Shown here: piece after piece, positions 1 through 64,000 of the stretch
Layout: every line of letters starts with the position of its first letter
How positions within the stretch are numbered: the first letter of the stretch is position 1
Notes under the pieces: generated by a model
Told to the model about the DNA's origin: nothing
The model's database searches: none
Seen by the model: only the letters and a program-made list of their open reading frames with translations
Assembly (NCBI GenBank): GCA_024276605.1
Contig: JAJRWX010000108.1
Span: forward strand, 1 to 64,000
Origin: Planctomycetota bacterium
Lineage (GTDB): Bacteria > Planctomycetota > Phycisphaerae > UBA1845
Direction of reading: 5' to 3'
DNA: 64,000 nucleotides
Translations under genes and position numbers: made by a program

Positions 1-125
1 GGCCCCGTAGCGTTTTGATCGACGTAGTAAACCTCGCACAAGGGATAAGGAGTCTGCGCAAGCGACACCTGTAAACCCACCGCAAGCCAAGCAAAGAAAC
101 AGACATATGCCGGAAGTCGAGTCAT
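1..125 (-). CDS. Secreted protein, N-terminal fragment (probable parallel beta-helix protein)
   Basis: This gene starts inside the window and runs off the left edge, so only the first 41 codons are visible. The ATG at 125-123 is preceded by a GAGGG stretch about six bases upstream. The translated start has a hydrophobic core (FFAWLAVGLQVSLA) followed by AQT, a typical signal peptide with a likely cleavage after Ala. The mature part begins with YYVDQNATG, a pattern common at the start of planctomycete right-handed parallel beta-helix and polymorphic outer-membrane repeat proteins. The protein is therefore exported. The fold is inferred from this short motif only, and nothing can be said about its ligand or enzyme activity. 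Confidence 0.6.
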   Translation of the reverse strand, partial: MTRLPAYVCFFAWLAVGLQVSLAQTPYPLCEVYYVDQNATG

Positions 126-254
126 TCCCTCGTACCCCCTAAGAACGGAACCCACCGGTACGTTCGTTCACCGTAGCAAGATCAACACGAAAAATCCAAT
201 AAAAAATCTTTTATCTACAATAGTGCCGGTGTTAAGTCGCCAAGCAGTGATAAT

Positions 255-410
255 ATGAGGTTTTCGATGACGTTTGATTGGCCAACCTGCATGACAGACC
301 CCAACGACACTTCGACAACCGTCCCCTGCACCGCTTTCGACTTCAACGCCGACGGCGCAATAGACCTATCCGACTACGCCGCCCTGCAAGCGATAATCTC
401 AAGTCCATAA
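255..410 (+). pseudogene. Dockerin-like C-terminal remnant
   Basis: A short reading frame of 51 codons encodes a single dockerin-type half: CMTDPND at its start, then FDFNADGAIDLSDYAALQ, which is a calcium-loop pattern (D-x-N-x-D-G-x-I-D-x-x-D) as found at the C-terminus of many planctomycete exported proteins. The frame stays open upstream to 177 without a convincing start, and no signal peptide or body of a protein precedes it. It is most likely the surviving tail of a larger secreted protein whose front part was lost, or a degraded copy related to the dockerin proteins at 13.6-18.7 kb. Confidence 0.5.
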
Positions 411-466
411 CATTTCCGCTTTTTTCAATATGATTCTTACCTCAAATCGTTGGTTTGATGTGGCGG

Positions 467-573
467 GTGCCCCATCCCTTTCCTGAGGAAAGGGTGGGGG
501 ACGGATCCATGATCTTAAAAAGTCTCGTGGAATCCTCCGTCCCCCACCCTTCGCTGCGCGAAGAATGGGGCAC
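467..573. repeat. REPIN-like inverted repeat pair (copy 1)
   Basis: Two hairpin units face each other. The left unit starts GTGCCCCAT, contains a stem around a CCTGAGG turn and continues into GTGGGGGACGGAT. The right unit reads ATCC..GTCCCCCAC, contains a small CGCTGCGCG hairpin and ends ATGGGGCAC. The outer ends (GTGCCCCAT / ATGGGGCAC) and the inner blocks (GGGGGAC / GTCCCCC) are exact reverse complements. Related elements occur at 42835-42930 and 59980-60103. The arrangement matches REPINs, which are mobilised by RAYT transposases; no such transposase is seen in this window. Confidence 0.75.
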
Positions 574-619
574 ACAGCTTCCACGTTACACTTTACTGTT
601 CAACGCTGTAGAACTTGCT

Positions 620-1975
620 CTAGTCGATGTAGCCTAGATCGCGTAGTCGTTGAACGATGTCGTCGTTGACACTCACCTGTGTCGAGTTGTTTTCGTCGTA
701 TTTGGGTGTACAAGACGACCACCAATGATCCAGATGTTGCGTCATGTCTCGCAATTTTTCTTGTGCAAACGGCTGGTCCGCAAGGTTGACGGTTCCTTGG
801 GGGTCGTTGCTTAGATTGAATAGTTCGATCGATGCAGGTGGTTTGTGTGCGAGTTGAGCCGCACATGGGGATCCGTTGATCTTATCGTTGCCATCCTGCA
901 AGGAGGCTAAATGATAACTCCGTACGATTTTCCATTCGTTTACCCAAAGAGATTGTACGTAACGACGACCAACTAACAGCTCGGCGCATACCGGTTCTCG
1001 TGGTTGCGTCTGATGAAACAAATTTCCGTGTGACCATGAGCAGGAGATGCCAACCGTCTTGAGTAAGGTGGGGGTTAACTCAACCAAGCTGACCGGTTCC
1101 GTGAGCCGGTTACCTGGTGAATACTGCGGAGAGGAAATGATAAGCGGAACGTGTGTAAGAACTTGACTCAAGTCTTGTCCGTGGCCTATAGAACCGTGTT
1201 CGTTAAGTTCTTCACCGTGATCGGCGGTAACGATGATGGTTGTTTCGTCGAGCAATCCGGCGGCATCCAGCATGGCACGCACTATTTTAATTTTTCCATC
1301 CAAACGCCGAATTGCCCCATCATACATATCGATCATATCCGTCAGTTCATGGTTGGAGAGTTTTTTATCCCCTTTGCGCATCTCGCGTCGCAACTTGCCG
1401 TAATCCTTCGCACTAAAATCACGGTAACAGTTCGTGTCACGGTTACCTCCAAATTCCGCGATGTGTCGACGACGTGGACGATAAGGCCAATGAGCTTCCA
1501 GAAAGTGTAGGTAGGCGAAAGTGGGGCGATTTAATTCGGTTTGCAGCCATGCGTCGAACTGCGCTAGCAGCCGATCCACTTTTCCACCGTTGGGAACATA
1601 GGTATCGAAGCCACGATTGATATTCGTGTATTCACCGAGTTGGGCATTGTTGAGAAACGCACCGCATCGCCAACCCGCCCGTGAAAGCGCTTCTGCAAGT
1701 GTTGGTGTGGTTGTCGTGAGCGCATCCGTGGTTGTGTTGATGTCATGACGGCGACTTTTCACGCCTCGAAAAACGCCGTGCGCCGAAGGATAGAGGCCGG
1801 TGAGCATGGAAGATACGGATGGTTTGGTCCATGACGAAGGGCTGTAGGCGCGGGTCCAGCGCGTACCATGTTTGGCCAATGCGTCGATTGTTGGTGTGGT
1901 GGGCCTTTGGTATCCATAGGCTGATACATGGTCCGCTCTGACACAGTCTAACACGATGAGTAAAATGCAACGCAA
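620..1975 (-). CDS. Sulfatase-like alkaline-phosphatase-fold hydrolase or transferase with Thr nucleophile position
   Basis: The 451-residue protein belongs to the sulfatase/alkaline phosphatase superfamily. The first metal-binding motif is at residues 8-16 (VLDCVRADH) and the second is VTADHGEE followed by HGSIGHGQ. At the place where sulfatases carry C/S-x-P-S-R it reads SSWTKPSVSSMLTG, so the nucleophile position is Thr and formylglycine cannot form there. Thr nucleophiles are known from LtaS- and EptA-type phosphotransferases in this fold, so a phosphodiesterase or phospho-group transferase is as likely as a sulfatase. It has no signal peptide or transmembrane segment, which suggests a cytoplasmic site. 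The start is a TTG with AAAGGAAA upstream. It is the last gene of the ten-gene operon, 38 bases after the third kinase. Confidence 0.8.
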   Translation of the reverse strand: MRCILLIVLDCVRADHVSAYGYQRPTTPTIDALAKHGTRWTRAYSPSSWTKPSVSSMLTGLYPSAHGVFRGVKSRRHDINTTTDALTTTTPTLAEALSRAGWRCGAFLNNAQLGEYTNINRGFDTYVPNGGKVDRLLAQFDAWLQTELNRPTFAYLHFLEAHWPYRPRRRHIAEFGGNRDTNCYRDFSAKDYGKLRREMRKGDKKLSNHELTDMIDMYDGAIRRLDGKIKIVRAMLDAAGLLDETTIIVTADHGEELNEHGSIGHGQDLSQVLTHVPLIISSPQYSPGNRLTEPVSLVELTPTLLKTVGISCSWSHGNLFHQTQPREPVCAELLVGRRYVQSLWVNEWKIVRSYHLASLQDGNDKINGSPCAAQLAHKPPASIELFNLSNDPQGTVNLADQPFAQEKLRDMTQHLDHWWSSCTPKYDENNSTQVSVNDDIVQRLRDLGYID

Positions 1976-2013
1976 GAGATTTTCCTTTATATCTAATTAG
2001 TCAACTAAAAAAA

Positions 2014-3402
2014 TTAGTCTTGATGTATTACCTGTCGCAACATTTTCGAGGGGCACGTGGCTTGCTCGCCGGCGTCAATTATGGCATGGGCCATGTTCCA
2101 TAGTTTCAGGATCGTGGACGTAGGCTGTCCGCGAACGGCGTGGATGGAGCCTAATCGTGCTAACGCGCATGATAAATAAAAACCAAGACGCGATACCTGT
2201 ATCACGCCGCTATGTTGAATATATGACGATAAAAAGCTTTCAGTCAGCTCATGGGTTGCGTGTTTGTCGTTTTTCCGTTGTGCGCTATCCAGTAGCAGGT
2301 GGGCGAGGAACGTAGCCAAGTCAACTTCTCGCTCCCCCGTACATAATGTGTCGAGGTCCAGCAGCCAGACGGTCTGCTCGTGTTGTAGTAATTGTGTATG
2401 ATAGAAATCTCGATGGACCATCACCGTCGGTCCCGGTATGTGATGGTTTGCCTGAGAAGTTAATTTTTCGATGACGGCAGACAAGAGGTGTTGGTCAAGT
2501 GCTTTGTTGATGATGGATAGCGCGTTGGGCCAACGTGTGAGCGTGCCCATTTCATCTTCCGTTGAGTGGCTAGCGTTAGTTGCCACAGGATCGCAGGCAT
2601 GCAAGCAAGCTAATACCTGGGCAGCCTGGGCAACGCCTGTTTTATTGTATTGCAAAGGATGGGCATTACCTCTCACGCAGGATGTGACGATAAGGCGTTT
2701 TGTTTGGTCGATAGCCAGGGTATCAGGTATTTTGATGGTATCCTTGCTCAAGCGCGTAAGCTGTTGTTGTAGTTGTGATAAAGGCTCGGTGTTATATCCG
2801 GGTGGTAGTCGGTGAAACGCTTTGACGTAAACACCGTCATGATGATCCGGCGCCACGTGCATGACGCAACGGCGGTGCACCCGGTATGCTCGTAGCGATA
2901 ACTGCAACGATTGTGGCGAAAAGGTAATTGGCTGCGATCCCACTGCGTGATGGTTGATCACAGACAACAACTCAGCCAATTCATGGTGATCGAATAATTC
3001 ACGGGACCATCGTATGCGTTTATCACGATCGGGTGAGCAGACCCAGAGGTCCAGCGATTCATGGTGTAGCCTCAGACCTAGTAGCGCATGGCCGGAGAGT
3101 CTGGCGTTGTGATGAGGTCGCCCTAATCGGGGTTCACTTAGCCATCCACCTTGCAGGGTTACTTCGCGCTGGGTATTTTTGATCTTGACGATGACTAATA
3201 GTTCAAAAGAGATGCCTCTTCGGTGAGAAGGCCAAAGCCGGCGAAGTTGTAGGTGAGACAACGATGTGTCAGTGGGCCATCGTACGGCTTGTGAAAGCCA
3301 ATCGTACATGGCATCCAGCGGTTGGGCTAATGGACTAAGCTTGTCTGAAATCATGTGTTGAAGCTTTTGATTCATCTGGACTACGGTTTGCACTTTGTGC
3401 AT
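2014..3402 (-). CDS. Two-domain APH-fold small-molecule kinase (third copy in operon)
   Basis: The C-terminal half is an aminoglycoside-phosphotransferase (APH/choline kinase) fold. The catalytic loop HRDFYHTQ lies at about residues 330-337, the metal-binding DLD at about 349-351, and a probable ATP-binding lysine in VYVKAF near 194. An N-terminal domain of about 150 residues precedes it, with motifs RLWPSH and CSPDRDKRI, then a YRVHRRCVMH segment. Equivalent motifs occur in the two other kinases of this operon, so all three are paralogs. The substrate is unknown; members of this fold phosphorylate hydroxyls of sugars, choline-like alcohols or aminoglycosides. The ATG at 3402 was chosen because it has AGAAGG upstream and overlaps the preceding gene by only 22 bases; the frame is open further upstream to 3477. 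Confidence 0.8.
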   Translation of the reverse strand: MHKVQTVVQMNQKLQHMISDKLSPLAQPLDAMYDWLSQAVRWPTDTSLSHLQLRRLWPSHRRGISFELLVIVKIKNTQREVTLQGGWLSEPRLGRPHHNARLSGHALLGLRLHHESLDLWVCSPDRDKRIRWSRELFDHHELAELLSVINHHAVGSQPITFSPQSLQLSLRAYRVHRRCVMHVAPDHHDGVYVKAFHRLPPGYNTEPLSQLQQQLTRLSKDTIKIPDTLAIDQTKRLIVTSCVRGNAHPLQYNKTGVAQAAQVLACLHACDPVATNASHSTEDEMGTLTRWPNALSIINKALDQHLLSAVIEKLTSQANHHIPGPTVMVHRDFYHTQLLQHEQTVWLLDLDTLCTGEREVDLATFLAHLLLDSAQRKNDKHATHELTESFLSSYIQHSGVIQVSRLGFYLSCALARLGSIHAVRGQPTSTILKLWNMAHAIIDAGEQATCPSKMLRQVIHQD

Positions 3403-4061
3403 GGGGCTAAGCCTTCTTTGAATGCTTGGGTAGTCCCTCGGAGCACGATTTTGCGTTCGGGTTTTATTTTTGCGCATTCCTCACATTGAGGTCGATGGAA
3501 ATTGCCGTACTTACGGTCAGCGATATACTGGCTTTCGTGTGAAGGTTTTCGTATTTTCCACAAGCCACGTCGGTGTAATCGCGCCTCAGTCTGAGCTTCG
3601 AGCAGGCGTTTTTTGAATCTATAGTTTTTATCCGTGAGTCTGACGTAGGCGAGGCCTTCTCGGACGAGTATTTCATTGACGAAAAGATCATCCACAAAAA
3701 CGTAGACCAACATGCGGCCCTTATCGTCATATTTTTTCTTACCAAATCGTAGGCGCAGTCGTTTTCCCTTGACCAATTCATTGTTACGATTAAGCGATGC
3801 CTCGAAAAGTGGGTGACCTCTTAATGGGGCGCGCAAGCCGATGTAGATGATGTAATCGTCGTCTTTCTCGCCGTCAGTATCGATTTGAACTTTGTTTCCA
3901 CTGATGGCGTATTCAGCGTCTACATACAATGAGCGATGAGGATTGCGCTCGTTGGAAATCTGGCGTCTGGGCCAAAAGGCAAGCGTCAGTGCCGTGATCG
4001 CCAAGACGATGAGAATCGTAAGGTAGCGCCATCGATGGTCAGCAAAGGGGCTTAAAGACAT
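3381..4061 (-). CDS. Membrane-anchored SNase-like protein with C-terminal cysteine motif
   Basis: The 226-residue protein has an N-terminal membrane helix (about residues 13-30), a staphylococcal-nuclease-like OB-fold domain (about 44-166) and a C-terminal segment with H189, C193, C196, C221 and C224 in the pattern FHRPQCEEC...PCTKC, a likely zinc site like the Ada-type metal-binding modules often found after such domains. The fold is supported by KGRMLVYVFVDD, VNEILVREGLAYV and RRGLW. The segment matching the catalytic loop of S. aureus nuclease (Arg35, Asp40, Glu43) reads IIYIGLRAPLRG, so Arg35 and Glu43 are not conserved, while the Arg87 equivalent (R116) is. It may therefore bind rather than cut nucleic acid. 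It lies six bases after the prepilin gene and overlaps the next kinase by 22 bases. Confidence 0.72.
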   Translation of the reverse strand: MSLSPFADHRWRYLTILIVLAITALTLAFWPRRQISNERNPHRSLYVDAEYAISGNKVQIDTDGEKDDDYIIYIGLRAPLRGHPLFEASLNRNNELVKGKRLRLRFGKKKYDDKGRMLVYVFVDDLFVNEILVREGLAYVRLTDKNYRFKKRLLEAQTEARLHRRGLWKIRKPSHESQYIADRKYGNFHRPQCEECAKIKPERKIVLRGTTQAFKEGLAPCTKCKP

Positions 4062-4067
4062 AGGAAA

Positions 4068-4757
4068 CTATCTTCCTGCTCGGTTGAACTCATCCCAAAT
4101 GTCTTCGATGAGATCATTGTCTTCCGGCTTAAATGGGTGAGTTAGTTCATTATCCAAGAGGTAACCTCGATCCTTTACGTATTGTACGTGCCCGTCAAGA
4201 TATGCGACGTTGACGCCTTTTTTGTGGCCGCTTTTAACGACCTTAGGTATATGAAAAATGTCCGACAAAATCGCGGGGTTTCTGGTAAGTTGCGATAGTT
4301 TTTTGCCGGTCAGATGGTAACGCCTGGCGTACGCTGCCCGCGTATCAAGTAAGGGAACTGCAGGCCAGGGGTTTTCCGGCGTGGATAAACTGTGGTAAGG
4401 GTCTGTCTGCCTTGGGCAATACAGTGGAGCAATGGTATCTAACGATACGCCGTCGCCTAAAATCGCACCGAAGTTACTATGCATATCTCGGCCATCGTAG
4501 ATCAGATAATTATACTGCCATGCGCCGTCGTCCGGTTCATTATTTAAGGGGGGAAAACGTTCGTTGTCGTGTAAATATACGGACAATGAAAGATGTAGCG
4601 CTCTGAGTTGTGTCATACACAGTGTGTCGCGCGCTTGTAACCGTGCGCGATGCATAGAAGGTAGGAGGATACCCATCAATGCAGATATGATGGAAATGAC
4701 GATGAGTAACTCCAACAACGTAAAACCGTGTCTTTGTTTATGAACAGCCGTGTTCAT
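4068..4757 (-). CDS. Type II secretion/type IV prepilin-like protein with H-x9-DG tail
   Basis: The 229-residue protein begins with a short basic leader and a class III prepilin signal, HGFTLLELLIVI, where prepilin peptidase would cut after Gly and the Glu at +5 is present, followed by one hydrophobic helix. The C-terminal region contains VNVAYLDGHVQYV, the DG-containing tail typical of planctomycete pseudopilin-like proteins. The product is expected to be an inner-membrane or assembled pseudopilin. No prepilin peptidase, secretin or assembly ATPase lies next to it; a PilT-type ATPase is 31 kb away. It starts with ATG at 4757, two bases after the kinase stop codon and six bases before the SNase-like gene, so it is clearly part of the glycan operon. 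Confidence 0.85.
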   Translation of the reverse strand: MNTAVHKQRHGFTLLELLIVISIISALMGILLPSMHRARLQARDTLCMTQLRALHLSLSVYLHDNERFPPLNNEPDDGAWQYNYLIYDGRDMHSNFGAILGDGVSLDTIAPLYCPRQTDPYHSLSTPENPWPAVPLLDTRAAYARRYHLTGKKLSQLTRNPAILSDIFHIPKVVKSGHKKGVNVAYLDGHVQYVKDRGYLLDNELTHPFKPEDNDLIEDIWDEFNRAGR

Positions 4758-4759
4758 GG

Positions 4760-6181
4760 TTATGCTATCTCCCGGTTAAACTCCGCCGTCTGCTGCAAGT
4801 TGCGGGTCCAAGTTATTTTATCTATCGTCAAGGGGCCGCGTGGGTTGGTTAACAATTGTTTCGCTATATGCCATAACGCTTCCGCCACCAAACCCTCATT
4901 TTTACGAAGAATGTGAACCATCCCAATACGTATGAGTGATGAACTAAAATAATAGGTAAGCACATTCGAATCGATATGGCCTCCATGGGTTATATACGAG
5001 CGAATAAAAGATTGATATAGGTTTGACCAACTCTCATCGTGTGCATCATTGGCGATTGTTTCCAATAAAAGATGCGCTAAAAAATTTCCAATATCAACGC
5101 ATCGATGACCTCTAGCCATGGTGTCTAAGTCTAGGATAGCGATATGATCCCCATCAATCAGAAGCTGCGCAGGATAATAATCGCGATGAACTGTGGCTTG
5201 GTTGTCATCTACGATTTGTGTCGATACATCGTGCAGCATGGTGGACAATAATTCCAGTTGTTGATGATGTTGGGGTGCAATTTTATCGGTTAATGACATC
5301 CAACGTTTGACGATCTGCCATTCATCCTCGATGGTGAAAGTATGTAGACCATCCAGCTCCATGTTGTGAAAGACGGCTAAGGCTTCTGCGGCAAGATGAA
5401 GATGTGTGGTGATATCCGGGCTATGGATTGACAACCTCTGTCCACCGAGCCAGTGAAATTGAGCCATGCGATATTGCTCGTCGTAACGAATAGGTTCAGG
5501 TATGCGCACTCGGCTATGAGTCATCATGCGGAGTTGGTCTGATACTTGTCCGTGTCGGCGAATGAGCTGATGCCCACGATCGTCGCGATATATTTTGCAA
5601 AACAAATCTTTCGTTGATCCGTATACTTGGCTGAGTGAATAACGAAAGGCTGCCCGTCGGCCTGCTCGGTAACCCAACAAGCAGGCGGTTAGGTGTTGCG
5701 AGCGATGGCCGTTTCCATTTCCATTATTAGATCGGTCGTTCTTCGTTTTTACGTCAGGTTTTAGTACGGTTACATCGTCTAAGCACTTGCCGAGTTGATC
5801 TAAGTGAGGATCACAATCTGGAGAATGAACGGCTATGCGCCAATCGGTAATATAGACCGATACGCCCAATAGCACCTTTCCGGATAGAAAAGGTTCACGG
5901 TCTGATGGTGTGGACAATTGAGGTGATGCCCCTTCCTCGATTGTAGTGACATATAAAGAGTATCGTTGATTGTGGGATAAGTTGAAAGACCATTCGATCG
6001 ACAGTGTTCCATCGCGTCCCGGCCAATAACGCTCGATGTGCAGGTTTGTAGGTTGGTCAAGTGTTTTCCAGTCCGTGGCTACGTATTTACGAAGCACGCC
6101 TAAAGCCACGCGCTCATCGAGCAGTTGCTGAAATCGTAGACTATCGGTGATGTTAGTGACTCGGGTTTCCATGTTCTTCAT
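4760..6181 (-). CDS. Two-domain APH-fold small-molecule kinase (second copy in operon)
   Basis: The protein of 473 residues has the same layout as its neighbours. An N-terminal domain (about 1-165) carries RYWPGRDGTLS and HSPDCDPHL, a linker is rich in Asn/Gly (about residues 152-159), then GYRAGRRAAFRY leads into the kinase domain. A likely ATP lysine is in LFCKIYR (about 196), the catalytic loop HRDYYPAQ is at about 332-339 and the metal-binding DLD at about 351-353. All key residues are present, so it should be an active kinase of an alcohol or sugar substrate. Its ATG shares one base with the TGA of the preceding kinase, which indicates translational coupling. The prepilin gene follows after two bases. 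Confidence 0.82.
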   Translation of the reverse strand: MKNMETRVTNITDSLRFQQLLDERVALGVLRKYVATDWKTLDQPTNLHIERYWPGRDGTLSIEWSFNLSHNQRYSLYVTTIEEGASPQLSTPSDREPFLSGKVLLGVSVYITDWRIAVHSPDCDPHLDQLGKCLDDVTVLKPDVKTKNDRSNNGNGNGHRSQHLTACLLGYRAGRRAAFRYSLSQVYGSTKDLFCKIYRDDRGHQLIRRHGQVSDQLRMMTHSRVRIPEPIRYDEQYRMAQFHWLGGQRLSIHSPDITTHLHLAAEALAVFHNMELDGLHTFTIEDEWQIVKRWMSLTDKIAPQHHQQLELLSTMLHDVSTQIVDDNQATVHRDYYPAQLLIDGDHIAILDLDTMARGHRCVDIGNFLAHLLLETIANDAHDESWSNLYQSFIRSYITHGGHIDSNVLTYYFSSSLIRIGMVHILRKNEGLVAEALWHIAKQLLTNPRGPLTIDKITWTRNLQQTAEFNREIA

Positions 6182-7539
6182 CAACGGTCTTTCACATCCT
6201 CAGTGGCCAGTTGAATACAACGGTCTGCTAAATTTTTCCATCCGGGACGAAGGTGTCGCATCATGCCGCGGGCTAAGTCCAGTTTAGATAAAGCCGCGTA
6301 GCATTTTAATCGAGCGCGATCAATCGACTCACCGGTTACCTCTTGCCAGTTTGCTAAAAACATATCTTGCCAGCGCTGCGCCTCGCTAAGCTTGACACCG
6401 CTTTCCGGGCGGTATCCCAGCATGAGTAATTGGCTTGCAAAATTGGCCACATCCAGCAGCGGGTCTGCATTGGCCATCCTTTCCAGATCAAATAGAGCAT
6501 AACGATCACGTTTAATCGATAGTTGATTCCAATGAAAATCATTGTGAACAGTGCCTATTGCTTCCGCCGCATCTCCAGTGAGAAGAAACATATGCTCCCA
6601 TAGTCTTCTGATTGAAGTGAGTGCGCTTTGTTGAGTTGGGTATGCTGTTGCAAGATCAATGCAGCATGTGCCTATGCGTTGGGCAATGTCGGTTCTAGTG
6701 ATTCGCTCAAGTCCTACTATGTCATGTGTGTGCAAGGTGTGTAGTCTGGTAGCTATGCCCAGTAAAATGTTTTCGCAACCTTGATCTTTAATCGCGTCAA
6801 TCAAGTGATGACCGCGTATCCATTCGACGCCGAGTAAACTATTATCATGGGAAGTACCAACGACATCGGGAACTAAAAATCTTGGCCCGGTAGATACGGT
6901 TGGCTCAGCTAGCGCTTGATGCCGGCGAGCCAGTTTGTCGATGGATTCCGGAGAGCCTGCACGTATCGCGATACGTTTCTTGTTACTTCCTCGATGGTCC
7001 GACCAGCCGTCGAGTTCTGCGCGGAGTCGCACGATCCATTTTTGTTCGGGTACATAACGAACCAACAAGCGTTGCAGCGTATCGACTTTTAATGTGGCCT
7101 GGTTTCCGGATGCATTGAGCCATTGTTGCCAAACTTCGATGCATGATTCTCGTCCTGCAAAGTGGCGCACGCCGCGCAGTCGGCGATCGTTGGGAAACAG
7201 ATAAGCTTCGACATCTTGACCGTCGATACGGATAACTTCTCCGCGTCGCGATATGGACTCTCTGACTGGGGCATGTAAGTAAACCAATTGCCCGGTCGGC
7301 CAATAACGGCTGGCAGGGGTGTCTGTGTTTGAGAGTAATACATAGACGACCCTGACGTATCGGTTGGGGTGATACAGTGTTTCGATGCGCCTGGCGACGC
7401 ACCAGTTCTGCTGATTAGAGGTATTTTGGCCACGTGTCAGTTGCATGCGACAAGCATCGAGGACAACCTGTTCATCAAGCATGCCTGCTAGCGCGGCCAC
7501 ACCTTGGTCCGATGGGTATTCATGAGGTGCGATTAACAC
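6181..7539 (-). CDS. Two-domain APH-fold small-molecule kinase (first copy in operon)
   Basis: This 452-residue protein has an N-terminal domain (about 1-150) with TLYHPNRYVRVVY and YLFPNDRRLRG, a VRYVPEQKWIVRLR segment at about 160-173, and an APH-type kinase domain. The catalytic loop is HNDFHWNQ (about 332-339) and the metal ligands are in DLERM (about 351), so the second acidic residue is Glu rather than Asp. The GTG start at 7539 is preceded by GAGGAG with eight bases spacing and overlaps the ABC transporter stop by seven bases. It is the most divergent of the three paralogs, which suggests a different acceptor. Substrate unknown. Confidence 0.82.
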   Translation of the reverse strand: MLIAPHEYPSDQGVAALAGMLDEQVVLDACRMQLTRGQNTSNQQNWCVARRIETLYHPNRYVRVVYVLLSNTDTPASRYWPTGQLVYLHAPVRESISRRGEVIRIDGQDVEAYLFPNDRRLRGVRHFAGRESCIEVWQQWLNASGNQATLKVDTLQRLLVRYVPEQKWIVRLRAELDGWSDHRGSNKKRIAIRAGSPESIDKLARRHQALAEPTVSTGPRFLVPDVVGTSHDNSLLGVEWIRGHHLIDAIKDQGCENILLGIATRLHTLHTHDIVGLERITRTDIAQRIGTCCIDLATAYPTQQSALTSIRRLWEHMFLLTGDAAEAIGTVHNDFHWNQLSIKRDRYALFDLERMANADPLLDVANFASQLLMLGYRPESGVKLSEAQRWQDMFLANWQEVTGESIDRARLKCYAALSKLDLARGMMRHLRPGWKNLADRCIQLATEDVKDR

Positions 7540-9392
7540 TTGAGTTGCTCCTCACTTGTATGGCCTGTGGAGGGTTTATCATGGCTACCAACCAATCGGG
7601 CATACTCACCGTCGAGGTTTAGTAGTTGATCGTGCGTGCCATTTTCGCAAATTTGTCCCTCACGAAAAACGATAATACGATCGAATCGATGCATTTCCTG
7701 GAGTCGGTGACATATGACAATAGTGGTGCGCTTTGATGGAGACGACATCCAAGTGCTTTCTATTTCTTTTCGTGATACGGGGTCAAGACCTGTAGCCGGC
7801 TCGTCCAACAACAAAATAGCTGGGTCCAACAATAGCGCTCGGGCTAAGGCGATTTTTTGACGCTGACCACCAGATAAAGTACATCCCGCTTGACCTAATA
7901 TGGTATTGTACTGCTCGGGTAGTGCGCGGATGAAACCATTTGCGCCGACCGCCTTGGCTGTTTCTCGCACGGTTTTGAGCTTTGTGTCGGGATCGCCAAA
8001 CGCGATGTTTTCTCGTATCGATAAACCAAATAATACAGTGTCCTGGTTTACCCAGCCGATGCTTCGGCGAAGTGACGCCAAAGTGGCCTGACGAATATCC
8101 ATGCCATCCAGCTTGATGCAGCCCTGATGAGGATCGAAAAATCGAAGCAGTAACTTAGCCAGTGTACTTTTTCCTGCGCCGTTGTGACCGACGACGGCGA
8201 TACGCTCTCCCGCTTGGATGTGCAGCGAAACATCACGAAGCGCCTCAGTGCCATCGGCATAAGCGTAGGTTACGTGTTCGATGGAAATGTCCCCGCGCAC
8301 ATTTTCAATCGGCGTACTATGCTCGCCGTCAGATACTTCAGCCTCCAGTGCAAACAGCTCGGCCACGCGCTCGCCGCAGGACGTTGATTTAGCGAGCTGT
8401 CCGGCTACTTTGGCAAACCGCCGCATGGGTTTTTGTAGCGAGCGCAGGTAGGATAAAAAGACAAGCAAATCGCCGGCAGTCATGGTTTCGCTTAACACCG
8501 CACGTACGCCGACGTATAGGATGGCGCAGGTAGAAGTAGCGGAGGCGATAGTGATCACGCGGTATAACTTGGATTGTAATCGCGTCGTTTTGACTCCGGC
8601 GCGAACTGAACTACGATTCTGACGTGAAAAGCGTTTCTGTTCAATGCCTTGACGATTAAATGCTTGAATCGTCGGCAGTGCCCCTAGTGCATCGTGGGCG
8701 ATACTGGCGACCATGCTCTCATTCTCACGTTGATTCTTGGTGGCTTTGCGGATTTGCCGTGAGATGCGATATCCCATCCACAGCGTGATCGGAATGGTCG
8801 CTAATCCCAATAATCCGAGTACGGGATTTAGCCAAAGCATCGCGGCGATCATCGCTACGACTGTTAGCCCCGCTTGGGTCGACGAGATGACGGCGTTAAT
8901 GAGCATCTGCCGCAGCATTTGAATGTCGCCGGTGATCCGCATGAGTAAGTCCCCCGTGCGGCGACGCTCTAGCAATTGGGGGGGGAGAGATTGTAAATGG
9001 GCGAAAAGATCACGACGGAGGTTCCCAACGACGCGTTGACCGGTCTGTGCCAAATTTACGTCACGAAGGTGAGAGAAGATGCCATCTAACACCGCAATGA
9101 CAACAATGCCCCCACAGACCCAACCCAACACGGAGATTGGCGTGGGTGCGATGCTCGCAAGAAACTGCCCTAGCTGACTGGATGACATTTTGTCAGTGAG
9201 TACAAAATCGAAAATAATTTTGATAGGCCACGGTGCGAGCAGTTGCATTGTGACCGCGCCGAAAGCTGCGGCCATGACGCCTACGAGGGTCATGCGATAG
9301 GGGCGAATATACTGCGCGAAACGCTTCCACACGGCACCAGCGGCGCCTAGGTCGAGCTTGCCACGCGCGGTCTTGATGATCCAATGGGTCAT
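7533..9392 (-). CDS. ABC exporter, fused permease and ATPase (MsbA-like half transporter)
   Basis: The 619-residue protein has an N-terminal transmembrane domain (about residues 30-330) with six predicted helices, followed by an ATP-binding domain: Walker A GHNGAGKST (402-410), Q-loop Gln at 450, signature LSGGQ (506-510) and Walker B ILLLDE (526-531). All catalytic residues are present. Such half transporters dimerise in the inner membrane and export lipids, lipid-linked sugars, peptides or glycans. Its place between three glycosyltransferases and three kinases suggests that it moves a glycan or glycolipid made by the cluster. The ATG has GGAGG eight bases upstream and follows the preceding stop codon directly, with no spacer. 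Confidence 0.93.
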   Translation of the reverse strand: MTHWIIKTARGKLDLGAAGAVWKRFAQYIRPYRMTLVGVMAAAFGAVTMQLLAPWPIKIIFDFVLTDKMSSSQLGQFLASIAPTPISVLGWVCGGIVVIAVLDGIFSHLRDVNLAQTGQRVVGNLRRDLFAHLQSLPPQLLERRRTGDLLMRITGDIQMLRQMLINAVISSTQAGLTVVAMIAAMLWLNPVLGLLGLATIPITLWMGYRISRQIRKATKNQRENESMVASIAHDALGALPTIQAFNRQGIEQKRFSRQNRSSVRAGVKTTRLQSKLYRVITIASATSTCAILYVGVRAVLSETMTAGDLLVFLSYLRSLQKPMRRFAKVAGQLAKSTSCGERVAELFALEAEVSDGEHSTPIENVRGDISIEHVTYAYADGTEALRDVSLHIQAGERIAVVGHNGAGKSTLAKLLLRFFDPHQGCIKLDGMDIRQATLASLRRSIGWVNQDTVLFGLSIRENIAFGDPDTKLKTVRETAKAVGANGFIRALPEQYNTILGQAGCTLSGGQRQKIALARALLLDPAILLLDEPATGLDPVSRKEIESTWMSSPSKRTTIVICHRLQEMHRFDRIIVFREGQICENGTHDQLLNLDGEYARLVGSHDKPSTGHTSEEQLKC

Positions 9393-10724
9393 CTATACAA
9401 CCTCCGTAGAGAGGTTCTCATCCAGCGAGGTGCAGGCATCAGGTCTGTCTTGGGTTACTATAGCCGAGGCATGATCGCGGGTTCCGTTGCACAAGAGAGA
9501 ACGAAGCTTGCAAACATTTGTCGTCACATTAAACCGTTCCTGCACGCGTTGTTGTCCACCGGTAGAGAGAGACAGGGCAAGTTGTTGATCCACCAGCGTT
9601 TTTTCAATGGCCTGTGCAAGACCTTGCGCGTCACCAGGATCGACCAACAGCCCGCTTTGGCCATCCTCAATAATCTCTGGAATGCCGCTGAGTTTGGTAC
9701 TGACCGTCGGGCATCCACAGGCTAAGGATTCTAGTAGCACGGTCGGCAAAGCGTCCACGTTGCCATCTTTCGCGCGGACACACGGCAGTGCGAAGCACGA
9801 GGCCTGTTGCATTTTCTTGCGCACCTCGTTTTGTTCCAATGCACCGACCAGTTTCACCACAGGCTTTAAGTTCAGCTCCTTGATGGCTTGTTGAAGTTTG
9901 CGCTGTTCACGACCTTCCCCGGCGATTTCGCATTGCAGTTGTAGTCCGCGTTTGTGTAGGATGTCGACGGCGTGAATAAGATCAATGAACCCTTTCTTTT
10001 CGATAAGGCGTCCCACGCTGAAAATAGTCATAGGCTTTCGAGCAGAGCCGTTCGGTGTAAAACGCGAGGTATCGATGCCGTTGTACAGGACTTTGACTTT
10101 TGAAGCATCCAGGCCGGGTAGATGATCGATCATGTATTGACGGTTCGATTCGCATACCGTCACGACGAATTGCGAGGCATTGATTTTTTTGCATAGCAAT
10201 TGTTTGTTGACGTTATCGCGAAAAATGTCGAAGGCATGAAGCGTTAAGCTATACGATAAATTTCCTAACATATTAGCTAACAGCGCTACGGTAGCTTCAT
10301 CGGTGCCGAAGTGAACGTGTACATGGTCAATATTATTTTTGCGAACCCATCGTAGAAGTTCATTGGCCTGTACGAGTTCAAATAAATTTTCTCCTGCGTA
10401 TCTCCGGACGAGACGTATGGCACGCATGTAGTCGCCGGGTTGTCGACGAAATAGCTTGACTTGGGCGCGTAGATGTTTCCAGACATTTCCTATGATGCGA
10501 TCGTTGAAGTAATTGACTCGTGCGCGCACCCGCGTCGCGGATTCATGAAATACGCCTTCGTTGGGCAAGCGTAACGAAGCAATGTGTAAATCCGTGCCTT
10601 GCTTTTCTAGCTCAAGAATTTCATTGACAACGAATGTCTGAGAAAAACGGGGGTACATGCGAAGCATATAACCAATACGCTTTTCGCTGGTGGGTGCCGG
10701 TGTTGTCGTCGTTAGTGGTTTCAT
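9393..10724 (-). CDS. GT4-family glycosyltransferase
   Basis: The 443-residue protein is a GT-B fold retaining glycosyltransferase. Signs are YPRFSQTFV near the N-terminus (typical of exopolysaccharide transferases of the colanic-acid type), VLYNGID (about 212-218), SVGRLIEKKG (about 236-245) starting the donor-binding domain, and the acidic donor motif in LLESLACGCPT with a second Glu in GIPEII (about 350). It has no membrane helices and should act on a lipid-linked or soluble acceptor at the cytoplasmic face. The ATG at 10724 lies 14 bases after the previous gene, and the stop codon abuts the start of the ABC exporter. Donor and acceptor cannot be read from the sequence. Confidence 0.9.
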   Translation of the reverse strand: MKPLTTTTPAPTSEKRIGYMLRMYPRFSQTFVVNEILELEKQGTDLHIASLRLPNEGVFHESATRVRARVNYFNDRIIGNVWKHLRAQVKLFRRQPGDYMRAIRLVRRYAGENLFELVQANELLRWVRKNNIDHVHVHFGTDEATVALLANMLGNLSYSLTLHAFDIFRDNVNKQLLCKKINASQFVVTVCESNRQYMIDHLPGLDASKVKVLYNGIDTSRFTPNGSARKPMTIFSVGRLIEKKGFIDLIHAVDILHKRGLQLQCEIAGEGREQRKLQQAIKELNLKPVVKLVGALEQNEVRKKMQQASCFALPCVRAKDGNVDALPTVLLESLACGCPTVSTKLSGIPEIIEDGQSGLLVDPGDAQGLAQAIEKTLVDQQLALSLSTGGQQRVQERFNVTTNVCKLRSLLCNGTRDHASAIVTQDRPDACTSLDENLSTEVV

Positions 10725-10738
10725 CTTTACTCACCGGT

Positions 10739-12025
10739 TCACGCGATACGTTCAAGTCGTTGATGGGGATCGTCTGATTGTGATTCTATCATTCTACGAT
10801 GCATGGCTTTGTCCAATGTGTGCATTGTTGCTTGAGCGGCATGTCGCCAGGTGTATTGACTGCACACATGATCGAAAGCCGTTTGACTAAGTTTCTTTCG
10901 CATCGTTGGATTGTCATAGGCACGTTTAAGTTTTTCGCAGAGATCGTCCACATCATCAGGTTCGAATAGCAGTCCGGACTCGTTATCCTTCAAAATGTCG
11001 GCCATCTGACCAAGTCGAGATGCCACTACGCAGACCCCGGCAGCCATGTATTCGAACAGCTTGATGGGTGAATAATAAAACGACGTCGTTTGCTTCGATG
11101 GTGCGACAGCTACGTCCATGGCATGCAATACACGGGGCACTTCGGCGTGGGCAATCGCGCCTAGGAACGTGACGGAGGATGCCAAGCCTAATTGTGTCAC
11201 GAGTTCGCGCAGATGGTTTTCCTGGGGACCGGACCCGGCTAAGAGTAAGTGTGCCTCTGGTATGTCGCGCTTGAGTTTGGCAAACGAGTGAACGAGTGTT
11301 TCTACGCCGTGCCAGGGTTTGAACGTGCCGACAAAGCCGATCGTGAATACATCGGGTATCTGTAATTCGCGGCGCATGTCGCTCGCGGGTAGGTCACACA
11401 CAAAACGGTCAATGTTCACACCGTTTGGAATGACATCGATTTTTTCCGGGTCAATGCCTTTTTCGGCTAATGCCTGAGCCAGGCATTGAGAAACAGCCAT
11501 CATTCGATCGCAATGGTTGAAAACATGATTCTCGATATCGCCGGCTAATGCCTTCAAGTGGAGTGAGCGGAATTGTGCGGCTTCTTCTGTGAGAATGGCA
11601 TTGACCTCGAGTATGTGTGGGATGTCCAATCGTTGAGATATGTCTATGCCGACATGCCCCATCAGCGACAACCGTTCAATGACGGCATCGGGTGCGAAAT
11701 CATTGATTGGTTCGGTCAGCTCCTCCGCAGCGCGTATGTTGTACCATAATGAACGAAATTCTCGGGCCATCCCGTCACTTAGACCGCGATCGCGTAGCCA
11801 AGTTTTCATTTGTTGAGGAATTTGTTTGATCGCTTTGGAAGGCGGTGCCAATACGGAAACTGTAGCGTGGTCGTCACCGGTTCCCGGATTGGGAGAGAGG
11901 ATCGAGACCTCATGTCCCAACTCAGCCAGCGCCGTCGTGATCGAGCGCAGGTGGATCGATGCCCCCTTCACGCCACGAACGGGTATACCGAAATCACTAC
12001 ATACGTACAGCAGTCGCACTTTCAT
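10739..12025 (-). CDS. GT4-family glycosyltransferase
   Basis: This 428-residue GT-B enzyme starts MKVRLLYVCSDFGIPVRG and then has a G-x-S-x-H element (KGASIHLRS), the usual acceptor-side start of GT4 enzymes. The C-terminal donor domain begins with IGFVGTFKPWHGV and carries YYSPIKLFEYMAAGVCVV, where the E of FEYM is the conserved donor-binding glutamate. The ATG at 12025 lies inside the end of the preceding gene (29-base overlap) with AAGGAT upstream. Its neighbours are two other transferases, so the three enzymes probably act one after another on the same glycan. Confidence 0.9.
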   Translation of the reverse strand: MKVRLLYVCSDFGIPVRGVKGASIHLRSITTALAELGHEVSILSPNPGTGDDHATVSVLAPPSKAIKQIPQQMKTWLRDRGLSDGMAREFRSLWYNIRAAEELTEPINDFAPDAVIERLSLMGHVGIDISQRLDIPHILEVNAILTEEAAQFRSLHLKALAGDIENHVFNHCDRMMAVSQCLAQALAEKGIDPEKIDVIPNGVNIDRFVCDLPASDMRRELQIPDVFTIGFVGTFKPWHGVETLVHSFAKLKRDIPEAHLLLAGSGPQENHLRELVTQLGLASSVTFLGAIAHAEVPRVLHAMDVAVAPSKQTTSFYYSPIKLFEYMAAGVCVVASRLGQMADILKDNESGLLFEPDDVDDLCEKLKRAYDNPTMRKKLSQTAFDHVCSQYTWRHAAQATMHTLDKAMHRRMIESQSDDPHQRLERIA

Positions 12026-13211
12026 TATCCTTATACTGTAGTTCTTTGAAGCGAAGGGCGACGCGGTCCAAACCGTTCAAATCCAGGACTTGGTTGTTCA
12101 CTTTGGATTGGTGGTTTAGTAAAAATTGAACGCGCTTAGATAACAATTGCGGCGAGAGTTGTGACGGCTCGATCATTTCGAGAATGCCAAGGTCCTGCCA
12201 TAGACGCGCACGCATCAGTTGTTCCTGGCGAGGTTGCATGCGTGGAACAATAAGGGCACGTTTTTTGTTTGCCGCGATTTCGCACAGTGTGTTGTATCCT
12301 CCCATAGATACTACCAGGGCCGCATTGCGGATGCGCTGAGATAGATTAGGATCGTACGGTACCCATTCCACAAGCGGAATGGATGATGCTTTATCTTGCA
12401 GAGCGAGACTGGTTTCCGTCGGTAGATCAGGACCAGCAACGAGTACGGAGCGTATGCCTTGCTGTGCTAATTGACCAGCCGCTTCATCGAGAAACGTCTG
12501 CAAAAGTGATTCGCCATCCGTTCCGCCGCCGACCGTCACTAATACATACGGAGGTGTATTTTCGACGGTCGTTGAAGACGCTGCAACTTTTCGTGTGACG
12601 TACCCCACATACTGAAGTTTTTCGCGCACTTGCGTTGAAAGTTGATAATGATCAGCCACATCGAAAATCTGCTGCATGCCATACACCCATATTTCGTCGA
12701 ACAACGTAGCTAGTTTGCCCGGCACGCCCAATTGCTGCCACTGCGCAATAGTCACGAGTGGCGCATCTTCGATGTCACGCATACCGAAAACGATGCGTGT
12801 GTTAGGGCGCTGCTCACGCAACCATTCCAGGGCAGACAGCAACTCGCCACAGACGCCGACCGGTGCTTTATCAACGATGACAATGGTCGGATCAAAAAAA
12901 CGAACGCTGTCACGAAGCATGTTGGAACGCAATTGCATGATGTTATCTGAAGGGAGCGCAAAAAATTTACTCTGATATTCGTTAGGGTGGGCTTTAATTA
13001 ACGCAGGTAGCTTGATGTAATCAGCGTGTTGGATGCCATCGAACATGGACACATAGGGTGTGCCTGTAGCAATCAAAAAGCTGGTATCGGGAACATCGCG
13101 ACCGATGCGATGGCAGATGGCTGTGGTGCGTGCCAGGTGTCCGATACCCACACCGTCATGGCAATACGCAAACACACGTTCTTGGCCTTTATGATCTTGT
13201 TTTACACTCAT
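11997..13211 (-). CDS. GT28/MurG-like glycosyltransferase, first gene of the operon
   Basis: The 404-residue protein has a GT-B fold of the MurG/GT28 type. The N-terminal GVGIGHLARTTAI (about 20-32) corresponds to the GxGH loop, the second domain starts with VTVGGGTDGE (about 225-234), and SMGGYNTLCE (about 302-311) is the donor-phosphate and base-binding region. Such enzymes transfer sugars from nucleotide-sugar donors to lipid-linked acceptors. The ATG at 13211 is preceded by TTAGGA. No co-directed gene lies upstream, so the operon promoter should lie in 13212-13627, where two identical palindromes sit. The end overlaps the next gene by 29 bases. Confidence 0.85.
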   Translation of the reverse strand: MSVKQDHKGQERVFAYCHDGVGIGHLARTTAICHRIGRDVPDTSFLIATGTPYVSMFDGIQHADYIKLPALIKAHPNEYQSKFFALPSDNIMQLRSNMLRDSVRFFDPTIVIVDKAPVGVCGELLSALEWLREQRPNTRIVFGMRDIEDAPLVTIAQWQQLGVPGKLATLFDEIWVYGMQQIFDVADHYQLSTQVREKLQYVGYVTRKVAASSTTVENTPPYVLVTVGGGTDGESLLQTFLDEAAGQLAQQGIRSVLVAGPDLPTETSLALQDKASSIPLVEWVPYDPNLSQRIRNAALVVSMGGYNTLCEIAANKKRALIVPRMQPRQEQLMRARLWQDLGILEMIEPSQLSPQLLSKRVQFLLNHQSKVNNQVLDLNGLDRVALRFKELQYKDNESATAVRM

Positions 13212-13627
13212 GCGTAGTTATGGTCCTAATTCGAAAAATAAACGTACCGGTTAAGGGCAGTACACGATCCATTCCGCGCTGGAGTGACTCACGTAAGTGT
13301 TCTTATCGCTTCTAGGGGGCGAATTTGAAGGCACAGATCGGGTAGGCGAGAAAGTAGTGCGAGTAGGCTCGCAGTCGTGATGGCAGATTGCGAGTAGGCT
13401 CGCAGTGATTGATGTATGACGAGATCAGGTGAAACCAACATAGCTTGGGAAAACGTCGAATGCAGGCATTGTGGGGCGAGGTAGGTTAGCGGACTGAGTT
13501 TGGCATTGGAATTGCTTTGATTATCTCTTATTCGCGGCTAACAATAAACAAGACTAATCCTCAGATGTGTTAGGTGGGTTGGTTTTGTTAGGGGCAAAGA
13601 AGTATCTCAGGACGGGAGTTAGAAGAA
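13212..13627. other. Divergent intergenic region between glycan operon and dockerin gene
   Basis: These 416 bases separate two divergent transcription units and should hold promoters for both. The clearest structure is the pair of identical palindromes described separately. No coding potential, tRNA or strong consensus promoter was recognised. Confidence 0.6.
13358..13406. promoter_or_regulatory. Two identical palindromes 31 bp apart (operator-like)
   Basis: The 18-base sequence TGCGAGTAGGCTCGCAGT occurs at 13358-13375 and again at 13389-13406. Each copy contains the inverted repeat GCGAG-TAGG-CTCGC. The copies are spaced 31 bases start to start, close to three helical turns, so two dimers would bind on the same face of the DNA. 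They lie between the starts of the ten-gene operon (13211, minus) and the 1033-residue secreted protein (13628, plus). A paired operator is one reading; small intergenic hairpin repeats are the alternative. Confidence 0.45.
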
Positions 13628-16600
13628 GTGTACATATCCAGAGTCAATGTGCGCGCTTTGGCTGGCTTAATTGCCATCGTTGCCATTTCGTGGTCGCCAA
13701 TCAGTAGTTTTGCGCAAGTGCTTAATCATCCGGTCATCACCGAAGTGTATACCGACCCTTTCGGTCTTAACGACGGCCCCGTAGGAAGTGACCCTGCAAG
13801 CCAGCATCAAGAGTACATTGAAATCTACATTCCGCCGTGCGCGGACCTCGTTGGTCTCAATTGTAATGCGTTAAATCTTACGTTCTATGAAGTCGAAGGC
13901 GATTCGAGTAGCTCCGGTGTAGAGCTAATAAACTACCGCTTCGACTTACCAACGCTGCAAGCTGGTACGACCGGAAAAGTCGTCGTGTTGGGTTGGTTAA
14001 AGTACATTGGCGATCCTCCATCGGCCTTGGCTGGAACGTCAAATACGCGCATAGCCATGATTAATAACCAGGTAACGAGTACCGGCGGTGCTTACGACTT
14101 TATCGCCATCAACGGTAACCATTTTGGTGGCGGGGTAACCAATCCGAATTTCTCAGCGATATTGGCGGAAAGCTTTATCAATGTCCCTAATGAAACCAGA
14201 AGTGGTATTGTACAAGACGGTTCCGGCGTTTATTTGCTCGTTAATCGGGATGCCGCTGGTTACGTCCAGCTATGCGACGACAAAAATCTTACGGGTTGTT
14301 CGTCTGCGGGTTTTTGTCGTGGCAGCTTAATTGTGGGTACGCTGACTCCCTGTACGGTAGGGGCGGTGAATGCTTGTGCTGATGGGTCTAAGTGTCTTCC
14401 TCAAGGCGCTCACCCTGTCCTTCCGGACAATAACTTCGGATTGAGCACAAGTGCTTTGTTGGATGGTTATGCTGGTAATAACGATAGTAAATTTAGAATC
14501 GATCAACAGCCTGTGACGTGTAATGATGTTCCGGCTAATTGCAACGACCTCGAAACCGTACTCACGGCTGGTGGTGCATTTAGTTTGTTGATCCCGCAAA
14601 TGCCGGATGAAGACACCACGCGTCTGACGCCTACTGTCGGTAACGGTTTCGCGCGAATATACCCAGATGTAGCTAAAACCACGGAAGATAGTAACGCATT
14701 TAATGATGATCCTGTGGTGGATGCGATGGAGAGCTATCGACTGATCCGTAATGCTGGACCGTTTTACCCGACGCCGGGTGTTGTCCCACTATCGACTTCC
14801 GCCCCAGAGCTTAGTGTTGCCGATGACACGGAGCAGAATTTTGAAGTCTTAACGAAAACGACGGGACGACCGGGCATTTTATCAGCGAATACCGGAGGCG
14901 CCTTCAACATCGACATGTCTGTTTCAGGCATAACCCTGCCTGCGGGGGCAGCCACTTTTGCGCCAGGAATTACTGATACAAATGTTGCAGGGCAAACTTT
15001 TGGATTTCCGTCGGTAGCTATAACCCCGAATGCCGGAGCTACCCATTTGTCTAGCGCCACAGCGAATGTGACAGTAACTGCGGTCAACAGTTCCGGGGGC
15101 CTGCCCGCTGTACAAAACGCATCACAGCAAGTTTCCGTAACCGCTACGATTCTCAATCCGATTGACGGTAAGGATGTAACGGGCGCAGCCTTTCAGACCA
15201 CCGTTTTTCTTGCGATTCAGCCGCTCAGAGATGATCCAGGTGTGCTTAACGAATTCCTAGCTTCAAGCGTTGGCACGTTCATCGCAGGACAACCTAACGC
15301 AGCTTTACTGGGTACCGTGGGTAATGCATCATTCTTGCTTGATCCTCTTAGCAATCTAAGCGACTCAACCGTATGGAGTGGTAGGACGAAGGACTTACCC
15401 ACACTCAGTGAAGAGTGTACCAACTGGATCAACATACCAGGCCCTGGCGTTAAACTGGATTTCGCTCAAACGGTACTCACTTCTGCGGAAGCTACGCAGA
15501 ATTGTGTGAATCCGGCGAATTGTCAGGATGCAGAGATTACAACTTATGCAGAATCTTTCACGCGTAATACTACGTTCGCAGGTACGGTGTGTGATGACGG
15601 TAGTGGTACTTTCTGTGGACAAACGCCTCAGAACGTTGGTGACGCCTGCAATCCACCGAATTTAACTGGCAGATGTATAGCCGTCTGTGCACCTGGCGTA
15701 GATACCTTTATTCAGGCGCAGTCGTTTAATAATCCGGACATATCAACATTCGGCGGAACATTCTCTCCTACAGAATTGGTTTTCTTTGCAGATAGTAAAG
15801 GGGTAACCGGGAATGTGCGTAGCGGTCTGTCAAATGCGACTACATCCAGAACGTTTGAGTTATTGATTGTAGATTATAATTCTTTCAGTGTAGGCAACAA
15901 CAGATATGAGAGCGGTCTGACGGATGATTTTGGTATCATGATCAAAGTGCTTGATACTGACAACACCATTGTAGAACCGGGTGAATTTGTATTCTTGAGT
16001 TTCTCAGGCGGTTTCCAAGGGGCCGATATTGACATGCTGGTGGGAGCTGATGGCGATGTGATTGCCAATTTGATCTTCCTTGACCTGGATAACCTGCATG
16101 ATCAGTTGGGCATTCTTTCCATCAACAATATTTATATCGTGGATGGTAGCGGGCCTGGTGAAGTTGACATTTTAGAAGTGTTTGCTCTCAATCCCGTGGG
16201 TGGTACGCAAACGACTATCTTATCATCAGTTCCAGCCACTGGGCGTTCGCTTCCACGCTCTGCGGGCAATGTCATGAGACTGACTTTCTCGCAGGATATT
16301 ACACTACCCGCGACGGGTGAGTTGGTGATTCAAGAATTGCTACCTGTTAGTCAGTTTGGTGTGGACTTGGCTTCCGGTTTTGCAATGAGTATCGAAAATG
16401 ATATGTCTGGAAATCCACGTGTTTTGCGTATCGAGGACACCGGTGCTGCCGATTTATTCCATCGGACATGGTACTCGATTCGTAATACGGGATCATGGCC
16501 GGGCGTCAGTCCTTTCGAAATACAGCTCGTGGTTCAGGTGGGTGATGCTGACAATGATGGTACTGTCGGCAATGTGGATATTAGCTCCATCAATGCTAAT

Positions 16601-16729
16601 TTCACATTCAATGCATTAGACGACGACCGCAACGACATTGATGGTGACAGCTTCGTTAACGCTGCCGACATTGATCTTGCTGCCTCTAATATACCGTCGT
16701 TCATCGTACAAAAGCCAACAGGTCATTAA
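13628..16729 (+). CDS. Large secreted protein with C-terminal dockerin-like domain
   Basis: The 1033-residue protein begins with a signal peptide (hydrophobic ALAGLIAIVAISW, cleavage after SSFAQ) and continues with VITEVYTDPFG, a start resembling lamin-tail-like domains of exported planctomycete proteins. The middle has several Cys-rich patches (near residues 215-265 and 595-695), probably disulfide-bonded surface loops. The C-terminus has two calcium loops, DADNDGTVGNVD and DIDGDSFVNAADID, which together form a dockerin-like module, so the protein may attach to a partner or the cell surface. The start is a GTG with GGGAG upstream; start choice is moderately sure. Function of the body is unknown. 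Confidence 0.75.
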   Translation: MYISRVNVRALAGLIAIVAISWSPISSFAQVLNHPVITEVYTDPFGLNDGPVGSDPASQHQEYIEIYIPPCADLVGLNCNALNLTFYEVEGDSSSSGVELINYRFDLPTLQAGTTGKVVVLGWLKYIGDPPSALAGTSNTRIAMINNQVTSTGGAYDFIAINGNHFGGGVTNPNFSAILAESFINVPNETRSGIVQDGSGVYLLVNRDAAGYVQLCDDKNLTGCSSAGFCRGSLIVGTLTPCTVGAVNACADGSKCLPQGAHPVLPDNNFGLSTSALLDGYAGNNDSKFRIDQQPVTCNDVPANCNDLETVLTAGGAFSLLIPQMPDEDTTRLTPTVGNGFARIYPDVAKTTEDSNAFNDDPVVDAMESYRLIRNAGPFYPTPGVVPLSTSAPELSVADDTEQNFEVLTKTTGRPGILSANTGGAFNIDMSVSGITLPAGAATFAPGITDTNVAGQTFGFPSVAITPNAGATHLSSATANVTVTAVNSSGGLPAVQNASQQVSVTATILNPIDGKDVTGAAFQTTVFLAIQPLRDDPGVLNEFLASSVGTFIAGQPNAALLGTVGNASFLLDPLSNLSDSTVWSGRTKDLPTLSEECTNWINIPGPGVKLDFAQTVLTSAEATQNCVNPANCQDAEITTYAESFTRNTTFAGTVCDDGSGTFCGQTPQNVGDACNPPNLTGRCIAVCAPGVDTFIQAQSFNNPDISTFGGTFSPTELVFFADSKGVTGNVRSGLSNATTSRTFELLIVDYNSFSVGNNRYESGLTDDFGIMIKVLDTDNTIVEPGEFVFLSFSGGFQGADIDMLVGADGDVIANLIFLDLDNLHDQLGILSINNIYIVDGSGPGEVDILEVFALNPVGGTQTTILSSVPATGRSLPRSAGNVMRLTFSQDITLPATGELVIQELLPVSQFGVDLASGFAMSIENDMSGNPRVLRIEDTGAADLFHRTWYSIRNTGSWPGVSPFEIQLVVQVGDADNDGTVGNVDISSINANFTFNALDDDRNDIDGDSFVNAADIDLAASNIPSFIVQKPTGH

Positions 16730-16782
16730 TGGAGTTAGTGAAATTGAGGTAGACCTGATAGTTATTGTTTATAGAGTTTGAA

Positions 16783-17463
16783 ATGATACGGAACACATTA
16801 CTTTGGATAGTGGTAGCAGTAGCATTACCTGGCGCGCTGGCCTTGGCTGGTACCGTGACCTTCACACCCATTGGTCCCACTACGGTCACCCCAGGGACGG
16901 ATGTCCTGTTTCAACTCGACGTCACCGCTGATGCTGCCGGGGGATTCGCAACGGCTGACATCATTATAGGTGCCAACCAGGCGAACGATGTGCGTTTTGT
17001 ATTTGACCAAGCTTGGCTCAATGCGTTCATAAACATTATTTCGCAGAACTCCGACCAATTCTACGCGCAAGATTATTACATCAGTGGTAATAACGGGGCC
17101 AGTTCGAATTCTGTAGGAACAACAATCGTAGCCGGTGTGGTAATTGTGGGTACGTTGGGACTACCGGAAGGAACCTACACCGTAAAGGTGGACAGTGCTA
17201 TGGATCGACAGTTCAGCAACCTTTCCATTGGCGGAGTGAAAGAAACCTTGTTGGGAGCGAGCTCCTTTACAATTCAGTGTGCAGCCGCAGACGGCAACTG
17301 TGATGGCAAAGTGAACGCTGACGATTTCAGCAGCATGGCTGCGTGTTTGCAGGGGCCTGGTCAACCAATACTTGTCGGGTGTGGCGCTTATGATACGGAT
17401 GCTGATGGTGACGTGGATGTGGAAGATTATGCCGTGTTAACCAATCAATACAATGGATTATAG
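16783..17463 (+). CDS. Secreted cohesin-like/dockerin-like protein (tandem copy 1)
   Basis: The protein of 226 residues has an N-terminal signal peptide (MIRNTLLWIVVAVALPGALALAG region), then a beta-rich domain starting TVTFTPIGPTTV with DIIIGANQANDVRF, and a C-terminal dockerin-like pair: DGNCDGKVNADDFSSM and DTDADGDVDVEDYAVL. The beta domain has the look of a cohesin-type (carbohydrate-binding-like) fold, but this is inferred from pattern only. The next gene encodes a clear paralog of this beta domain. A start at the ATG at 16783 gives a clean signal peptide; an in-frame TTG at 16765 is less likely. It probably works outside the cell with its neighbours. Confidence 0.75.
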   Translation: MIRNTLLWIVVAVALPGALALAGTVTFTPIGPTTVTPGTDVLFQLDVTADAAGGFATADIIIGANQANDVRFVFDQAWLNAFINIISQNSDQFYAQDYYISGNNGASSNSVGTTIVAGVVIVGTLGLPEGTYTVKVDSAMDRQFSNLSIGGVKETLLGASSFTIQCAAADGNCDGKVNADDFSSMAACLQGPGQPILVGCGAYDTDADGDVDVEDYAVLTNQYNGL

Positions 17464-17506
17464 TTGGTTTGAATGAGTACCTGTGAACGTCAAAACCAGC
17501 TAAGTG

Positions 17507-18703
17507 ATGGATGAGATGATGATGCGACGAACCAATTTATTTACCGTTATGAATTTTTATGTCGCAACTGTCTCGGTTGCGATATTTTTGTCACCCTCGC
17601 TGGCAGCGACTGTCACCTTCACGCCGATAGGTGCGACAACAGTAGATGCCGGCACCGATATCGTGATGGTGTTGTCGGTCACGGCTGTCAATCTTGCTTC
17701 TTTCGATGCCGCTGACATTATTATTGGTTCAAACGATGCCAATGACATTGCCTTTACGTATGATCCCGCCTGGACATCTGCTTTTTCCAATACATCAACT
17801 CCCTTGTTTGATGTTGGTTTCTATAATCAAGATGTGTTCGTGGGTGGTAACAATATCACCTCCGTAGGTAGCACGTTAGTACTAGGTACCATCACCGTCA
17901 ACACAACAGGTATGAGTGGTGGATTGCATCAAGTAGTCGTAGATAACGCGATAGACAATTTCAGTCGCTTGGCATTAGCTGGTGTGACAGAGTCGCTTTC
18001 CGGGTCGGGTAGTTTCCAGGTCATCGCACCACTACAATCGCCCGCCCCGCTGACCGGCGAGGCCGGGTTTACTAAGGATCGTTATATTTCCATCAATCCT
18101 ACCACGAACGGTAACCAAGCTGCGGCGATTCGTGTCACGCGTGTCGGTAGCATGACGAATATGTTTGTAGATTGCACCTCACTGCAAGATGCGGGTGCGG
18201 ACGGTTGGTATGCGAAATTGCATAACCCTGCCGTTGCACTACCAGCGCCGGGTGATACGGCCTACTACTGCGATTGGAGTGGTGTAACCTCCGGATTGCA
18301 TATACGAGGTTGTAGTGTGGTTCCGGGTAATATCTACAACGTGGCTATGACTATCGATGGCGTTGAATTCTCGGCTGCGTCGCCGATTCCTACAACGTCA
18401 CCACAGTCGCCTCCTCGTGCGTTCGGTGATACGGTGGGATCACTTATTGGCAATATCTGGACGGAGCCGGATGGTATTGTGACAACCAGTGATATTGTGG
18501 CTGCGGTCAGAAAGTTTGGTCTGGATCCGGATGCTGCGATTATGGCCAGAATAGATACTGAGGGTGATGTCCCGAATGCCGTCATATCATCGGGTGACAT
18601 CCTCAGAGGGGTGCGTGCTTTTGCTGGTGATGATTTTGGCAGCGGTGTCACGGATTGCAAACTTGGTCAGTGCATCCCTCCACAGGCTGGTGCGTGTGAA
18701 TAA
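17507..18703 (+). CDS. Secreted cohesin-like protein with dockerin-like tail (tandem copy 2)
   Basis: The protein (398 residues) has a signal peptide, then a domain starting TVTFTPIGATTV with DIIIGSNDANDIAF. This matches the preceding protein (TVTFTPIGPTTV, DIIIGANQANDVRF), so the two arose by tandem duplication. It then has an extra middle domain of about 110 residues (Cys-containing, FVDCTSLQDAG...YYCDWSG...GCSVV) and a C-terminal segment with IVTTSDIVAAVRKFG and VISSGDILRGVRAF, a variant two-helix dockerin-like repeat. Start codons at 17504 (GTG) and 17507 (ATG) are both possible. No catalytic motif is seen; a structural or adhesive role outside the cell is inferred. Confidence 0.72.
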   Translation: MDEMMMRRTNLFTVMNFYVATVSVAIFLSPSLAATVTFTPIGATTVDAGTDIVMVLSVTAVNLASFDAADIIIGSNDANDIAFTYDPAWTSAFSNTSTPLFDVGFYNQDVFVGGNNITSVGSTLVLGTITVNTTGMSGGLHQVVVDNAIDNFSRLALAGVTESLSGSGSFQVIAPLQSPAPLTGEAGFTKDRYISINPTTNGNQAAAIRVTRVGSMTNMFVDCTSLQDAGADGWYAKLHNPAVALPAPGDTAYYCDWSGVTSGLHIRGCSVVPGNIYNVAMTIDGVEFSAASPIPTTSPQSPPRAFGDTVGSLIGNIWTEPDGIVTTSDIVAAVRKFGLDPDAAIMARIDTEGDVPNAVISSGDILRGVRAFAGDDFGSGVTDCKLGQCIPPQAGACE

Positions 18704-18868
18704 CGGTGCATTCGTGTATCCGTGTGTATTCATGACATACGCACAAGAATGGCAGCAATCCAGTGCGTGTGAGATAAAGTGTATGTCCCCCGAACTGCGA
18801 ACTATCCGCGCGGAGGTGCCGGTCAAGAGCGTGCTTCGTGAGGCCGGTTACAATTTCACTAGAACACG

Positions 18869-21800
18869 CTAATTCATAGATATGGCTTTAGGTCCGCGAA
18901 GATCAATGGCTGGCGGCGGCAGCTTGGGGGTTGGCCGGCGCTTGAACTTCTCGTAATTGTTCGTTTGGATGCTGGTGAGTTCGATTGGTTTACCGTCGAT
19001 GAACAGGTGCGATACAACGCTACCGGTTTGGAGCGGAGAATCATTGATGACGAATAGGTCTGCCTTTTTTCCGACTTCGATGGATCCGTATTGATCGTCT
19101 ACACCGAGCATTGCGGCTGCGCCGAGTGTAAGTCCGTACATCGCGCGATCCGCTGGTAATCCGTGCGCTACCGCCATGCCTGCTATCGCCCCTAAATCAA
19201 AGGCGCTACTGGCGCTGGAGGTTCCGAAACAGTATGCCACACCAGCCTTATCCAGCACGGCAGCGCATCGATACACCGAGTCCCAAGGTTCATACTCATG
19301 GCTTGGATAACTTTTTGGTGACGCGATGATGACAGGAATATGTTTCTTAGCCAGATACTCAGCCACTTTCCAAGCTTCACGGGCACCGCTGAGTATGCAT
19401 CGTAGTTTGTGTTTTTCTACGAAGGCTAAGGTGTCAACTATCTGCTTGTACGTATCTGCATTGAAAACGATAGGTCGGTGCCCGGTAAGGTAGGGGGCCA
19501 TCGCTTCGAGGTTCAGGTCGAACTCATACTCGATTCCCGGTCGCTGTGCGGCAAGCTGTTTAATCTTGGCATAGTGCTCGGCTTTTTCCATGAACTCAGC
19601 CAGCGCCTTAACGGCTTTATCGTGCGCGATCTTGATTTGCTTCTTTTTCTGATCGTCTCTAGGTAGGTGGACCGGCAGCGACGGCACGCGCATATGTAAA
19701 GCGAATTCGTTGTTGACGGCTAATTCCGGATAGGTCCAGCCTTCCATGCGGATAATCGCACTACGACCAGCGATACGTTTACCACTTGGCGCAACGAGTG
19801 ACATGGTGATGCCGGAGGTGCGGGCGGTGCGCAGGTGTACGCTATGCGGATGGATGGCGCTGGCGGCTTGTATATAAGCGTTAAAATCGCCGATTTCACG
19901 TTGGTCGACCGTTCCACGGGCTGCGCCGATTTCAAGTAGTCCTACGCGAGAAGCGGCATCGATGAGTCCGGGATACACGTGGTGACCCTTTGCATCGATC
20001 ACACCTGTGCCGGGTGGGATGGTGATATCCGTTCCCACCGCATGAATGATATCGTTAAGAATGACGACGGAAGCGTTTTCTATGACGGGGCCGCTAATGG
20101 TGTGAACGGTGGCGTTTGTAATTGCATAAGCATGGTGCCTTGAAGATGGCAGGGTCATATCCAGACGATTCGTAGCCACCATGCGATGCGCCGGCTCTAT
20201 TGGGCTGGGGCTATCATCTTCAAAGTATACTTCACCTTCAATTAACGTCATAACACACTTACTAAACGTATTGAGGGGATGGCCGTTATAAATGGCTATG
20301 TCCGCATCCTTGCCAACTTCCAAGCTGCCTACACGGTCGGCGATTTGGAGTTGTCGCGCTGGATTGATAGTGACCAGACTCAGAGCCTCGATCTCGTTGA
20401 GTCCGCCCCAACGAATTGATTTGGCGGCCTCTTGTCCCAGATAGCGAATGGTGTTCGGCGAATCTGAGTTGACCGATGTGACGATTCCGGCGCGTGTCAT
20501 GAACGCGGCATTATGCGGAATGGCCTGGTAGGCTTCGATCTTATAGGCCCAGGCGTTGGCAAACGTCGATGCCCCGCAGCCATGCCGTCTGATTTCGGGG
20601 GCAATGCGATATCCTTCGAGTACATGTTGCAGTGTGCCAATGCGAAAACCGTAGGTTTCAGCTACCGCTAGTAGCCGTAAAATCTCTTCGCTACGGTAGC
20701 AGTGGGCGTGTACTGTCAGTTCACCGGATAGCACGCGTGACAAGGCTTCGAGTCTCAGATCGCGCCGTGGTGCCACGATATCCAACCCGACTTGCTGGTT
20801 GGCAGCGTGTTTGTCCCAGCCGCGTTGATATTGCTTGGCCGCTTCTAACCCCAGCCGAAGCGTACTTTCGACACCCATGCGCGAGTTAGGGAAACGCTTG
20901 CCCCAGTTTTTAGGGAAGTTGGATTGAATCACATTTTCGCCGAGTGCGAATTTAATCGTTGGTGGTGCGTCGTGCATGAGCATGTCGTTAGCTGGCCGGC
21001 CATACTTGGTTTTCAAAATGATATTCTGACCGCCGATGGGATTGGCTGACCCGTGCATGACATGATGAGTGGTGGTTCCACCGGCTACGGCTCGATAAAT
21101 ACCAACGGAGTCCGGGCGTATGACATCAGCGAGGCGTACTTCCGCACTGACTGATAAGGCGGCTTCGTTTACACTATCCACACCCAAATGAGAGTGACAG
21201 TCCACAAAACCAGGTATCACAAATTGTCCTTCGGCGTCGATCACAACAAATCCGGCAGGGGCTTCGAGGTCAGGACCGATGGCAGCGATTTTTCCGTTGC
21301 GTACCAACAGCGAAGCTCGCACAAGTGTCTCCGATGTGACAGGTATCACGGTGGCATGGGTAATCAACACGTTCCCACCCGTTTGCAGTGGCGGCTTTCG
21401 ATTCGCTTTTGTCTCCACCGGCCAACTTGGCTCCGGTAAATCCGTCAGCATTAGTGAATCATTAGCCAAGTCTGGCACGTGTGATACGGCGGGTTCATTT
21501 TTAACATGTGATTCGCGTGTTGAATTTCGAACATCTGATGTTGGTTTGTCGGTGGATTCAGTCTTCAATGGTTTTGTCGGTAGATATTTCTTGCCGTCGA
21601 TGAACATCATGTTGACTTTGGCTGATTTGTCTTCCAGTGGTGCGTTTAAGAGAGTTATGTTGGCCAAATAGCCGGGTTTAATGGCGCCCATCTGCCGATG
21701 GAATCCTAAAATTTGTGCGGGCATGGTGGTTAGTGCGGCGACGGCGGTTTCGCTGGGCAGGCCGCGCTGGATCACTTTACGCAATGTTTCGAATAAATCA

Positions 21801-22945
21801 GCTGGTTTCTTCAAGTCCTTGCTGCGCAGGGCAAACGGTACGCCGGCTTGATCCAATTTAATCATGTTCATCACCTGCTCTTCCCACAAGTGCCTGCGTA
21901 GCTTGCGTAATTCGAGCGGTTCGTAAACACGTTTTTTGGGTTTTTTAGTTTCTTCACCGGGCTTGGTTTTTTTCCCGTACTCCGGTTCTTCATCGAATTT
22001 CAGACTGATGACGACGCCGATACGTTTGTCTTTGAGTAGATCCGTCACTTTCCACGCTTCTTTACCGCCGGATATAATAAGGCGCAGGTTAAACTCCTCA
22101 GTCAGCGCAATAGCCCGGCGTATTTCACGTTCGCTATTGGCCTCGAAAATGATCGGTAACTTGCGTGATAGCACCGGTCCCAGCGCATCCAACGCCGGGT
22201 CCGTAGCTACGCGATCAGACGTGTGAGGATGTCGTGCATAATACTTTATTAGTTTTAAGTGGCGTTGCGCGTCGAGCATGACCTGTCGAAACTGCGCGAA
22301 CATGCCCAGTAGGGATTGAGGATATTGACCATCTTCACCGCTATCAAAAGAAGCGTGCATCCCCACGGCGGGGGAGATGACCGACCGTCGTCGCGGCATG
22401 TTTCCCAGCGCCGTGAGACTACTGCTACCACCGAGGAAGCCGTCACGCGGAACGATCAACGCGTTGGTAAAGCCTGCGAGGCGATGAGCGGCTAATGCTT
22501 CCGCCTTAGGTTCGTATAATGTGAACGCTTCTACTTCCGGCCTAATACCGCGACGGTTGGCTAATCTTGTTGAAACAAAAGGTTGTTGCGATAGGTCTGG
22601 ATTTTCATCTTCGACACGCTGACGTTGCGATTCGGTACGCTTTGTCTCAGTGATGCCCATATGCGAACCGGCATCGATGAATCCCGGGTAGGCAATCAGT
22701 CCGGTTGCGTCAATGGTCATAGCATCCGGCGGAAGTGGCAGGTCAGCGCCGACCGCTTGAATACGCCCGCCATCGATTAAGATGGTTCCGTTGTGAATCG
22801 TCTCCCCGGTACCGGTGACGATCGTAGCCCCTTGAATTGCGATCGGCGTACTGAACTCCGCCTGGGAAGGTAAGGCACAACATAAAGCGCACGCGAAGGT
22901 CATCACAGGCCATGCGTTTCGTCGAAGTCTCAAAAGTTTGTTCAT
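18869..22945 (-). CDS. Secreted triple-domain amidohydrolase
   Basis: The 1358-residue protein has a signal peptide (CALCCALPSQA) and three amidohydrolase units in a row, each opening with the composite beta-domain pattern (ATIVTGTGETI / ATVIPVTSETL / ATVHTISGPVI) and a PGFID or PGLID strand. Units span about 36-465, 525-945 and 960-1340. In unit 2 the metal-binding H-x-H is intact (DCHSHLG, about 582-588), with VHAHC (about 744), LQHVLE (about 773) and a catalytic Asp in SVNSDSP (about 827). In units 1 and 3 the motif is degenerate (DAGSHMG, DAASRVG). Only the middle unit is therefore expected to be a metal-dependent hydrolase of amide or imide bonds. Substrate unknown. The gene is alone, convergent with the dockerin genes. 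Confidence 0.85.
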   Translation of the reverse strand: MNKLLRLRRNAWPVMTFACALCCALPSQAEFSTPIAIQGATIVTGTGETIHNGTILIDGGRIQAVGADLPLPPDAMTIDATGLIAYPGFIDAGSHMGITETKRTESQRQRVEDENPDLSQQPFVSTRLANRRGIRPEVEAFTLYEPKAEALAAHRLAGFTNALIVPRDGFLGGSSSLTALGNMPRRRSVISPAVGMHASFDSGEDGQYPQSLLGMFAQFRQVMLDAQRHLKLIKYYARHPHTSDRVATDPALDALGPVLSRKLPIIFEANSEREIRRAIALTEEFNLRLIISGGKEAWKVTDLLKDKRIGVVISLKFDEEPEYGKKTKPGEETKKPKKRVYEPLELRKLRRHLWEEQVMNMIKLDQAGVPFALRSKDLKKPADLFETLRKVIQRGLPSETAVAALTTMPAQILGFHRQMGAIKPGYLANITLLNAPLEDKSAKVNMMFIDGKKYLPTKPLKTESTDKPTSDVRNSTRESHVKNEPAVSHVPDLANDSLMLTDLPEPSWPVETKANRKPPLQTGGNVLITHATVIPVTSETLVRASLLVRNGKIAAIGPDLEAPAGFVVIDAEGQFVIPGFVDCHSHLGVDSVNEAALSVSAEVRLADVIRPDSVGIYRAVAGGTTTHHVMHGSANPIGGQNIILKTKYGRPANDMLMHDAPPTIKFALGENVIQSNFPKNWGKRFPNSRMGVESTLRLGLEAAKQYQRGWDKHAANQQVGLDIVAPRRDLRLEALSRVLSGELTVHAHCYRSEEILRLLAVAETYGFRIGTLQHVLEGYRIAPEIRRHGCGASTFANAWAYKIEAYQAIPHNAAFMTRAGIVTSVNSDSPNTIRYLGQEAAKSIRWGGLNEIEALSLVTINPARQLQIADRVGSLEVGKDADIAIYNGHPLNTFSKCVMTLIEGEVYFEDDSPSPIEPAHRMVATNRLDMTLPSSRHHAYAITNATVHTISGPVIENASVVILNDIIHAVGTDITIPPGTGVIDAKGHHVYPGLIDAASRVGLLEIGAARGTVDQREIGDFNAYIQAASAIHPHSVHLRTARTSGITMSLVAPSGKRIAGRSAIIRMEGWTYPELAVNNEFALHMRVPSLPVHLPRDDQKKKQIKIAHDKAVKALAEFMEKAEHYAKIKQLAAQRPGIEYEFDLNLEAMAPYLTGHRPIVFNADTYKQIVDTLAFVEKHKLRCILSGAREAWKVAEYLAKKHIPVIIASPKSYPSHEYEPWDSVYRCAAVLDKAGVAYCFGTSSASSAFDLGAIAGMAVAHGLPADRAMYGLTLGAAAMLGVDDQYGSIEVGKKADLFVINDSPLQTGSVVSHLFIDGKPIELTSIQTNNYEKFKRRPTPKLPPPAIDLRGPKAISMN

Positions 22946-23017
22946 CGTGTGATCCTAAGTATATTCAAGGAAACGGGGGAGGGTCCGGGTTTATTGCCCG
23001 GCATTCGCTAATTTAAC

Positions 23018-23035
23018 CCGGCATCCGCCGGTTTT
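23018..23035 (+). terminator. CCGGC-ATCC-GCCGG hairpin followed by TTTT
   Basis: A perfect five-base-pair GC-rich stem with a four-base loop is followed by four T residues, the form of a short intrinsic terminator on the plus strand. It lies in the leader between two divergent genes, about 120 bases upstream of the FAD-dependent enzyme, so it could be an attenuator or just one of several CCGG-rich repeats around it (22998-23060). Confidence 0.3.
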
Positions 23036-23151
23036 ATACGGCTCGCCGGTTCAATATGGCATCCACCTGACCAGTGTAGCGATTGTCCGTGATTGTGTCG
23101 AGACCACGCTTGCCGGGTAGGCGAATGATGGGATATCAGTATCATATACTT

Positions 23152-24780
23152 ATGCCCATTGTCGTAAGAAATCTTTCGTTGCCGCTCGATGAATCCGAGG
23201 ATGCACTACTATCGCTGGTGTCCAAGCGAATGCATGTCAGTCCACAGGACATACGCAGTTGGGCAGTCATTAGACGCGCTATCGATGCGCGACGAGGCCA
23301 GGTCGAATTCGTCTATCAGATCGAAGTGGAGTTGGAAGCGGGCATCGACGCTGAGCAACAATGTATGAATAAGTTGCGCAGACAAGACGTATCTTCGATT
23401 GCGCCTACTGAAGATCAACCGATTGTTTATGGCCGGGAGGCGTTACCTGAGCGTCCTGTTGTGGTGGGCTTTGGCCCGTCTGGCATGTTTGCTGCACTGA
23501 GATTGTCCGAGCATGGCTATCGCCCGATTGTTTTAGAGAGAGGGCGTGAAGTACAACGTCGCCATAACGATGTCATGGTTAGTTATTACAAAGATCGTCA
23601 ATTCGATCCCACATCAAATTTACTTTTTGGCGAAGGTGGTGCGGGCACTTACAGCGACGGCAAGCTCTATACGCGACGTAACAATGCCATGTGTCGCCAT
23701 GTGCTTGAGAAACTTTTTCTGTTTGGTGCCGACCCGGACATTCTTATCAATACCAGGCCTCATATCGGTTCCGATCGATTACCAACTATATGTTCTCGAC
23801 TTCGAAAAAATATTGAATCGCTCGGAGGAGAGGTACGCTTTGAACAGCAGGTTACCGACCTTGCTGTGAACGACCACGTGTTGACATCAATCAGTGTCCG
23901 AGAAGGCCAATCAGCTCCTCAGAAAAGTATGCGTGTCGGTCCGGTGATATTTGGTATAGGCCATTCCGCGCGTGACACCATTACCATGCTAGCCTCGCGC
24001 GGTGTGCATATCGAAACCAAGCCGTTTCAAATCGGCGTACGTATCGAACACCCCCAGGCGATGGTGGACCAATGGCAATTTGGTGCCGTCGCCGGACATC
24101 AGCGATTGGGTGCCGCTGAATACCATTTGGTGGCTAAGGACGCAGCTAACGAGCTTGGCGATATGTTTAGCTTTTGTATGTGTCCGGGAGGCATCATTCT
24201 ACCTTCTCACGAATCGCCAGGCTTGATTGCTACCAATGGCGCTTCTCGGGCACATCGCTCTAGCTTGTATGGCAATGCGGGATTGGTCATCACGCTCGAT
24301 CCCGCCAAGTTGGGTTTGGGCCCGATCGAGAGTCTTGCGTATCAGCGGAAGTGGGAGGAAAAAGCGTTTAAGTTGACGGGGTCAACCTATCGCGTACCTG
24401 TACAGCGGGCAACGGATTTTCTTAATCATCAAATCTCAACAGGATCATTGGAAACAACCTATCCGCTGGGCGGTGCCTGGGTTGATATCCGTGCCACGAT
24501 TCCGACAGCTGTAGCTGAGGCACTGGAACAGGCGCTACCCGGACTAGAAGAGAAAATGCCTGGATTCGCCGGTCCCGATGCCCTGATCACCGCACCGGAA
24601 ACACGGGCCAGCGCACCCATTCGATTTACCCGAGACCCCCAAACCCGGGAAGCGATCGAAACCGCAGGTTTATATCCCGTCGGAGAAGGGGCAGGGTATG
24701 CAGGAGGCATTATCAGTGCCGCAGTGGACGGGATTCGATCTGCAGATCAAATCATAGCCCGGTACGCAAGGCCAAGATAA
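23152..24780 (+). CDS. FAD-dependent dehydrogenase, COG2509 type
   Basis: The protein (542 residues from this start) matches the family of uncharacterised FAD-dependent dehydrogenases of about 530 residues. The N-terminus (IVVRNLSLPLDE) is a small ferredoxin-fold-like domain, followed by the dinucleotide-binding motif VVVGFGPSGMFAA, LLFGEGGAGTYSDGKL, GIGHSARDT, and a C-terminal GLYPVGEGAGYAGGIISAAVDG segment that contacts FAD. The electron partner and physiological substrate of this family are not established. Alternative starts at 23083 or 23125 would add up to 23 residues; 23152 fits the family's usual N-terminus best. The gene is divergent from the amidohydrolase. Confidence 0.85.
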   Translation: MPIVVRNLSLPLDESEDALLSLVSKRMHVSPQDIRSWAVIRRAIDARRGQVEFVYQIEVELEAGIDAEQQCMNKLRRQDVSSIAPTEDQPIVYGREALPERPVVVGFGPSGMFAALRLSEHGYRPIVLERGREVQRRHNDVMVSYYKDRQFDPTSNLLFGEGGAGTYSDGKLYTRRNNAMCRHVLEKLFLFGADPDILINTRPHIGSDRLPTICSRLRKNIESLGGEVRFEQQVTDLAVNDHVLTSISVREGQSAPQKSMRVGPVIFGIGHSARDTITMLASRGVHIETKPFQIGVRIEHPQAMVDQWQFGAVAGHQRLGAAEYHLVAKDAANELGDMFSFCMCPGGIILPSHESPGLIATNGASRAHRSSLYGNAGLVITLDPAKLGLGPIESLAYQRKWEEKAFKLTGSTYRVPVQRATDFLNHQISTGSLETTYPLGGAWVDIRATIPTAVAEALEQALPGLEEKMPGFAGPDALITAPETRASAPIRFTRDPQTREAIETAGLYPVGEGAGYAGGIISAAVDGIRSADQIIARYARPR

Positions 24781-24957
24781 TCGAGTAACATGCCGATGAT
24801 TTTATAGCGAGGCAAGGTCTATCGTTGGTGATTCTTAGACGCTGCGCTGACCTGCCGTCTGCTATTCGCGGATAAAAGAATGGTTGACCGGCGGATGTTG
24901 TGGCGCTGGATGTTGAGGTGTTCAGCGAAATAGCCGACCATTTGTAGAAGTGACGAT

Positions 24958-25947
24958 ATGCCTGAAGATTTCATCATTGGTGCTAAGCTAACCGAGCTTG
25001 TTGACCGCATAGTCAACAGTTACCAAGCCGAGCCTCGTACACAGCACATCGACAAGTTTTTCCTGCCATCGCACGATCGCATCGTACAACTCTGCCGCGA
25101 TTTGCTGGAACTCGTGTATCCTGGATTCATCGGTCGTCAACACTTAACCAAGCACAATGTGGCATATCATGTGGGTGATTTATTGCCGCGCATCAGTGAA
25201 GCTCTGTATCGACAGATTTATCTTTGCCTGTGTTACGTGGACGAGAACCAACATGGATCGAATCGTAATGAGCTTCATTGCGGCGGACAGGCTCGGTCGA
25301 CCACGCTGACTTATCTCGAACAAATTCCATCGATCAGGAAAATGCTCGCCGGTGATGTACAAGCTGCATACGACGGAGACCCTGCGGCGTTAAACCTTCA
25401 CGAAGTGATCCTCGCCTATCCGGGTTTGTTAGCCATTAGCATTCAACGGCTCGCGCACGCGCTTTATCGACTCGATGTGCCGCTTATGCCGCGTATTATG
25501 TCCGAATGGGTACACAATAAGACAGGGGTAGACATTCATCCCGGCGCACGCATTGGACAAAATTTCTTTATCGATCATGGCACGGGCGTAGTCATCGGAG
25601 AGACCACGGAGATCGGCGACTCCGTTAAGGTATATCAAGGTGTCACGCTGGGTGCGCTATCTTTTCCCAAGGACGAGCGAGGTCGGGTGATACGCGAAGC
25701 CAAGCGTCATCCCACCGTCTGCGATAACGTAACGATCTATGCCAACGCCATTATCCTCGGCGGTGATACGGTGATTGGTGAAAATTCGGTTATTGGTGGT
25801 TCCGTGTTCGTGACATCCAGCGTGCCACCCAATTCCACCGTCACGATCAAACCGCCGGAACTACGCCTCAAGCAACGCGATGAGTCCAAAATAGCCAAAC
25901 CTGCTCCGGATACGCCATCCGGCAGTATGCCCGACTATATGATCTAG
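24958..25947 (+). CDS. cysE: Serine O-acetyltransferase (EpsC-type)
   Basis: The 329-residue protein has an N-terminal all-helical domain and a C-terminal left-handed beta-helix made of hexapeptide repeats: GVDIHPGARIGQNFFIDHGTG, VVIGETTEIGDSVKVYQGVT, LGALSF, VTIYANAIILGGDTVIGENS. The pairs DIHPGA and IDHGTG with the catalytic His are conserved. It acetylates L-serine with acetyl-CoA, the first step of cysteine synthesis in the cytoplasm. It is longer than E. coli CysE (273) because of the extended helical N-domain typical of EpsC-type enzymes. A weak AGAAG precedes the ATG. No cysK is next to it. Confidence 0.9.
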   Translation: MPEDFIIGAKLTELVDRIVNSYQAEPRTQHIDKFFLPSHDRIVQLCRDLLELVYPGFIGRQHLTKHNVAYHVGDLLPRISEALYRQIYLCLCYVDENQHGSNRNELHCGGQARSTTLTYLEQIPSIRKMLAGDVQAAYDGDPAALNLHEVILAYPGLLAISIQRLAHALYRLDVPLMPRIMSEWVHNKTGVDIHPGARIGQNFFIDHGTGVVIGETTEIGDSVKVYQGVTLGALSFPKDERGRVIREAKRHPTVCDNVTIYANAIILGGDTVIGENSVIGGSVFVTSSVPPNSTVTIKPPELRLKQRDESKIAKPAPDTPSGSMPDYMI

Positions 25948-25989
25948 CGGCCTCTGGTAAAGCTATCAACTTGACGCAAACCGATGTGT

Positions 25990-27309
25990 TTACGAGATCG
26001 TCGATATAGCCTCATCAAGTACTTTAAGACCAACGTCAAGTTGAGTTTCGTTGATGCACAACGGCGGGCAGAAACGAATACTTGTTTCTCCGCAACCCAG
26101 CAAAATAAGGCCTCGGGCGAACGCTGCGTTGAGGATGCGCTCTCGGACCTCAGCACTTGGCTTACCTGATTTCTTCACGACATCAACTGCGCCCATGAGA
26201 CCGAAACCACGGATGTTGCTGATGAGTTTGCGCTTACTCGCTATGGCTTCCAGGCTGGTTTTCAATCGCTCGCCGAGCTTAGCGGCGTTTTCCATCAAGC
26301 CGTTTTCGATGAGATTTAGCGTGGCGATCGCGGAGGCACAGGCGACGGGATTGCCGCCGTAAGTGCTACCCTGTGCGCCGGGTGGCCAGTCCATGACTTC
26401 TTCTTTAGCGATGATGGCACCGATGGGCATACCGCTCGCAATCCCCTTAGCCATGAGCACGATATCCGGAATCACGTTGAAATGCTCAAACGCGAACCAC
26501 TTGCCGGTTCGGCCTGACCCGGATTGAATTTCGTCGCAGACTAGCAGTATGCCATGCTTGTCACACAGTGCACGAAGTTTTGGAAGGAATTGTGCATCAG
26601 GAATAATATATCCACCTTCACCCTGATACGCTTCCACAAAAATAGCCGCGACTTCATCCGGTTGCATTTTATATTTGAATAGCTGATCTTCGATCGCATC
26701 TACATCGCCGTAGGGGACATGATTGATCATGGGTACTAGTGGGCCGACATATTCTTTTTGTCTGGCTTTAGAGCAGGTTAGCGACAGCGCGCCCATCGTA
26801 CGGCCATGAAATGCGCCGTGGAAGCCGATGATGTGCTTGCGTTTTGTGTGGTGACGTGAGAGTTTTATCGCACTTTCCACCGCTTCTGCACCACTATTGG
26901 TTAAAAATATGCGTTTGTTGCCTTTCCCCGGTACGATCTTGTTGAGCTTTTCCATCAACTCAACCATGGGTTCATAATAAAAGTCGCTACCGCAAATATG
27001 AATGAGTGTGTTGGCTTGTTTAGTGATCGCTTCAACCACTTTGGGATGGCAATGGCCTGTTGAGCAGACCGCAATGCCGGCGGCGAAGTCGAGAAACCGG
27101 TTACCGTCTACATCTTCTACTACAGACCCGCTGGCGCGTTTGACAACGAGTGGAAAATCTCGCGTATTGGAAGGCGAGCAGTGACGATGATCGCGCTCGA
27201 TCATCGATTTGGCTACCGGTCCTGGTAGCTCGGTGATAATCTCCGGGGCTGGACCGATCCAGCCTTCGCCTGTGTTCTGGTTTGCTTCGTTATTTTGAAT
27301 GCCTAGCAC
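25990..27309 (-). CDS. Class III aminotransferase (acetylornithine/4-aminobutyrate type)
   Basis: The 439-residue PLP enzyme has the class III features: FLTNSGAEAVESAIK, GFHGAFHGRTMGAL, CDEIQSGSGRTGKWFAFEHF (Asp binding the PLP ring nitrogen), and MAKGIASGMPIGA, whose Lys forms the Schiff base. Members of this branch convert 4-aminobutyrate, 2-aminoadipate-type or basic amino acids; many are annotated acetylornithine aminotransferase family. Exact substrate cannot be told. The GTG start at 27309 has GGAGG six bases upstream, a strong signal. The gene is convergent with cysE (43 bases between stops). Confidence 0.88.
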   Translation of the reverse strand: MLGIQNNEANQNTGEGWIGPAPEIITELPGPVAKSMIERDHRHCSPSNTRDFPLVVKRASGSVVEDVDGNRFLDFAAGIAVCSTGHCHPKVVEAITKQANTLIHICGSDFYYEPMVELMEKLNKIVPGKGNKRIFLTNSGAEAVESAIKLSRHHTKRKHIIGFHGAFHGRTMGALSLTCSKARQKEYVGPLVPMINHVPYGDVDAIEDQLFKYKMQPDEVAAIFVEAYQGEGGYIIPDAQFLPKLRALCDKHGILLVCDEIQSGSGRTGKWFAFEHFNVIPDIVLMAKGIASGMPIGAIIAKEEVMDWPPGAQGSTYGGNPVACASAIATLNLIENGLMENAAKLGERLKTSLEAIASKRKLISNIRGFGLMGAVDVVKKSGKPSAEVRERILNAAFARGLILLGCGETSIRFCPPLCINETQLDVGLKVLDEAISTIS

Positions 27310-27565
27310 ACGCCACCTCCGTTTTTCGACTGTACACCCATCGCTCTATGGATGCCTACCTGTCATTTGATGATAGATGATTGATCGGCCTAACGTATTG
27401 CACGATCGAGTCTAGCAGCGGGGATTATTATCGTTATCTAGAATCACGCAAGTGGGCGGCTCGCCGAAAGATTATTAAGGCAGCATGATCGTCCTATATC
27501 CTGATCCTATATCGCTTTAGTGCCGCTAAAGGCGGTCTTGCCATGTGGCATGGGTTTATCATGCG

Positions 27566-28342
27566 CTACACTTTGCTATGCGGCGTCTTGGCTGCGGTGG
27601 TTCCATCCGGAAGATCGATCAAATCATAGTCGCCGAAAATATGGGGTGCCTCTCGCTGGAGAATATCTAGTACCTGGGCTGCGACCATGCGAATTTCCGT
27701 CTCCGCGTGTTCGTTGCAGCGTAATTCAATGAAGTGGCGTAACGCGCGGGCATTAGCGGTGACGAAGATTTTTGTCTCCGTAGCGTTAGGCAGGACCGAT
27801 CGCGCAGCCTGTCGAGCCATTTTTCGCCGCAGCGTTCCATCTTCAATATGCGCAAATTTTTCTTTTAATCCATCGACAAGTTCGATATAAGAGGCTTGCG
27901 CTTGGTTGACCGCTTTCTCCCAGATGGCGTGTAGCTTCTCGTCGTTGCCAATGCAATCAGGCTCAACAAAATCGGCAACACTTTCATCAACATAGCGCTG
28001 CGACAGTTGCGAATAGCCAAAGCCGGCACGATGTCGCACAAGTTCGTGCGTAAATGATCGAGATACGCCGGTAATGATAAAATTCCAAACGCCATGCTCT
28101 AACACACTACCATGCCCAACTTCCTTGATATGCCCTAGATAAGCAGCGTTGCCGCCGGGGCGCGGTTTCTTAAAGCTCATGTAGCAGAGTCGTCCGGCAA
28201 TTTCCGGTAGTGCCTGTGCTGCGACATCCGTGTCTGTGGTCCACTGCGCTGCATGATGGTCAGTTAAAAATTCGTTGATCTGCGACTGGTCCAACATTTG
28301 ACGTCCGACCAAATATACCTTGGGGCGACGAACAATTTTCAT
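27566..28342 (-). CDS. thyX: Flavin-dependent thymidylate synthase
   Basis: The 258-residue protein carries the ThyX signature RHRAGFGYSQLSQRY (RHR-x7-S), which binds FAD and dUMP. Further conserved pieces are ELRCNEHAETEIR near the C-terminus and VLEHGVWNF. It methylates dUMP to dTMP using methylene-tetrahydrofolate and NADPH. The ATG at 28342 has AAGGAG ten bases upstream. The gene stands alone, divergent from the phosphodiesterase-type gene. Presence of ThyX suggests the organism does not depend on ThyA, which is not in this window. Confidence 0.95.
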   Translation of the reverse strand: MKIVRRPKVYLVGRQMLDQSQINEFLTDHHAAQWTTDTDVAAQALPEIAGRLCYMSFKKPRPGGNAAYLGHIKEVGHGSVLEHGVWNFIITGVSRSFTHELVRHRAGFGYSQLSQRYVDESVADFVEPDCIGNDEKLHAIWEKAVNQAQASYIELVDGLKEKFAHIEDGTLRRKMARQAARSVLPNATETKIFVTANARALRHFIELRCNEHAETEIRMVAAQVLDILQREAPHIFGDYDLIDLPDGTTAAKTPHSKV

Positions 28343-28614
28343 ATATATCTCACTCCTTCGAATCTCAAGTAAGCGACAATGGTCGCCATCAGGTTTGCTT
28401 AGATTCTATCACCTCTGGCGTCAGTCGCCATGCGCCGGCGATGTGAACACAGGATGTGCTGTTGAGAAATACCTCTGGTTGTGAATTGGTGGAGAGCTGA
28501 GTTGATTGAGTTTGCTTACGAAGATCAGGCTGGATACACTCGCGGTCGGGTATCACACAGGCCGAGAGGCGACGGGCTTTCTTGGTGAATGTGCTAGGTT
28601 CCGACGATGATCCC

Positions 28615-30297
28615 ATGATGCACGCAGACAGTTCGACACCTCGTACGGGTGATTATCCTCGTGGATGCACGGAGAAGGTCATGGTCATTGGCCTGGACGG
28701 TGCGACGTTTGACGTACTGGACCCACTGTTTTCAATGGGCTTAATGCCCCGGCTGGCTTCGTGTATGACGCGGGGCACCTCAGCGGTCCTGCGATCCACA
28801 ACACCGCCTATCACACCCGCAGCCTGGACGACGTTCCTCACGGGCAAACAACCGGGTAGCCACGGCATTATCGACTTTGAACGCTATGACGCCTCCACCA
28901 ATAAGCTACTGCTTAACAGCACGCAATCTACGGCCCACGTGCGCAACCTCTGGCAGATTCTCAGCGATCATGGCTTGAGAGTGGGTAGCGTAAACGTCCC
29001 CATGACTTACCCACCCATGCCGGTCAATGGATTTGTGGTCAGTGGTTTTGAAACGCCCGGCCCGAAGTCGGATTTTGTCTACCCAAAGAGTGTTCGCGAG
29101 GAGATTCTACAGCGCTGGCCCGACCCGACGCTGCGCACCAATTGGCGACGCTCGATGTTCGGCGGTGATCGGTTATTCGCAGATAACGTAGCCTACATGT
29201 CTCGTAGCTTTCACCAAGGTGCGGATATGACCATCTGGCTAGGTGATCGGTTTGGTTGGGATGTGCTGATGGTGGTTTTCAAACTCATTGATAATCTCCA
29301 ACATAAGACCTGGAAATATCTGGACCCGCGCTGGTGTGATCGCCATCCAAAACGTCGTGATATCGCACGAGCGTGTTTCGCCGAAGCGGACAAAGCCGTG
29401 GGGCGACTGCTCGACTATGCGGACGAGCATAAAGCCACCGTTGTCATAGTTTCAGACCACGGGCACGGGAGCTTGGAAGGAAAAATTCAGCCCAATCTCC
29501 TGCTAAAAAAATGGGGTTATCTCAAGTTACATGGTGGCGGTGTACAGGGTGCGACACGTGGTAAAACAGTGTTGGATCGACTGCTTGGTCGGCGTAAAAA
29601 ATTCGTTCGCGTCGATGACATTGCACGTGATTTAGCCGTTGATTTTTCGCAGACCCGCGCTTGCGTCATGCACGCAGGTATGGCTGGGTTTTTGTACGTG
29701 AATCTTAAAGGTCGCCAGCCTACCGGGATTGTAGACCCGGCTGATTACGAAGCGCTGCGGGATGAATTGATCGAGCGGTTGACCGGGGAGGATTGTAACG
29801 CGATCGATCCCAACGGGCGGACAATCTCCCCGTTTACGCAGGTCAACAAGCCGGAACAACTTTGGAACTGTAGCCGGGACAAGCAACCCTGGCTGCCGGA
29901 CCTGATCCTTACGCCGCATGACGGTTTAGCGGTCGTTAGAAAAATTCGCGGGTCAAAAGCGATCAATTGGCTACCGTTTAGGAAGATAGAAGGCACGCAC
30001 CGCAAGGAAGGCATTTTCATGGCCTGCGGTCCGGGTGTGAACAATGCACCACGATTCACGACGCATATCGTAAACTGTGCACCAACGATATTAGCCTTGC
30101 TTGGTCTGCCATTGCCCGACGATATGGAAGGTCAAGTCATGTTGGACATGTTCGCCACACCGCCCACTATTTTGAAAGAGCGTAGCAAAAAAGCTGAGCC
30201 TACAGTGGCAACCGAACATCGAGATAGTGATGTATTCTCCGATGAAGATATGCGGCGCGTTACGGAGCGACTGGCTGACCTGGGTTATCTTGAGTAG
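28615..30297 (+). CDS. Alkaline-phosphatase-superfamily phosphodiesterase (type I PDE/nucleotide pyrophosphatase-like)
   Basis: The protein (560 residues from the ATG at 28615) has VMVIGLDGATFDVLD (first metal ligands), the nucleophile region TPPITPAAWTTFLTGKQPG with Thr as probable nucleophile, GSHGIIDF, and VVIVSDHGHGSLEG for the second metal site. The end, EDMRRVTERLADLGYLE, is typical of this group. Enzymes of the family cleave phosphodiester or pyrophosphate bonds or transfer phospho-groups. No signal peptide is seen, so it is probably cytoplasmic. An upstream TTG at 28582 is possible. Its 3' end overlaps the convergent VKOR-DsbA gene by 38 bases. Confidence 0.82.
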   Translation: MMHADSSTPRTGDYPRGCTEKVMVIGLDGATFDVLDPLFSMGLMPRLASCMTRGTSAVLRSTTPPITPAAWTTFLTGKQPGSHGIIDFERYDASTNKLLLNSTQSTAHVRNLWQILSDHGLRVGSVNVPMTYPPMPVNGFVVSGFETPGPKSDFVYPKSVREEILQRWPDPTLRTNWRRSMFGGDRLFADNVAYMSRSFHQGADMTIWLGDRFGWDVLMVVFKLIDNLQHKTWKYLDPRWCDRHPKRRDIARACFAEADKAVGRLLDYADEHKATVVIVSDHGHGSLEGKIQPNLLLKKWGYLKLHGGGVQGATRGKTVLDRLLGRRKKFVRVDDIARDLAVDFSQTRACVMHAGMAGFLYVNLKGRQPTGIVDPADYEALRDELIERLTGEDCNAIDPNGRTISPFTQVNKPEQLWNCSRDKQPWLPDLILTPHDGLAVVRKIRGSKAINWLPFRKIEGTHRKEGIFMACGPGVNNAPRFTTHIVNCAPTILALLGLPLPDDMEGQVMLDMFATPPTILKERSKKAEPTVATEHRDSDVFSDEDMRRVTERLADLGYLE

Positions 30298-31636
30298 CAG
30301 CTTTCTTGAGCTTGGTCGATGCCGGTCGCTGCTTGCCTATTTGTTTCCAGTAGTGTTCTGCCAGTGAATCCCAGAATTTTATAGCTGATACAGCCACGCG
30401 ATCCACGCGGCGACCGGTGACGAAAATGGTCGGCGTGCCTGTAACATCGGCGGCAACAGCGTCGATCATGTCTTGCGATATGAATGCCTGCGCCTCTTTT
30501 GACGCGAAGGCGGTTTGCATGGCGGCTGCATCGAGTCCGGTGGCCCCGGCAAGCATGTCGACGGTCATCTTGCCAGCCTTGAGGGTCTTTTGGTTCTTGT
30601 AGAGCATGTCGTGGGCAGACCAAAAACCATCGTTACCTCCGACGCGCCGTGCCGCTTCAGCAAGGAGCGCACCTTCACATGCGTGTCGATGGAAAGGTTT
30701 CTTTATGCGTTCGTTACAGGATTGGTCGAGCGGATAATGTTTGAAAACAATAGCCAAATTGCCCGCGAATAGCGGCTGCACTTGTTTCTCCATAAACGTC
30801 GCTATCCTTCGGCATGCTGGACATTCAAAATCAGAAAACATAACTACTGGGACTAAAATTTTGGGGTTGTTATGATGTTCTCTCACGGGATGGTCGTCGG
30901 TAACGCGGATGGCCGTCACAGGAGTTTTTTTCCAGTTCCTATACATACGCAGGCCGTCGTTCATCATTTCCTTAACATAACGATCATAAAATTGAGCCTG
31001 CTTTTGCCAATTGGATTTTTCGACCAGTTGTTTTTCACCAAACACAGCTAGACACATGGCCAAGATTGTGATCGTGACTTGTCTGGCTGAAGGATGACGT
31101 TGATTCTGGATCGGTAGATTGGCATGGTTGTCCCGCGCTACGATCTTGTGTTTGCGTGGCCAAAGTATGAGTAGGAAGATGGCCAGGAACAGGTTTAATA
31201 CGTGCGTGACTAAACACCACGAACACCATTGATCCAGTTTGGTAAACATGATCCACATAAAGTAGGCGGAACCTGCCAGCCCAAATCCGACGAGCAATAG
31301 TGGTAGCGTGTGTAACCAGCGTTTGGGGCGTGAAGGTTTTCCTACGCCTATGAGCCAAACGGAAAGCACGGAGTAATACACCAAGCCAAGGAGTGCAACG
31401 GGCACGCCACCCTTATCTTTGTTTTCTCCCACGCGTGGCGGCCAATAGCTCCAGGGGCTATCCAGAACGGCGGCGCAATCCGCAGCGCCCTTTTCCTCGG
31501 ACGCGGCGCAGCCCATATCGAACAGTCCTATCGCAAACGAGCCGGTGAGATGTTTTTGCAGTAGGTTGTAGCTAATGACCAAGGCCGACAATGCGAGCAC
31601 AACGGATGCCCATTCGATGATGTTTGATTTCTTCAT
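30260..31636 (-). CDS. VKOR-DsbA fusion (disulfide bond formation enzyme)
   Basis: The 458-residue protein joins an integral membrane vitamin K epoxide reductase-like domain to a DsbA-like thioredoxin domain. The VKOR part (about 1-165, four or five membrane helices) has the loop cysteines C43 and C54 and the active-site pair C138-x-x-C141 (WCSWC). A further helix (about 186-200) leads to the periplasmic thioredoxin domain with CPAC at 272-275 and the cis-Pro element TGTPTIFV. The protein can oxidise exported proteins and pass electrons to quinone in one chain, replacing DsbA plus DsbB. The ATG has GGAGAGAG just upstream. The 3' end overlaps the facing phosphodiesterase gene. Confidence 0.92.
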   Translation of the reverse strand: MKKSNIIEWASVVLALSALVISYNLLQKHLTGSFAIGLFDMGCAASEEKGAADCAAVLDSPWSYWPPRVGENKDKGGVPVALLGLVYYSVLSVWLIGVGKPSRPKRWLHTLPLLLVGFGLAGSAYFMWIMFTKLDQWCSWCLVTHVLNLFLAIFLLILWPRKHKIVARDNHANLPIQNQRHPSARQVTITILAMCLAVFGEKQLVEKSNWQKQAQFYDRYVKEMMNDGLRMYRNWKKTPVTAIRVTDDHPVREHHNNPKILVPVVMFSDFECPACRRIATFMEKQVQPLFAGNLAIVFKHYPLDQSCNERIKKPFHRHACEGALLAEAARRVGGNDGFWSAHDMLYKNQKTLKAGKMTVDMLAGATGLDAAAMQTAFASKEAQAFISQDMIDAVAADVTGTPTIFVTGRRVDRVAVSAIKFWDSLAEHYWKQIGKQRPASTKLKKAATQDNPGQPVAP

Positions 31637-32058
31637 CTCTCTCCGGATGGCCGTAGCCGTTGGGTTCTAAAACATTGCTGACACCGATGACGTTAACGTC
31701 TGATTTAACACTACATCGCAAAATTCATGTAGCGAAAGCTTCCTGCCTGCACGCGCTGCAATGTCGATGCAGGCAAGATGCCTGCGTTACGAGTTCACGC
31801 GACTTCGCGTTGTTAAGTATAACTATAGCATTCAATAGCGATTCGCAACACTTCAGACGCGTCACAGTCGAATACTGCCACTGTGAGGTAACAGTTCCAG
31901 ATCAAGCTTTATTTAACTGTGGCGTTCCGCAGCATGCTATTCCCGGGCTTTATCCATACTTCCACATTGCAGTTGACTGTTAGCCGCTCTAGCGTGTTTT
32001 TCCATGCTCACTTGGGTTTACTTGTCAATTGCAGGATGATTCCATATCCTGTTAATTG
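31637..32058. other. Intergenic region with GCAGGCA hairpin
   Basis: About 420 bases separate the VKOR-DsbA start from panB. The only clear structure is at 31744-31785: TGCCTGCA, then GCAGGCA-AGA-TGCCTGC, a perfect seven-base-pair hairpin (31769-31785) plus a third copy of the arm. It looks like a small intergenic palindromic repeat. No gene or consensus promoter was recognised in the rest. Confidence 0.5.
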
Positions 32059-32910
32059 ATGAGTGATCGCACTAAGACGACAATCCGCACACTTCGTTCA
32101 TGGAAGCGGGACAAGCGCAAGATATCCATGCTTACGTGTTATGATTTCGCCACCGCCCGTATCCTCAATGAAGCGGAAATAGATTGCATACTCGTAGGCG
32201 ATACCTACGGTGAAGTTTGCTTAGGATATGAAACGACGCAACGGGTGAAGGTGGATCATCTAGTTACCATTACAGAAGCGGTGCGCCGTGGTGCGCCACA
32301 TGCGTACTTGATCGGCGATATGCCTTATTTAAGTTATCAAATTTCTCCCGAAGAAGCGATTCGTAACGCCGGAAAATTTATTGCGGATGCTGGTTGTGAT
32401 TGTGTCAAGGTGGAAGTCGATCGTCGTTTGGCGGGTACGGTAGAGCGCATGGCTGCGGCGACCATTCCCGTCATGGCCCACCTGGGTTTGAAGCCTCAAT
32501 CGATTCAAACGGCGGGTGGATATCGTATCCAAGGAAAAAATGCAGAAGATGCGAAACAGCTAATCGAGGATGCGAAGATCATGGAGGACGCCGGTGCGGT
32601 TGCTTTGCTTCTGGAAGCCGTACCCACGGAAGTGGCGGAATTGATCTCGCAGCGTACGGAACTTCCGGTCATTGGCATATGCGCCGGCCCAAGATGTGAC
32701 GGGCAAGTCTTGGTCTTCCACGATATGGTGGGGTATGGCGGCGGACACCCCCCACGATCAGCCAAGCAATATGCCCAGATTTATGAGCCATTGTTAGCGG
32801 CTTTTCGAAGTTTTTCTTCTGAGGTGCGAGACGGTGCTTTTCCTGCGATAGATACCAGCCCGCAAATGCCCGCAGATCAGAAGAAAATTTTACAAAAATT
32901 ATTTTCGTAA
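32059..32910 (+). CDS. panB: 3-methyl-2-oxobutanoate hydroxymethyltransferase
   Basis: The 283-residue protein matches PanB (usual length 260-280). Conserved parts are ISMLTCYDFATARI, CILVGDTYGEVCLGYETT (metal-binding Asp in VGD), VRRGAPHAYLIGDMPYLSY (second metal Asp), DCVKVE (active-site Lys) and PVMAHLGLKPQS. It adds a hydroxymethyl group from methylene-tetrahydrofolate to alpha-ketoisovalerate, the first committed step of pantothenate and CoA synthesis. The ATG at 32059 was chosen; an in-frame TTG sits just before it. The other pan genes are not nearby. Confidence 0.95.
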   Translation: MSDRTKTTIRTLRSWKRDKRKISMLTCYDFATARILNEAEIDCILVGDTYGEVCLGYETTQRVKVDHLVTITEAVRRGAPHAYLIGDMPYLSYQISPEEAIRNAGKFIADAGCDCVKVEVDRRLAGTVERMAAATIPVMAHLGLKPQSIQTAGGYRIQGKNAEDAKQLIEDAKIMEDAGAVALLLEAVPTEVAELISQRTELPVIGICAGPRCDGQVLVFHDMVGYGGGHPPRSAKQYAQIYEPLLAAFRSFSSEVRDGAFPAIDTSPQMPADQKKILQKLFS

Positions 32911-33042
32911 AGCACAACCCTAAATCATGGATAGCGTATCTTTTCAATTTTTTTTAGATAGGCACGCATTGAGGTGTGAGTATGGCTTGACAATCATCAC
33001 CTCGCAAGTAATTTGATTGTCAAAGCTAAAGGATTGCCTAAT

Positions 33043-33441
33043 ATGCTTGTGCAAATGAAGCTGGCACGCATCGTCATCGTCGATACGGACGAGGATAAGA
33101 TGTCGATGATAGTTTTGCAGGAAGCTGATGGTAAGCGCGCTTTTCCCATACTCATCGGTGTGAATGAGGCTTATGCGATTGATCGACGTTTACGCGGCGA
33201 GATTCCTATACGCCCGTTGACCCACGATCTTCTCGATCGAATCATTGACCAACTGGAATGTCAACTTGAACGAATTGTTATCCATGAGTTGCGTGATTCC
33301 ACCTTTTATGCGAAGCTCGTCTTGCGACGGGATGGTGATTTGATCGAGGTCGATTCCAGACCGTCAGATGCAATTGCTGTTGGTGCGGGGAGTGACGCGC
33401 CTATATTCGTGGACGAGTCCATCCTTCAGGATGTTTGTTAG
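33043..33441 (+). CDS. Bifunctional nuclease (BFN, DUF151) domain protein
   Basis: The 132-residue protein is a single BFN/DUF151 domain: MSMIVLQEADGKRAFPILIG, the acidic EAYAI, then RPLTHDLLDRIIDQLE, ELRDSTFYAKLVL and DSRPSDAIAVG. These motifs are near-universal in the family, which is found in many bacteria and in plants, where a member was described as a nuclease with both RNase and DNase activity. The bacterial role is not settled. The ATG at 33043 has AAAGGA upstream and gives the usual N-terminus (MLVQMKLARIVIV). The GHMP-kinase-like gene follows after 38 bases and may be co-transcribed. Confidence 0.9.
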   Translation: MLVQMKLARIVIVDTDEDKMSMIVLQEADGKRAFPILIGVNEAYAIDRRLRGEIPIRPLTHDLLDRIIDQLECQLERIVIHELRDSTFYAKLVLRRDGDLIEVDSRPSDAIAVGAGSDAPIFVDESILQDVC

Positions 33442-33479
33442 CAAAACCGTATTGATTGTAGGGAGCGAGTGAAACAAGC

Positions 33480-34946
33480 ATGGCACTGGACGCGAAGGCT
33501 GCTGTTGTCACATCGTCGACCCCTTCGGTTGGTACGTCTCACCGTACCAGGCCGGTGGAGACGGATTGGACAGCCTCAAAGCTGGCTACGGAAGTCTTGC
33601 GACCACTCGACGGAGCCAAGCCTAGATACATCACCCAGGCTCCGCTGCCGCTCGATGTGCTTGGTGGTATGGGACAATATGTGGGCGCGTTGGTTCTTTC
33701 GTTAACCTTGGCGGATCATGTTTGCGTCGCGGTTCAACCAAGCGAGAACAATTCTCTTTCGATTTGTCATGTCGGTCATACAGACGACCATGAGGTTGGG
33801 GTCGTGCATGTGGCGTTAGACCGTCTAGTCGCTGGCGCCGGCGTGATCGAAGCAGAGGCTATAGCTATCCTGGCGTCTGAGATTCAAGACGACACTGTCA
33901 TTGGCGTTGTGGGGATACTCGTAGAATGTATACGGCATGGCTTGCTACCGGTCACAGCCTTGTCGACGACTATAAGTTTTGGTCTTACGCACAGTTCTAT
34001 TGACGATGTTGATTTTCAGGTTGCCCTGATGTCAGGCGTTGTGGTGTCTATCGCAAAGGTGTTAAATGTAACGGTGGACGCGATTTCATGTCACACCGCC
34101 TTCCAGGCAGTTCAATCGACATGGATGCGTCGGGCGATCGGCTTGGAAGGGATTGGTGCTATCCTCCATGGCGAAGCTCATGCGTTGTCACAGGTACGTT
34201 GTGACCCCTATACGTGCATGGGGATGTTACCTCTACCCGACGACATCGCTATAGTTGGTATTGATACCGGTGTTAGGCATAGCCATGCTTGTGAAAAATA
34301 TACTAAAGCACGCGTTGCTTCGCAGATGGGGCGCGAAATCGTTAACCGCATTATCGAGCATGACGAATTGACGGATTTGCATTGGGATGGACTGCTTTCC
34401 CGGCTGACCGTCAATGATTACATCGATCGGTTCCGCGATCGGTTGCCGGCACAAATCAAAGGCAGTGATTATATATCGCACTTTGGTTCGATCGACGATC
34501 CGTTGGCTGTCATTGAGCCATCTGTTATGTACAAGGTTCGATCGCGCACTGAGCACCATATTTACGAACAAGCCCGTGCCGTCCAATTTGTCGAAGCCCT
34601 CGCCCGTGCGGTACGCACGAGGAAAACATCCCCACTCGTTGAAGTGGGTGACCTGATGTATGCCTCACATTGGAGTTATGGTCAGCGAAGCGGGCTTGGA
34701 GCCATTGAGACCGACTTGCTTGTCAATATCCTGCGTCAGTACGGCAGCGATTGCGAAATATATGGTGCCAAAATCAGTGGTCGAGGTTGTGGTGGTATTG
34801 TCGTGGTGTTGATGCGCCAGACCGACCAGGCGCGAGCTGCGCTTGACTCAGCCATGGCGGATTATCACCAACAAACTTCTCTATCTCCCACCCTGCTTTG
34901 CGGTTCCTTGCCCGGATTGATAGTATCCGGTGCTTGTAGCGCATAA
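33480..34946 (+). CDS. GHMP-kinase-like protein related to arabinokinase/galactokinase, degenerate phosphate loop
   Basis: The 488-residue protein resembles the kinase domain of L-arabinokinase and related sugar kinases. The N-terminal motif LDVLGGMGQYVGALVL corresponds to the sugar-binding DVMGGIADYSGS pattern, and the C-terminal AKISGRGCGGIVVVL to the GHMP motif 3 (normally GGGxGGTV). The phosphate-binding motif 2, usually PxGxGLSSSAA, reads ALSTTISFGLTHSSIDD here and lacks the usual glycine/serine run. It may be an inactive or altered kinase. The ATG is preceded by GGGAG. It follows the BFN gene closely. Substrate unknown. Confidence 0.7.
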   Translation: MALDAKAAVVTSSTPSVGTSHRTRPVETDWTASKLATEVLRPLDGAKPRYITQAPLPLDVLGGMGQYVGALVLSLTLADHVCVAVQPSENNSLSICHVGHTDDHEVGVVHVALDRLVAGAGVIEAEAIAILASEIQDDTVIGVVGILVECIRHGLLPVTALSTTISFGLTHSSIDDVDFQVALMSGVVVSIAKVLNVTVDAISCHTAFQAVQSTWMRRAIGLEGIGAILHGEAHALSQVRCDPYTCMGMLPLPDDIAIVGIDTGVRHSHACEKYTKARVASQMGREIVNRIIEHDELTDLHWDGLLSRLTVNDYIDRFRDRLPAQIKGSDYISHFGSIDDPLAVIEPSVMYKVRSRTEHHIYEQARAVQFVEALARAVRTRKTSPLVEVGDLMYASHWSYGQRSGLGAIETDLLVNILRQYGSDCEIYGAKISGRGCGGIVVVLMRQTDQARAALDSAMADYHQQTSLSPTLLCGSLPGLIVSGACSA

Positions 34947-35109
34947 CCAAATCTTTTACAGCGTTTTCCTCATGTCGTGACGTTTGAGTTACGCCCTACT
35001 ATGATCCCTTATAAACGCTTTATTAGCTTCGGGAGTAGATTGACGTCGGGGTTTGTAGACGATTCAACGATATGATTGGATGGAGAATGCACTATTTTTT
35101 CATGATGGT

Positions 35110-35138
35110 TTGATTGCCCAGCCGGGTCTGACTAGAAT
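35110..35138 (+). promoter_or_regulatory. Putative sigma70-type promoter of the pilT-like gene
   Basis: TTGATT (35110-35115) and TAGAAT (35133-35138) are separated by exactly 17 bases and lie about 100 bases upstream of the PilT-type start codon. The match to the vegetative promoter consensus is four of six and five of six. It is a visual match only. Confidence 0.35.
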
Positions 35139-35240
35139 CTGCAACAGGGGGGTAAATGAGATCGCCAGGGTCTAAGTCTATCGATTTATGCCATGACGTA
35201 ATGGTTGGTCGGCATACAAACATACCGGAGGAGTTTACAC

Positions 35241-36371
35241 ATGTCAGATGAGATGATGGAACCCAAAGCAGCCATGGAAAAACTGCTTACAAACATGGGA
35301 CAGCTCGGTGCATCTGACCTGCATCTTAAGGTGGGGTATGCGCCATTCTACCGCGTCGCCGGTCACTTACGTAAAATCGGCATGCCGCCATTTTCTGATA
35401 GTGAATATATCGAGGCCATGCTATACGACTATATTCCCGAAAAACGAAGGGAGGATTTTCTTGAACGAGGCGACCTCGACTTCTCCGCCGCCAGCGCATC
35501 AGGTGATCGTTACCGCATCAATATATTCCGCTCGATGGGCTGTGTTAATGCAGCTATTCGTCGCGTGCAAAGTGAGATACCCAGTTACGAAAGTTTGAAT
35601 TTACCACAAGTCTACGAAGATGTGATGAGTAAAAGTTTTGAAGGCCTCTTGCTCGTCAGCGGGGTAACGGGAAGCGGCAAGAGCAGCACTATGGCTGCGA
35701 TGATCCAGCATATCAACAAAATTCGTAGCATGCACATTGTGACAGTAGAAGACCCGATCGAATATCTATTCCATCCGGAAAAAGCAATTATTTCCCAAAG
35801 AGAAATCGGCATCGACGTCCCGGACTTTGCTGAAGCACTGAAGTTTGTGGTTCGACAAGATCCCGACTGTATTTTAATCGGAGAATTACGTGATCGTGAG
35901 ACTATGTTAGCCGCTATTCAAGCGGCGGAGACGGGGCACCTCGTCCTCGGCTCACTGCACTGTGCCGACGCCCAGCAAACATTTGCCCGCATCCTCGAAT
36001 TTTTCCCTCGAACGGATCATGCCTTCATTCGTTCGTCCTTAGCCACGAGCTTAAAGGCTATCATGTGTCAACGACTCTTACCCGGCATCGACGAGGGTAG
36101 TTTATATCCCGCAACGGAAGTGCTTATCAACAATACGATTGTGAAAGACAAAATCATTCGTGAAGAAGACGAAGATTTGCCTGCTATCATTGCCCAGTCC
36201 GAGTCCGACGGTATGCGACCCTTCACGACTTCGCTTGTCGAACTGATAGAGACGGAAAAGGTACACTACGACACAGCCATGGAATACGCACCCAATCGCG
36301 AATCTTTAGCCTCAGCCGTGAAAGGCATAAAATCGTCGACGCAGGGGATGGTCGGCAGGATACGAAAGTAA
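35241..36371 (+). CDS. pilT: PilT/PilU-type retraction ATPase
   Basis: The 376-residue protein is a hexameric secretion-superfamily ATPase of the PilT branch. Visible are the N-terminal ASDLHLKVG, Walker A GVTGSGKSSTM, the Asp box TVEDPIEYLF, Walker B CILIGELRD and the His box ETGHLVLGSLHCADAQQT. PilT powers retraction of type IV pili at the inner membrane. The C-terminal region (after about 290) is longer and more acidic than in typical PilT. The ATG at 35241 has a strong GGAGGAG eight bases upstream, which decides the start. No pilin or pilB is adjacent; an orphan prepilin is at 4.1-4.8 kb. Confidence 0.9.
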   Translation: MSDEMMEPKAAMEKLLTNMGQLGASDLHLKVGYAPFYRVAGHLRKIGMPPFSDSEYIEAMLYDYIPEKRREDFLERGDLDFSAASASGDRYRINIFRSMGCVNAAIRRVQSEIPSYESLNLPQVYEDVMSKSFEGLLLVSGVTGSGKSSTMAAMIQHINKIRSMHIVTVEDPIEYLFHPEKAIISQREIGIDVPDFAEALKFVVRQDPDCILIGELRDRETMLAAIQAAETGHLVLGSLHCADAQQTFARILEFFPRTDHAFIRSSLATSLKAIMCQRLLPGIDEGSLYPATEVLINNTIVKDKIIREEDEDLPAIIAQSESDGMRPFTTSLVELIETEKVHYDTAMEYAPNRESLASAVKGIKSSTQGMVGRIRK

Positions 36372-36426
36372 CCCAAGTGGTTTGATGCTTCCCTATGCCA
36401 CCCATCAAATGATCTGTTTCAAAACT

Positions 36427-37320
36427 CTATGTTGACTCAGCTATTTCGTGATCGCTAATCGCTTCAGGCAGATAGGCTATCACATCCGTAGCTAGCATCG
36501 CGCGTCGCCCCAATTCTTCCGCCGCAAAATCACCGGCTAACCCGTGAAGATAGGTTCCCAGAATTGAGGCTTCAATGGGGTCGATGTGTTGGGCTAACAA
36601 GGCGGCGATCATGCCCGTCAATACATCCCCCGTACCCGCCGTGGCTAAGCCCACATTGCCCGTGCCATTGATGTATAGACGCCGGCCATTGGTCACGATG
36701 CTGCCCGCTCCTTTGAGTACCACTGTGCATGAGTACGCTTCGACCAGCGCTAACGCCGCCGCTCGTCGGGAGGTTTCGCTTTCATCTAAAACCAGGTCAA
36801 TGTGGCGACTCGATAGTAACCGTCGCGCTTCTCCAAGATGCGGAGTCAGTACCGTTTTCTTTGCATGAGGCCATGTGAAATCGCCAAGCCTTGCAAGAAT
36901 ATTTAGTCCATCAGCATCTATCACAGTGGGTATGTTCAACGCCTGGAGCACCGCCGCTAACACATCCGATGTGATGGATGTACCTAGTCCGGGACCAATG
37001 GCAACAGCGTCTGCGTTGAAATCTTGCAGGCCATCTAATATAGCCTGTGATGCGTTAGGCAGTGTTCGAGCGGTGCTACACGGGGTCATGATCAACGTTG
37101 GTGTTCGAATTGACTCGGGTATAAACAGTTGAACTAAACCTGCACCTGTTCGTAGCGCAGCGTTGGCCGCAAGTGCAGGCGCCCCAGCCATCATCACTTG
37201 ACCGCCACACCCACCAATGACGACGACGCGCCCTAGCTGCCCTTTATGAGCGTTGGCCGCTATATTGGGTAGTGGTGAAATTTCTTGGGTAATGATGACG
37301 TCATTTGTCACAGCATTCAC
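36427..37320 (-). CDS. nnrD: ADP-dependent NAD(P)H-hydrate dehydratase
   Basis: The 297-residue protein is the dehydratase half of the NAD(P)HX repair system, a ribokinase-like fold. Motifs are KGQLGRVVVIGGCGG, VAIGPGLGTS, VIDADGLNIL, LTPHLGEARRLL and GTGDVLTGMIAALL (the catalytic GTGD). It uses ADP to dehydrate damaged NAD(P)H hydrates. The epimerase domain, often fused at the N-terminus, is missing here. The GTG start overlaps the larB stop by four bases (GTGA), so translation is probably coupled. The operon nadB-larB-nnrD is devoted to NAD-derived chemistry. Confidence 0.93.
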   Translation of the reverse strand: MNAVTNDVIITQEISPLPNIAANAHKGQLGRVVVIGGCGGQVMMAGAPALAANAALRTGAGLVQLFIPESIRTPTLIMTPCSTARTLPNASQAILDGLQDFNADAVAIGPGLGTSITSDVLAAVLQALNIPTVIDADGLNILARLGDFTWPHAKKTVLTPHLGEARRLLSSRHIDLVLDESETSRRAAALALVEAYSCTVVLKGAGSIVTNGRRLYINGTGNVGLATAGTGDVLTGMIAALLAQHIDPIEASILGTYLHGLAGDFAAEELGRRAMLATDVIAYLPEAISDHEIAEST

Positions 37321-38081
37321 GAGGCCTTATGGTTTTTTTGTCTATTGATAAGCGTAGCGGCGTAACCTGCACCAAAACCATTGTCGATGTTGACTACCGT
37401 CACGCCGGAAGCACAGCTATTGAGCATGGCTAGTAGCGCTGCCAATCCGCCAAAGCTTGCGCCGTAACCTACACTAGTAGGTACGGCGATAACCGGGCAA
37501 TCTACCATCCCCCCGACAACGCTGGCAAGTGCACCTTCCATCCCAGCCACCACTACCACTACCGACACAGCTTGTAATGCTTGTGAGTAGGCTAACAAGC
37601 GATGAATACCCGCCACGCCGACATCGTAGTACGTCGTGACTGTCTGATCCATCATCTCGGCTGTAACACGCGCCTCCTCAGCCACACGCGCGTCACTGGT
37701 ACCTGCTGAGACCACAGCAATCGTACCTTCACATGGGGTGGCTTCGATTTGTCGAAGGGTAATGATGCACGCGGTCTCATGGAATACGGCACGGGTGTGT
37801 TGTTGATGAACCCGGTCAAACAACTCTCGCGTGGCGCGGGTGGCTAATACATTGTCTCCACTAGCGGCGCAACGATCGAAAATGGCGCTCGCGTGATCGA
37901 GCGATTTGTCTTCGCAGTATATCACTTCAGGGAAGCCACACCGGATCGAACGATGGTGATCGATTTTTGCGAAACCGATATCTTCAAAAGGCATGGCCCG
38001 CAATCGTGTCAAGGCGGCGTCTACCGATTCCTCTCCGTCTTTGACGGATTCCAATAGTATTCGTAACTGGTTGGCATTCAT
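37317..38081 (-). CDS. larB: Nickel pincer cofactor biosynthesis carboxylase LarB
   Basis: The 254-residue protein has the LarB pattern: an N-terminal region with AMPFEDIGFAKIDHHR and GFPEVIYC, then a PurE-like C-terminal domain with VVSAGTSD, YYDVGVAGIHRLL, VVVVAGMEGALASVVGGMV and PVIAVPTSVGYGAS. LarB carboxylates and hydrolyses nicotinic acid adenine dinucleotide to give the pyridinium-dicarboxylate mononucleotide, first step of the nickel pincer cofactor of lactate racemase-type enzymes. LarC and LarE are not in this window. The ATG at 38081 fits the family's usual N-terminus; a TTG at 38150 would add 23 residues. Confidence 0.93.
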   Translation of the reverse strand: MNANQLRILLESVKDGEESVDAALTRLRAMPFEDIGFAKIDHHRSIRCGFPEVIYCEDKSLDHASAIFDRCAASGDNVLATRATRELFDRVHQQHTRAVFHETACIITLRQIEATPCEGTIAVVSAGTSDARVAEEARVTAEMMDQTVTTYYDVGVAGIHRLLAYSQALQAVSVVVVVAGMEGALASVVGGMVDCPVIAVPTSVGYGASFGGLAALLAMLNSCASGVTVVNIDNGFGAGYAATLINRQKNHKAS

Positions 38082-38159
38082 GACGCCCGCAGTGTAGAGA
38101 CCTCCGTTGGCGGCGGCAACACGTGTGCTCACGTGGACCAAATCAGACAATGCGCGTGA

Positions 38160-39824
38160 TTACGATGGTTGGGCAAGCTGCGATATAGTCTCGTGCGGCG
38201 CACGTTCGACGATGGTTTCGGTGCCTTTTTGCGTAACCAGGACATGATAGGGTTTTCCAGTGGTTAGCGCTGGGACATCAGTACGGAAATGAACCCCGCG
38301 TGATTCGTCCCGAGCTATCGCCGACTTGGTTACGATGCGAGCCACGGTTAGTTTATTTTGTGTTTGCCAACCAGCCGGACCGTCCAGCGTTTTGTCTAAC
38401 ACATAATGTGCCCAAAAACCAAGGATGTCGTCGGTTTCATGGAGCCTATCCTGGTTACGCACAATGCCGACATTACGCCACATAACGCTCCGCAGAGAAT
38501 TGTCGATGTCCGGGAGGTCAAGTTCCGTACGTGTAGATTGAGGCGTCTCTTCGGTGAGATCGATAATACGGGCCGGCTGACTATCTTTCATCGCACGGTG
38601 CCCTGCCGTTTTGCCGCATATCGTGCCGAATACCAGGCCTTCCAGCAGCGAGTTGCTGGCCAGGCGGTTAGCCCCGTGAACTCCGGTACTGGCTACTTCA
38701 CCGCAACACAATAGACCGTTCAAACTAGTGGCCCCATGTAGATCAACCGCTACCCCTCCGATCATGTAATGAGCGCTGGGTCTAACAGGTATTAAATCAT
38801 GCGCCGGGTCAATCTGGAAATTATGACACAATTCTGAGATATACGGAAAACGCTGCGCAAAGCCGCGAATGTGTCGCACATCCAAATAGACGCACGTCGT
38901 TCGCGTTTTGGTAAGATGATCGTGAATGGCTCGACTGACAATGTCACGCGGCGCTAACTCACCGTCGGGATGAATACCCGCCATGATACGATTTCCGGCG
39001 GTATCCACCAGATGAGCGCCTTCCCCCCGCACAGCCTCGGTAATTAACGCTCGACCGGCACCGGCTATGTATAAAGTGGTAGGATGAAATTGCACCATTT
39101 CCATATCGCGCAGCGTAGCCCCAGCCCGGAATGCGACACCGACGCCATCGGCCGTAGCGCAAGGGGGGTTGGTCGTTTCGCGCCAAATCTGGCCGCAACC
39201 ACCCGAGGCGAGAATGGTCTGCCTAGCCCAGATGAGTTGGTGTCCGTGCTGATGATGAAAAGTGACAGCACCTAGGCACCGATCATCCACGGTAATCAGA
39301 TCGATCAGAAAGCAATGTTCAAAGATGCGAATGCGCGTTTGGGCTTGTACTTTTTCATAGAGTGTGTGCGCCAGAACTTTCCCGGTTTGATCACCCTCGG
39401 CGTGCAAAATACGACTCACCGAATGTCCCGCCTCGCGCCCCCGGGCTAATGCATGACCGGTGCGATCTGCTTGCCAGCCCCACGATAGCAACGCCTCAAT
39501 ACACGCGGGACCACGGGTGACCAATAGATCGACAGCCGATGATATGTTCAAACCGCCACCGACGCGCATGGTATCTTCGTAGTGAAGTTTGGGTGTATCT
39601 CCAGAGGCGCCCGATGCAGCGATGCCGCCCTGCGCAGTAGCTGTCGCGCTGTCACGAAAAGCCCCTTTGGTGATTAGCGTGACCCGTCCATAAGTGGAAG
39701 CTTCAATGGCTGCGCTGCTTCCGGCTACCCCGCTTCCGATTACTAAAATATCCGTGAGAACATGACCGGCTTGTAGGGAACCGAAGTTGGTGAGGTACCG
39801 TCGATTGTCAGGTGAAGCTTCCAT
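38160..39824 (-). CDS. nadB: L-aspartate oxidase
   Basis: The 554-residue flavoprotein has the FAD-binding start DILVIGSGVAGSSAAIEA, TAQGGIAASG, GREAGHSVSRILHAEGD, the FHPTTLY substrate region and the YMIGGVAVDLHG and GEVASTGVHGANRLASNSLLEGLVFG segments conserved in NadB. It oxidises L-aspartate to iminoaspartate, first step of de novo NAD synthesis, in the cytoplasm. Succinate dehydrogenase subunits are related, but the GVHGANRLASNSLLE region and length support NadB. The ATG at 39824 was chosen; an earlier frame start at 39854 is less likely. nadA and nadC are not here, while larB and nnrD follow in the same direction. Confidence 0.93.
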   Translation of the reverse strand: MEASPDNRRYLTNFGSLQAGHVLTDILVIGSGVAGSSAAIEASTYGRVTLITKGAFRDSATATAQGGIAASGASGDTPKLHYEDTMRVGGGLNISSAVDLLVTRGPACIEALLSWGWQADRTGHALARGREAGHSVSRILHAEGDQTGKVLAHTLYEKVQAQTRIRIFEHCFLIDLITVDDRCLGAVTFHHQHGHQLIWARQTILASGGCGQIWRETTNPPCATADGVGVAFRAGATLRDMEMVQFHPTTLYIAGAGRALITEAVRGEGAHLVDTAGNRIMAGIHPDGELAPRDIVSRAIHDHLTKTRTTCVYLDVRHIRGFAQRFPYISELCHNFQIDPAHDLIPVRPSAHYMIGGVAVDLHGATSLNGLLCCGEVASTGVHGANRLASNSLLEGLVFGTICGKTAGHRAMKDSQPARIIDLTEETPQSTRTELDLPDIDNSLRSVMWRNVGIVRNQDRLHETDDILGFWAHYVLDKTLDGPAGWQTQNKLTVARIVTKSAIARDESRGVHFRTDVPALTTGKPYHVLVTQKGTETIVERAPHETISQLAQPS

Positions 39825-40063
39825 ATCAATGCATCGTAAGCTGCGCCACCTCACCCCGCAATGCGGCTATCCCATGCTAGGCTCGTCATTATCGGATGGA
39901 CGTAAGCACAGGATTTGTATGTCCCACTCAGGTATGAAGGCCTCGATTGAAACCCAGCCTTCCCGATATACCGATGCTAACGTGTGAGAGGCACCTCTCC
40001 GATGAACCACGCAGGATATGTTTGCGCTGGTGGTTCAACCCGAACGTCCGAAATGAAGTCACT

Positions 40064-42742
40064 ATGAGGTCTCCCCAACGACAAGTCGCGTTCATGCTTA
40101 CATTCTTATCGTCTGCTTGGTCAATCGCCTCCGCCCAGCAGACGGGGCTGGACCAATCTCTTGCCGGAAAGATACGGACCTCTGAAAGGCTAATCAAGTA
40201 TTTCGATTTCGACGAACGCGACGATGGTAACTTAGAGGACATCCCCAAGTATTGGGAGCCTGTGCAGATGCCGGGATTCCCCCTTTACGCGCGGGGCGTG
40301 TTCGACATGACGGTAGGCCATGATGCACCACCGGCTTTCCGGCTTACCAGTGAAGGACGGTCGGTCGCTTATCGTTATTTAGGACCTGAGACACGCGTTC
40401 GTGTCAATAATGACTATCGAATTCAAGCATTTCTCAAACCCGATCAGCTCGAAACCAGTCGGGCGTGTCTCTGTGCTTTTTTTGTAACGCACACCGGGCA
40501 ACCGATTATGGATACGCTGGTGAGATCTATCTACGTGGGGTCGAATAAACAAAACGATGATTGGACGCCCGTAGAGCTTTATCTACCATCCGCTCCGTCG
40601 GATGCCTACACGATTGGTCTAGCTGTATGGGTTCTGCAGGAGTCACAGTGGAGCCATGCGCAGCGAAGACGTCGTCATATACCGATGACGGATGTGCGTG
40701 GCGGTGTTTGGGTTGATGATGTGTCGATCGGATCCATACCACGGGTCGCTTTGGCTACAAGTAGCCCCGGAAATGTACTTGTTGAAGGCGAGCCATCCAC
40801 CTTGTTGGCAACCCTGTCCGATCGAATGTATGGCCGGCTGACAGGACAACTTACCATTGTTGGGGCTGAGGGGAACTTAGTTCAACAGCAGACTATTAAC
40901 GTCCGCTCGGACGCCCAATCGGCACCTACCGAAGTGTCGCTCGATCATCTTCAGCCCGGAATCTACCACGCCGAGCTCAATGTTTTCGATCACGACGAAT
41001 GGGTTATGTCACGTAAGTTGACGTTCGTGCGCGCCACGGCTGCCAGAACGCGTATAAAAACAAGAGGCCGAACGTTTGGTGTGGTTATTTCACCATCCCA
41101 TCGCAAAGATTTCCCCACCGAATTTTCCCTTGTCTCTCAACTCGCGGTGCGTTCTGTGAAAATTCCGGTATGGACCGGACTGGCTGAGCTTTCACCCATG
41201 TCCGTACACTCGCGTGATTTAGATCGCCATCTACAACTATTGGTGAAGCATGGATTCGCATTAACCGGTGTGTTTGTAGGCCCTCCTGCGGAAATCGTAA
41301 GGCATGACGGCCCTTATCAACGATCGTTGGTGGATTTACTGGCTGACGATCCTGCTTCCTGGGAATCTCACCTGGCGATGGCCGTAGCCCCGTCAGCGAG
41401 TTTTTTTGATAGATGGCAGGTTGGCGGAAACAGTAGCGATATTGTCGTCGATCGGGAAAAATTTCTACTGGCCATTGGGCATTTGCGCGAGGCGATGAAG
41501 GCTTATATTGCCATTCCACAAATCGAATTACCAGTGTTTCCTTCGTTCGAACTTAACAAACAGGCATGGGGAAGCGAACAAGCCTCGCTTCGAATAGGGC
41601 CTGAAACTGAGCAGACGACTTTTCAGTCCCTGATTCAAGAAACGAGACAACTTGGATATCAACGTGTGGCGGTATATATCGAAGCCTCGTCGGGTGATAA
41701 ATATCAGCGTTTACCCAGGTTGGCTGATTATGCGCAGCGGGTGATACAGGCGCGGTTTGCAGATGCGGCTACGGTTTTTGTGCCTCAACCGTGGCATATG
41801 AGAGATACGATTCGAGGTGCGGTGATTGAGCCGACGGAGGAGTATCTCGTCATCCGAACGATCGCCGACATACTCGCCGATGCCATGCCCAGCGGCAGAA
41901 TCCCCACGCCTGATGGTCAACAAGTTTTAGCTTTTCGTGGGGCGTCAGGTATGACCTTGGCTATGTGGGATCCGCATGCCAAACCAGGCGGGTCCACCCT
42001 GTCAATACAACTAGGACAAGCCTCTGAACAGATTGATATTTGGGGGCAGAGTACGCCATTGACGCGCGATACCAAGGGTAGGCATGTTGTCACCTTAACA
42101 CCCATGCCCGTGTTTATACCTCATGTCGATCCGGTGTTAATAAGCTTTCGTAGTACTATAGTATGGGAGCCGGCTAGCGTTGAATCAGGTACTGAGTTGG
42201 TCAATCATACCTTGACGCTATCAAATCAAACCGATCAGGTGATGTCCGGCGAGGTGTTTTTAGTTGGTCACGATAACTGGAAAATCATACCACGCAGCGC
42301 GAATTTCAGCCTGCTTCCACAGCGCAAACGAGTACTGCCATTTCGCGTGAAATATCCTCACAACGAACCGGCGGGATTGCGCCGTCTCATCGCCCAGGTG
42401 AGAATGACAGATGGGGTATATATGGAGGTGCCACTTCAGATAGAGGTGGGGTTGGAGGGGATCGAAATATCCGGTGTGGCTGTGGTTGAGGGGGGAGATT
42501 TGTTGCTACGTCACGTGGTGACGAATCGAACACAGGACGAACTCCATTTTCGTGGCTCAGCTGTAGTCGCCGGTCGCGAAAGACAATATCGACCGTTGCC
42601 CAACATCCAACCAGGCGACACACAAATTGTTACCTATCGATTTCGTAACGGTACTTCACTCATCAATACTACGCTACGACTGGAATTACGGGAACTAAAC
42701 GACGGGCCACGAACGCACGTCCTCGAACTTCGCGTACCCTAA
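40064..42742 (+). CDS. Secreted multidomain protein of unknown function (possible glycoside-hydrolase-like core)
   Basis: The 892-residue protein has a signal peptide (VAFMLTFLSSAWSIASAQ). Residues about 45-250 look like a beta-sandwich, beginning YFDFDERDDGNLEDIP. The middle part (about 310-640) has alternating strands and helices with GVVISPSH, VRSVKIPVWTGL, LLVKHGFALTGVFVG and YQRVAVYIEASSG, which suggests a TIM-barrel of the glycoside-hydrolase type, though no specific catalytic pair can be named. The C-terminus has Ig-like or NPCBM-like strands. The ATG at 40064 gives a clean signal peptide. It is divergent from nadB. I do not recognise the family. Confidence 0.55.
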   Translation: MRSPQRQVAFMLTFLSSAWSIASAQQTGLDQSLAGKIRTSERLIKYFDFDERDDGNLEDIPKYWEPVQMPGFPLYARGVFDMTVGHDAPPAFRLTSEGRSVAYRYLGPETRVRVNNDYRIQAFLKPDQLETSRACLCAFFVTHTGQPIMDTLVRSIYVGSNKQNDDWTPVELYLPSAPSDAYTIGLAVWVLQESQWSHAQRRRRHIPMTDVRGGVWVDDVSIGSIPRVALATSSPGNVLVEGEPSTLLATLSDRMYGRLTGQLTIVGAEGNLVQQQTINVRSDAQSAPTEVSLDHLQPGIYHAELNVFDHDEWVMSRKLTFVRATAARTRIKTRGRTFGVVISPSHRKDFPTEFSLVSQLAVRSVKIPVWTGLAELSPMSVHSRDLDRHLQLLVKHGFALTGVFVGPPAEIVRHDGPYQRSLVDLLADDPASWESHLAMAVAPSASFFDRWQVGGNSSDIVVDREKFLLAIGHLREAMKAYIAIPQIELPVFPSFELNKQAWGSEQASLRIGPETEQTTFQSLIQETRQLGYQRVAVYIEASSGDKYQRLPRLADYAQRVIQARFADAATVFVPQPWHMRDTIRGAVIEPTEEYLVIRTIADILADAMPSGRIPTPDGQQVLAFRGASGMTLAMWDPHAKPGGSTLSIQLGQASEQIDIWGQSTPLTRDTKGRHVVTLTPMPVFIPHVDPVLISFRSTIVWEPASVESGTELVNHTLTLSNQTDQVMSGEVFLVGHDNWKIIPRSANFSLLPQRKRVLPFRVKYPHNEPAGLRRLIAQVRMTDGVYMEVPLQIEVGLEGIEISGVAVVEGGDLLLRHVVTNRTQDELHFRGSAVVAGRERQYRPLPNIQPGDTQIVTYRFRNGTSLINTTLRLELRELNDGPRTHVLELRVP

Positions 42743-42773
42743 AATATCACATTACGGTGGCCCCGTAACGACC

Positions 42774-42813
42774 TATGCCAATCCGAGCGGCGAGCGCAAG
42801 CGACCCGTGTCTT
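42774..42813 (+). repeat. 40-bp dispersed repeat (copy 1)
   Basis: The 40 bases starting TATGCCAATCCGAGCGGC and ending CGACCCGTGTCTT occur again, as an exact reverse complement, at 60207-60246. In both places a REPIN-like hairpin block lies next to it, so it seems to be a module of a larger intergenic element. Confidence 0.85.
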
Positions 42814-42834
42814 CAAAACGCCATTCACGCACGG

Positions 42835-42930
42835 GTGCCCCATTCTTTGCCTACTGGCAAAGGGTGGGGGACGGATATTCCGTGCGATGACAGTGACACT
42901 TGTGATACCTGCCGAAACATGATCCGTCCC
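42835..42930. repeat. REPIN-like element (copy 2, right arm shortened)
   Basis: The left unit is complete: GTGCCCCAT, a stem closed by a TACT loop (TTTGCC-TACT-GGCAAA) and GGGTGGGGGACGGAT (to 42876). The right unit retains only ATCCGTCCC at 42922-42930 and has lost its terminal hairpin. Left-arm sequence is nearly that of the copy at 59980. The 42743-43068 gap holds this element, the 40-bp module and no gene. Confidence 0.75.
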
Positions 42931-43068
42931 TTGCCCAAGCCCGCTGGCTCAGTCGTGCTATCGATGGTAGCCTAACAGCTTGTTTACTACGTCAGTCAGT
43001 TGGGGGCGGCATGTCCGAACCTGACTGGCCTTGGGTCCGTACAATCACTGTGAGAAGGAGATTAACCA

Positions 43069-43623
43069 ATGCAGTCGTCTATAAAGAAGGTGATCTTAGT
43101 ACTCGTTGCGGTGGGTGGTGCGCAAGTTGTGGGTTGCCAGAGCCTTATCCCAACCGTGACCGTTACAGTGGGTTTAGATGAAAATTTGTCGTTGATAGAT
43201 GTGGTAGCCGGCGAAGCAAATACTAAACGAGGCAGGGTATTTTTCTCAAGTGACAGCAATTTCTCAATTGGTCGAGGTTCATTGGAAATTGATCTGGATG
43301 CACTTGGCTTTACAGCGTCTTCCACTAATGCGACTAAGTTAATTTCGGCGCAATCGATGTCGGACACAATCCAGGTGACAGCGTTTGTAGCCTCCCCTGA
43401 ATTGTTAGACACCGTGTGCGAAGTTGGGGAGAAATACGGCCCGTTTACGGTTACACTTGATGGAACTTTTCAACCTACCAGTGTCTCACCGTCTTCCATT
43501 ACGCTGACGCAAGACACGATCGATCTTCTAAACACTGGTTCGTTTAGTCTGTGTTTACAAGTAGATTCCTCGGTGTCGGGTACGGTTGTCTTGTCATCGC
43601 TCAATCTCAATGTGGGATTCTAG
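43069..43623 (+). CDS. Putative lipoprotein, hypothetical
   Basis: The 184-residue protein begins with a basic/hydrophobic signal and a lipobox (QVVGC, Cys at 24), so it is probably lipid-anchored. The rest is beta-rich, with two isolated Cys (near residues 108 and 165), and has no recognised domain. A strong AAGGAG eight bases before the ATG supports the start. A DUF1573 protein follows after about 57 bases in the same direction, and a small membrane protein after that; together they may form an envelope operon. Confidence 0.7.
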   Translation: MQSSIKKVILVLVAVGGAQVVGCQSLIPTVTVTVGLDENLSLIDVVAGEANTKRGRVFFSSDSNFSIGRGSLEIDLDALGFTASSTNATKLISAQSMSDTIQVTAFVASPELLDTVCEVGEKYGPFTVTLDGTFQPTSVSPSSITLTQDTIDLLNTGSFSLCLQVDSSVSGTVVLSSLNLNVGF

Positions 43624-43680
43624 GATTATGTTGTCAGGGCTAATTTTGATGTGGGATTGGATGGATAGGAGTTGTTTGCA

Positions 43681-45057
43681 GTGACTAAAGCACCCAGTGT
43701 AGCTACTTCAATGTTGTTGATCTTAGCGTGGTCATCGGTGATGTCACCGGCTATGGCCCAGTTGCCGCCGGTCCCTACAGGGACAGCCAAGAAACAGAGC
43801 GGTCCGCGTCTTTACGTGGCTCAGCGACATAAAGACCTTGGTACAATCATTGATGGTGAAAAATATCCCGTGACTTGGCTATTGGAAAATCGTGGGAACG
43901 AAGATCTGATTATCGAACAAACCCAATCAAGCTGTGGATGCACGGTGATCAAGTTGGATGATGATGATAAAATCATTGCACCCGGTGCCACTTTAGAGAT
44001 TCGCGCCGAATTCAACACCAAATTACGACGAGGCGATCAAGCCAAGAAAGTCATTGTAAAAAGTAATGACCCCGCTGAGCCGGAACTGACGCTTGAGTTT
44101 GTTGCCAAAATTGAGGTGCTATTTAACGCTAAACCAGGTGGCGTTATCAATTTACGTCTGCTTCAGCGTGGTCAAACAGCCTCTCAGGCACTCGATCTCT
44201 ATCTAGGTCCAGGCCGTAAAAAAATGTCATTTATCGACATCGAATTTCCTCAACGATCACCCATCACCGCGACAGCCAAACCTATTGAGCTACGCGACAA
44301 CAAAGGCATACGTGTGCAATTTACAGCCGTCGAAGATGCCCCGGTAGGTCGTATTCATACAACACCTACACTGATCTTGGAAGTGGACGGGATAAAGAGA
44401 GAACGTGAGTTGGTCGTGGTGGGTGAGATTGTTGGTGATTTAGTTTGGACACCCGTGAAGGTGGATGCTACGCGGCAGGCATCCAATCGAGGTAAGAAGT
44501 TAGTGCCTGTGAGGGTGCGTGCTCAGAACAAGATGCCTTTTGACATCCTTAGTGCAAAGTCAGCCGATTGGCTGGAGGTGTCGTTTTATCCAGTCGAGCG
44601 TGTGAAAGCCCGTACCGAATATAAAGTTGAGATGGTCATTGGTCAGGATGCCCCCTCCGGCCCATTCGGAACGACGCTATGGATTAAGACCAGCGCACCG
44701 GATCAGCCGCTCATCTCCATCCCTGTTTTTGGTATCGTGCGACAACCGGTGGAAGTGGATCCGCCGGTAGTTTTTCTCACGGCGGATGGAACGCAAAATG
44801 GACCGAGGCGGCGGTTGAAGCTGCAAGCCTCACCTCAGGACAAGTTAGATATCTTGGATAGCACAGCCGAGATAGAAGGCATCTCCATTTCGGTCGATGA
44901 GGCGTCTAGTTCACGTTATCGGCACTTGAGGTATCTTGATGTTGTGTATCATGGTACACTAGCGCCGGGTCGTCATGAGACGAAGCTGATCGTGACGACC
45001 AACATTGCCGGCGCACAAAGGTTGGAAATTCCTGTAGCCATTGTTATACCTTTATAG
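43681..45057 (+). CDS. Exported DUF1573 protein
   Basis: The protein of 458 residues has a signal peptide (SMLLILAWSSVMSPAMAQ). Its first mature domain is DUF1573, an Ig-like (HYDIN/ASPM-like) unit: DLGTIIDGEKYPVTWLLENRG, the conserved TQSSCGCTV with a vicinal Cys pair, APGATLEI and VKSNDPAEPEL. Two further beta-sandwich regions follow. DUF1573 proteins are abundant in the planctomycete and Bacteroidetes cell envelope; their role is not known. The GTG at 43681 was chosen because AGGAG lies nine bases upstream; a TTG at 43672 sits too close to that site. Confidence 0.82.
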   Translation: MTKAPSVATSMLLILAWSSVMSPAMAQLPPVPTGTAKKQSGPRLYVAQRHKDLGTIIDGEKYPVTWLLENRGNEDLIIEQTQSSCGCTVIKLDDDDKIIAPGATLEIRAEFNTKLRRGDQAKKVIVKSNDPAEPELTLEFVAKIEVLFNAKPGGVINLRLLQRGQTASQALDLYLGPGRKKMSFIDIEFPQRSPITATAKPIELRDNKGIRVQFTAVEDAPVGRIHTTPTLILEVDGIKRERELVVVGEIVGDLVWTPVKVDATRQASNRGKKLVPVRVRAQNKMPFDILSAKSADWLEVSFYPVERVKARTEYKVEMVIGQDAPSGPFGTTLWIKTSAPDQPLISIPVFGIVRQPVEVDPPVVFLTADGTQNGPRRRLKLQASPQDKLDILDSTAEIEGISISVDEASSSRYRHLRYLDVVYHGTLAPGRHETKLIVTTNIAGAQRLEIPVAIVIPL

Positions 45058-45096
45058 CATGGCTATGTCAGTATCACAGGTTCAAACCGGAGTCTA

Positions 45097-45318
45097 GTGA
45101 AGAGCATGACCGTAACGAGTGAGAAGCAACTAGATAAGGCGAAATCATCAGAGGCGACATCGAGCGCAAAGACCTCTTCCTCGGCCTCAGAAGCAACGAA
45201 GGCTTCTTTTGTACCTAAACGCTGGCCGATATATGCGTGGTCGCTTCTTTGGGTCTGCTGGATTGGTTTCCTGTTTGTCATGATGGTCACCCGTACGCGA
45301 AATGACCTGTCGCTGTAA
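45097..45318 (+). CDS. Small membrane protein
   Basis: The 73-residue protein has a Ser/Ala/Lys-rich N-terminal half and a single membrane helix near the C-terminus (PIYAWSLLWVCWIGFLFVMMV). It starts with GTG (GGAG four bases before) or ATG at 45106. It lies 39 bases after the DUF1573 gene in the same direction. No function can be assigned; the composition and the upstream signal make it more likely real than not. Confidence 0.55.
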   Translation: MKSMTVTSEKQLDKAKSSEATSSAKTSSSASEATKASFVPKRWPIYAWSLLWVCWIGFLFVMMVTRTRNDLSL

Positions 45319-45459
45319 GTTCCCAGCATTTGTACCTTTACATTTCATTGAGCCGCATGTTTTAGCTTGTGCGATGTTATAAACAAGATTCCGTGGGCAA
45401 AACCCCTATCATGAACTGTGAGTTGCTCATACGGTCATGTGTGAATAAGCTTCACCATC

Positions 45460-47334
45460 ATGGGTAACATGGGCACGCGAATGGAATCGCCTTGGCCAAA
45501 AGACCTTCGTGTTCGATTGGCAGATAATCTCTCCTGCCTTGCGCAAACTCAGCCTGATGTCGCTACGTGTGTAGATAACACACCCATTCCGACTTCAGTG
45601 TCACTCGTAACAGGACGCGATGGCCAACCAACATGCCAACTGTCATGCCATGAGCACAGGATTGATTGGTTGGGCGGTTCGTCCATGCCAAGTGTCAGTG
45701 CCCCCCAGATACTAGCTCACATCGCAGCCACCAATGCGAACGCAATCCTTCCTGGGATACTGACAGGACAAGAGCCTATCGTGATGCTGGATAAGTTTCC
45801 CAACAGTTCAGCTATTTTCATCGTTGAGCCTGACCCACTGTTTATTAAACTCGCTTTTCATCTTTACGATTACACTGAAGGTATACGCGAAGGACGACTA
45901 GTCGTAGTGACAACCGACGATTGGTCGCATCAACTCTGCGCTTTTTTTGAAACGCATCCAGGTTACGAACTGCCCACACAGATGATTACCGTCCCGCAAT
46001 GCAGGAGTCAGCGATTCGCGCTCATTCAACAAAAGATTGAACACATAGGTCAAAGTGTGTTTGCGTTACAAAGTGAAAATATCAAACGCATCAAGGGGAC
46101 GCTCGATGCAGCCACACCGACGAACCTGGAAATACCTAGATTGGCTTTGATCGCCGCGGATGCCAGGCCGCAGGTACTCGAAGAAATGGATGCCATGCTA
46201 CGCGCTGCCCATCAATTAGGTTGGTCCGCAATCGCGTGTCGTGCTGATTTGCCAGCGTTGCGCCATCCCATCGAGCGATTACGCGCGGTGCAACAAATTG
46301 AAGCAAACATCGTCATTTCCGTAGGCGGGTGGAGTCATGCGCTGGGGCTGTTGTTACCGGCTGACCTTTCGACGATCTGTTGGCTAACTTCGTCCTCGAT
46401 CGTGCCTACCTTGGAGGCTGATGATCTCAATCGAATCGATGTCATGGTCGCTCCAACAGCGCGCATCAAACGTCAACTGGCGTCCTGGCCTATCGATGCT
46501 GATTCGATATGTGTAAGCCCACCAGCGGTTGACACACCTGATAATGGGGAGGCACTACCATCGATCATTCAGAGGGATGAATCCGTCGATGTGGTGATCC
46601 TGGCCGACCTCCCAGACGATCGACCGGAATCCTTTGGCATCACGCTATCAAGTCAGTTGTCCCTTTGGCAAGCGATGCGCGACGTAGCGCGAGTACAGGC
46701 CCAGGCGACATCGGATGACGCATCTCCTCAAGACCTGCTTATCCGGGCGCAGAAACTAAGCGGTGTTCGCCTTAAAGAGCAAGCCATACGCCTTCAGTTC
46801 ACCACTTGGCTGACGCAGCAAATTTTACCTACCCGGCGAGCTATTGTCGCCGTTGAGGCGTTAGCACAAGCAGGCATCAACTTTGCACTATACGGTTGGG
46901 GTTGGTCGGAGTTGTCCGGTGGGCGGTTTCAATCGAAGCAGGAATCGTATGCCATAGCGACACGCAAGCGGGCAATCAATAATGCACGGGTGGTGTTGGT
47001 GTTGCTAGCCGGTGATGGCGAAGTCCAATGTCTGCTGGAAGGTCTTGGTCAGGCGAAGCCGGTTGTCTGTCGAGGATCAGCTTCATCATTTGCCAAGAGC
47101 TACCCGGGGCTTGAGAATATCACCCAAGGCATCGAATTTTATCGTGCTACGGACGAACTCGTTCATGCGGTACGCGCAGCTATTTCATCAGACTCGACGG
47201 GCGGCACGCGAAAATATAAAGACGCTCAAATACAGGTGTTGAGCAAGCACACTTGGGCATGTCGGCTGCAAAATGTCGTGCAACACGTTGCACGGCGAAA
47301 ACGTATGCCTATCAGCGCCATGGCTGATGCGTAA
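45460..47334 (+). CDS. Maf/MptE-like and CgeB-like two-part protein, possible glycosyltransferase
   Basis: In the 624-residue protein the N-terminal half has FIVEPDPLFIKLAFHLYDYT and GRLVVVTTDD, a pattern like motility accessory factor (Maf)/6-hydroxymethylpterin-kinase MptE-like proteins that glycosylate flagellin in other bacteria. The C-terminal half has an ALYGWGW turn and NNARVVLVLLAGDGEVQCLLEGLGQAKPVV, like the CgeB-type glycosyltransferase tail. I infer a cytoplasmic sugar transferase. Motif evidence is modest. The DUF554 gene follows with about 37 bases between. Confidence 0.5.
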   Translation: MGNMGTRMESPWPKDLRVRLADNLSCLAQTQPDVATCVDNTPIPTSVSLVTGRDGQPTCQLSCHEHRIDWLGGSSMPSVSAPQILAHIAATNANAILPGILTGQEPIVMLDKFPNSSAIFIVEPDPLFIKLAFHLYDYTEGIREGRLVVVTTDDWSHQLCAFFETHPGYELPTQMITVPQCRSQRFALIQQKIEHIGQSVFALQSENIKRIKGTLDAATPTNLEIPRLALIAADARPQVLEEMDAMLRAAHQLGWSAIACRADLPALRHPIERLRAVQQIEANIVISVGGWSHALGLLLPADLSTICWLTSSSIVPTLEADDLNRIDVMVAPTARIKRQLASWPIDADSICVSPPAVDTPDNGEALPSIIQRDESVDVVILADLPDDRPESFGITLSSQLSLWQAMRDVARVQAQATSDDASPQDLLIRAQKLSGVRLKEQAIRLQFTTWLTQQILPTRRAIVAVEALAQAGINFALYGWGWSELSGGRFQSKQESYAIATRKRAINNARVVLVLLAGDGEVQCLLEGLGQAKPVVCRGSASSFAKSYPGLENITQGIEFYRATDELVHAVRAAISSDSTGGTRKYKDAQIQVLSKHTWACRLQNVVQHVARRKRMPISAMADA

Positions 47335-47371
47335 CACGACATGGCAGACTTTTCCAACAGGAGATTTGGCG

Positions 47372-48166
47372 TTGCCTCTTTGGTCCATTATCAACGGTAC
47401 CGTGGTAAATGTATTTACCGTTATGGTTGGCAGTCTGGCGGGTATTATGTTATCCAGCCGACTACCGGATCGATACCGCACCATCGTACTCAACGCCCTG
47501 GGTCTTGTGACCATTTCGCTGGGGATAGACGCCTGTGTGATAAAATTCTCAGAAACCGTCAGCCATTTTGCCCCACTATCGGATTCCCCACGTACCTACG
47601 GCGCTCGCCTGGCGATGGTGATGATTGGCTCACTCATCATCGGCTCGATCATAGGCACTGCTCTGCGTCTGCACGAACGGATTGAGTCAATCGGCGGATG
47701 GATTCACCAGCGCTTTTCAGGCCAAGATGCCCATCGCTTCGCTGAAGGGTTTCTGACGGCCAGCGTCATTTTTTGTGTTGGCCCGCTGACCTTGTTGGGT
47801 TGCCTTAGAAATGGTGCCGACGGCAACCCGGACTATTTATATATTAAATCACTGCTGGATGGATTCTGTTCGATCGCCTTAGCTTCATCCTTGGGATGGG
47901 GCGTATTCGCCAGTGCCGGCGTTGTATTGGGCTTCCAGGGGGGACTGTCCTTCCTGGCTGTGGTAGTCGCGGAGCCTTTGGATGAGATTTCATTAGCTTT
48001 GATGACCATGGTTGGTGGCTTGGTTATGCTGGCGACGGCCTTGCTGATTTTGGATATAAAGCGGATGCCTATAGCTAATTTTCTACCGGGTATCTTTTTA
48101 CCACCGCTCATCGTCTACACATGTGGTATCATATCTCCAGGTTGGTTGTTGCCGTTGTCCCCATAG
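47372..48166 (+). CDS. DUF554 integral membrane protein
   Basis: The protein (about 264 residues) begins LPLWSIINGTVVNVFTVMVGSLAG, the usual N-terminus of DUF554, and has about seven membrane helices with SLIIGSIIGTALRLHERIE, a conserved family segment between helices, and GFLTASVIFCVGPLTLLGCL. DUF554 proteins are putative inner-membrane transporters of unknown substrate. The TTG at 47372 has AGGAG eight bases upstream, which is why it was preferred; another TTG lies at 47366. The bpt gene follows after 24 bases in the same direction. Confidence 0.85.
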   Translation: MPLWSIINGTVVNVFTVMVGSLAGIMLSSRLPDRYRTIVLNALGLVTISLGIDACVIKFSETVSHFAPLSDSPRTYGARLAMVMIGSLIIGSIIGTALRLHERIESIGGWIHQRFSGQDAHRFAEGFLTASVIFCVGPLTLLGCLRNGADGNPDYLYIKSLLDGFCSIALASSLGWGVFASAGVVLGFQGGLSFLAVVVAEPLDEISLALMTMVGGLVMLATALLILDIKRMPIANFLPGIFLPPLIVYTCGIISPGWLLPLSP

Positions 48167-48190
48167 AGATGCTGGACTTGTGCTTGACCC

Positions 48191-48934
48191 ATGAACGAAT
48201 CTAACACTGCCCAACACTTGATCAGTACGCCAACTCAGCCATCCGATGAGTGGCCATCCGTGACGCCGGATTCCCCGTGTCCGTACCTACCGGAGAAGAT
48301 GGCCCGTAACGAGGCCTATTGGGCTGATACGCTTGACAGCGACCAATACGAACGACTTATGAGTAAAGGGTTTCGACGTAGTGGACAAGTGGTGTATCGT
48401 CCCAGGTGTCACGCCTGTCAGGCATGTCGCCAGTTGCGCGTTTGCGTGAAAGATTTCGTCAAAACTTCTTCCATGAAGCGTGTGTGGCAACGAAACCGGG
48501 ATGTCTCTATGGAAGCGTGCCAGCCCGAATTGACTACCGAGAAGTTTGCGATGTTTTGCCGATACCTCGATCATCAACACGATGGTACGATGAACCGAGA
48601 CCTGCATACGTGTCGCGAGTTCTTATATAATTCTCCGACGTCGACGTTGGAAATGTCTTACCGTCTTGGACAACGTTTAATCGGCGTGAGCATAGCTGAT
48701 GTCGTGCCTGGTGGGTTAAGCAGTGTGTATATGTACTTTGAACCGGAGTTTGCAGCTCGCAGTCTGGGTACGCTATCTATTTTACGTGAGATCGATCATT
48801 GTATGCTGCACGAACTCCCCTATTACTACCTGGGATTTTTTGTGGCTGGTGCCAAAACAATGGCTTATAAATCACGTTTTCGTCCCAATGAAATCCTCGT
48901 TGCGGAGGACTGTTGGGTTACGCTGCGTGAATAG
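48191..48934 (+). CDS. bpt: Leucyl/arginyl-tRNA-protein transferase (Bpt/ATE family)
   Basis: The 247-residue protein has the ATE family marks: CPYLPEKMARNEAYW, RRSGQVVYRPRCHACQACRQLRV (the Cys-rich N-terminal segment), VFYxxP-like regions and YLGFFVAGAKTMAYKSRFRPNE near the end. Bacterial Bpt transfers leucine from Leu-tRNA to N-terminal Asp or Glu of proteins, marking them for ClpS-ClpAP degradation (the N-degron pathway). It acts in the cytoplasm. ClpS is not in this window. The upstream DUF554 gene is 24 bases away; the GT9 gene follows after 12 bases. Confidence 0.93.
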   Translation: MNESNTAQHLISTPTQPSDEWPSVTPDSPCPYLPEKMARNEAYWADTLDSDQYERLMSKGFRRSGQVVYRPRCHACQACRQLRVCVKDFVKTSSMKRVWQRNRDVSMEACQPELTTEKFAMFCRYLDHQHDGTMNRDLHTCREFLYNSPTSTLEMSYRLGQRLIGVSIADVVPGGLSSVYMYFEPEFAARSLGTLSILREIDHCMLHELPYYYLGFFVAGAKTMAYKSRFRPNEILVAEDCWVTLRE

Positions 48935-48946
48935 TGTTTGTATAGC

Positions 48947-50056
48947 ATGTCGAAAACATCCTCCTCGTTACCTACGAATAGCCTGCATTATAAGCGTATT
49001 CTCCTGATTAAACCGAGTTCGCTAGGTGACATAGTACATGCATTGCCAGTACTTCATGCCCTTCGCCATCGCTATCCTGAGGCGCGTATTGATTGGCTGG
49101 TGAACACGGGTTTTGCCGACTTATTGACCGATCATCCGGATATAACCAACGTGGTCACATTCGACCGTAAGCGTTTTGCGGGAATAGGTATCAATCCGCG
49201 GGCCACGAAGGAATTCTATCGGTTTATGCGTCAATTGCGCGACACACGATATGACTGTGCGATCGACTTGCAGGGATTGTTTCGATCGGGTTTTTTGGCG
49301 TGGACTACCGGAGCGGCCATGCGTTTGGGTTTTTCCCAAGCACGGGAAGGGGCATGGATTTTTTACAATCGTCGTGTGCGCGTCAATACGAACGATCATG
49401 CCGTCGATCGCAATAGGCAACTTATCCAATCGCTTACCGGCCAAGTAGATGAAGTGGCGTTTCCATTGACTTTAGGCGCCACTGATACTGAAGCTATAAG
49501 AACCATGCTGAACGAATCGCATGTCGATTTGGATAAAAACTTCATAGCGATCGTGCCCGGTGCGCGATGGGAAACCAAAATCTGGCCCGCCAAATATTTC
49601 GCCGAAACGATCGATAAGTTTACGACTGAGTTGGGTATCCCCATCGTTTTAGTCGGCGGTCCGGAGGACGTTCAGCGCTGTCAGGCTATCGCAGGGATGT
49701 GTCAACATAAACCCGTCAACATAGCCGGTCGAACCTCTATCCGACAGTTTGCAGCTATTTTGAAAAAAGCTTCACTGGTTATTTGTCATGATTCAGCGGC
49801 TATGCACCTTGCCGTTGCCTTCCAAAGGTCACTGATTGCGATATTAGGCCCCACCAACCCCAACCGTACGGGTCCATATCGACGCCCCGAATCCGTCGTC
49901 CGCCTCGATCTCGCCTGCTCACCCTGCTATCTCAGAAATCTCACCCGTTGTATGCACGCACACCGTTGCATGGAAGAACTAGCGGTGAGTGCGGTTGTTT
50001 CAGCCGCAGTTTGCGCCCTAGATGAAAAAGTCGTCTCTACTGCGTACCGGTCTTAG
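48947..50056 (+). CDS. GT9-family heptosyltransferase-like glycosyltransferase
   Basis: The protein (369 residues) has the GT9 start RILLIKPSSLGDIVHALPVL, DCAIDLQGLFRSG, FIAIVPGARWETKIWPAKYFAE and CHDSAAMHLAVAFQRSLIAILGPTNP, all typical of LPS heptosyltransferases (WaaC/WaaF/RfaF-like). It should add heptose, or a similar ADP-sugar, to the lipid A core at the cytoplasmic face. A heptose kinase/adenylyltransferase (hldE) 5 kb downstream would provide the donor. The ATG at 48947 lies 12 bases after the bpt stop. Confidence 0.9.
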   Translation: MSKTSSSLPTNSLHYKRILLIKPSSLGDIVHALPVLHALRHRYPEARIDWLVNTGFADLLTDHPDITNVVTFDRKRFAGIGINPRATKEFYRFMRQLRDTRYDCAIDLQGLFRSGFLAWTTGAAMRLGFSQAREGAWIFYNRRVRVNTNDHAVDRNRQLIQSLTGQVDEVAFPLTLGATDTEAIRTMLNESHVDLDKNFIAIVPGARWETKIWPAKYFAETIDKFTTELGIPIVLVGGPEDVQRCQAIAGMCQHKPVNIAGRTSIRQFAAILKKASLVICHDSAAMHLAVAFQRSLIAILGPTNPNRTGPYRRPESVVRLDLACSPCYLRNLTRCMHAHRCMEELAVSAVVSAAVCALDEKVVSTAYRS

Positions 50057-50362
50057 AATGGCCGTGAATCCAGCGGAACCATATTCGTCAAACGACCGAT
50101 AAATAGTCATAATACCCATGCGGATTGGTTTCGTATGATATCGCAATAAATCATTGGATGTCGAGTCGACTCATCCTAGAGCCGTAATCTTTATGGGGTG
50201 GATGCTTGTTTGAGCGTGCGTAACTCGCATCTTATCGAGTGATATTCTGAATATGTGGGTGCAGACGTAGTCAACCGCTTGGACTACAGTATCGCTTTGT
50301 GAAATTTTAGGTGTTAAGTAGTTAACACATACTTTGAATAAGGGTAAGCGAGGTATTTGGGA
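50057..50362. other. Intergenic region upstream of the DUF2062 gene
   Basis: About 300 bases without a gene. The only notable feature is the palindrome at 50311-50328. No tRNA or consensus promoter was recognised. Confidence 0.5.
50311..50328. promoter_or_regulatory. Perfect palindrome GTGTTAA-GTAG-TTAACAC
   Basis: Seven-base arms around a four-base centre lie 35 bases upstream of the DUF2062 start codon. The length and spacing suit binding of a dimeric repressor or activator. No regulator gene is next to it. Confidence 0.4.
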
Positions 50363-50938
50363 GTGGCCCGGTTTCTTTTACGTACACGTAAGTTCGTCCT
50401 CAGCAATGTGTTGCACGCCAACGATACGCCATATCAAATCGCGCTGGGGGTAGCCCTGGCTGTGTTCATTACATTTCTTCCGATTGTCGGCATTCAGACT
50501 TTCGTGGCGGTGGGCTTGGCTGCACTATTTCGAGCCAATAAAGCCGTGTGTATTCCGATCGTTTGGATTACCAACCCTTTTACCATCTTACCCATTTATG
50601 GGGCGTGTTGGGTCATCGGTCAATGGGCGGTCGCTGACCCTGGGGCCACCGGCCAACAGGAGGTGTTGGCACAACTACAAGACGTAAAAGCTGTCGGCGC
50701 CAGTATTTTTGATCTTTCTTACTGGCAAGGGTTGCTTGACCAACTACTCAGTCTCGGTATTGAATTGTGGGTCGGCTGCGTATTGGTAGGTTTGATATTC
50801 GCCATCATTTCATATTTTTTAGCTTTGTGGGGTGTGGTGCGATATCGCGAAAGGCGGCGTCAACGCATTCTTCGTCGCGAACTTCTTCGATCTCATTTGC
50901 GATCTGAAAAGATAGCCCGGCATAGTGAGCCTGTGTAG
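50363..50938 (+). CDS. DUF2062 membrane protein
   Basis: The protein (191 residues) has the DUF2062 pattern: TPYQIALGVALAVFITFLPIVGIQT, then FRANKAVCIPIVWITNPFT, with three or four membrane helices and a basic C-terminal tail (RYRERRRQRILRRELLRS). Members are small inner-membrane proteins of unknown function, sometimes beside lipid or glycan genes. The GTG at 50363 with AGG about nine bases upstream is preferred over the TTG at 50357. It is convergent with the lptG-like gene (33 bases between stops). Confidence 0.8.
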   Translation: MARFLLRTRKFVLSNVLHANDTPYQIALGVALAVFITFLPIVGIQTFVAVGLAALFRANKAVCIPIVWITNPFTILPIYGACWVIGQWAVADPGATGQQEVLAQLQDVKAVGASIFDLSYWQGLLDQLLSLGIELWVGCVLVGLIFAIISYFLALWGVVRYRERRRQRILRRELLRSHLRSEKIARHSEPV

Positions 50939-50971
50939 GCACGCTCATCAGATGGGTAATGCCATACATCA

Positions 50972-52078
50972 TCAAGTACGAATGCGATCGATCAACACCA
51001 TAGCAAGGGTAGCAAAAATGAAGATGGGAATCCACGCCGGCAGCGCAGACAATGTTTCCGTCTTTACATTTTGCGCGACAAAAGTCACCACATAACACAA
51101 GCCGCATACGATCATGCACTTGCCGGTATCATTAAGGAGATTGGTTGGTGATCGATCCAAGAAGAACGGTAGCCCTAACAGTAAGAGTACCAGGCTGATA
51201 AGTGGGGTAGCTATTCGTCCATGTCGAATCTGTATGATCTCTGCACGATCAGCTGAACCACCATCCTGCAATTCTCTCAGTTGCGACAGACTCAAATATC
51301 GAACCCATCCCTTGGCTTGGCGCAGTTCGATAGCTGCAGGACTCAGATCGCTTTCCAGGGTATCGACCAGTCTAACTTCAACGCCGACTGTCGGCCCCAG
51401 TCCTTGCGCCTGTCCTGATGTTCGTGTTCGTTCCACACCACGTTCTAATCGCCATTGCCCGATCGGGTTCGTGTCGTGGGGTGGCTCCCAATAGGCGTGA
51501 TCGGCTTCAATGGTCTGCACCACCTTTCCGGATTCGTCGCGGACGAGTGCCAACAGTCGCGTGAGGTCATTTCGGATCGGGTGGTACTGCCTGGCGGAGA
51601 GCAGTACGTTGTTGCGATCCGGCATAAATAGAACCTCATAAGCCTGATTACCGTCCACGTCATCGTGGTCACGGGCGAGTAGATGAGCGACTGAAGGGAT
51701 GACCACTTCGGTATCCACAACCAGCAGGGATGTAGTGACCATGCCAAAGGCTAAGATCGGGGCGGCGAGGCGATATAAACTAACACCCGAAGCCAGCACC
51801 GCCGTCAGTTCATTTTGCTGACGAGCGCGTGCTAACGTCGCCATGCAAGCGACCAACGTAATCATGCCTGAAAGTTGAGAGAAATACAGGAACAAATTTG
51901 GCCAATAGTAGTTCACCATGTTCCATGCGATGGTCCATACGGGATAGCCTTGTTCGGTGAACTCGTCCATGTTCACGAACATGTCCAACACAATGTACAG
52001 GCTAAGCATCACGCTTAGGCCAATAAGGTAATTGACAATCAACGAGCGAATAAGATAGCGATCCAAAACAGTTAGCAC
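50972..52078 (-). CDS. LptF/LptG-family permease (second of pair)
   Basis: The 368-residue protein has the YjgP/YjgQ architecture: three N-terminal membrane helices (ending near residue 120), a periplasmic beta domain, and three C-terminal helices (from about 280), starting with LDRYLIRSLIVNYLIGLSV and ending in a PTNLLN-containing loop. It forms the transmembrane part of the LptB2FG exporter, which extracts LPS from the inner membrane. A GTG start at 52078 has AAGGT nine bases upstream. It follows its paralog by 94 bases. LptB is not in this window. Confidence 0.88.
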   Translation of the reverse strand: MLTVLDRYLIRSLIVNYLIGLSVMLSLYIVLDMFVNMDEFTEQGYPVWTIAWNMVNYYWPNLFLYFSQLSGMITLVACMATLARARQQNELTAVLASGVSLYRLAAPILAFGMVTTSLLVVDTEVVIPSVAHLLARDHDDVDGNQAYEVLFMPDRNNVLLSARQYHPIRNDLTRLLALVRDESGKVVQTIEADHAYWEPPHDTNPIGQWRLERGVERTRTSGQAQGLGPTVGVEVRLVDTLESDLSPAAIELRQAKGWVRYLSLSQLRELQDGGSADRAEIIQIRHGRIATPLISLVLLLLGLPFFLDRSPTNLLNDTGKCMIVCGLCYVVTFVAQNVKTETLSALPAWIPIFIFATLAMVLIDRIRT

Positions 52079-52172
52079 TGTTAGTTACCTTGTCTTAGCA
52101 TGATGCTGGTGGTTGGTCATGATATTCGTTTCGAAATATCTTTCGTTCATCCATCATCGAAAATCCTATATT

Positions 52173-53771
52173 TTATCGGCGCAAAACACGCGTCATGGCC
52201 CAATAGTCGAGCACGGCGACAACCACAATACCTGCCCACATCACAGCAATGCCAAGAGCGTGCGATGAGTCGTTATGTGCCAACTGTCGTCCCATGACAA
52301 TAGTGACAATAACGCATAGAGAGGGGATGAAACTGATCCCGAAAGCGGTCAGCACATGAGCGCCGCGCATGATAATGCCGAGCGTGGCACCGAGAATGAC
52401 GAGAACCAGTACGCTGATGCTAAAGGCCACGCGTTCATGAACGGTCCCGGCGATGCGATGAACCGTATCGCGCCGTACCTGCTCGACGCGCCTTAGTTGT
52501 CTACCTAACAGGCTTTTGGGATCGGCCTCCTTGGCTTGGGATACTAATTCTTTTTCGGTTAATCGTTCGATTTGCACTGTGACGCTTGGGGAGATGTTGA
52601 AAGGTCCGAGCGTCTCTTTGGCACGATCATATTCACGCCCGGCATCTGAGACGTGCACATCGAAAAGTTGTAGTTCAATACCCCTAGGGCCTGCTGCATC
52701 TCCGCTGGTTAATTCCAAAAGGCCTCGTTTTGCCGTATAGGTGCGCACCTCTCCGGATCGTTTTTCTTCGAGCGTGATCCCGGTAAATTCCAGGCCTCCT
52801 TGATCAACGACCCGCGCAGCGGCTAGGGTATTCATGATGCCGTGCGTGATATCGCCGGATAAGCGAATCGTCTTGTCGTGTTCAAGCCATTCCTCGACAA
52901 GGGTATCATACAGCACTTTTTGCCCGACAAGGCGCCGCAACTTCGCTACCTCATCCTTGACTTCGCGCCATTGCCCCGGTGCGGACCAATAGCGAATCAA
53001 TTCGGTCAGCGTAAGAAATTTGATTTCCTGTGGCATCAGGCTGGGTAGATCGTTGACCGGTATGGAGAGTGTTTCCGTGTCCATGAACTGGCCTTTGTCA
53101 CGATCGTAGTAGCTCAAGCCAAGCATCTCACCGCTGACATACGGCGTGTCGGTATCTTGCTCGAATTGCAGCACCACCTGATCCGCCGTACCGAAACGCA
53201 CCCACCTGTCCGCATCACCTTCGACGAAAGTAATGCCGCCTAGCGATATACGGCTAGTATCCTCCGGATCAACCAGACATACATCAGCGCGGATGCGCAT
53301 CTTGCCTTGCAAGCTAATACCGCGAGGTCTATCAAGTCGTTGTTGGATCATGGAAGCTATGTCAGATTGAACGAACTCATTCAAACTACGCACCATGCCG
53401 GGCACTAGATAGTTACTGAATGTGAACGTCATCGTCCCGGAAAGCAAACTGACCAGAATACAGGGAATAAAAAGGATGTGGATGTTGATTCCGCTACTAC
53501 GACAGGCGACGAATTCATTGTCAGCGCTCAACCGGCCATACGTCTGCGCAGCACTAAATAGCGCAGCGATGGGGAGCGTAAACCCGGCGGCAACCGGCAG
53601 GATCATACCTATGAGCTGTAACATTTGCATCGGCGTCGCCGAACCGAGCTTGATGAGGTTCATGACACCCCCGCCCAATCCCAACACAGCCGTTAGCGCT
53701 ACGGCGGAAAGCGCAAAACTCCTACCCATCTCACGGAAGATATAGCATTGCAATGTCCAGAGAGGAATCAT
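52173..53771 (-). CDS. LptF/LptG-family permease (first of pair, enlarged)
   Basis: The 532-residue protein is another YjgP/YjgQ permease: N-terminal LWTLQCYIFREMGRSFALS, helices up to about 120, and three C-terminal helices (about 445-530) including RVAFSISVLVLVILGATLG. It is about 150 residues longer than E. coli LptF because of an expanded periplasmic region (about 150-430). It should pair with the downstream permease to form the LptFG heterodimer for LPS export. Its 5' end faces hldE, an LPS-core gene. Confidence 0.86.
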   Translation of the reverse strand: MIPLWTLQCYIFREMGRSFALSAVALTAVLGLGGGVMNLIKLGSATPMQMLQLIGMILPVAAGFTLPIAALFSAAQTYGRLSADNEFVACRSSGINIHILFIPCILVSLLSGTMTFTFSNYLVPGMVRSLNEFVQSDIASMIQQRLDRPRGISLQGKMRIRADVCLVDPEDTSRISLGGITFVEGDADRWVRFGTADQVVLQFEQDTDTPYVSGEMLGLSYYDRDKGQFMDTETLSIPVNDLPSLMPQEIKFLTLTELIRYWSAPGQWREVKDEVAKLRRLVGQKVLYDTLVEEWLEHDKTIRLSGDITHGIMNTLAAARVVDQGGLEFTGITLEEKRSGEVRTYTAKRGLLELTSGDAAGPRGIELQLFDVHVSDAGREYDRAKETLGPFNISPSVTVQIERLTEKELVSQAKEADPKSLLGRQLRRVEQVRRDTVHRIAGTVHERVAFSISVLVLVILGATLGIIMRGAHVLTAFGISFIPSLCVIVTIVMGRQLAHNDSSHALGIAVMWAGIVVVAVLDYWAMTRVLRR

Positions 53772-54142
53772 CTATGGTTGCGTCACTGTTTGTAGAGCAA
53801 AATCCCTGCCGTTCGTTATTGAGGCACACCGGTACGCGGGTTGGAACTGCGCCGGAAGTTCTTCACCCTACAGCCTTTTCGCTTTTTGTGTAGCGTCGCA
53901 AACACGAATCACGTCGGGCCAATTCGGGTCTTAGGTGGATACGCGAACATAAAGCTTGTTCTACCTACACCTGCCTCATTTGCGGGAGATAGTAAGAACT
54001 GCGGCTGCAATTGGAAAGTCCCCCAGCGCATAGAGTATTAGATCTAAAAGGGGTGACGCTGCATGACTGAATTCGCCGATAATGCCAGGATAGTATGGGG
54101 ATGAGGTGCGCCCATACGGGATGTGATGTGACGACACGTGCG
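53772..54142. other. Divergent intergenic region with a short leader frame
   Basis: About 370 bases lie between lptF and hldE. Near the right end is an AAGGGGTGA site followed at 54063 by ATG and a 13-codon frame that ends at 54104. Its stop TGA overlaps the ATG at 54101, which is in frame with hldE. This suggests either a translated leader coupled to hldE or a true hldE start at 54095/54101. No further element was recognised. Confidence 0.4.
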
Positions 54143-55750
54143 ATGCCAAGAAAAATCACGGACAAAATTGTTGATTTACCTTCGTTGGTGGAAATTGCCG
54201 CCCAAGCACGTTTACAGCAAAAAACGGTGGTACAGTGCCACGGTTGTTTCGATATCGTCCACCCCGGACATGTGCGCTATCTCGAATTTGCCCGCCAACA
54301 GGGCGATCTACTCATCGTCTCGCTTACCGGCGATGCCAACATCGACAAAGGTGACATGCGACCCTATATCCCGCAGGAGTTGCGGGCTGAAAATCTCGCC
54401 GCGTTGATGTTCGTCGATTATGTACTTATTACCGACACCCCGACCGCCCATGTTGTATTAGAGCAAGTTAAGCCGGACATTTACGTCAAAGGTCGTGAAT
54501 ACGAACATGCTAACGACGCGGGTTTTCTATCAGAGAAGGGTGTCGTGGAAGGATACGGTGGTCGCATCATCTTCTCCAGCGGTGAAGTTGTGTTTAGTTC
54601 AACCGCCCTGATGGAACAGTCAGCCGTAAGCGAGGAGTTCGAGGCTCAGCGCCTCTGCCTAATGTGCAACCGATACGGGCTGTCGCGCGATACTCTACAG
54701 GCTTCCCTGACACGTTTTCGAGACCTCCACGTCGTTGTCGTTGGCGATACGGTCATCGACCGATACATCCTGTGCGATGCGATGGGCATCGCCCACGAAT
54801 CGCCTATGATCAGTTTATCCCAACGCGACGAGCGGATGTTTGTCGGTGGTGCAGCCATTGTCGCCCGGCACGTCGCAGCCCTCGGTGCACATACCTTTCT
54901 ACTGACGGCAGGTGGTGACGACAACTATTCGCGCGACGTGGCCAATCAGCTAAAGACTGAGGGTATTCACACCAACATGATGAAGACCAGACCTTCGTTG
55001 GTGGAAAAAACACGCTTTCTCGTCGATGAGGACAAACTATTCAAAGTGGATAAGGCCCAGTCACTTCCATTGGACTCAGTCGCAGAGAGACGTGCAGCCC
55101 TGATACTCGAACAGCAGTCCAGAGTGGCTGATGCTATTATATTCTGCGATTTCGGATACGGTATGATTACGGGCGGGCTATTATCTCGTGTGCTCCCCAC
55201 GATCCGCCAAAACGTCAACATCCTATCTGCTGATGTGAGTGGCGGTCGGGCTAACCTTCTCAATTTCAGACATGTCGATTTATTATGCCCCACCGAGCGA
55301 GAACTTCGTTCCGCCCTCAATGACTACGATAGTGGTTTGTCCACCGTAGCCTGGCAACTGCTGCAAAATACCCAGGCCCGTCACCTTATTGTGACGTTGG
55401 AAAAACGCGGTATGGTCATCTTCGAGCGACAATCTCAGGACAGAGCGGATGAGGCTTGGTCGGGAAGACTCAAGTCCGAGCATCTACCATCGTTCGCCAC
55501 CCGTACCGTAGACCGATTGGGTTGTGGAGATGCCGCCTTAGCCGCAGGAACCTTGTCGCTTGCTGCGGGAAATTCGCTCATGCAGGCGGCCTACATCGGC
55601 AACGCCACGGCGGCGCTGGAGATTGCACAACTGGGAAACCATCCCATCAGCGCAGCACAAATGGGTAAATGGATTCGCAGCAGAGGCGAACTGGTCTCCA
55701 CCATCACCAGAAAAGACCTACCCCGAGAAGCCGTCCCCACCATTGGATAA
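54143..55750 (+). CDS. hldE: Bifunctional heptose-7-phosphate kinase/heptose-1-phosphate adenylyltransferase, reversed domain order
   Basis: The protein has an N-terminal nucleotidyltransferase domain (VQCHGCFDIVHPGHVRYLEF with the HxGH motif, KGREYEHAN, SSTALM) and a C-terminal PfkB-type kinase domain (VVVGDTVIDRYI, FVGGAAIVARHVAALG, DRLGCGDAALAAG with the catalytic GxGD). In E. coli HldE the kinase comes first and the transferase second; here the order is swapped. The protein should phosphorylate D-glycero-D-manno-heptose-7-phosphate at C1 and adenylylate it, giving the donor for LPS-core heptosyltransferases. The start is uncertain: 54143 gives the usual adenylyltransferase N-terminus, but 54095 or 54101 may be used. 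Confidence 0.88.
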   Translation: MPRKITDKIVDLPSLVEIAAQARLQQKTVVQCHGCFDIVHPGHVRYLEFARQQGDLLIVSLTGDANIDKGDMRPYIPQELRAENLAALMFVDYVLITDTPTAHVVLEQVKPDIYVKGREYEHANDAGFLSEKGVVEGYGGRIIFSSGEVVFSSTALMEQSAVSEEFEAQRLCLMCNRYGLSRDTLQASLTRFRDLHVVVVGDTVIDRYILCDAMGIAHESPMISLSQRDERMFVGGAAIVARHVAALGAHTFLLTAGGDDNYSRDVANQLKTEGIHTNMMKTRPSLVEKTRFLVDEDKLFKVDKAQSLPLDSVAERRAALILEQQSRVADAIIFCDFGYGMITGGLLSRVLPTIRQNVNILSADVSGGRANLLNFRHVDLLCPTERELRSALNDYDSGLSTVAWQLLQNTQARHLIVTLEKRGMVIFERQSQDRADEAWSGRLKSEHLPSFATRTVDRLGCGDAALAAGTLSLAAGNSLMQAAYIGNATAALEIAQLGNHPISAAQMGKWIRSRGELVSTITRKDLPREAVPTIG

Positions 55751-55816
55751 ACGATTGCAGTTCACGTTGAGTCTATTTGGTTGGGCTACCCTGTAAGAAT
55801 CTAGCTATGTGCGGTG

Positions 55817-56602
55817 TTATAACTCACGCAGGTGCCACCCACCATCAATGTGAAAGACTGAGCCGGTGCTAAAGGGGAAATTGCCCTGGGCGATGGCACC
55901 AACGGCTTGAGCTACTTCTTCTGGTTTACCCCAGCGATTGATCGGGGCCATGCCCTTGGCTAGTTTGGCGTTGTAGTATTCTTTCGTAGCGTCACCGGAG
56001 GTAATATCCGTTTCGATAATACCGGGACTGATCTCGTAGACATTGATGCCATGCTCGGCTAAGCGGATGGCAAACAGTTTGGTGATCATGCTTACACCGG
56101 CTTTACTGATGCAATACTCTCCATAGTTACGTGCAGCCGTATATGAGCGCAGTGAACTGATATTGACAATGATGCCGTGTTCTATCGTATGATTATCGCG
56201 CAGGTCGAGCATGGCATTAGCTACGCGTTGGGTCATAAAGTAAGTTGCTTTGAGATTGGTGGCGAGAATTTGATCGAAAACTTTCTCATTCGTTTCGAGA
56301 ATATCCGTTCTTACTTTCGGCGCGATACCTGCGTTGTTGACCAGCAAATCGATTCGGCCGAACCGCTCTAGCGTGGATGCCACGATTAAGTCACGATGGG
56401 ATTTCGCCGAAATGTCCCCCTGGCAAGTTTCAGCGGGGACGCCCATCGACTCTACCGTCTCGCGCGTCTTCTCGGCAGCGTCAAGGTTTTCATTGAAATT
56501 GATGACGATGGCATAGCCCAGTCCGGCAAGCTCGATACATATACTCCGACCAATACCGCGCGACCCACCAGTGACTAGCGCAACTTTTTGTGCATCGGAC
56601 AT
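55817..56602 (-). CDS. SDR-family oxidoreductase, 3-oxoacyl-ACP reductase-like
   Basis: The protein (261 residues) is a short-chain dehydrogenase: VALVTGGSRGIGRSI for the cofactor, NNAGIAPK, ISSLRSYTAARNYGEYCISKAG (Ser, Tyr and Lys of the catalytic triad, Y-x-x-x-K) and the C-terminal GSVFHIDGGWHLREL. Similar proteins are often annotated 3-ketoacyl-ACP reductase, though they may act on other ketones or sugars. An ATG at 56602 with GAG upstream is preferred over the GTG at 56614. It is convergent with hldE and not clearly part of an operon. Confidence 0.85.
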   Translation of the reverse strand: MSDAQKVALVTGGSRGIGRSICIELAGLGYAIVINFNENLDAAEKTRETVESMGVPAETCQGDISAKSHRDLIVASTLERFGRIDLLVNNAGIAPKVRTDILETNEKVFDQILATNLKATYFMTQRVANAMLDLRDNHTIEHGIIVNISSLRSYTAARNYGEYCISKAGVSMITKLFAIRLAEHGINVYEISPGIIETDITSGDATKEYYNAKLAKGMAPINRWGKPEEVAQAVGAIAQGNFPFSTGSVFHIDGGWHLREL

Positions 56603-56812
56603 GTTAGATCTCACTATTGTGACAAAGCGCTACGGCGCTTTTCTTCCCGTACTTTTATCAACGCATGATAATGCTTATCGTAGGAGAGGTCACTGGAGTC
56701 GGGTGTGTATGGTGTAGTGGTACACGCGCTACGGACAATGTGTTCGTAAGCTATGTACGCGCGTATGCAATCCCGCGTATTGTTACACAATAAGTGAGGG
56801 TAAACGTAGTGG

Positions 56813-57031
56813 CTACTTGCGCCGTGTTGTGTTGGCGCTGTTGGCTAGTTCTTCGTCCTTCTCGGATTTTCGAATGGCCTTGCGCGATTGGCGGCGCTTA
56901 CGTTCAGAGGGCTTTTCGTAATAACTGTGACGTTTCAAATCGCGCGTCAGACCTTCGCGCTGACAAAGACGCTTAAACCGCTTCAACATCTGTTGGATGG
57001 ATTCATTCCCGCGAGGCCGTACCTTAATCAA
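56813..57031 (-). CDS. rpsU: Small ribosomal subunit protein bS21
   Basis: The 72-residue product has the whole bS21 pattern: KVRPRGNESIQQMLKRFKRL, CQREGLTRDLKRHSYYE and KPSERKRRQSRKAIRK. bS21 joins the 30S platform and helps mRNA binding. No ATG is available at the right place; the TTG at 57031 (TTG ATT AAG GTA CGG) with a GAG six bases before gives the standard N-terminus (I-K-V-R-P-R-G-N-E). An ATG-like frame start at 57121 would add about 30 non-homologous residues and is unlikely. Confidence 0.88.
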   Translation of the reverse strand: MIKVRPRGNESIQQMLKRFKRLCQREGLTRDLKRHSYYEKPSERKRRQSRKAIRKSEKDEELANSANTTRRK

Positions 57032-57283
57032 AGCAAACTCATTCCCAAATCTAAAGCCACAATTACACCAAACGCACGATTTTCTTTGCGATGTAGCGAT
57101 AGCCACACAGCACAGAGCCAAGCATTATAAGTCAACGCATCGACATCTGCTAGTGTTAGCGTGATGAAAATATGGTGGGGCTACTTTTATGTTTAGCCAA
57201 GTGGTGTTGGAAACGTGGCATAGTCCGATAATACTCCATTGGGGTGCTGATGATGTCGGCTTGATGGCGCACTTGTTAGTGTT

Positions 57284-58627
57284 TTACAGGATGAATCGGC
57301 TTAGGTCGCTGTCTTCGGAGATGCCTTCGAGTCGTTTTTCTACGTAGGCGCGATCGATGGTGATCGTTTCTCCACGGCGTTGGGGGGCGTCGAAGCTGAT
57401 TTCTTCCATAACCCGTTCCATGACGGTGGTGAGGCGTCGGGCGCCGATGTTATCAGTGGATTGGTTGACCTGATATGAGGCTTCTGCCAAGGCGTCGACG
57501 GCGTCATCGGTAAAGTCGATGAGTACACCTTCCGTGGCCATGAGCGCCACCTGCTGCTTGGTGAGGGCGTTTTGTGGAGCCGTAAGAATGCGCTTGAAGT
57601 CCTCTTTCGTTAGATCAACCAACTCTACACGGATTGGGAGCCGTCCCTGCAATTCGGGCATCAAGTCGCTGGGCTTACTGGCATGAAATGCGCCGGCTGA
57701 GATGAACAAAATGTGGTCGGTTTTCACCGGGCCGTAACGACACTGCACGGTACACCCTTCGATAATCGGTAGCAGGTCACGCTGTACACCCTGCCTGGAA
57801 ATGTCAGGACCGTGCGATTGAGATGGGGCTGCGAGTTTGTCTATTTCATCGAGGAAAACGATACCACTATCTTCCGTGCGTTTGATAGCTATCTCGGTGG
57901 TTTTGTCACGGTCGATGAGTTCGTCGCATTGTTGATTGAAAATAATTTTACGGGCTTCTTGGACCGTGGTGGAACGCTTTTTCTGTTGGGTAGGGATGAG
58001 TCGTTCCATAAAGTTCTGCATATCAGGTTCGAGCTGGTCCATCCCGACGTTTGACATAATACCAATGGGCGTCGCTCTGGTTTCTATGGTGATATCAATG
58101 GTGCGCTCTTCCAGTTCTCCGGCTCGCAGTTGAGCGCGGATTTTTTCCCGGCTTCGATGCCGTCGTTCGGCGGTTTCGCTCTCTGCAGAAGTATCCTGTC
58201 GATCGAACTCAGTGGGAGGCATGATTGTATCAATGAGTTGTTCTTCGGTGCGCCTCTCGGCTTCCAAGCGAACGACTTCGGTTTGCTCGTCGTGGACCAT
58301 GTGTATGGCGAGTTCGACCAGGTCGCGGATCATGCTCTCGACATCGCGACCGTGATAACCCACTTCGGTATATTTTGTGGCTTCGACTTTGATAAACGGT
58401 GCATTGACCAAGCCGGCTAGACGTCGCGCAATCTCGGTTTTTCCTACACCCGTAGGTCCGATGAGGATCATGTTACTTGGGCCGACTTCGTCGCGCAGTT
58501 CTTCCGGAAGCTGCTGTCGTCGCCAGCGATTGCGGATGGCGACGGCTGAGGCACGCTTGGCGTCCTTTTGTCCGACGATGTATTTATCCAAGGCCTCTAC
58601 AATTTGCTGTGGTGTAAGATCGTTCAT
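57284..58627 (-). CDS. hslU: ATP-dependent protease ATPase subunit HslU
   Basis: The 447-residue AAA+ protein has the HslU set: LTPQQIVEALDKYIVGQ, Walker A GPTGVGKTE (57-65), EATKYTEVGYHGRDVES with the pore loop GYHG in place of the common GYVG, an I-domain (about 110-240), Walker B GIVFLDEIDK, ISAGAFHASKPSDLMPELQGR, and the C-terminal DLSRFIL that docks into HslV. It unfolds proteins for the HslV peptidase. The ATG has AGGAA about 14 bases upstream. hslV lies 75 bases upstream in the same direction, so the two form the usual hslVU operon. Confidence 0.96.
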   Translation of the reverse strand: MNDLTPQQIVEALDKYIVGQKDAKRASAVAIRNRWRRQQLPEELRDEVGPSNMILIGPTGVGKTEIARRLAGLVNAPFIKVEATKYTEVGYHGRDVESMIRDLVELAIHMVHDEQTEVVRLEAERRTEEQLIDTIMPPTEFDRQDTSAESETAERRHRSREKIRAQLRAGELEERTIDITIETRATPIGIMSNVGMDQLEPDMQNFMERLIPTQQKKRSTTVQEARKIIFNQQCDELIDRDKTTEIAIKRTEDSGIVFLDEIDKLAAPSQSHGPDISRQGVQRDLLPIIEGCTVQCRYGPVKTDHILFISAGAFHASKPSDLMPELQGRLPIRVELVDLTKEDFKRILTAPQNALTKQQVALMATEGVLIDFTDDAVDALAEASYQVNQSTDNIGARRLTTVMERVMEEISFDAPQRRGETITIDRAYVEKRLEGISEDSDLSRFIL

Positions 58628-58702
58628 GATAATGATATGTTCCTGCGGTTTGGCTCATGCGACGGTGTTTGTACGCGGCTTAGTGATGAATGATATATCA
58701 TG

Positions 58703-59275
58703 TCAGGCATCGCCCGTGCCTTGTGAGAGTGATTCAACCGCGATATGTTGATTGGAATAGACGCAAATGTTAGCCGCAATGCCCAGAGATTCTTTGACAA
58801 TTTCTTGGGCGGGTAAATCCGTATTGGCGAATAACGCCCGAGCCGCTGCCGTGGCGTACATGCCTCCCGAACCGATGCCTATGATTCCGTCGGTAGGTTC
58901 AATGACATCGCCTGAGCCGCCGATCATCAGGGTGGTCGAGTCGGATACGGCAATAAGCAAAGACTCCAGTCGGCGGAGTGCTTTGTCCGTGCGCCATTCC
59001 TTCGCAAGTTCGATAGCCGCTCGCTTGAGGTTCGCCTTATGTTGGCTGAGCTTGCCCTCGAAACGGTCCAACAGGGCGAAAGCGTCGGCGGCTGAACCCG
59101 CAAAACCACACAACACTTTACCGTCGGCGAGAGGTCGAATTTTCTTGGCGTCGTGCTTGATGACCGTATCACCCAGCGAAACCTGCCCATCACCACCGAT
59201 AGCCACGGTCGAGCCTCGACGCACGGTCAGGATGGTGGTGGAGCGGATGGTGTTCGGTTCATGCTTATGTTTCAT
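58703..59275 (-). CDS. hslV: ATP-dependent protease peptidase subunit HslV
   Basis: The protein (190 residues) has the catalytic N-terminal Thr in STTILTVRRG, GGDGQVSLGDTVIKHDAKKIR, VLCGFAGSAADAFALLDRFE and IGIGSGGMYATAAARAL. It is the threonine peptidase that degrades proteins fed by HslU. The Thr is at residue 13, so about 12 residues must be removed from the precursor, longer than in E. coli, where only Met is cut. The ATG at 59275 is the nearest upstream; an earlier frame start at 59347 gives no family-like N-terminus. Confidence 0.95.
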   Translation of the reverse strand: MKHKHEPNTIRSTTILTVRRGSTVAIGGDGQVSLGDTVIKHDAKKIRPLADGKVLCGFAGSAADAFALLDRFEGKLSQHKANLKRAAIELAKEWRTDKALRRLESLLIAVSDSTTLMIGGSGDVIEPTDGIIGIGSGGMYATAAARALFANTDLPAQEIVKESLGIAANICVYSNQHIAVESLSQGTGDA

Positions 59276-59404
59276 ATATCTGCATCCTTGTGTGGGCCGG
59301 AAAGGTACAATAAAACGGGTGTTTTGGCAACTTGTCGTGATTTTCACTGGCTACTATTCCCGATGAAAATGGTAGAGGCTACTGAGTGGATAGTGGGTAG
59401 TGAT

Positions 59405-59902
59405 ATGTGGAAACAACTCATGGTCAAGGTGAAACAGGTACGGCTAAGTAATCGGTGGTGTTACACTACTTGGGTATGTTTGGGGGCGCTTTTGATGTTG
59501 CCATGCGGTTGCAGCGAGCCGGCCCACGTATCGGAGCCTGCAGTGAGGGTAGGGGGCGATCAGCCGGTCGAATCCAAGCCTACTGTAGCTGAATCGGTGC
59601 CCCCGACGTTGCCGGAATTGGATGATCCGACGCGCTGGTTGTTTGTGCAAAAGGTGGTGAAAGATGGTGATGGTGGTTGGGCGACGGGGGCATTTGATCC
59701 TAAACGTAATAAAATTACCATCGAAACGCATGCGGTGGAATCATTTCTGATAGATACCAGCCGCGTGGCGATCAATTGGAAGAAGCTGGTGATCCTACGC
59801 ATTAATGGTCGCAATAGTGAATTAAAGAAACGCGACCGACAAGTGTTACATTTCGCACTCGACCGACATGGACTATGGGTTGTTAAAGAACCCGGCCAAT
59901 AG
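59405..59902 (+). CDS. Putative lipoprotein, hypothetical
   Basis: The protein (165 residues from this start) has a basic N-terminus, a hydrophobic segment and a lipobox-like MLPCGC, so it is probably a lipoprotein. The mature part has a Pro-rich linker (VAESVPPTLPELD) and a small mixed domain ending FALDRHGLWVVKEPGQ. No known family. Starts at 59363 (ATG) or 59405 (ATG) are both possible. It faces away from hslV and overlaps nothing. The 3' end lies 77 bases before the REPIN-like block. Confidence 0.6.
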   Translation: MWKQLMVKVKQVRLSNRWCYTTWVCLGALLMLPCGCSEPAHVSEPAVRVGGDQPVESKPTVAESVPPTLPELDDPTRWLFVQKVVKDGDGGWATGAFDPKRNKITIETHAVESFLIDTSRVAINWKKLVILRINGRNSELKKRDRQVLHFALDRHGLWVVKEPGQ

Positions 59903-59979
59903 AATAGGCCATCAGAGCCGGTAACGCCAGCGCCCAGTGTCTTCGGATGGGCATCCGCGCTGGAATGTGTTAGCGAGTA

Positions 59980-60103
59980 CCCCATCCTTTGCCTACTGGC
60001 AAAGGATGGGGGAAGGACGTTTCGTGCCATGATAGCGGCACGTTAGATACTATGCGAAACAAGATCCGTCCCCCTCCCTACGGGAGTACCCGAAGGATGG
60101 GGC
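59980..60103. repeat. REPIN-like element (copy 3)
   Basis: The left unit is a perfect 14-base-pair stem with a TACT loop (CCCCATCCTTTGCC at 59980-59993, its complement at 59998-60011). The right unit carries ATCCGTCCCCC (60064-60074), a short CCCTACGGG hairpin and ends GGATGGGGCAC at 60103. It matches the copies at 467-573 and 42835-42930 in layout and in the arm sequences. The 59903-60254 gap contains only repeats. Confidence 0.78.
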
Positions 60104-60128
60104 ACCCATGTTATTCGGGTGCCGTCAT

Positions 60129-60198
60129 CGTGTCCCCCACGTCTGAAGACATAGGCCACCCGTCGTGTCCCCCACGTCTAAAGACATGGGCCACCCGT
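60129..60198 (+). repeat. Tandem 35-bp repeat, two units
   Basis: Two adjacent 35-base units, 60129-60163 and 60164-60198, each begin CGTGTCCCCCACGTCT and end GGCCACCCGT, with two mismatches (GAAGACATA against AAAGACATG). Each contains a small inverted repeat. They sit between the REPIN-like element and the 40-bp module. Confidence 0.85.
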
Positions 60199-60206
60199 GT
60201 GAAGTT

Positions 60207-60246
60207 AAGACACGGGTCGCTTGCGCTCGCCGCTCGGATTGGCATA
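60207..60246 (-). repeat. 40-bp dispersed repeat (copy 2)
   Basis: This is the exact reverse complement of 42774-42813, nearly 17.4 kb away. In both cases it borders a REPIN-like block, here separated from it by the 35-bp tandem units. Confidence 0.85.
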
Positions 60247-60254
60247 TATTGTGT

Positions 60255-62567
60255 TCACTCGTCATCTTCTGTCAGTGTCGCTGCCAGTTTTTCAAGCCGC
60301 TGGATTTCTTCCATGACCTGATTCCGTCGGGCGTCACTGAGTTTGCGGATGCGCTCCCACCAGGGTCGTGCGTCGTCGAGTGTTAGGGCTGATTGGAAGT
60401 GGGTGATCGCACCGCGTAAGATATCACGATCATTCAGCGTTGCCCCGACTTCTGCTTCTAGGTTAGCCGCGTCTATAAGCCCGTCCGGGTCCACCGGATA
60501 CAACGCCACCGTATCCCGTGCCGCTTGTGCCGCTGATAGGTAAGTACGCATGCTGTGGCTATTTCGTGCTTGTTCAATAGTTGCATTGGCTATCAACCGT
60601 TGTAATCGTATATCGAAAGGGTCTCGTGTTTTTGCTTCACGTAATGCATCGATCGCCTTGCGAAAGTTACCAGCCGGTCTTTCCTCGTTGGATGACGCGA
60701 ACATCCAAAGCTTAGCCAGTTCTGTGAAAGGTGTGGGGTCCAATGCATCGGCGTAACACGCACTCGGAATATTTCGATAGGGTGGTTTTGTTTCATCTTT
60801 GATCGGGCCAAGTTGTTTTCGATATGAGGTAAGATTTTCTACGCATCGGTTAGTCTGATACGATGGAATGAGTGCTGCGGTGCAGACCACAACAATCATG
60901 GCCAGGTTCGCTAGGGGCCATAGCCAAGGATATGGTTTTACGTTCGGGGTGGCGTCGCGGTTTGACTGCGATGTCGGAATGACCAGTGCCATCGCCGCGA
61001 AAAATGTTGTCGCTGAAGCTGGGATGAACATGGCGAAGTTGATCATATCGTGCAGTAGGAACGCAAAAAGCCCGCATAGGATAGCCGTAGTTATGTATTG
61101 GTTGGTGTGTGTGCCGGTGTCAGATTGATTGGAAAGGTAGGCAGAGCAAGTGAATCCTAATAGCCAACTGCCCGTAATAACGATTGTGGTGTAGTAGATA
61201 AAGTTTGGGTCAGTCGTTCCGAGCATGGGAATACGTAGTAAGGCTACGGCAAGTGTTAGGCCGATACCCCACAACCACCAGAGTGTATGTAGTGAATCTT
61301 TTTGGTGGGAAGGCGTCTTTGTTGTTTGTACGTGGCGGCTACGAGCTATTAGATAGGTTACGCTGACAAGCATAACCAGGATGCCCGCTAAGCCGAGGAT
61401 ACCCCATTCCGCCGTCGCCTGTACGAATAGGTTATGTGGATTAGTGATTTCTTCCGGACTTAGGATGGATTTATATTGCAGGTAATGTCTGCCGAAGTTT
61501 TCTCGACCAACGCCGGTCAGGAAATAATCACCGATGAGTTTCGCCGAGGCTTTCCAATACTGCCAGCGGAATGTCAGTGACATATGTGGGAAGGTGTTGT
61601 GATATAGGCCATGCCCTACAAAGGCGATCGTCGCAGCCACAAAACCCGCCCATCCGACATATAGGATTTTTATTTTGTTGACCGATACCCACTTTGCCCA
61701 GCGGAGTAACACCGCTAGCAGTAACAGGCCGAGAAGTGCAGATACCACAGCGCCCAAGCTGCGGGTTGTGGCTACTGCGGCGATGATAGCCGGGACAATC
61801 AACAGTAAAGCCAAGCTGCGCAACGGTGCCGAATGAAAGCCGCCACTTCGCCAACGATGGAGAAGGGCACCAAGTGCCAGAAACGCACTGAGTACCAAAT
61901 ACGACCCCGTGATGTTGCTATGAGGTAAAAATCCCTGGGCTTCGTTGGCTTTAATGCGTTTCTCAAACAGTGTCACCGTTGGGTCATCCATTGAGATGCC
62001 CTGGTTAGCCCAAAACGATTCCTTCGTGCTTTGATAATGCGCCCAGCTATCTGCATTACCGATCAGCGATTGTTCCAGGCATTGGGCAGTCTGCGCGCAT
62101 GCCGAGGCCACGATCACCGCGAGCAGTAGTTGCCGATGACCGTGAGTACGCAGCAGATTCACGAGCACGATGGTCATCACCGGCAGGCATAGCCAATCAA
62201 TGGTAGCATTGATTGCAAGGCGTTTGTTGCTCGCATAGTAGCACGACACTGCCCCCGCGATGGCGAGCAGTAGCAGGCCCCACTCCAGCCCGGTTTTTCG
62301 GTAGCTTGAAAATTTGCCTAGCGTATAGCCGATGAGCCAAAGAAGCGTAGCCAGCAGGATCGACAGGTCAAAAATAATCGTACGTAGCGGTGAGGGGTCT
62401 TCTATCTGCGACAAAGCTTGTCCGAAGCTGCTGGCCGCCGTATCATAAGATTCCCAGACCAGTGGTCGTAAAGCAATGACGCAAAGCAATATGAACAAGG
62501 CCGTGGTGGTAAGAACGGTCCGTTTGTGTGCATGATGGTTGTCAGGTTGGCTCAAACTTTTTGTCAT
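60255..62567 (-). CDS. O-antigen ligase/polymerase-family membrane protein with C-terminal repeat domain
   Basis: The protein (770 residues) has about 12 membrane helices and the Wzy_C signature GDYFLTGVGRENFGRHY with TNPHNLFVQATAEWGILGL, the region around the periplasmic loop of O-antigen ligases (WaaL) and polymerases (Wzy). The C-terminal 200 residues (about 570-770) form helical repeats of TPR type (AIDALREAKTRDP, AITHFQSALTLDDA). It is expected in the inner membrane, joining or polymerising glycan units from a polyprenyl carrier. The ATG at 62567 was chosen; a GTG at 62606 is possible. It is divergent from the LPS-type kinase gene. Confidence 0.85.
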   Translation of the reverse strand: MTKSLSQPDNHHAHKRTVLTTTALFILLCVIALRPLVWESYDTAASSFGQALSQIEDPSPLRTIIFDLSILLATLLWLIGYTLGKFSSYRKTGLEWGLLLLAIAGAVSCYYASNKRLAINATIDWLCLPVMTIVLVNLLRTHGHRQLLLAVIVASACAQTAQCLEQSLIGNADSWAHYQSTKESFWANQGISMDDPTVTLFEKRIKANEAQGFLPHSNITGSYLVLSAFLALGALLHRWRSGGFHSAPLRSLALLLIVPAIIAAVATTRSLGAVVSALLGLLLLAVLLRWAKWVSVNKIKILYVGWAGFVAATIAFVGHGLYHNTFPHMSLTFRWQYWKASAKLIGDYFLTGVGRENFGRHYLQYKSILSPEEITNPHNLFVQATAEWGILGLAGILVMLVSVTYLIARSRHVQTTKTPSHQKDSLHTLWWLWGIGLTLAVALLRIPMLGTTDPNFIYYTTIVITGSWLLGFTCSAYLSNQSDTGTHTNQYITTAILCGLFAFLLHDMINFAMFIPASATTFFAAMALVIPTSQSNRDATPNVKPYPWLWPLANLAMIVVVCTAALIPSYQTNRCVENLTSYRKQLGPIKDETKPPYRNIPSACYADALDPTPFTELAKLWMFASSNEERPAGNFRKAIDALREAKTRDPFDIRLQRLIANATIEQARNSHSMRTYLSAAQAARDTVALYPVDPDGLIDAANLEAEVGATLNDRDILRGAITHFQSALTLDDARPWWERIRKLSDARRNQVMEEIQRLEKLAATLTEDDE

Positions 62568-62655
62568 CTTCAAGCGAACTCTACTGGAAACCGCCTCGGC
62601 TTGCACTACAATGCTTTAATCGCGATTAGAACTTACCGTGCAGGGTCTCTGAATA

Positions 62656-63459
62656 ATGTCTGCCTTGTCTAAAAAAGTACCTTCCAGTTTGAGAGCACTT
62701 GGCCGACGTGCGTTACCGCAAGACATCGTTGTCACTGGCCATCGGTACGTGCTGCAGCGCATTTTCAAAAACGATTTCTTCGCCATTACCAGTATGTACG
62801 AGTGTCAGGGACATCGGGTTGTACTAAAAGTGGGTAGGCAGGTCTCTTTTATGCTTATCCCGCTCGCATGGATAGGTAGATGGCTGGCGAATCGCGAGTG
62901 GGCTGCGTTGACGAGATTGCAGGATATAGCGGGCATACCCAAGCCGATTGCGCGTTGGGAGCGCACGGGTGTGATTCGTGAATTTGCTGAAGGGCATCCT
63001 TTGGAAAAAGGGGAGCATGTCCCAGACGATTTTCATGAACGCTTAGCCAAGCTTATTCAAAAAATTCACGAGCGAGACATGGCCTATGTGGACCTGGAAA
63101 AATGTGAGAATGTGTTGGTCGGAGATGACGGGCGTCCGCACCTGTTCGATTTTCAAATCTGTTGGCATTGGTCGAAACGGTGGGGCGGCGAGCTATGGCC
63201 GATGCGGGCATTGCGGCGTTGGTTTCAGCATGGCGATTTGTACCATCTGCGAAAACTGAAGCGACGCACACGGCGAGATCAAATGTCTGCCGAGGAGTTA
63301 GCCTCCTCCTACCGTAAGCCGTGGTACGTCAGGTTACATCGCACGCTCACTTTTCCGTTTTTGTGGTGTCGAAGAAAAATTCTCAATCGCATTGATCCGC
63401 GTCGAGACGGCCACGAACGCGGTCACGTGCATGATGGCGAGTCGATGAATACGCTTTAA
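62656..63459 (+). CDS. LPS-type kinase (WaaP/InaA-like)
   Basis: The 267-residue protein has a protein-kinase-like fold. Visible are VVLKVGR with a candidate ATP lysine, the catalytic loop YVDLEKCENVLV (Asp and Asn, with Glu-Lys-Cys in between rather than the usual HRD/HGDL) and the metal-binding DFQ in LFDFQICW. It resembles WaaP/InaA-type kinases, which phosphorylate heptose in the LPS core. The divergent neighbour is an O-antigen ligase-like gene, which supports an LPS role. Start ATG is at 62656. Confidence 0.75.
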   Translation: MSALSKKVPSSLRALGRRALPQDIVVTGHRYVLQRIFKNDFFAITSMYECQGHRVVLKVGRQVSFMLIPLAWIGRWLANREWAALTRLQDIAGIPKPIARWERTGVIREFAEGHPLEKGEHVPDDFHERLAKLIQKIHERDMAYVDLEKCENVLVGDDGRPHLFDFQICWHWSKRWGGELWPMRALRRWFQHGDLYHLRKLKRRTRRDQMSAEELASSYRKPWYVRLHRTLTFPFLWCRRKILNRIDPRRDGHERGHVHDGESMNTL

Positions 63460-63474
63460 TGTTGATCGCGGGTT

Positions 63475-64000
63475 ATGCCTAACACCACGGGTAAGCTTTC
63501 ACTTACCCATGCCAGGAGCAGCCGACAAGGCTGCGGATCTTATGGGGTGAGCGTCCCCATGCCGTCAGTTTCCCGGCTCGGACGGCTAGCTTGTACGATG
63601 CACGTGTTCTGCTCGAACGAAAACGCCAAGGCTGCCTTGCAGGCTCAGTACTGCAGCGGTTGGAGCGAGCGGGGTGGCAAGCAAACTTGGAGGCCTGAAC
63701 ATTAGCGAATGGCTGCAGCTGCGAAAACAACGCCTCTCGGGAAACCCGACCGTCCGGGATTGCAGGGGGCCACGGGAAATGTGGCTCATGGTGGAACTTT
63801 GAACCCACTCCGCAACCTAAACAGCGGGGCTGGAAACCCTCCACTTAAAAACGCGCGTCCGAGTTTTATCCTGATCCCAACGCAAGCCCGTCTGATCTAT
63901 CTTGCACCCGTCGGCAAGCTTGAACCAGCTATCTAGGGGCTATCGTGCCGGTGATGTGTTCGGAGAAGGGAGGAAACGCCGATACCTATTCCATCAGCGC
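63475..64000 (+). ncRNA. Candidate large structured RNA (runs off the right edge)
   Basis: No convincing gene is present in this 525-base stretch, but it contains a dense row of stable hairpins: GGGTAAG/CTTACCC (63489-63508), GCAGCC/GGCTGC (63518-63534), ATGGGG/CCCCAT (63542-63560), GCCGTC/GACGGC (63561-63586), TCGG-GAAA-CCGA-type (63737-63749), GCCAC/GTGGC with an A-rich loop (63769-63785) and GGGCTGGAAACCCT (near 63828-63840). Several loops read GAAA on the plus strand, the GNRA type, which favours plus-strand transcription. It does not match the conserved parts of RNase P RNA, tmRNA, SRP RNA, or group I or II introns that I can recall. Class unknown. Confidence 0.45.

Follow-up and report, generated by a model that had tools for sequence, protein, structure and literature searches.

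Exopolysaccharide loci of the PEP-CTERM/XrtA type, with PrsK and PrsR, have been described previously (Haft 2006, PMC1569441), and in a system of this type pepA is RpoN dependent (PMC9850573). The operon analyzed here lies in the window, that is, the whole 64,000-nucleotide stretch of DNA from a Planctomycetota bacterium that was examined. It resembles those loci in that its GT4 glycosyltransferases are nearest to those of XrtA systems and that secreted proteins apparently controlled by sigma-54 are linked to exopolysaccharide genes, together with an NtrC-type regulator and a histidine kinase. As in PEP-CTERM/XrtA, a sigma-54-type promoter-like site, recognized by its match to the consensus, precedes the linked secreted-protein gene. 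In contrast, no exosortase is encoded in or beside the operon (contig C98); the two found in the genome are located on contigs C52 and C44. The linked secreted proteins showed no apparent PEP-CTERM motif at their ends. All scores against XrtA-system NCBIfam models were below the cut-off, among them those of the glycosyltransferase (TIGR04063, 178.6 against 442 bits) and the response regulator (TIGR02915, 344.8 against 502.6 bits). Due to the lack of an exosortase at the locus and these low scores, membership in PEP-CTERM/XrtA was rejected. To our knowledge, kinases, a pilin, and a staphylococcal nuclease (SNase)-like protein have not been described in such loci.

The flipping of lipid-linked glycans by MsbA and PglK is similar in that a single MsbA-like half-exporter follows cytoplasmic glycosyltransferases. 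However, the ABC protein scores under both equivalog cut-offs, and neither oligosaccharyltransferase nor lipid A genes accompany it. Against the MsbA lipid A exporter model (TIGR02203), it reached 406.6 of the 602 bits required and is MsbA-like by architecture only. The Bacillus CotS/CotSA pair likewise places an APH-fold kinase beside a GT4 enzyme, and YtaA is among the fold matches, but the CotS model (TIGR02906) was matched with 28.7 against 172.7 bits, spore formation is absent, and the gene set is much larger. Maltokinase and APH/choline kinases share the catalytic fold and the HxD....(N/Q) motif with the operon kinases, whereas identity is 14 to 16%, the N-terminal domain is a different one, and no trehalose-synthase context was seen. 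The first-pass annotation of this DNA was unaware of any described system with these genes, and none was found in the literature searched, which was mostly outside subscription journals.

Results

All ten co-directional, closely spaced minus-strand open reading frames between 13211 and 620 were confirmed on the sequence (Table 1). Pfam assigned them to the GT28 C-terminal domain, GT4 (two genes), MsbA-type ABC, APH kinase, prepilin, SNase, and sulfatase families, in agreement with the families named in the first-pass annotation. Overlaps amount to 29 bases between GT28 and GT4a, 7 between the ABC gene and kinA, and 4 between kinA and kinB, and the gaps to 14 (GT4a-GT4b), 0 (GT4b-ABC), 2 (kinB-pilin), 6 (pilin-SNase), and 38 bases (kinC-sulf). 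Read from 3477, kinC overlaps the SNase gene by 97 bases. The same-genus relative can be aligned only from residue 34 to 35 onward; therefore, translation probably starts near 3375 instead. Neither an RNA family nor a tandem array was found in the operon, which also encodes no sugar-activating enzyme, initiating phosphoglycosyltransferase, polymerase, or outer-membrane export protein. While the annotated set of ten genes holds in full, the system is wider than the interval 13211-620 and includes the divergent secreted-protein gene and, in relatives, a histidine kinase/NtrC pair.

Table 1. Features of the operon and of the divergently transcribed region
Feature	Position	Strand	Evidence and remarks
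GT28, GT-B glycosyltransferase with MurG-like C-terminal domain	11997..13211	-	PF04101, 54.5 bits; first gene of the operon
GT4a, GT4 glycosyltransferase	10739..12025	-	Pfam; nearest NCBIfam TIGR04063, 178.6 bits
GT4b, EpsE-like GT4 glycosyltransferase	9393..10724	-	Pfam; NF041876 (EpsE), 252.6 bits (cut-off, 400 bits)
MsbA-type ABC half-exporter, membrane domain and ATPase	7533..9392	-	PF00664, PF00005
Kinase A, APH fold, N-terminal beta-rich domain	6181..7539	-	PF01636; HxD....Q and DLE motifs
Kinase B, APH fold	4760..6184	-	PF01636; Lys197, H333-D335-Q340, D352/D354 invariant
Prepilin-like protein, highly conserved 180-residue soluble domain	4068..4757	-	PF07963, TIGR04294; C-terminal H-X9-DG motif
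Membrane-anchored SNase-like (OB-fold) protein	3381..4061	-	PF00565; C-terminal HxxxC...CxxC tail
Kinase C, paralogue of kinase B	2014..3477 (start probably ~3375)	-	PF01636
Sulfatase/alkaline-phosphatase-fold enzyme	620..1975	-	PF00884, 156.6 bits; Thr50 at nucleophile position; without signal peptide
Sigma-54 (-24/-12) promoter-like site	13500..13516	+	TTGGCATTGGAATTGCT; consensus match; directed at the large secreted-protein gene
Large secreted protein, ~1000 residues, divergently transcribed	13628..16729	+	Family without Pfam model; co-inherited with the operon
Small secreted protein with dockerin domain	16765..17463	+	PF00404; follows the large protein in several relatives
Second small secreted protein	17504..18703	+	Related to the 16765..17463 product

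The first-pass annotation had staked its proposal on a conserved neighborhood in related planctomycete genomes. This was looked for and found, and the proposal stands in this respect: the gene order is repeated in about 20 other genomes, all of one Planctomycetota order, and so the linkage is more than chance. Over 114 genomes of the order, kinase A and the pilin occurred together in 22, singly in 1 and 2, and not at all in 89 (P = 3e-20); kinase A and the SNase-like protein also co-occurred (P = 3e-16). Kinase A was found with the large secreted protein in 20 genomes, without it in 3, and neither was present in 86, with 5 genomes harboring the protein only (P = 8e-15). The three operon-bearing genomes that lack the protein belong to one family. 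In samples of 392 genomes of the phylum, markers of the operon were absent elsewhere. Chance linkage of the pilin and the SNase-like protein was rejected on the basis of these statistics.

The prepilin N-terminal cleavage/methylation motif is present in the pilin-like protein (PF07963, 32.5 bits; TIGR02532, 28.4 bits, above the cut-off of 16.3), and its score against the GspG major pseudopilin (TIGR01710) was below the cut-off (37.9 against 88.85 bits). Identity across the order is 43 to 88%, with the soluble domain exceeding the kinases in conservation; the predicted model is of low confidence (pLDDT 49). Outside the operon, the pilin gene adjoins sulfatase-like and secreted-protein genes or is located elsewhere in the same genome. 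The SNase-like protein matches the OB-fold sequence of staphylococcal nuclease but differs from it in its additional HxxxC...CxxC tail and in the alignment of the catalytic set, which we take to be Asp21, Arg35, Asp40, Glu43, and Arg87 in the numbering of the known enzyme. Only one of these five positions is kept (Arg116, equivalent to Arg87). Since the other four are lost, the protein is probably not a nuclease, and identity as an active nuclease was rejected. The first-pass description of the pilin and the SNase-like protein as unexpected partners has to be abandoned: they are integral to the system and linked to it as tightly as the kinases are.

The three paralogous APH-fold kinases of the first-pass annotation are borne out by Pfam, motifs, profile comparison, and the fold of kinase A. 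All three are full-length and paralogous, their APH motifs are intact, and C aligns with B over 420 columns (hhalign, E = 2.9e-69). The catalytic HxD, the Mg-binding N/Q, and the second Asp are present as H332-D334-Q339-D351 in A, H333-D335-Q340-D352 in B, and H355-D357-Q362-D374 in C, all invariant or nearly so. In the region of the N-lobe ATP-binding lysine, Lys197 of B and Lys219 of C are conserved, and kinase A has an invariant Arg193. The AlphaFold model of kinase A (pLDDT 87) matched APH, choline, and maltokinases over residues 119 to 452 with Z of about 20, the N-terminal 118 residues being outside the comparison; maltokinase was the top Foldseek match.

The sulfatase-fold enzyme starts directly at the metal-binding motif and has no membrane segment. 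Threonine at the nucleophile position, as first annotated, was confirmed, and W49-T50-K51-P52-S53-V54 is conserved in at least 90% of 10 sequences. A true formylglycine sulfatase was rejected, because Cys or Ser is absent from this position and the Cys/Ser-x-Pro-x-Arg motif is missing. EptA/LtaS-type Thr phosphotransferase models in NCBIfam scored 15 to 37 bits only, not above the equivalog cut-off. Among the glycosyltransferases, GT28 is 35 to 71% identical to its counterparts in 12 relatives and scores far under the MurG equivalog cut-off.

Sigma-54-like sites directed toward the secreted protein were found in seven loci (both members of the genus counted); in three relatives, the site is in the same position and matches the consensus perfectly. 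In six loci of relatives, the cluster has a histidine kinase/NtrC-type regulator pair as its neighbor. A lamin-tail-like identity of the large secreted protein, suggested by eye, was rejected, as Pfam detected no such domain.

A smaller core, GT28-GT4-GT4-ABC-kinase, occurs in loci labeled Acidobacteria, Nitrospirota, Gammaproteobacteria, Eisenbacteria, Planctomycetota, and an archaeon (Methanoperedens); strains of Gloeocapsopsis and Pseudodesulfovibrio have part of it. In other phyla, the kinase pairs are fused or tandem, and the core often lies beside an AlgE-type outer-membrane porin (four loci examined), which points to an exported polysaccharide. No such porin adjoins the planctomycete clusters. 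Within the order, it is uninformative as a missing partner, because 104 of the 114 genomes encode one regardless of the operon.

Discussion

We consider it slightly favored by the balance of evidence that the locus is dedicated to the assembly, phosphorylation, and export of a glycan and is tied to the regulated production of surface proteins. At the cytoplasmic face, GT28, GT4a, and GT4b would assemble a short glycan on an acceptor such as a lipid. The three kinases, probably as complexes, would phosphorylate hydroxyls either of this glycan or of its carrier, and the cytoplasmic Thr-type sulfatase-fold enzyme may transfer or remove a phospho-group. The MsbA-type ABC protein would act as a flippase that moves the product through the inner membrane. 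Beyond this membrane, the pilin-like protein, cut by the prepilin peptidase of the cell, and the membrane-anchored SNase-like OB-fold protein could together form a dedicated station that handles the anionic product or the large secreted protein. The latter would be made from the divergent sigma-54 promoter and meet the glycan at the surface. The nature of the product (glycan or glycolipid) and of the kinase substrate, the direction of export, the topology, and the roles of the pilin and the SNase-like protein are what we infer from sequence.

Several observations speak against this reading. Functions in sugar activation, initiating phosphoglycosyl transfer, polymerization, and outer-membrane export are missing from the operon, no AlgE-type porin adjoins the planctomycete clusters, and the large secreted protein does not always accompany kinase A, nor kinase A the protein. 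In addition, the substrates of kinases with an APH fold may be small molecules, lipids, or proteins. The cluster that the first-pass annotation had proposed for the synthesis and export of a phospho-glycan is conserved and co-inherited, but in placing the phosphate on the glycan, and not on lipid or protein, we infer beyond this. The accompanying claim of three modifications stands for the three kinases and less so for three reactions. Given the divergence of kinase A and the fused kinase pairs in some other phyla, a two-kinase complex with C as a later duplicate fits as well as three separate reactions do.

An alternative is that the locus modifies proteins, with glycan, phosphate, or both put on the pilin-like or the large secreted protein, which would then be the product in place of a free glycan. 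Both are linked as tightly as the enzymes, three loci (L075, L076, and L077) have the sulfatase-like, pilin, and secreted-protein genes together in a single divergent block, and LxmK, a peptide phosphorylator, has the same kinase fold. However, no oligosaccharyltransferase is encoded in the operon, and the core in other phyla keeps its glycosyltransferases, ABC protein, and kinases without the pilin and the secreted protein, so that neither is the ancestral substrate. We regard protein modification as unlikely. That the export product is a small glycolipid or glycosylated natural product with phosphorylated sugars (a signal, surfactant, or antibiotic) and not a structural surface glycan would agree with the MsbA-type exporter and with only three glycosyltransferases and no polymerase. 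It appears rather improbable, since several families within one order have kept the system, with surface proteins and a pilin tied to it, and the AlgE-type porin beside the core elsewhere suggests a polymer. Ordinary exopolysaccharide genes with the pilin, SNase, and sulfatase genes as unrelated neighbors kept in linkage are very improbable and were already disfavored: H-X9-DG pilins are indeed abundant (31 to 180 candidates per genome) and SNase relatives occur elsewhere, but, where present, the operon-type orthologues of both are single-copy and nearly always accompanied by kinase A, and the kinases are less well conserved than the soluble domain of the pilin.

For the favored reading, dedicated glycan assembly, phosphorylation, and export, a more specific mechanism can be suggested, albeit very tentatively. 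The pseudopilin and the catalytically dead, zinc-tailed SNase-fold protein might take a multiply phosphorylated glycan from the ABC flippase and couple it to giant secreted proteins under sigma-54 control. In such a new kind of envelope machine, a pilin-type piston or scaffold would act on a glycan, not on protein or DNA.

The spread of the core suggests that a glycan of a widespread, apparently undescribed type receives phosphate prior to export. The cell envelopes of Planctomycetota are unusual, and pilin-like genes number in the hundreds in this phylum. Here, in uncultured members of the phylum, strong co-inheritance connects a pilin family, a dead-nuclease family, and a giant secreted-protein family with a putative phospho-glycan gene set, and planctomycete genes known as "hypothetical" are thereby placed in a testable pathway.

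Gene content and conservation of the operon

The window is the first 64,000 bases of contig C98, which belongs to a 4.5-Mb assembly of 110 contigs. The ten minus-strand ORFs reported by the first-pass annotation were present as described, and Pfam and NCBIfam returned the same gene family assignments. The listed start of the third kinase gene, kinC, produces a 97-base overlap with the SNase gene, and the relative in G002, a genome of the same genus, aligns from residue 34-35; for these reasons, the true start is probably near 3375. All ten genes were found in G002 in identical order, with 57 to 88% identity.

The neighborhood that the annotation had proposed comparing between genomes was conserved. 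Six-frame profile mapping located GT28-GT4a-GT4b-ABC-kinA-kinB, followed by the pilin and SNase genes, in nearly all related loci on long-enough contigs. Even in two genomes from another family of the same order (L059 and L060), with kinases only about 23 to 24% identical, pilin and SNase still followed kinB. The kinC and sulfatase-like genes were less constant; in L075, L076, and L077, the sulfatase-like gene is found upstream, encoded on the other strand and adjoining the pilin gene. Of the 114 genomes of the order, 22 had both kinase A and pilin, 1 and 2 had a single one of them, and 89 had neither (P = 3e-20). For kinase A and SNase, the corresponding counts were 20/3/3/88 (P = 3e-16). Both P values are too small, because genomes that share ancestry were counted as independent. 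Kinase A and the large secreted protein gave counts of 20/3/5/86 (P = 8e-15). Apart from the window's own genome, none of 392 sampled genomes of the phylum held a kinase A or pilin orthologue at order-level similarity, which is a strong hint, not proof, of absence beyond the order, because few candidates were scored per genome. One exception is L079, a contig titled Planctomycetaceae, which carries the gene set.

Features of the window outside the conserved gene block, together with the kinase genes
Feature	Position	Strand or orientation	Description
Dockerin-like fragment	1-600	plus	C-terminal fragment at contig start (ADGAIDLSDYAALQ)
kinC	2014-3477	minus	APH-fold kinase, listed start
kinB	4760-6184	minus	APH-fold kinase
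kinA	6181-7539	minus	APH-fold kinase
Sigma-54-type promoter-like site	13500-13516	points at large secreted-protein gene	19/21 consensus match
Large secreted-protein gene	13628-16729	divergent, upstream of operon	~1,000-residue secreted protein
Gene for 1,358-residue protein	18869-22945	minus	repeated amidohydrolase-like segments (by eye)

Three paralogous kinases

Paralogy of the three kinases, as originally claimed, was supported by hhalign: homology between B and C spans the full length of both proteins (420 columns; E = 2.9e-69), and that between A and B extends across 415 columns (E = 2e-30). All three keep H-x-D-x4-Q and the second Asp. The N-lobe Lys is kept in B (K197) and C (K219), and kinase A has an invariant Arg193 in this region. 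Residues 119 to 452 of the kinase A model (pLDDT 87) matched APH, choline kinase, homoserine kinase, and maltokinase structures with Z scores of about 20, maltokinase being the first Foldseek match.

In two other phyla or lineages (L118 and L134), kinases are joined in one double-length protein. The first half of the L134 protein scored 96 bits with the kinase A profile versus 75 with that of kinase B, and its second half scored 105 bits with B versus 36 with A. In L118, the second half is B-like (115 versus 67 bits), and the first shows no clear preference (87 versus 83 bits). L128 carries two tandem kinases, both closer to B. Given these fused and tandem forms, a working kinase pair is likely old; kinase C would be a later duplicate of B.

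Pilin-, SNase-, and sulfatase-like proteins

The soluble domain of the pilin-like protein is more conserved than the kinases (43 to 88% identity across the order), and its invariant residues include W80-Q81-Y82-N83, C114-P115, H169, and H178, among others. Its likeness to solved pilins is confined to the N-terminal helix.

Staphylococcal nuclease uses Asp21, Arg35, Asp40, Glu43, and Arg87 for catalysis. The SNase-like protein aligns with this enzyme, but only the equivalent of Arg87 (Arg116) is kept. An active nuclease was rejected, since the other four positions are replaced. Its tail holds an invariant H189-C193-C221-C224 set that looks like a zinc site. Taken with the tail set, these replacements make binding or scaffolding the most likely role of the protein.

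The sulfatase-fold enzyme is of the Thr type, as previously described: Thr50 occupies the nucleophile position, and at least 90% of ten sequences share the W-T-K-P-S-V motif around it. It is without the Arg of true sulfatases, begins at the metal-binding motif, and is without a signal peptide. Our best guess from these features is a cytoplasmic phospho-transferase or phosphatase.

Divergent secreted-protein gene, sigma-54-type sites, and neighboring regulator genes

Relatives of the large secreted protein (39 to 75% identity over the whole length) adjoin the operon in many loci. No Pfam domains were found in this family except dockerin-like ends in some members. The C-terminal ~170 residues (model positions ~794 to 968) are shared by several proteins per genome that otherwise differ: G024 has six matches, G012 has five extra, and others occur in G004, G014, G026, and further genomes. 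This segment seems to be a common domain for surface sorting or anchoring, one that Pfam does not name.

Sigma-54-type sites between the divergent units face the secreted protein or a sulfatase-pilin-secreted protein block. In relatives, they scored 19 (L041) and 20 (L042 and L056) out of 21 and were perfect in L044, L046, and L052; these three are among only four perfect sites in the 742 kb of strand covered by the scan. In L041, L045, L052, L059, L060, and the more distantly related L073, the cluster is adjoined by a histidine kinase and an NtrC-type regulator. The 620 bases between the contig start and the operon, where G002 carries the regulator, do not contain it; that of the window's genome lies on another contig (83% identity). 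At the equivalent position, G002 encodes a counterpart of the 1,358-residue protein with 80% identity.

A wider core in other lineages

A GT28 search of 84,980 species, combined with profile mapping, placed the GT28-GT4-GT4-ABC-kinase core in loci labeled Acidobacteria, Methylothermaceae, Nitrospirae, Eisenbacteria, Methanoperedens, and another Planctomycetota, with one GT sometimes undetected or fused. Profile mapping found neither pilin nor SNase in these loci. Four of them (L094, L112, L118, and L134) contain a gene for an AlgE-type porin, and some have a DUF5666 gene. A porin of this type serves alginate-like polymers, and its presence argues that the core makes an exported polysaccharide. 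Near the planctomycete clusters, no AlgE-type gene was found; such porins (PF13372) occur in 104 of the 114 genomes of the order, often in two or three copies. In a Nitrospirota locus, two polysaccharide lyases of the heparinase II/III type (L116, 11118-15420) lie amid GT28, GT4, and three APH-type proteins, a hint that its product may contain uronic acid.

Known systems and proposed mechanism

The first-pass annotation knew of no described system with this gene set, and we likewise found none in the literature searched. Among described arrangements, the XrtA/PEP-CTERM exopolysaccharide type, which has PrsK/PrsR and proteins under RpoN control, comes nearest (PMC1569441, PMC9850573). The operon is parallel to it in logic; membership tests placed it outside this type. 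The window's genome has two exosortase genes, on contigs C52 and C44, far from the operon.

We propose that the operon product would be a glycan, that it would be phosphorylated, and that the ABC protein would flip it. The pilin and SNase-like proteins may then handle the product at the inner membrane and connect it with export or with the secreted protein.
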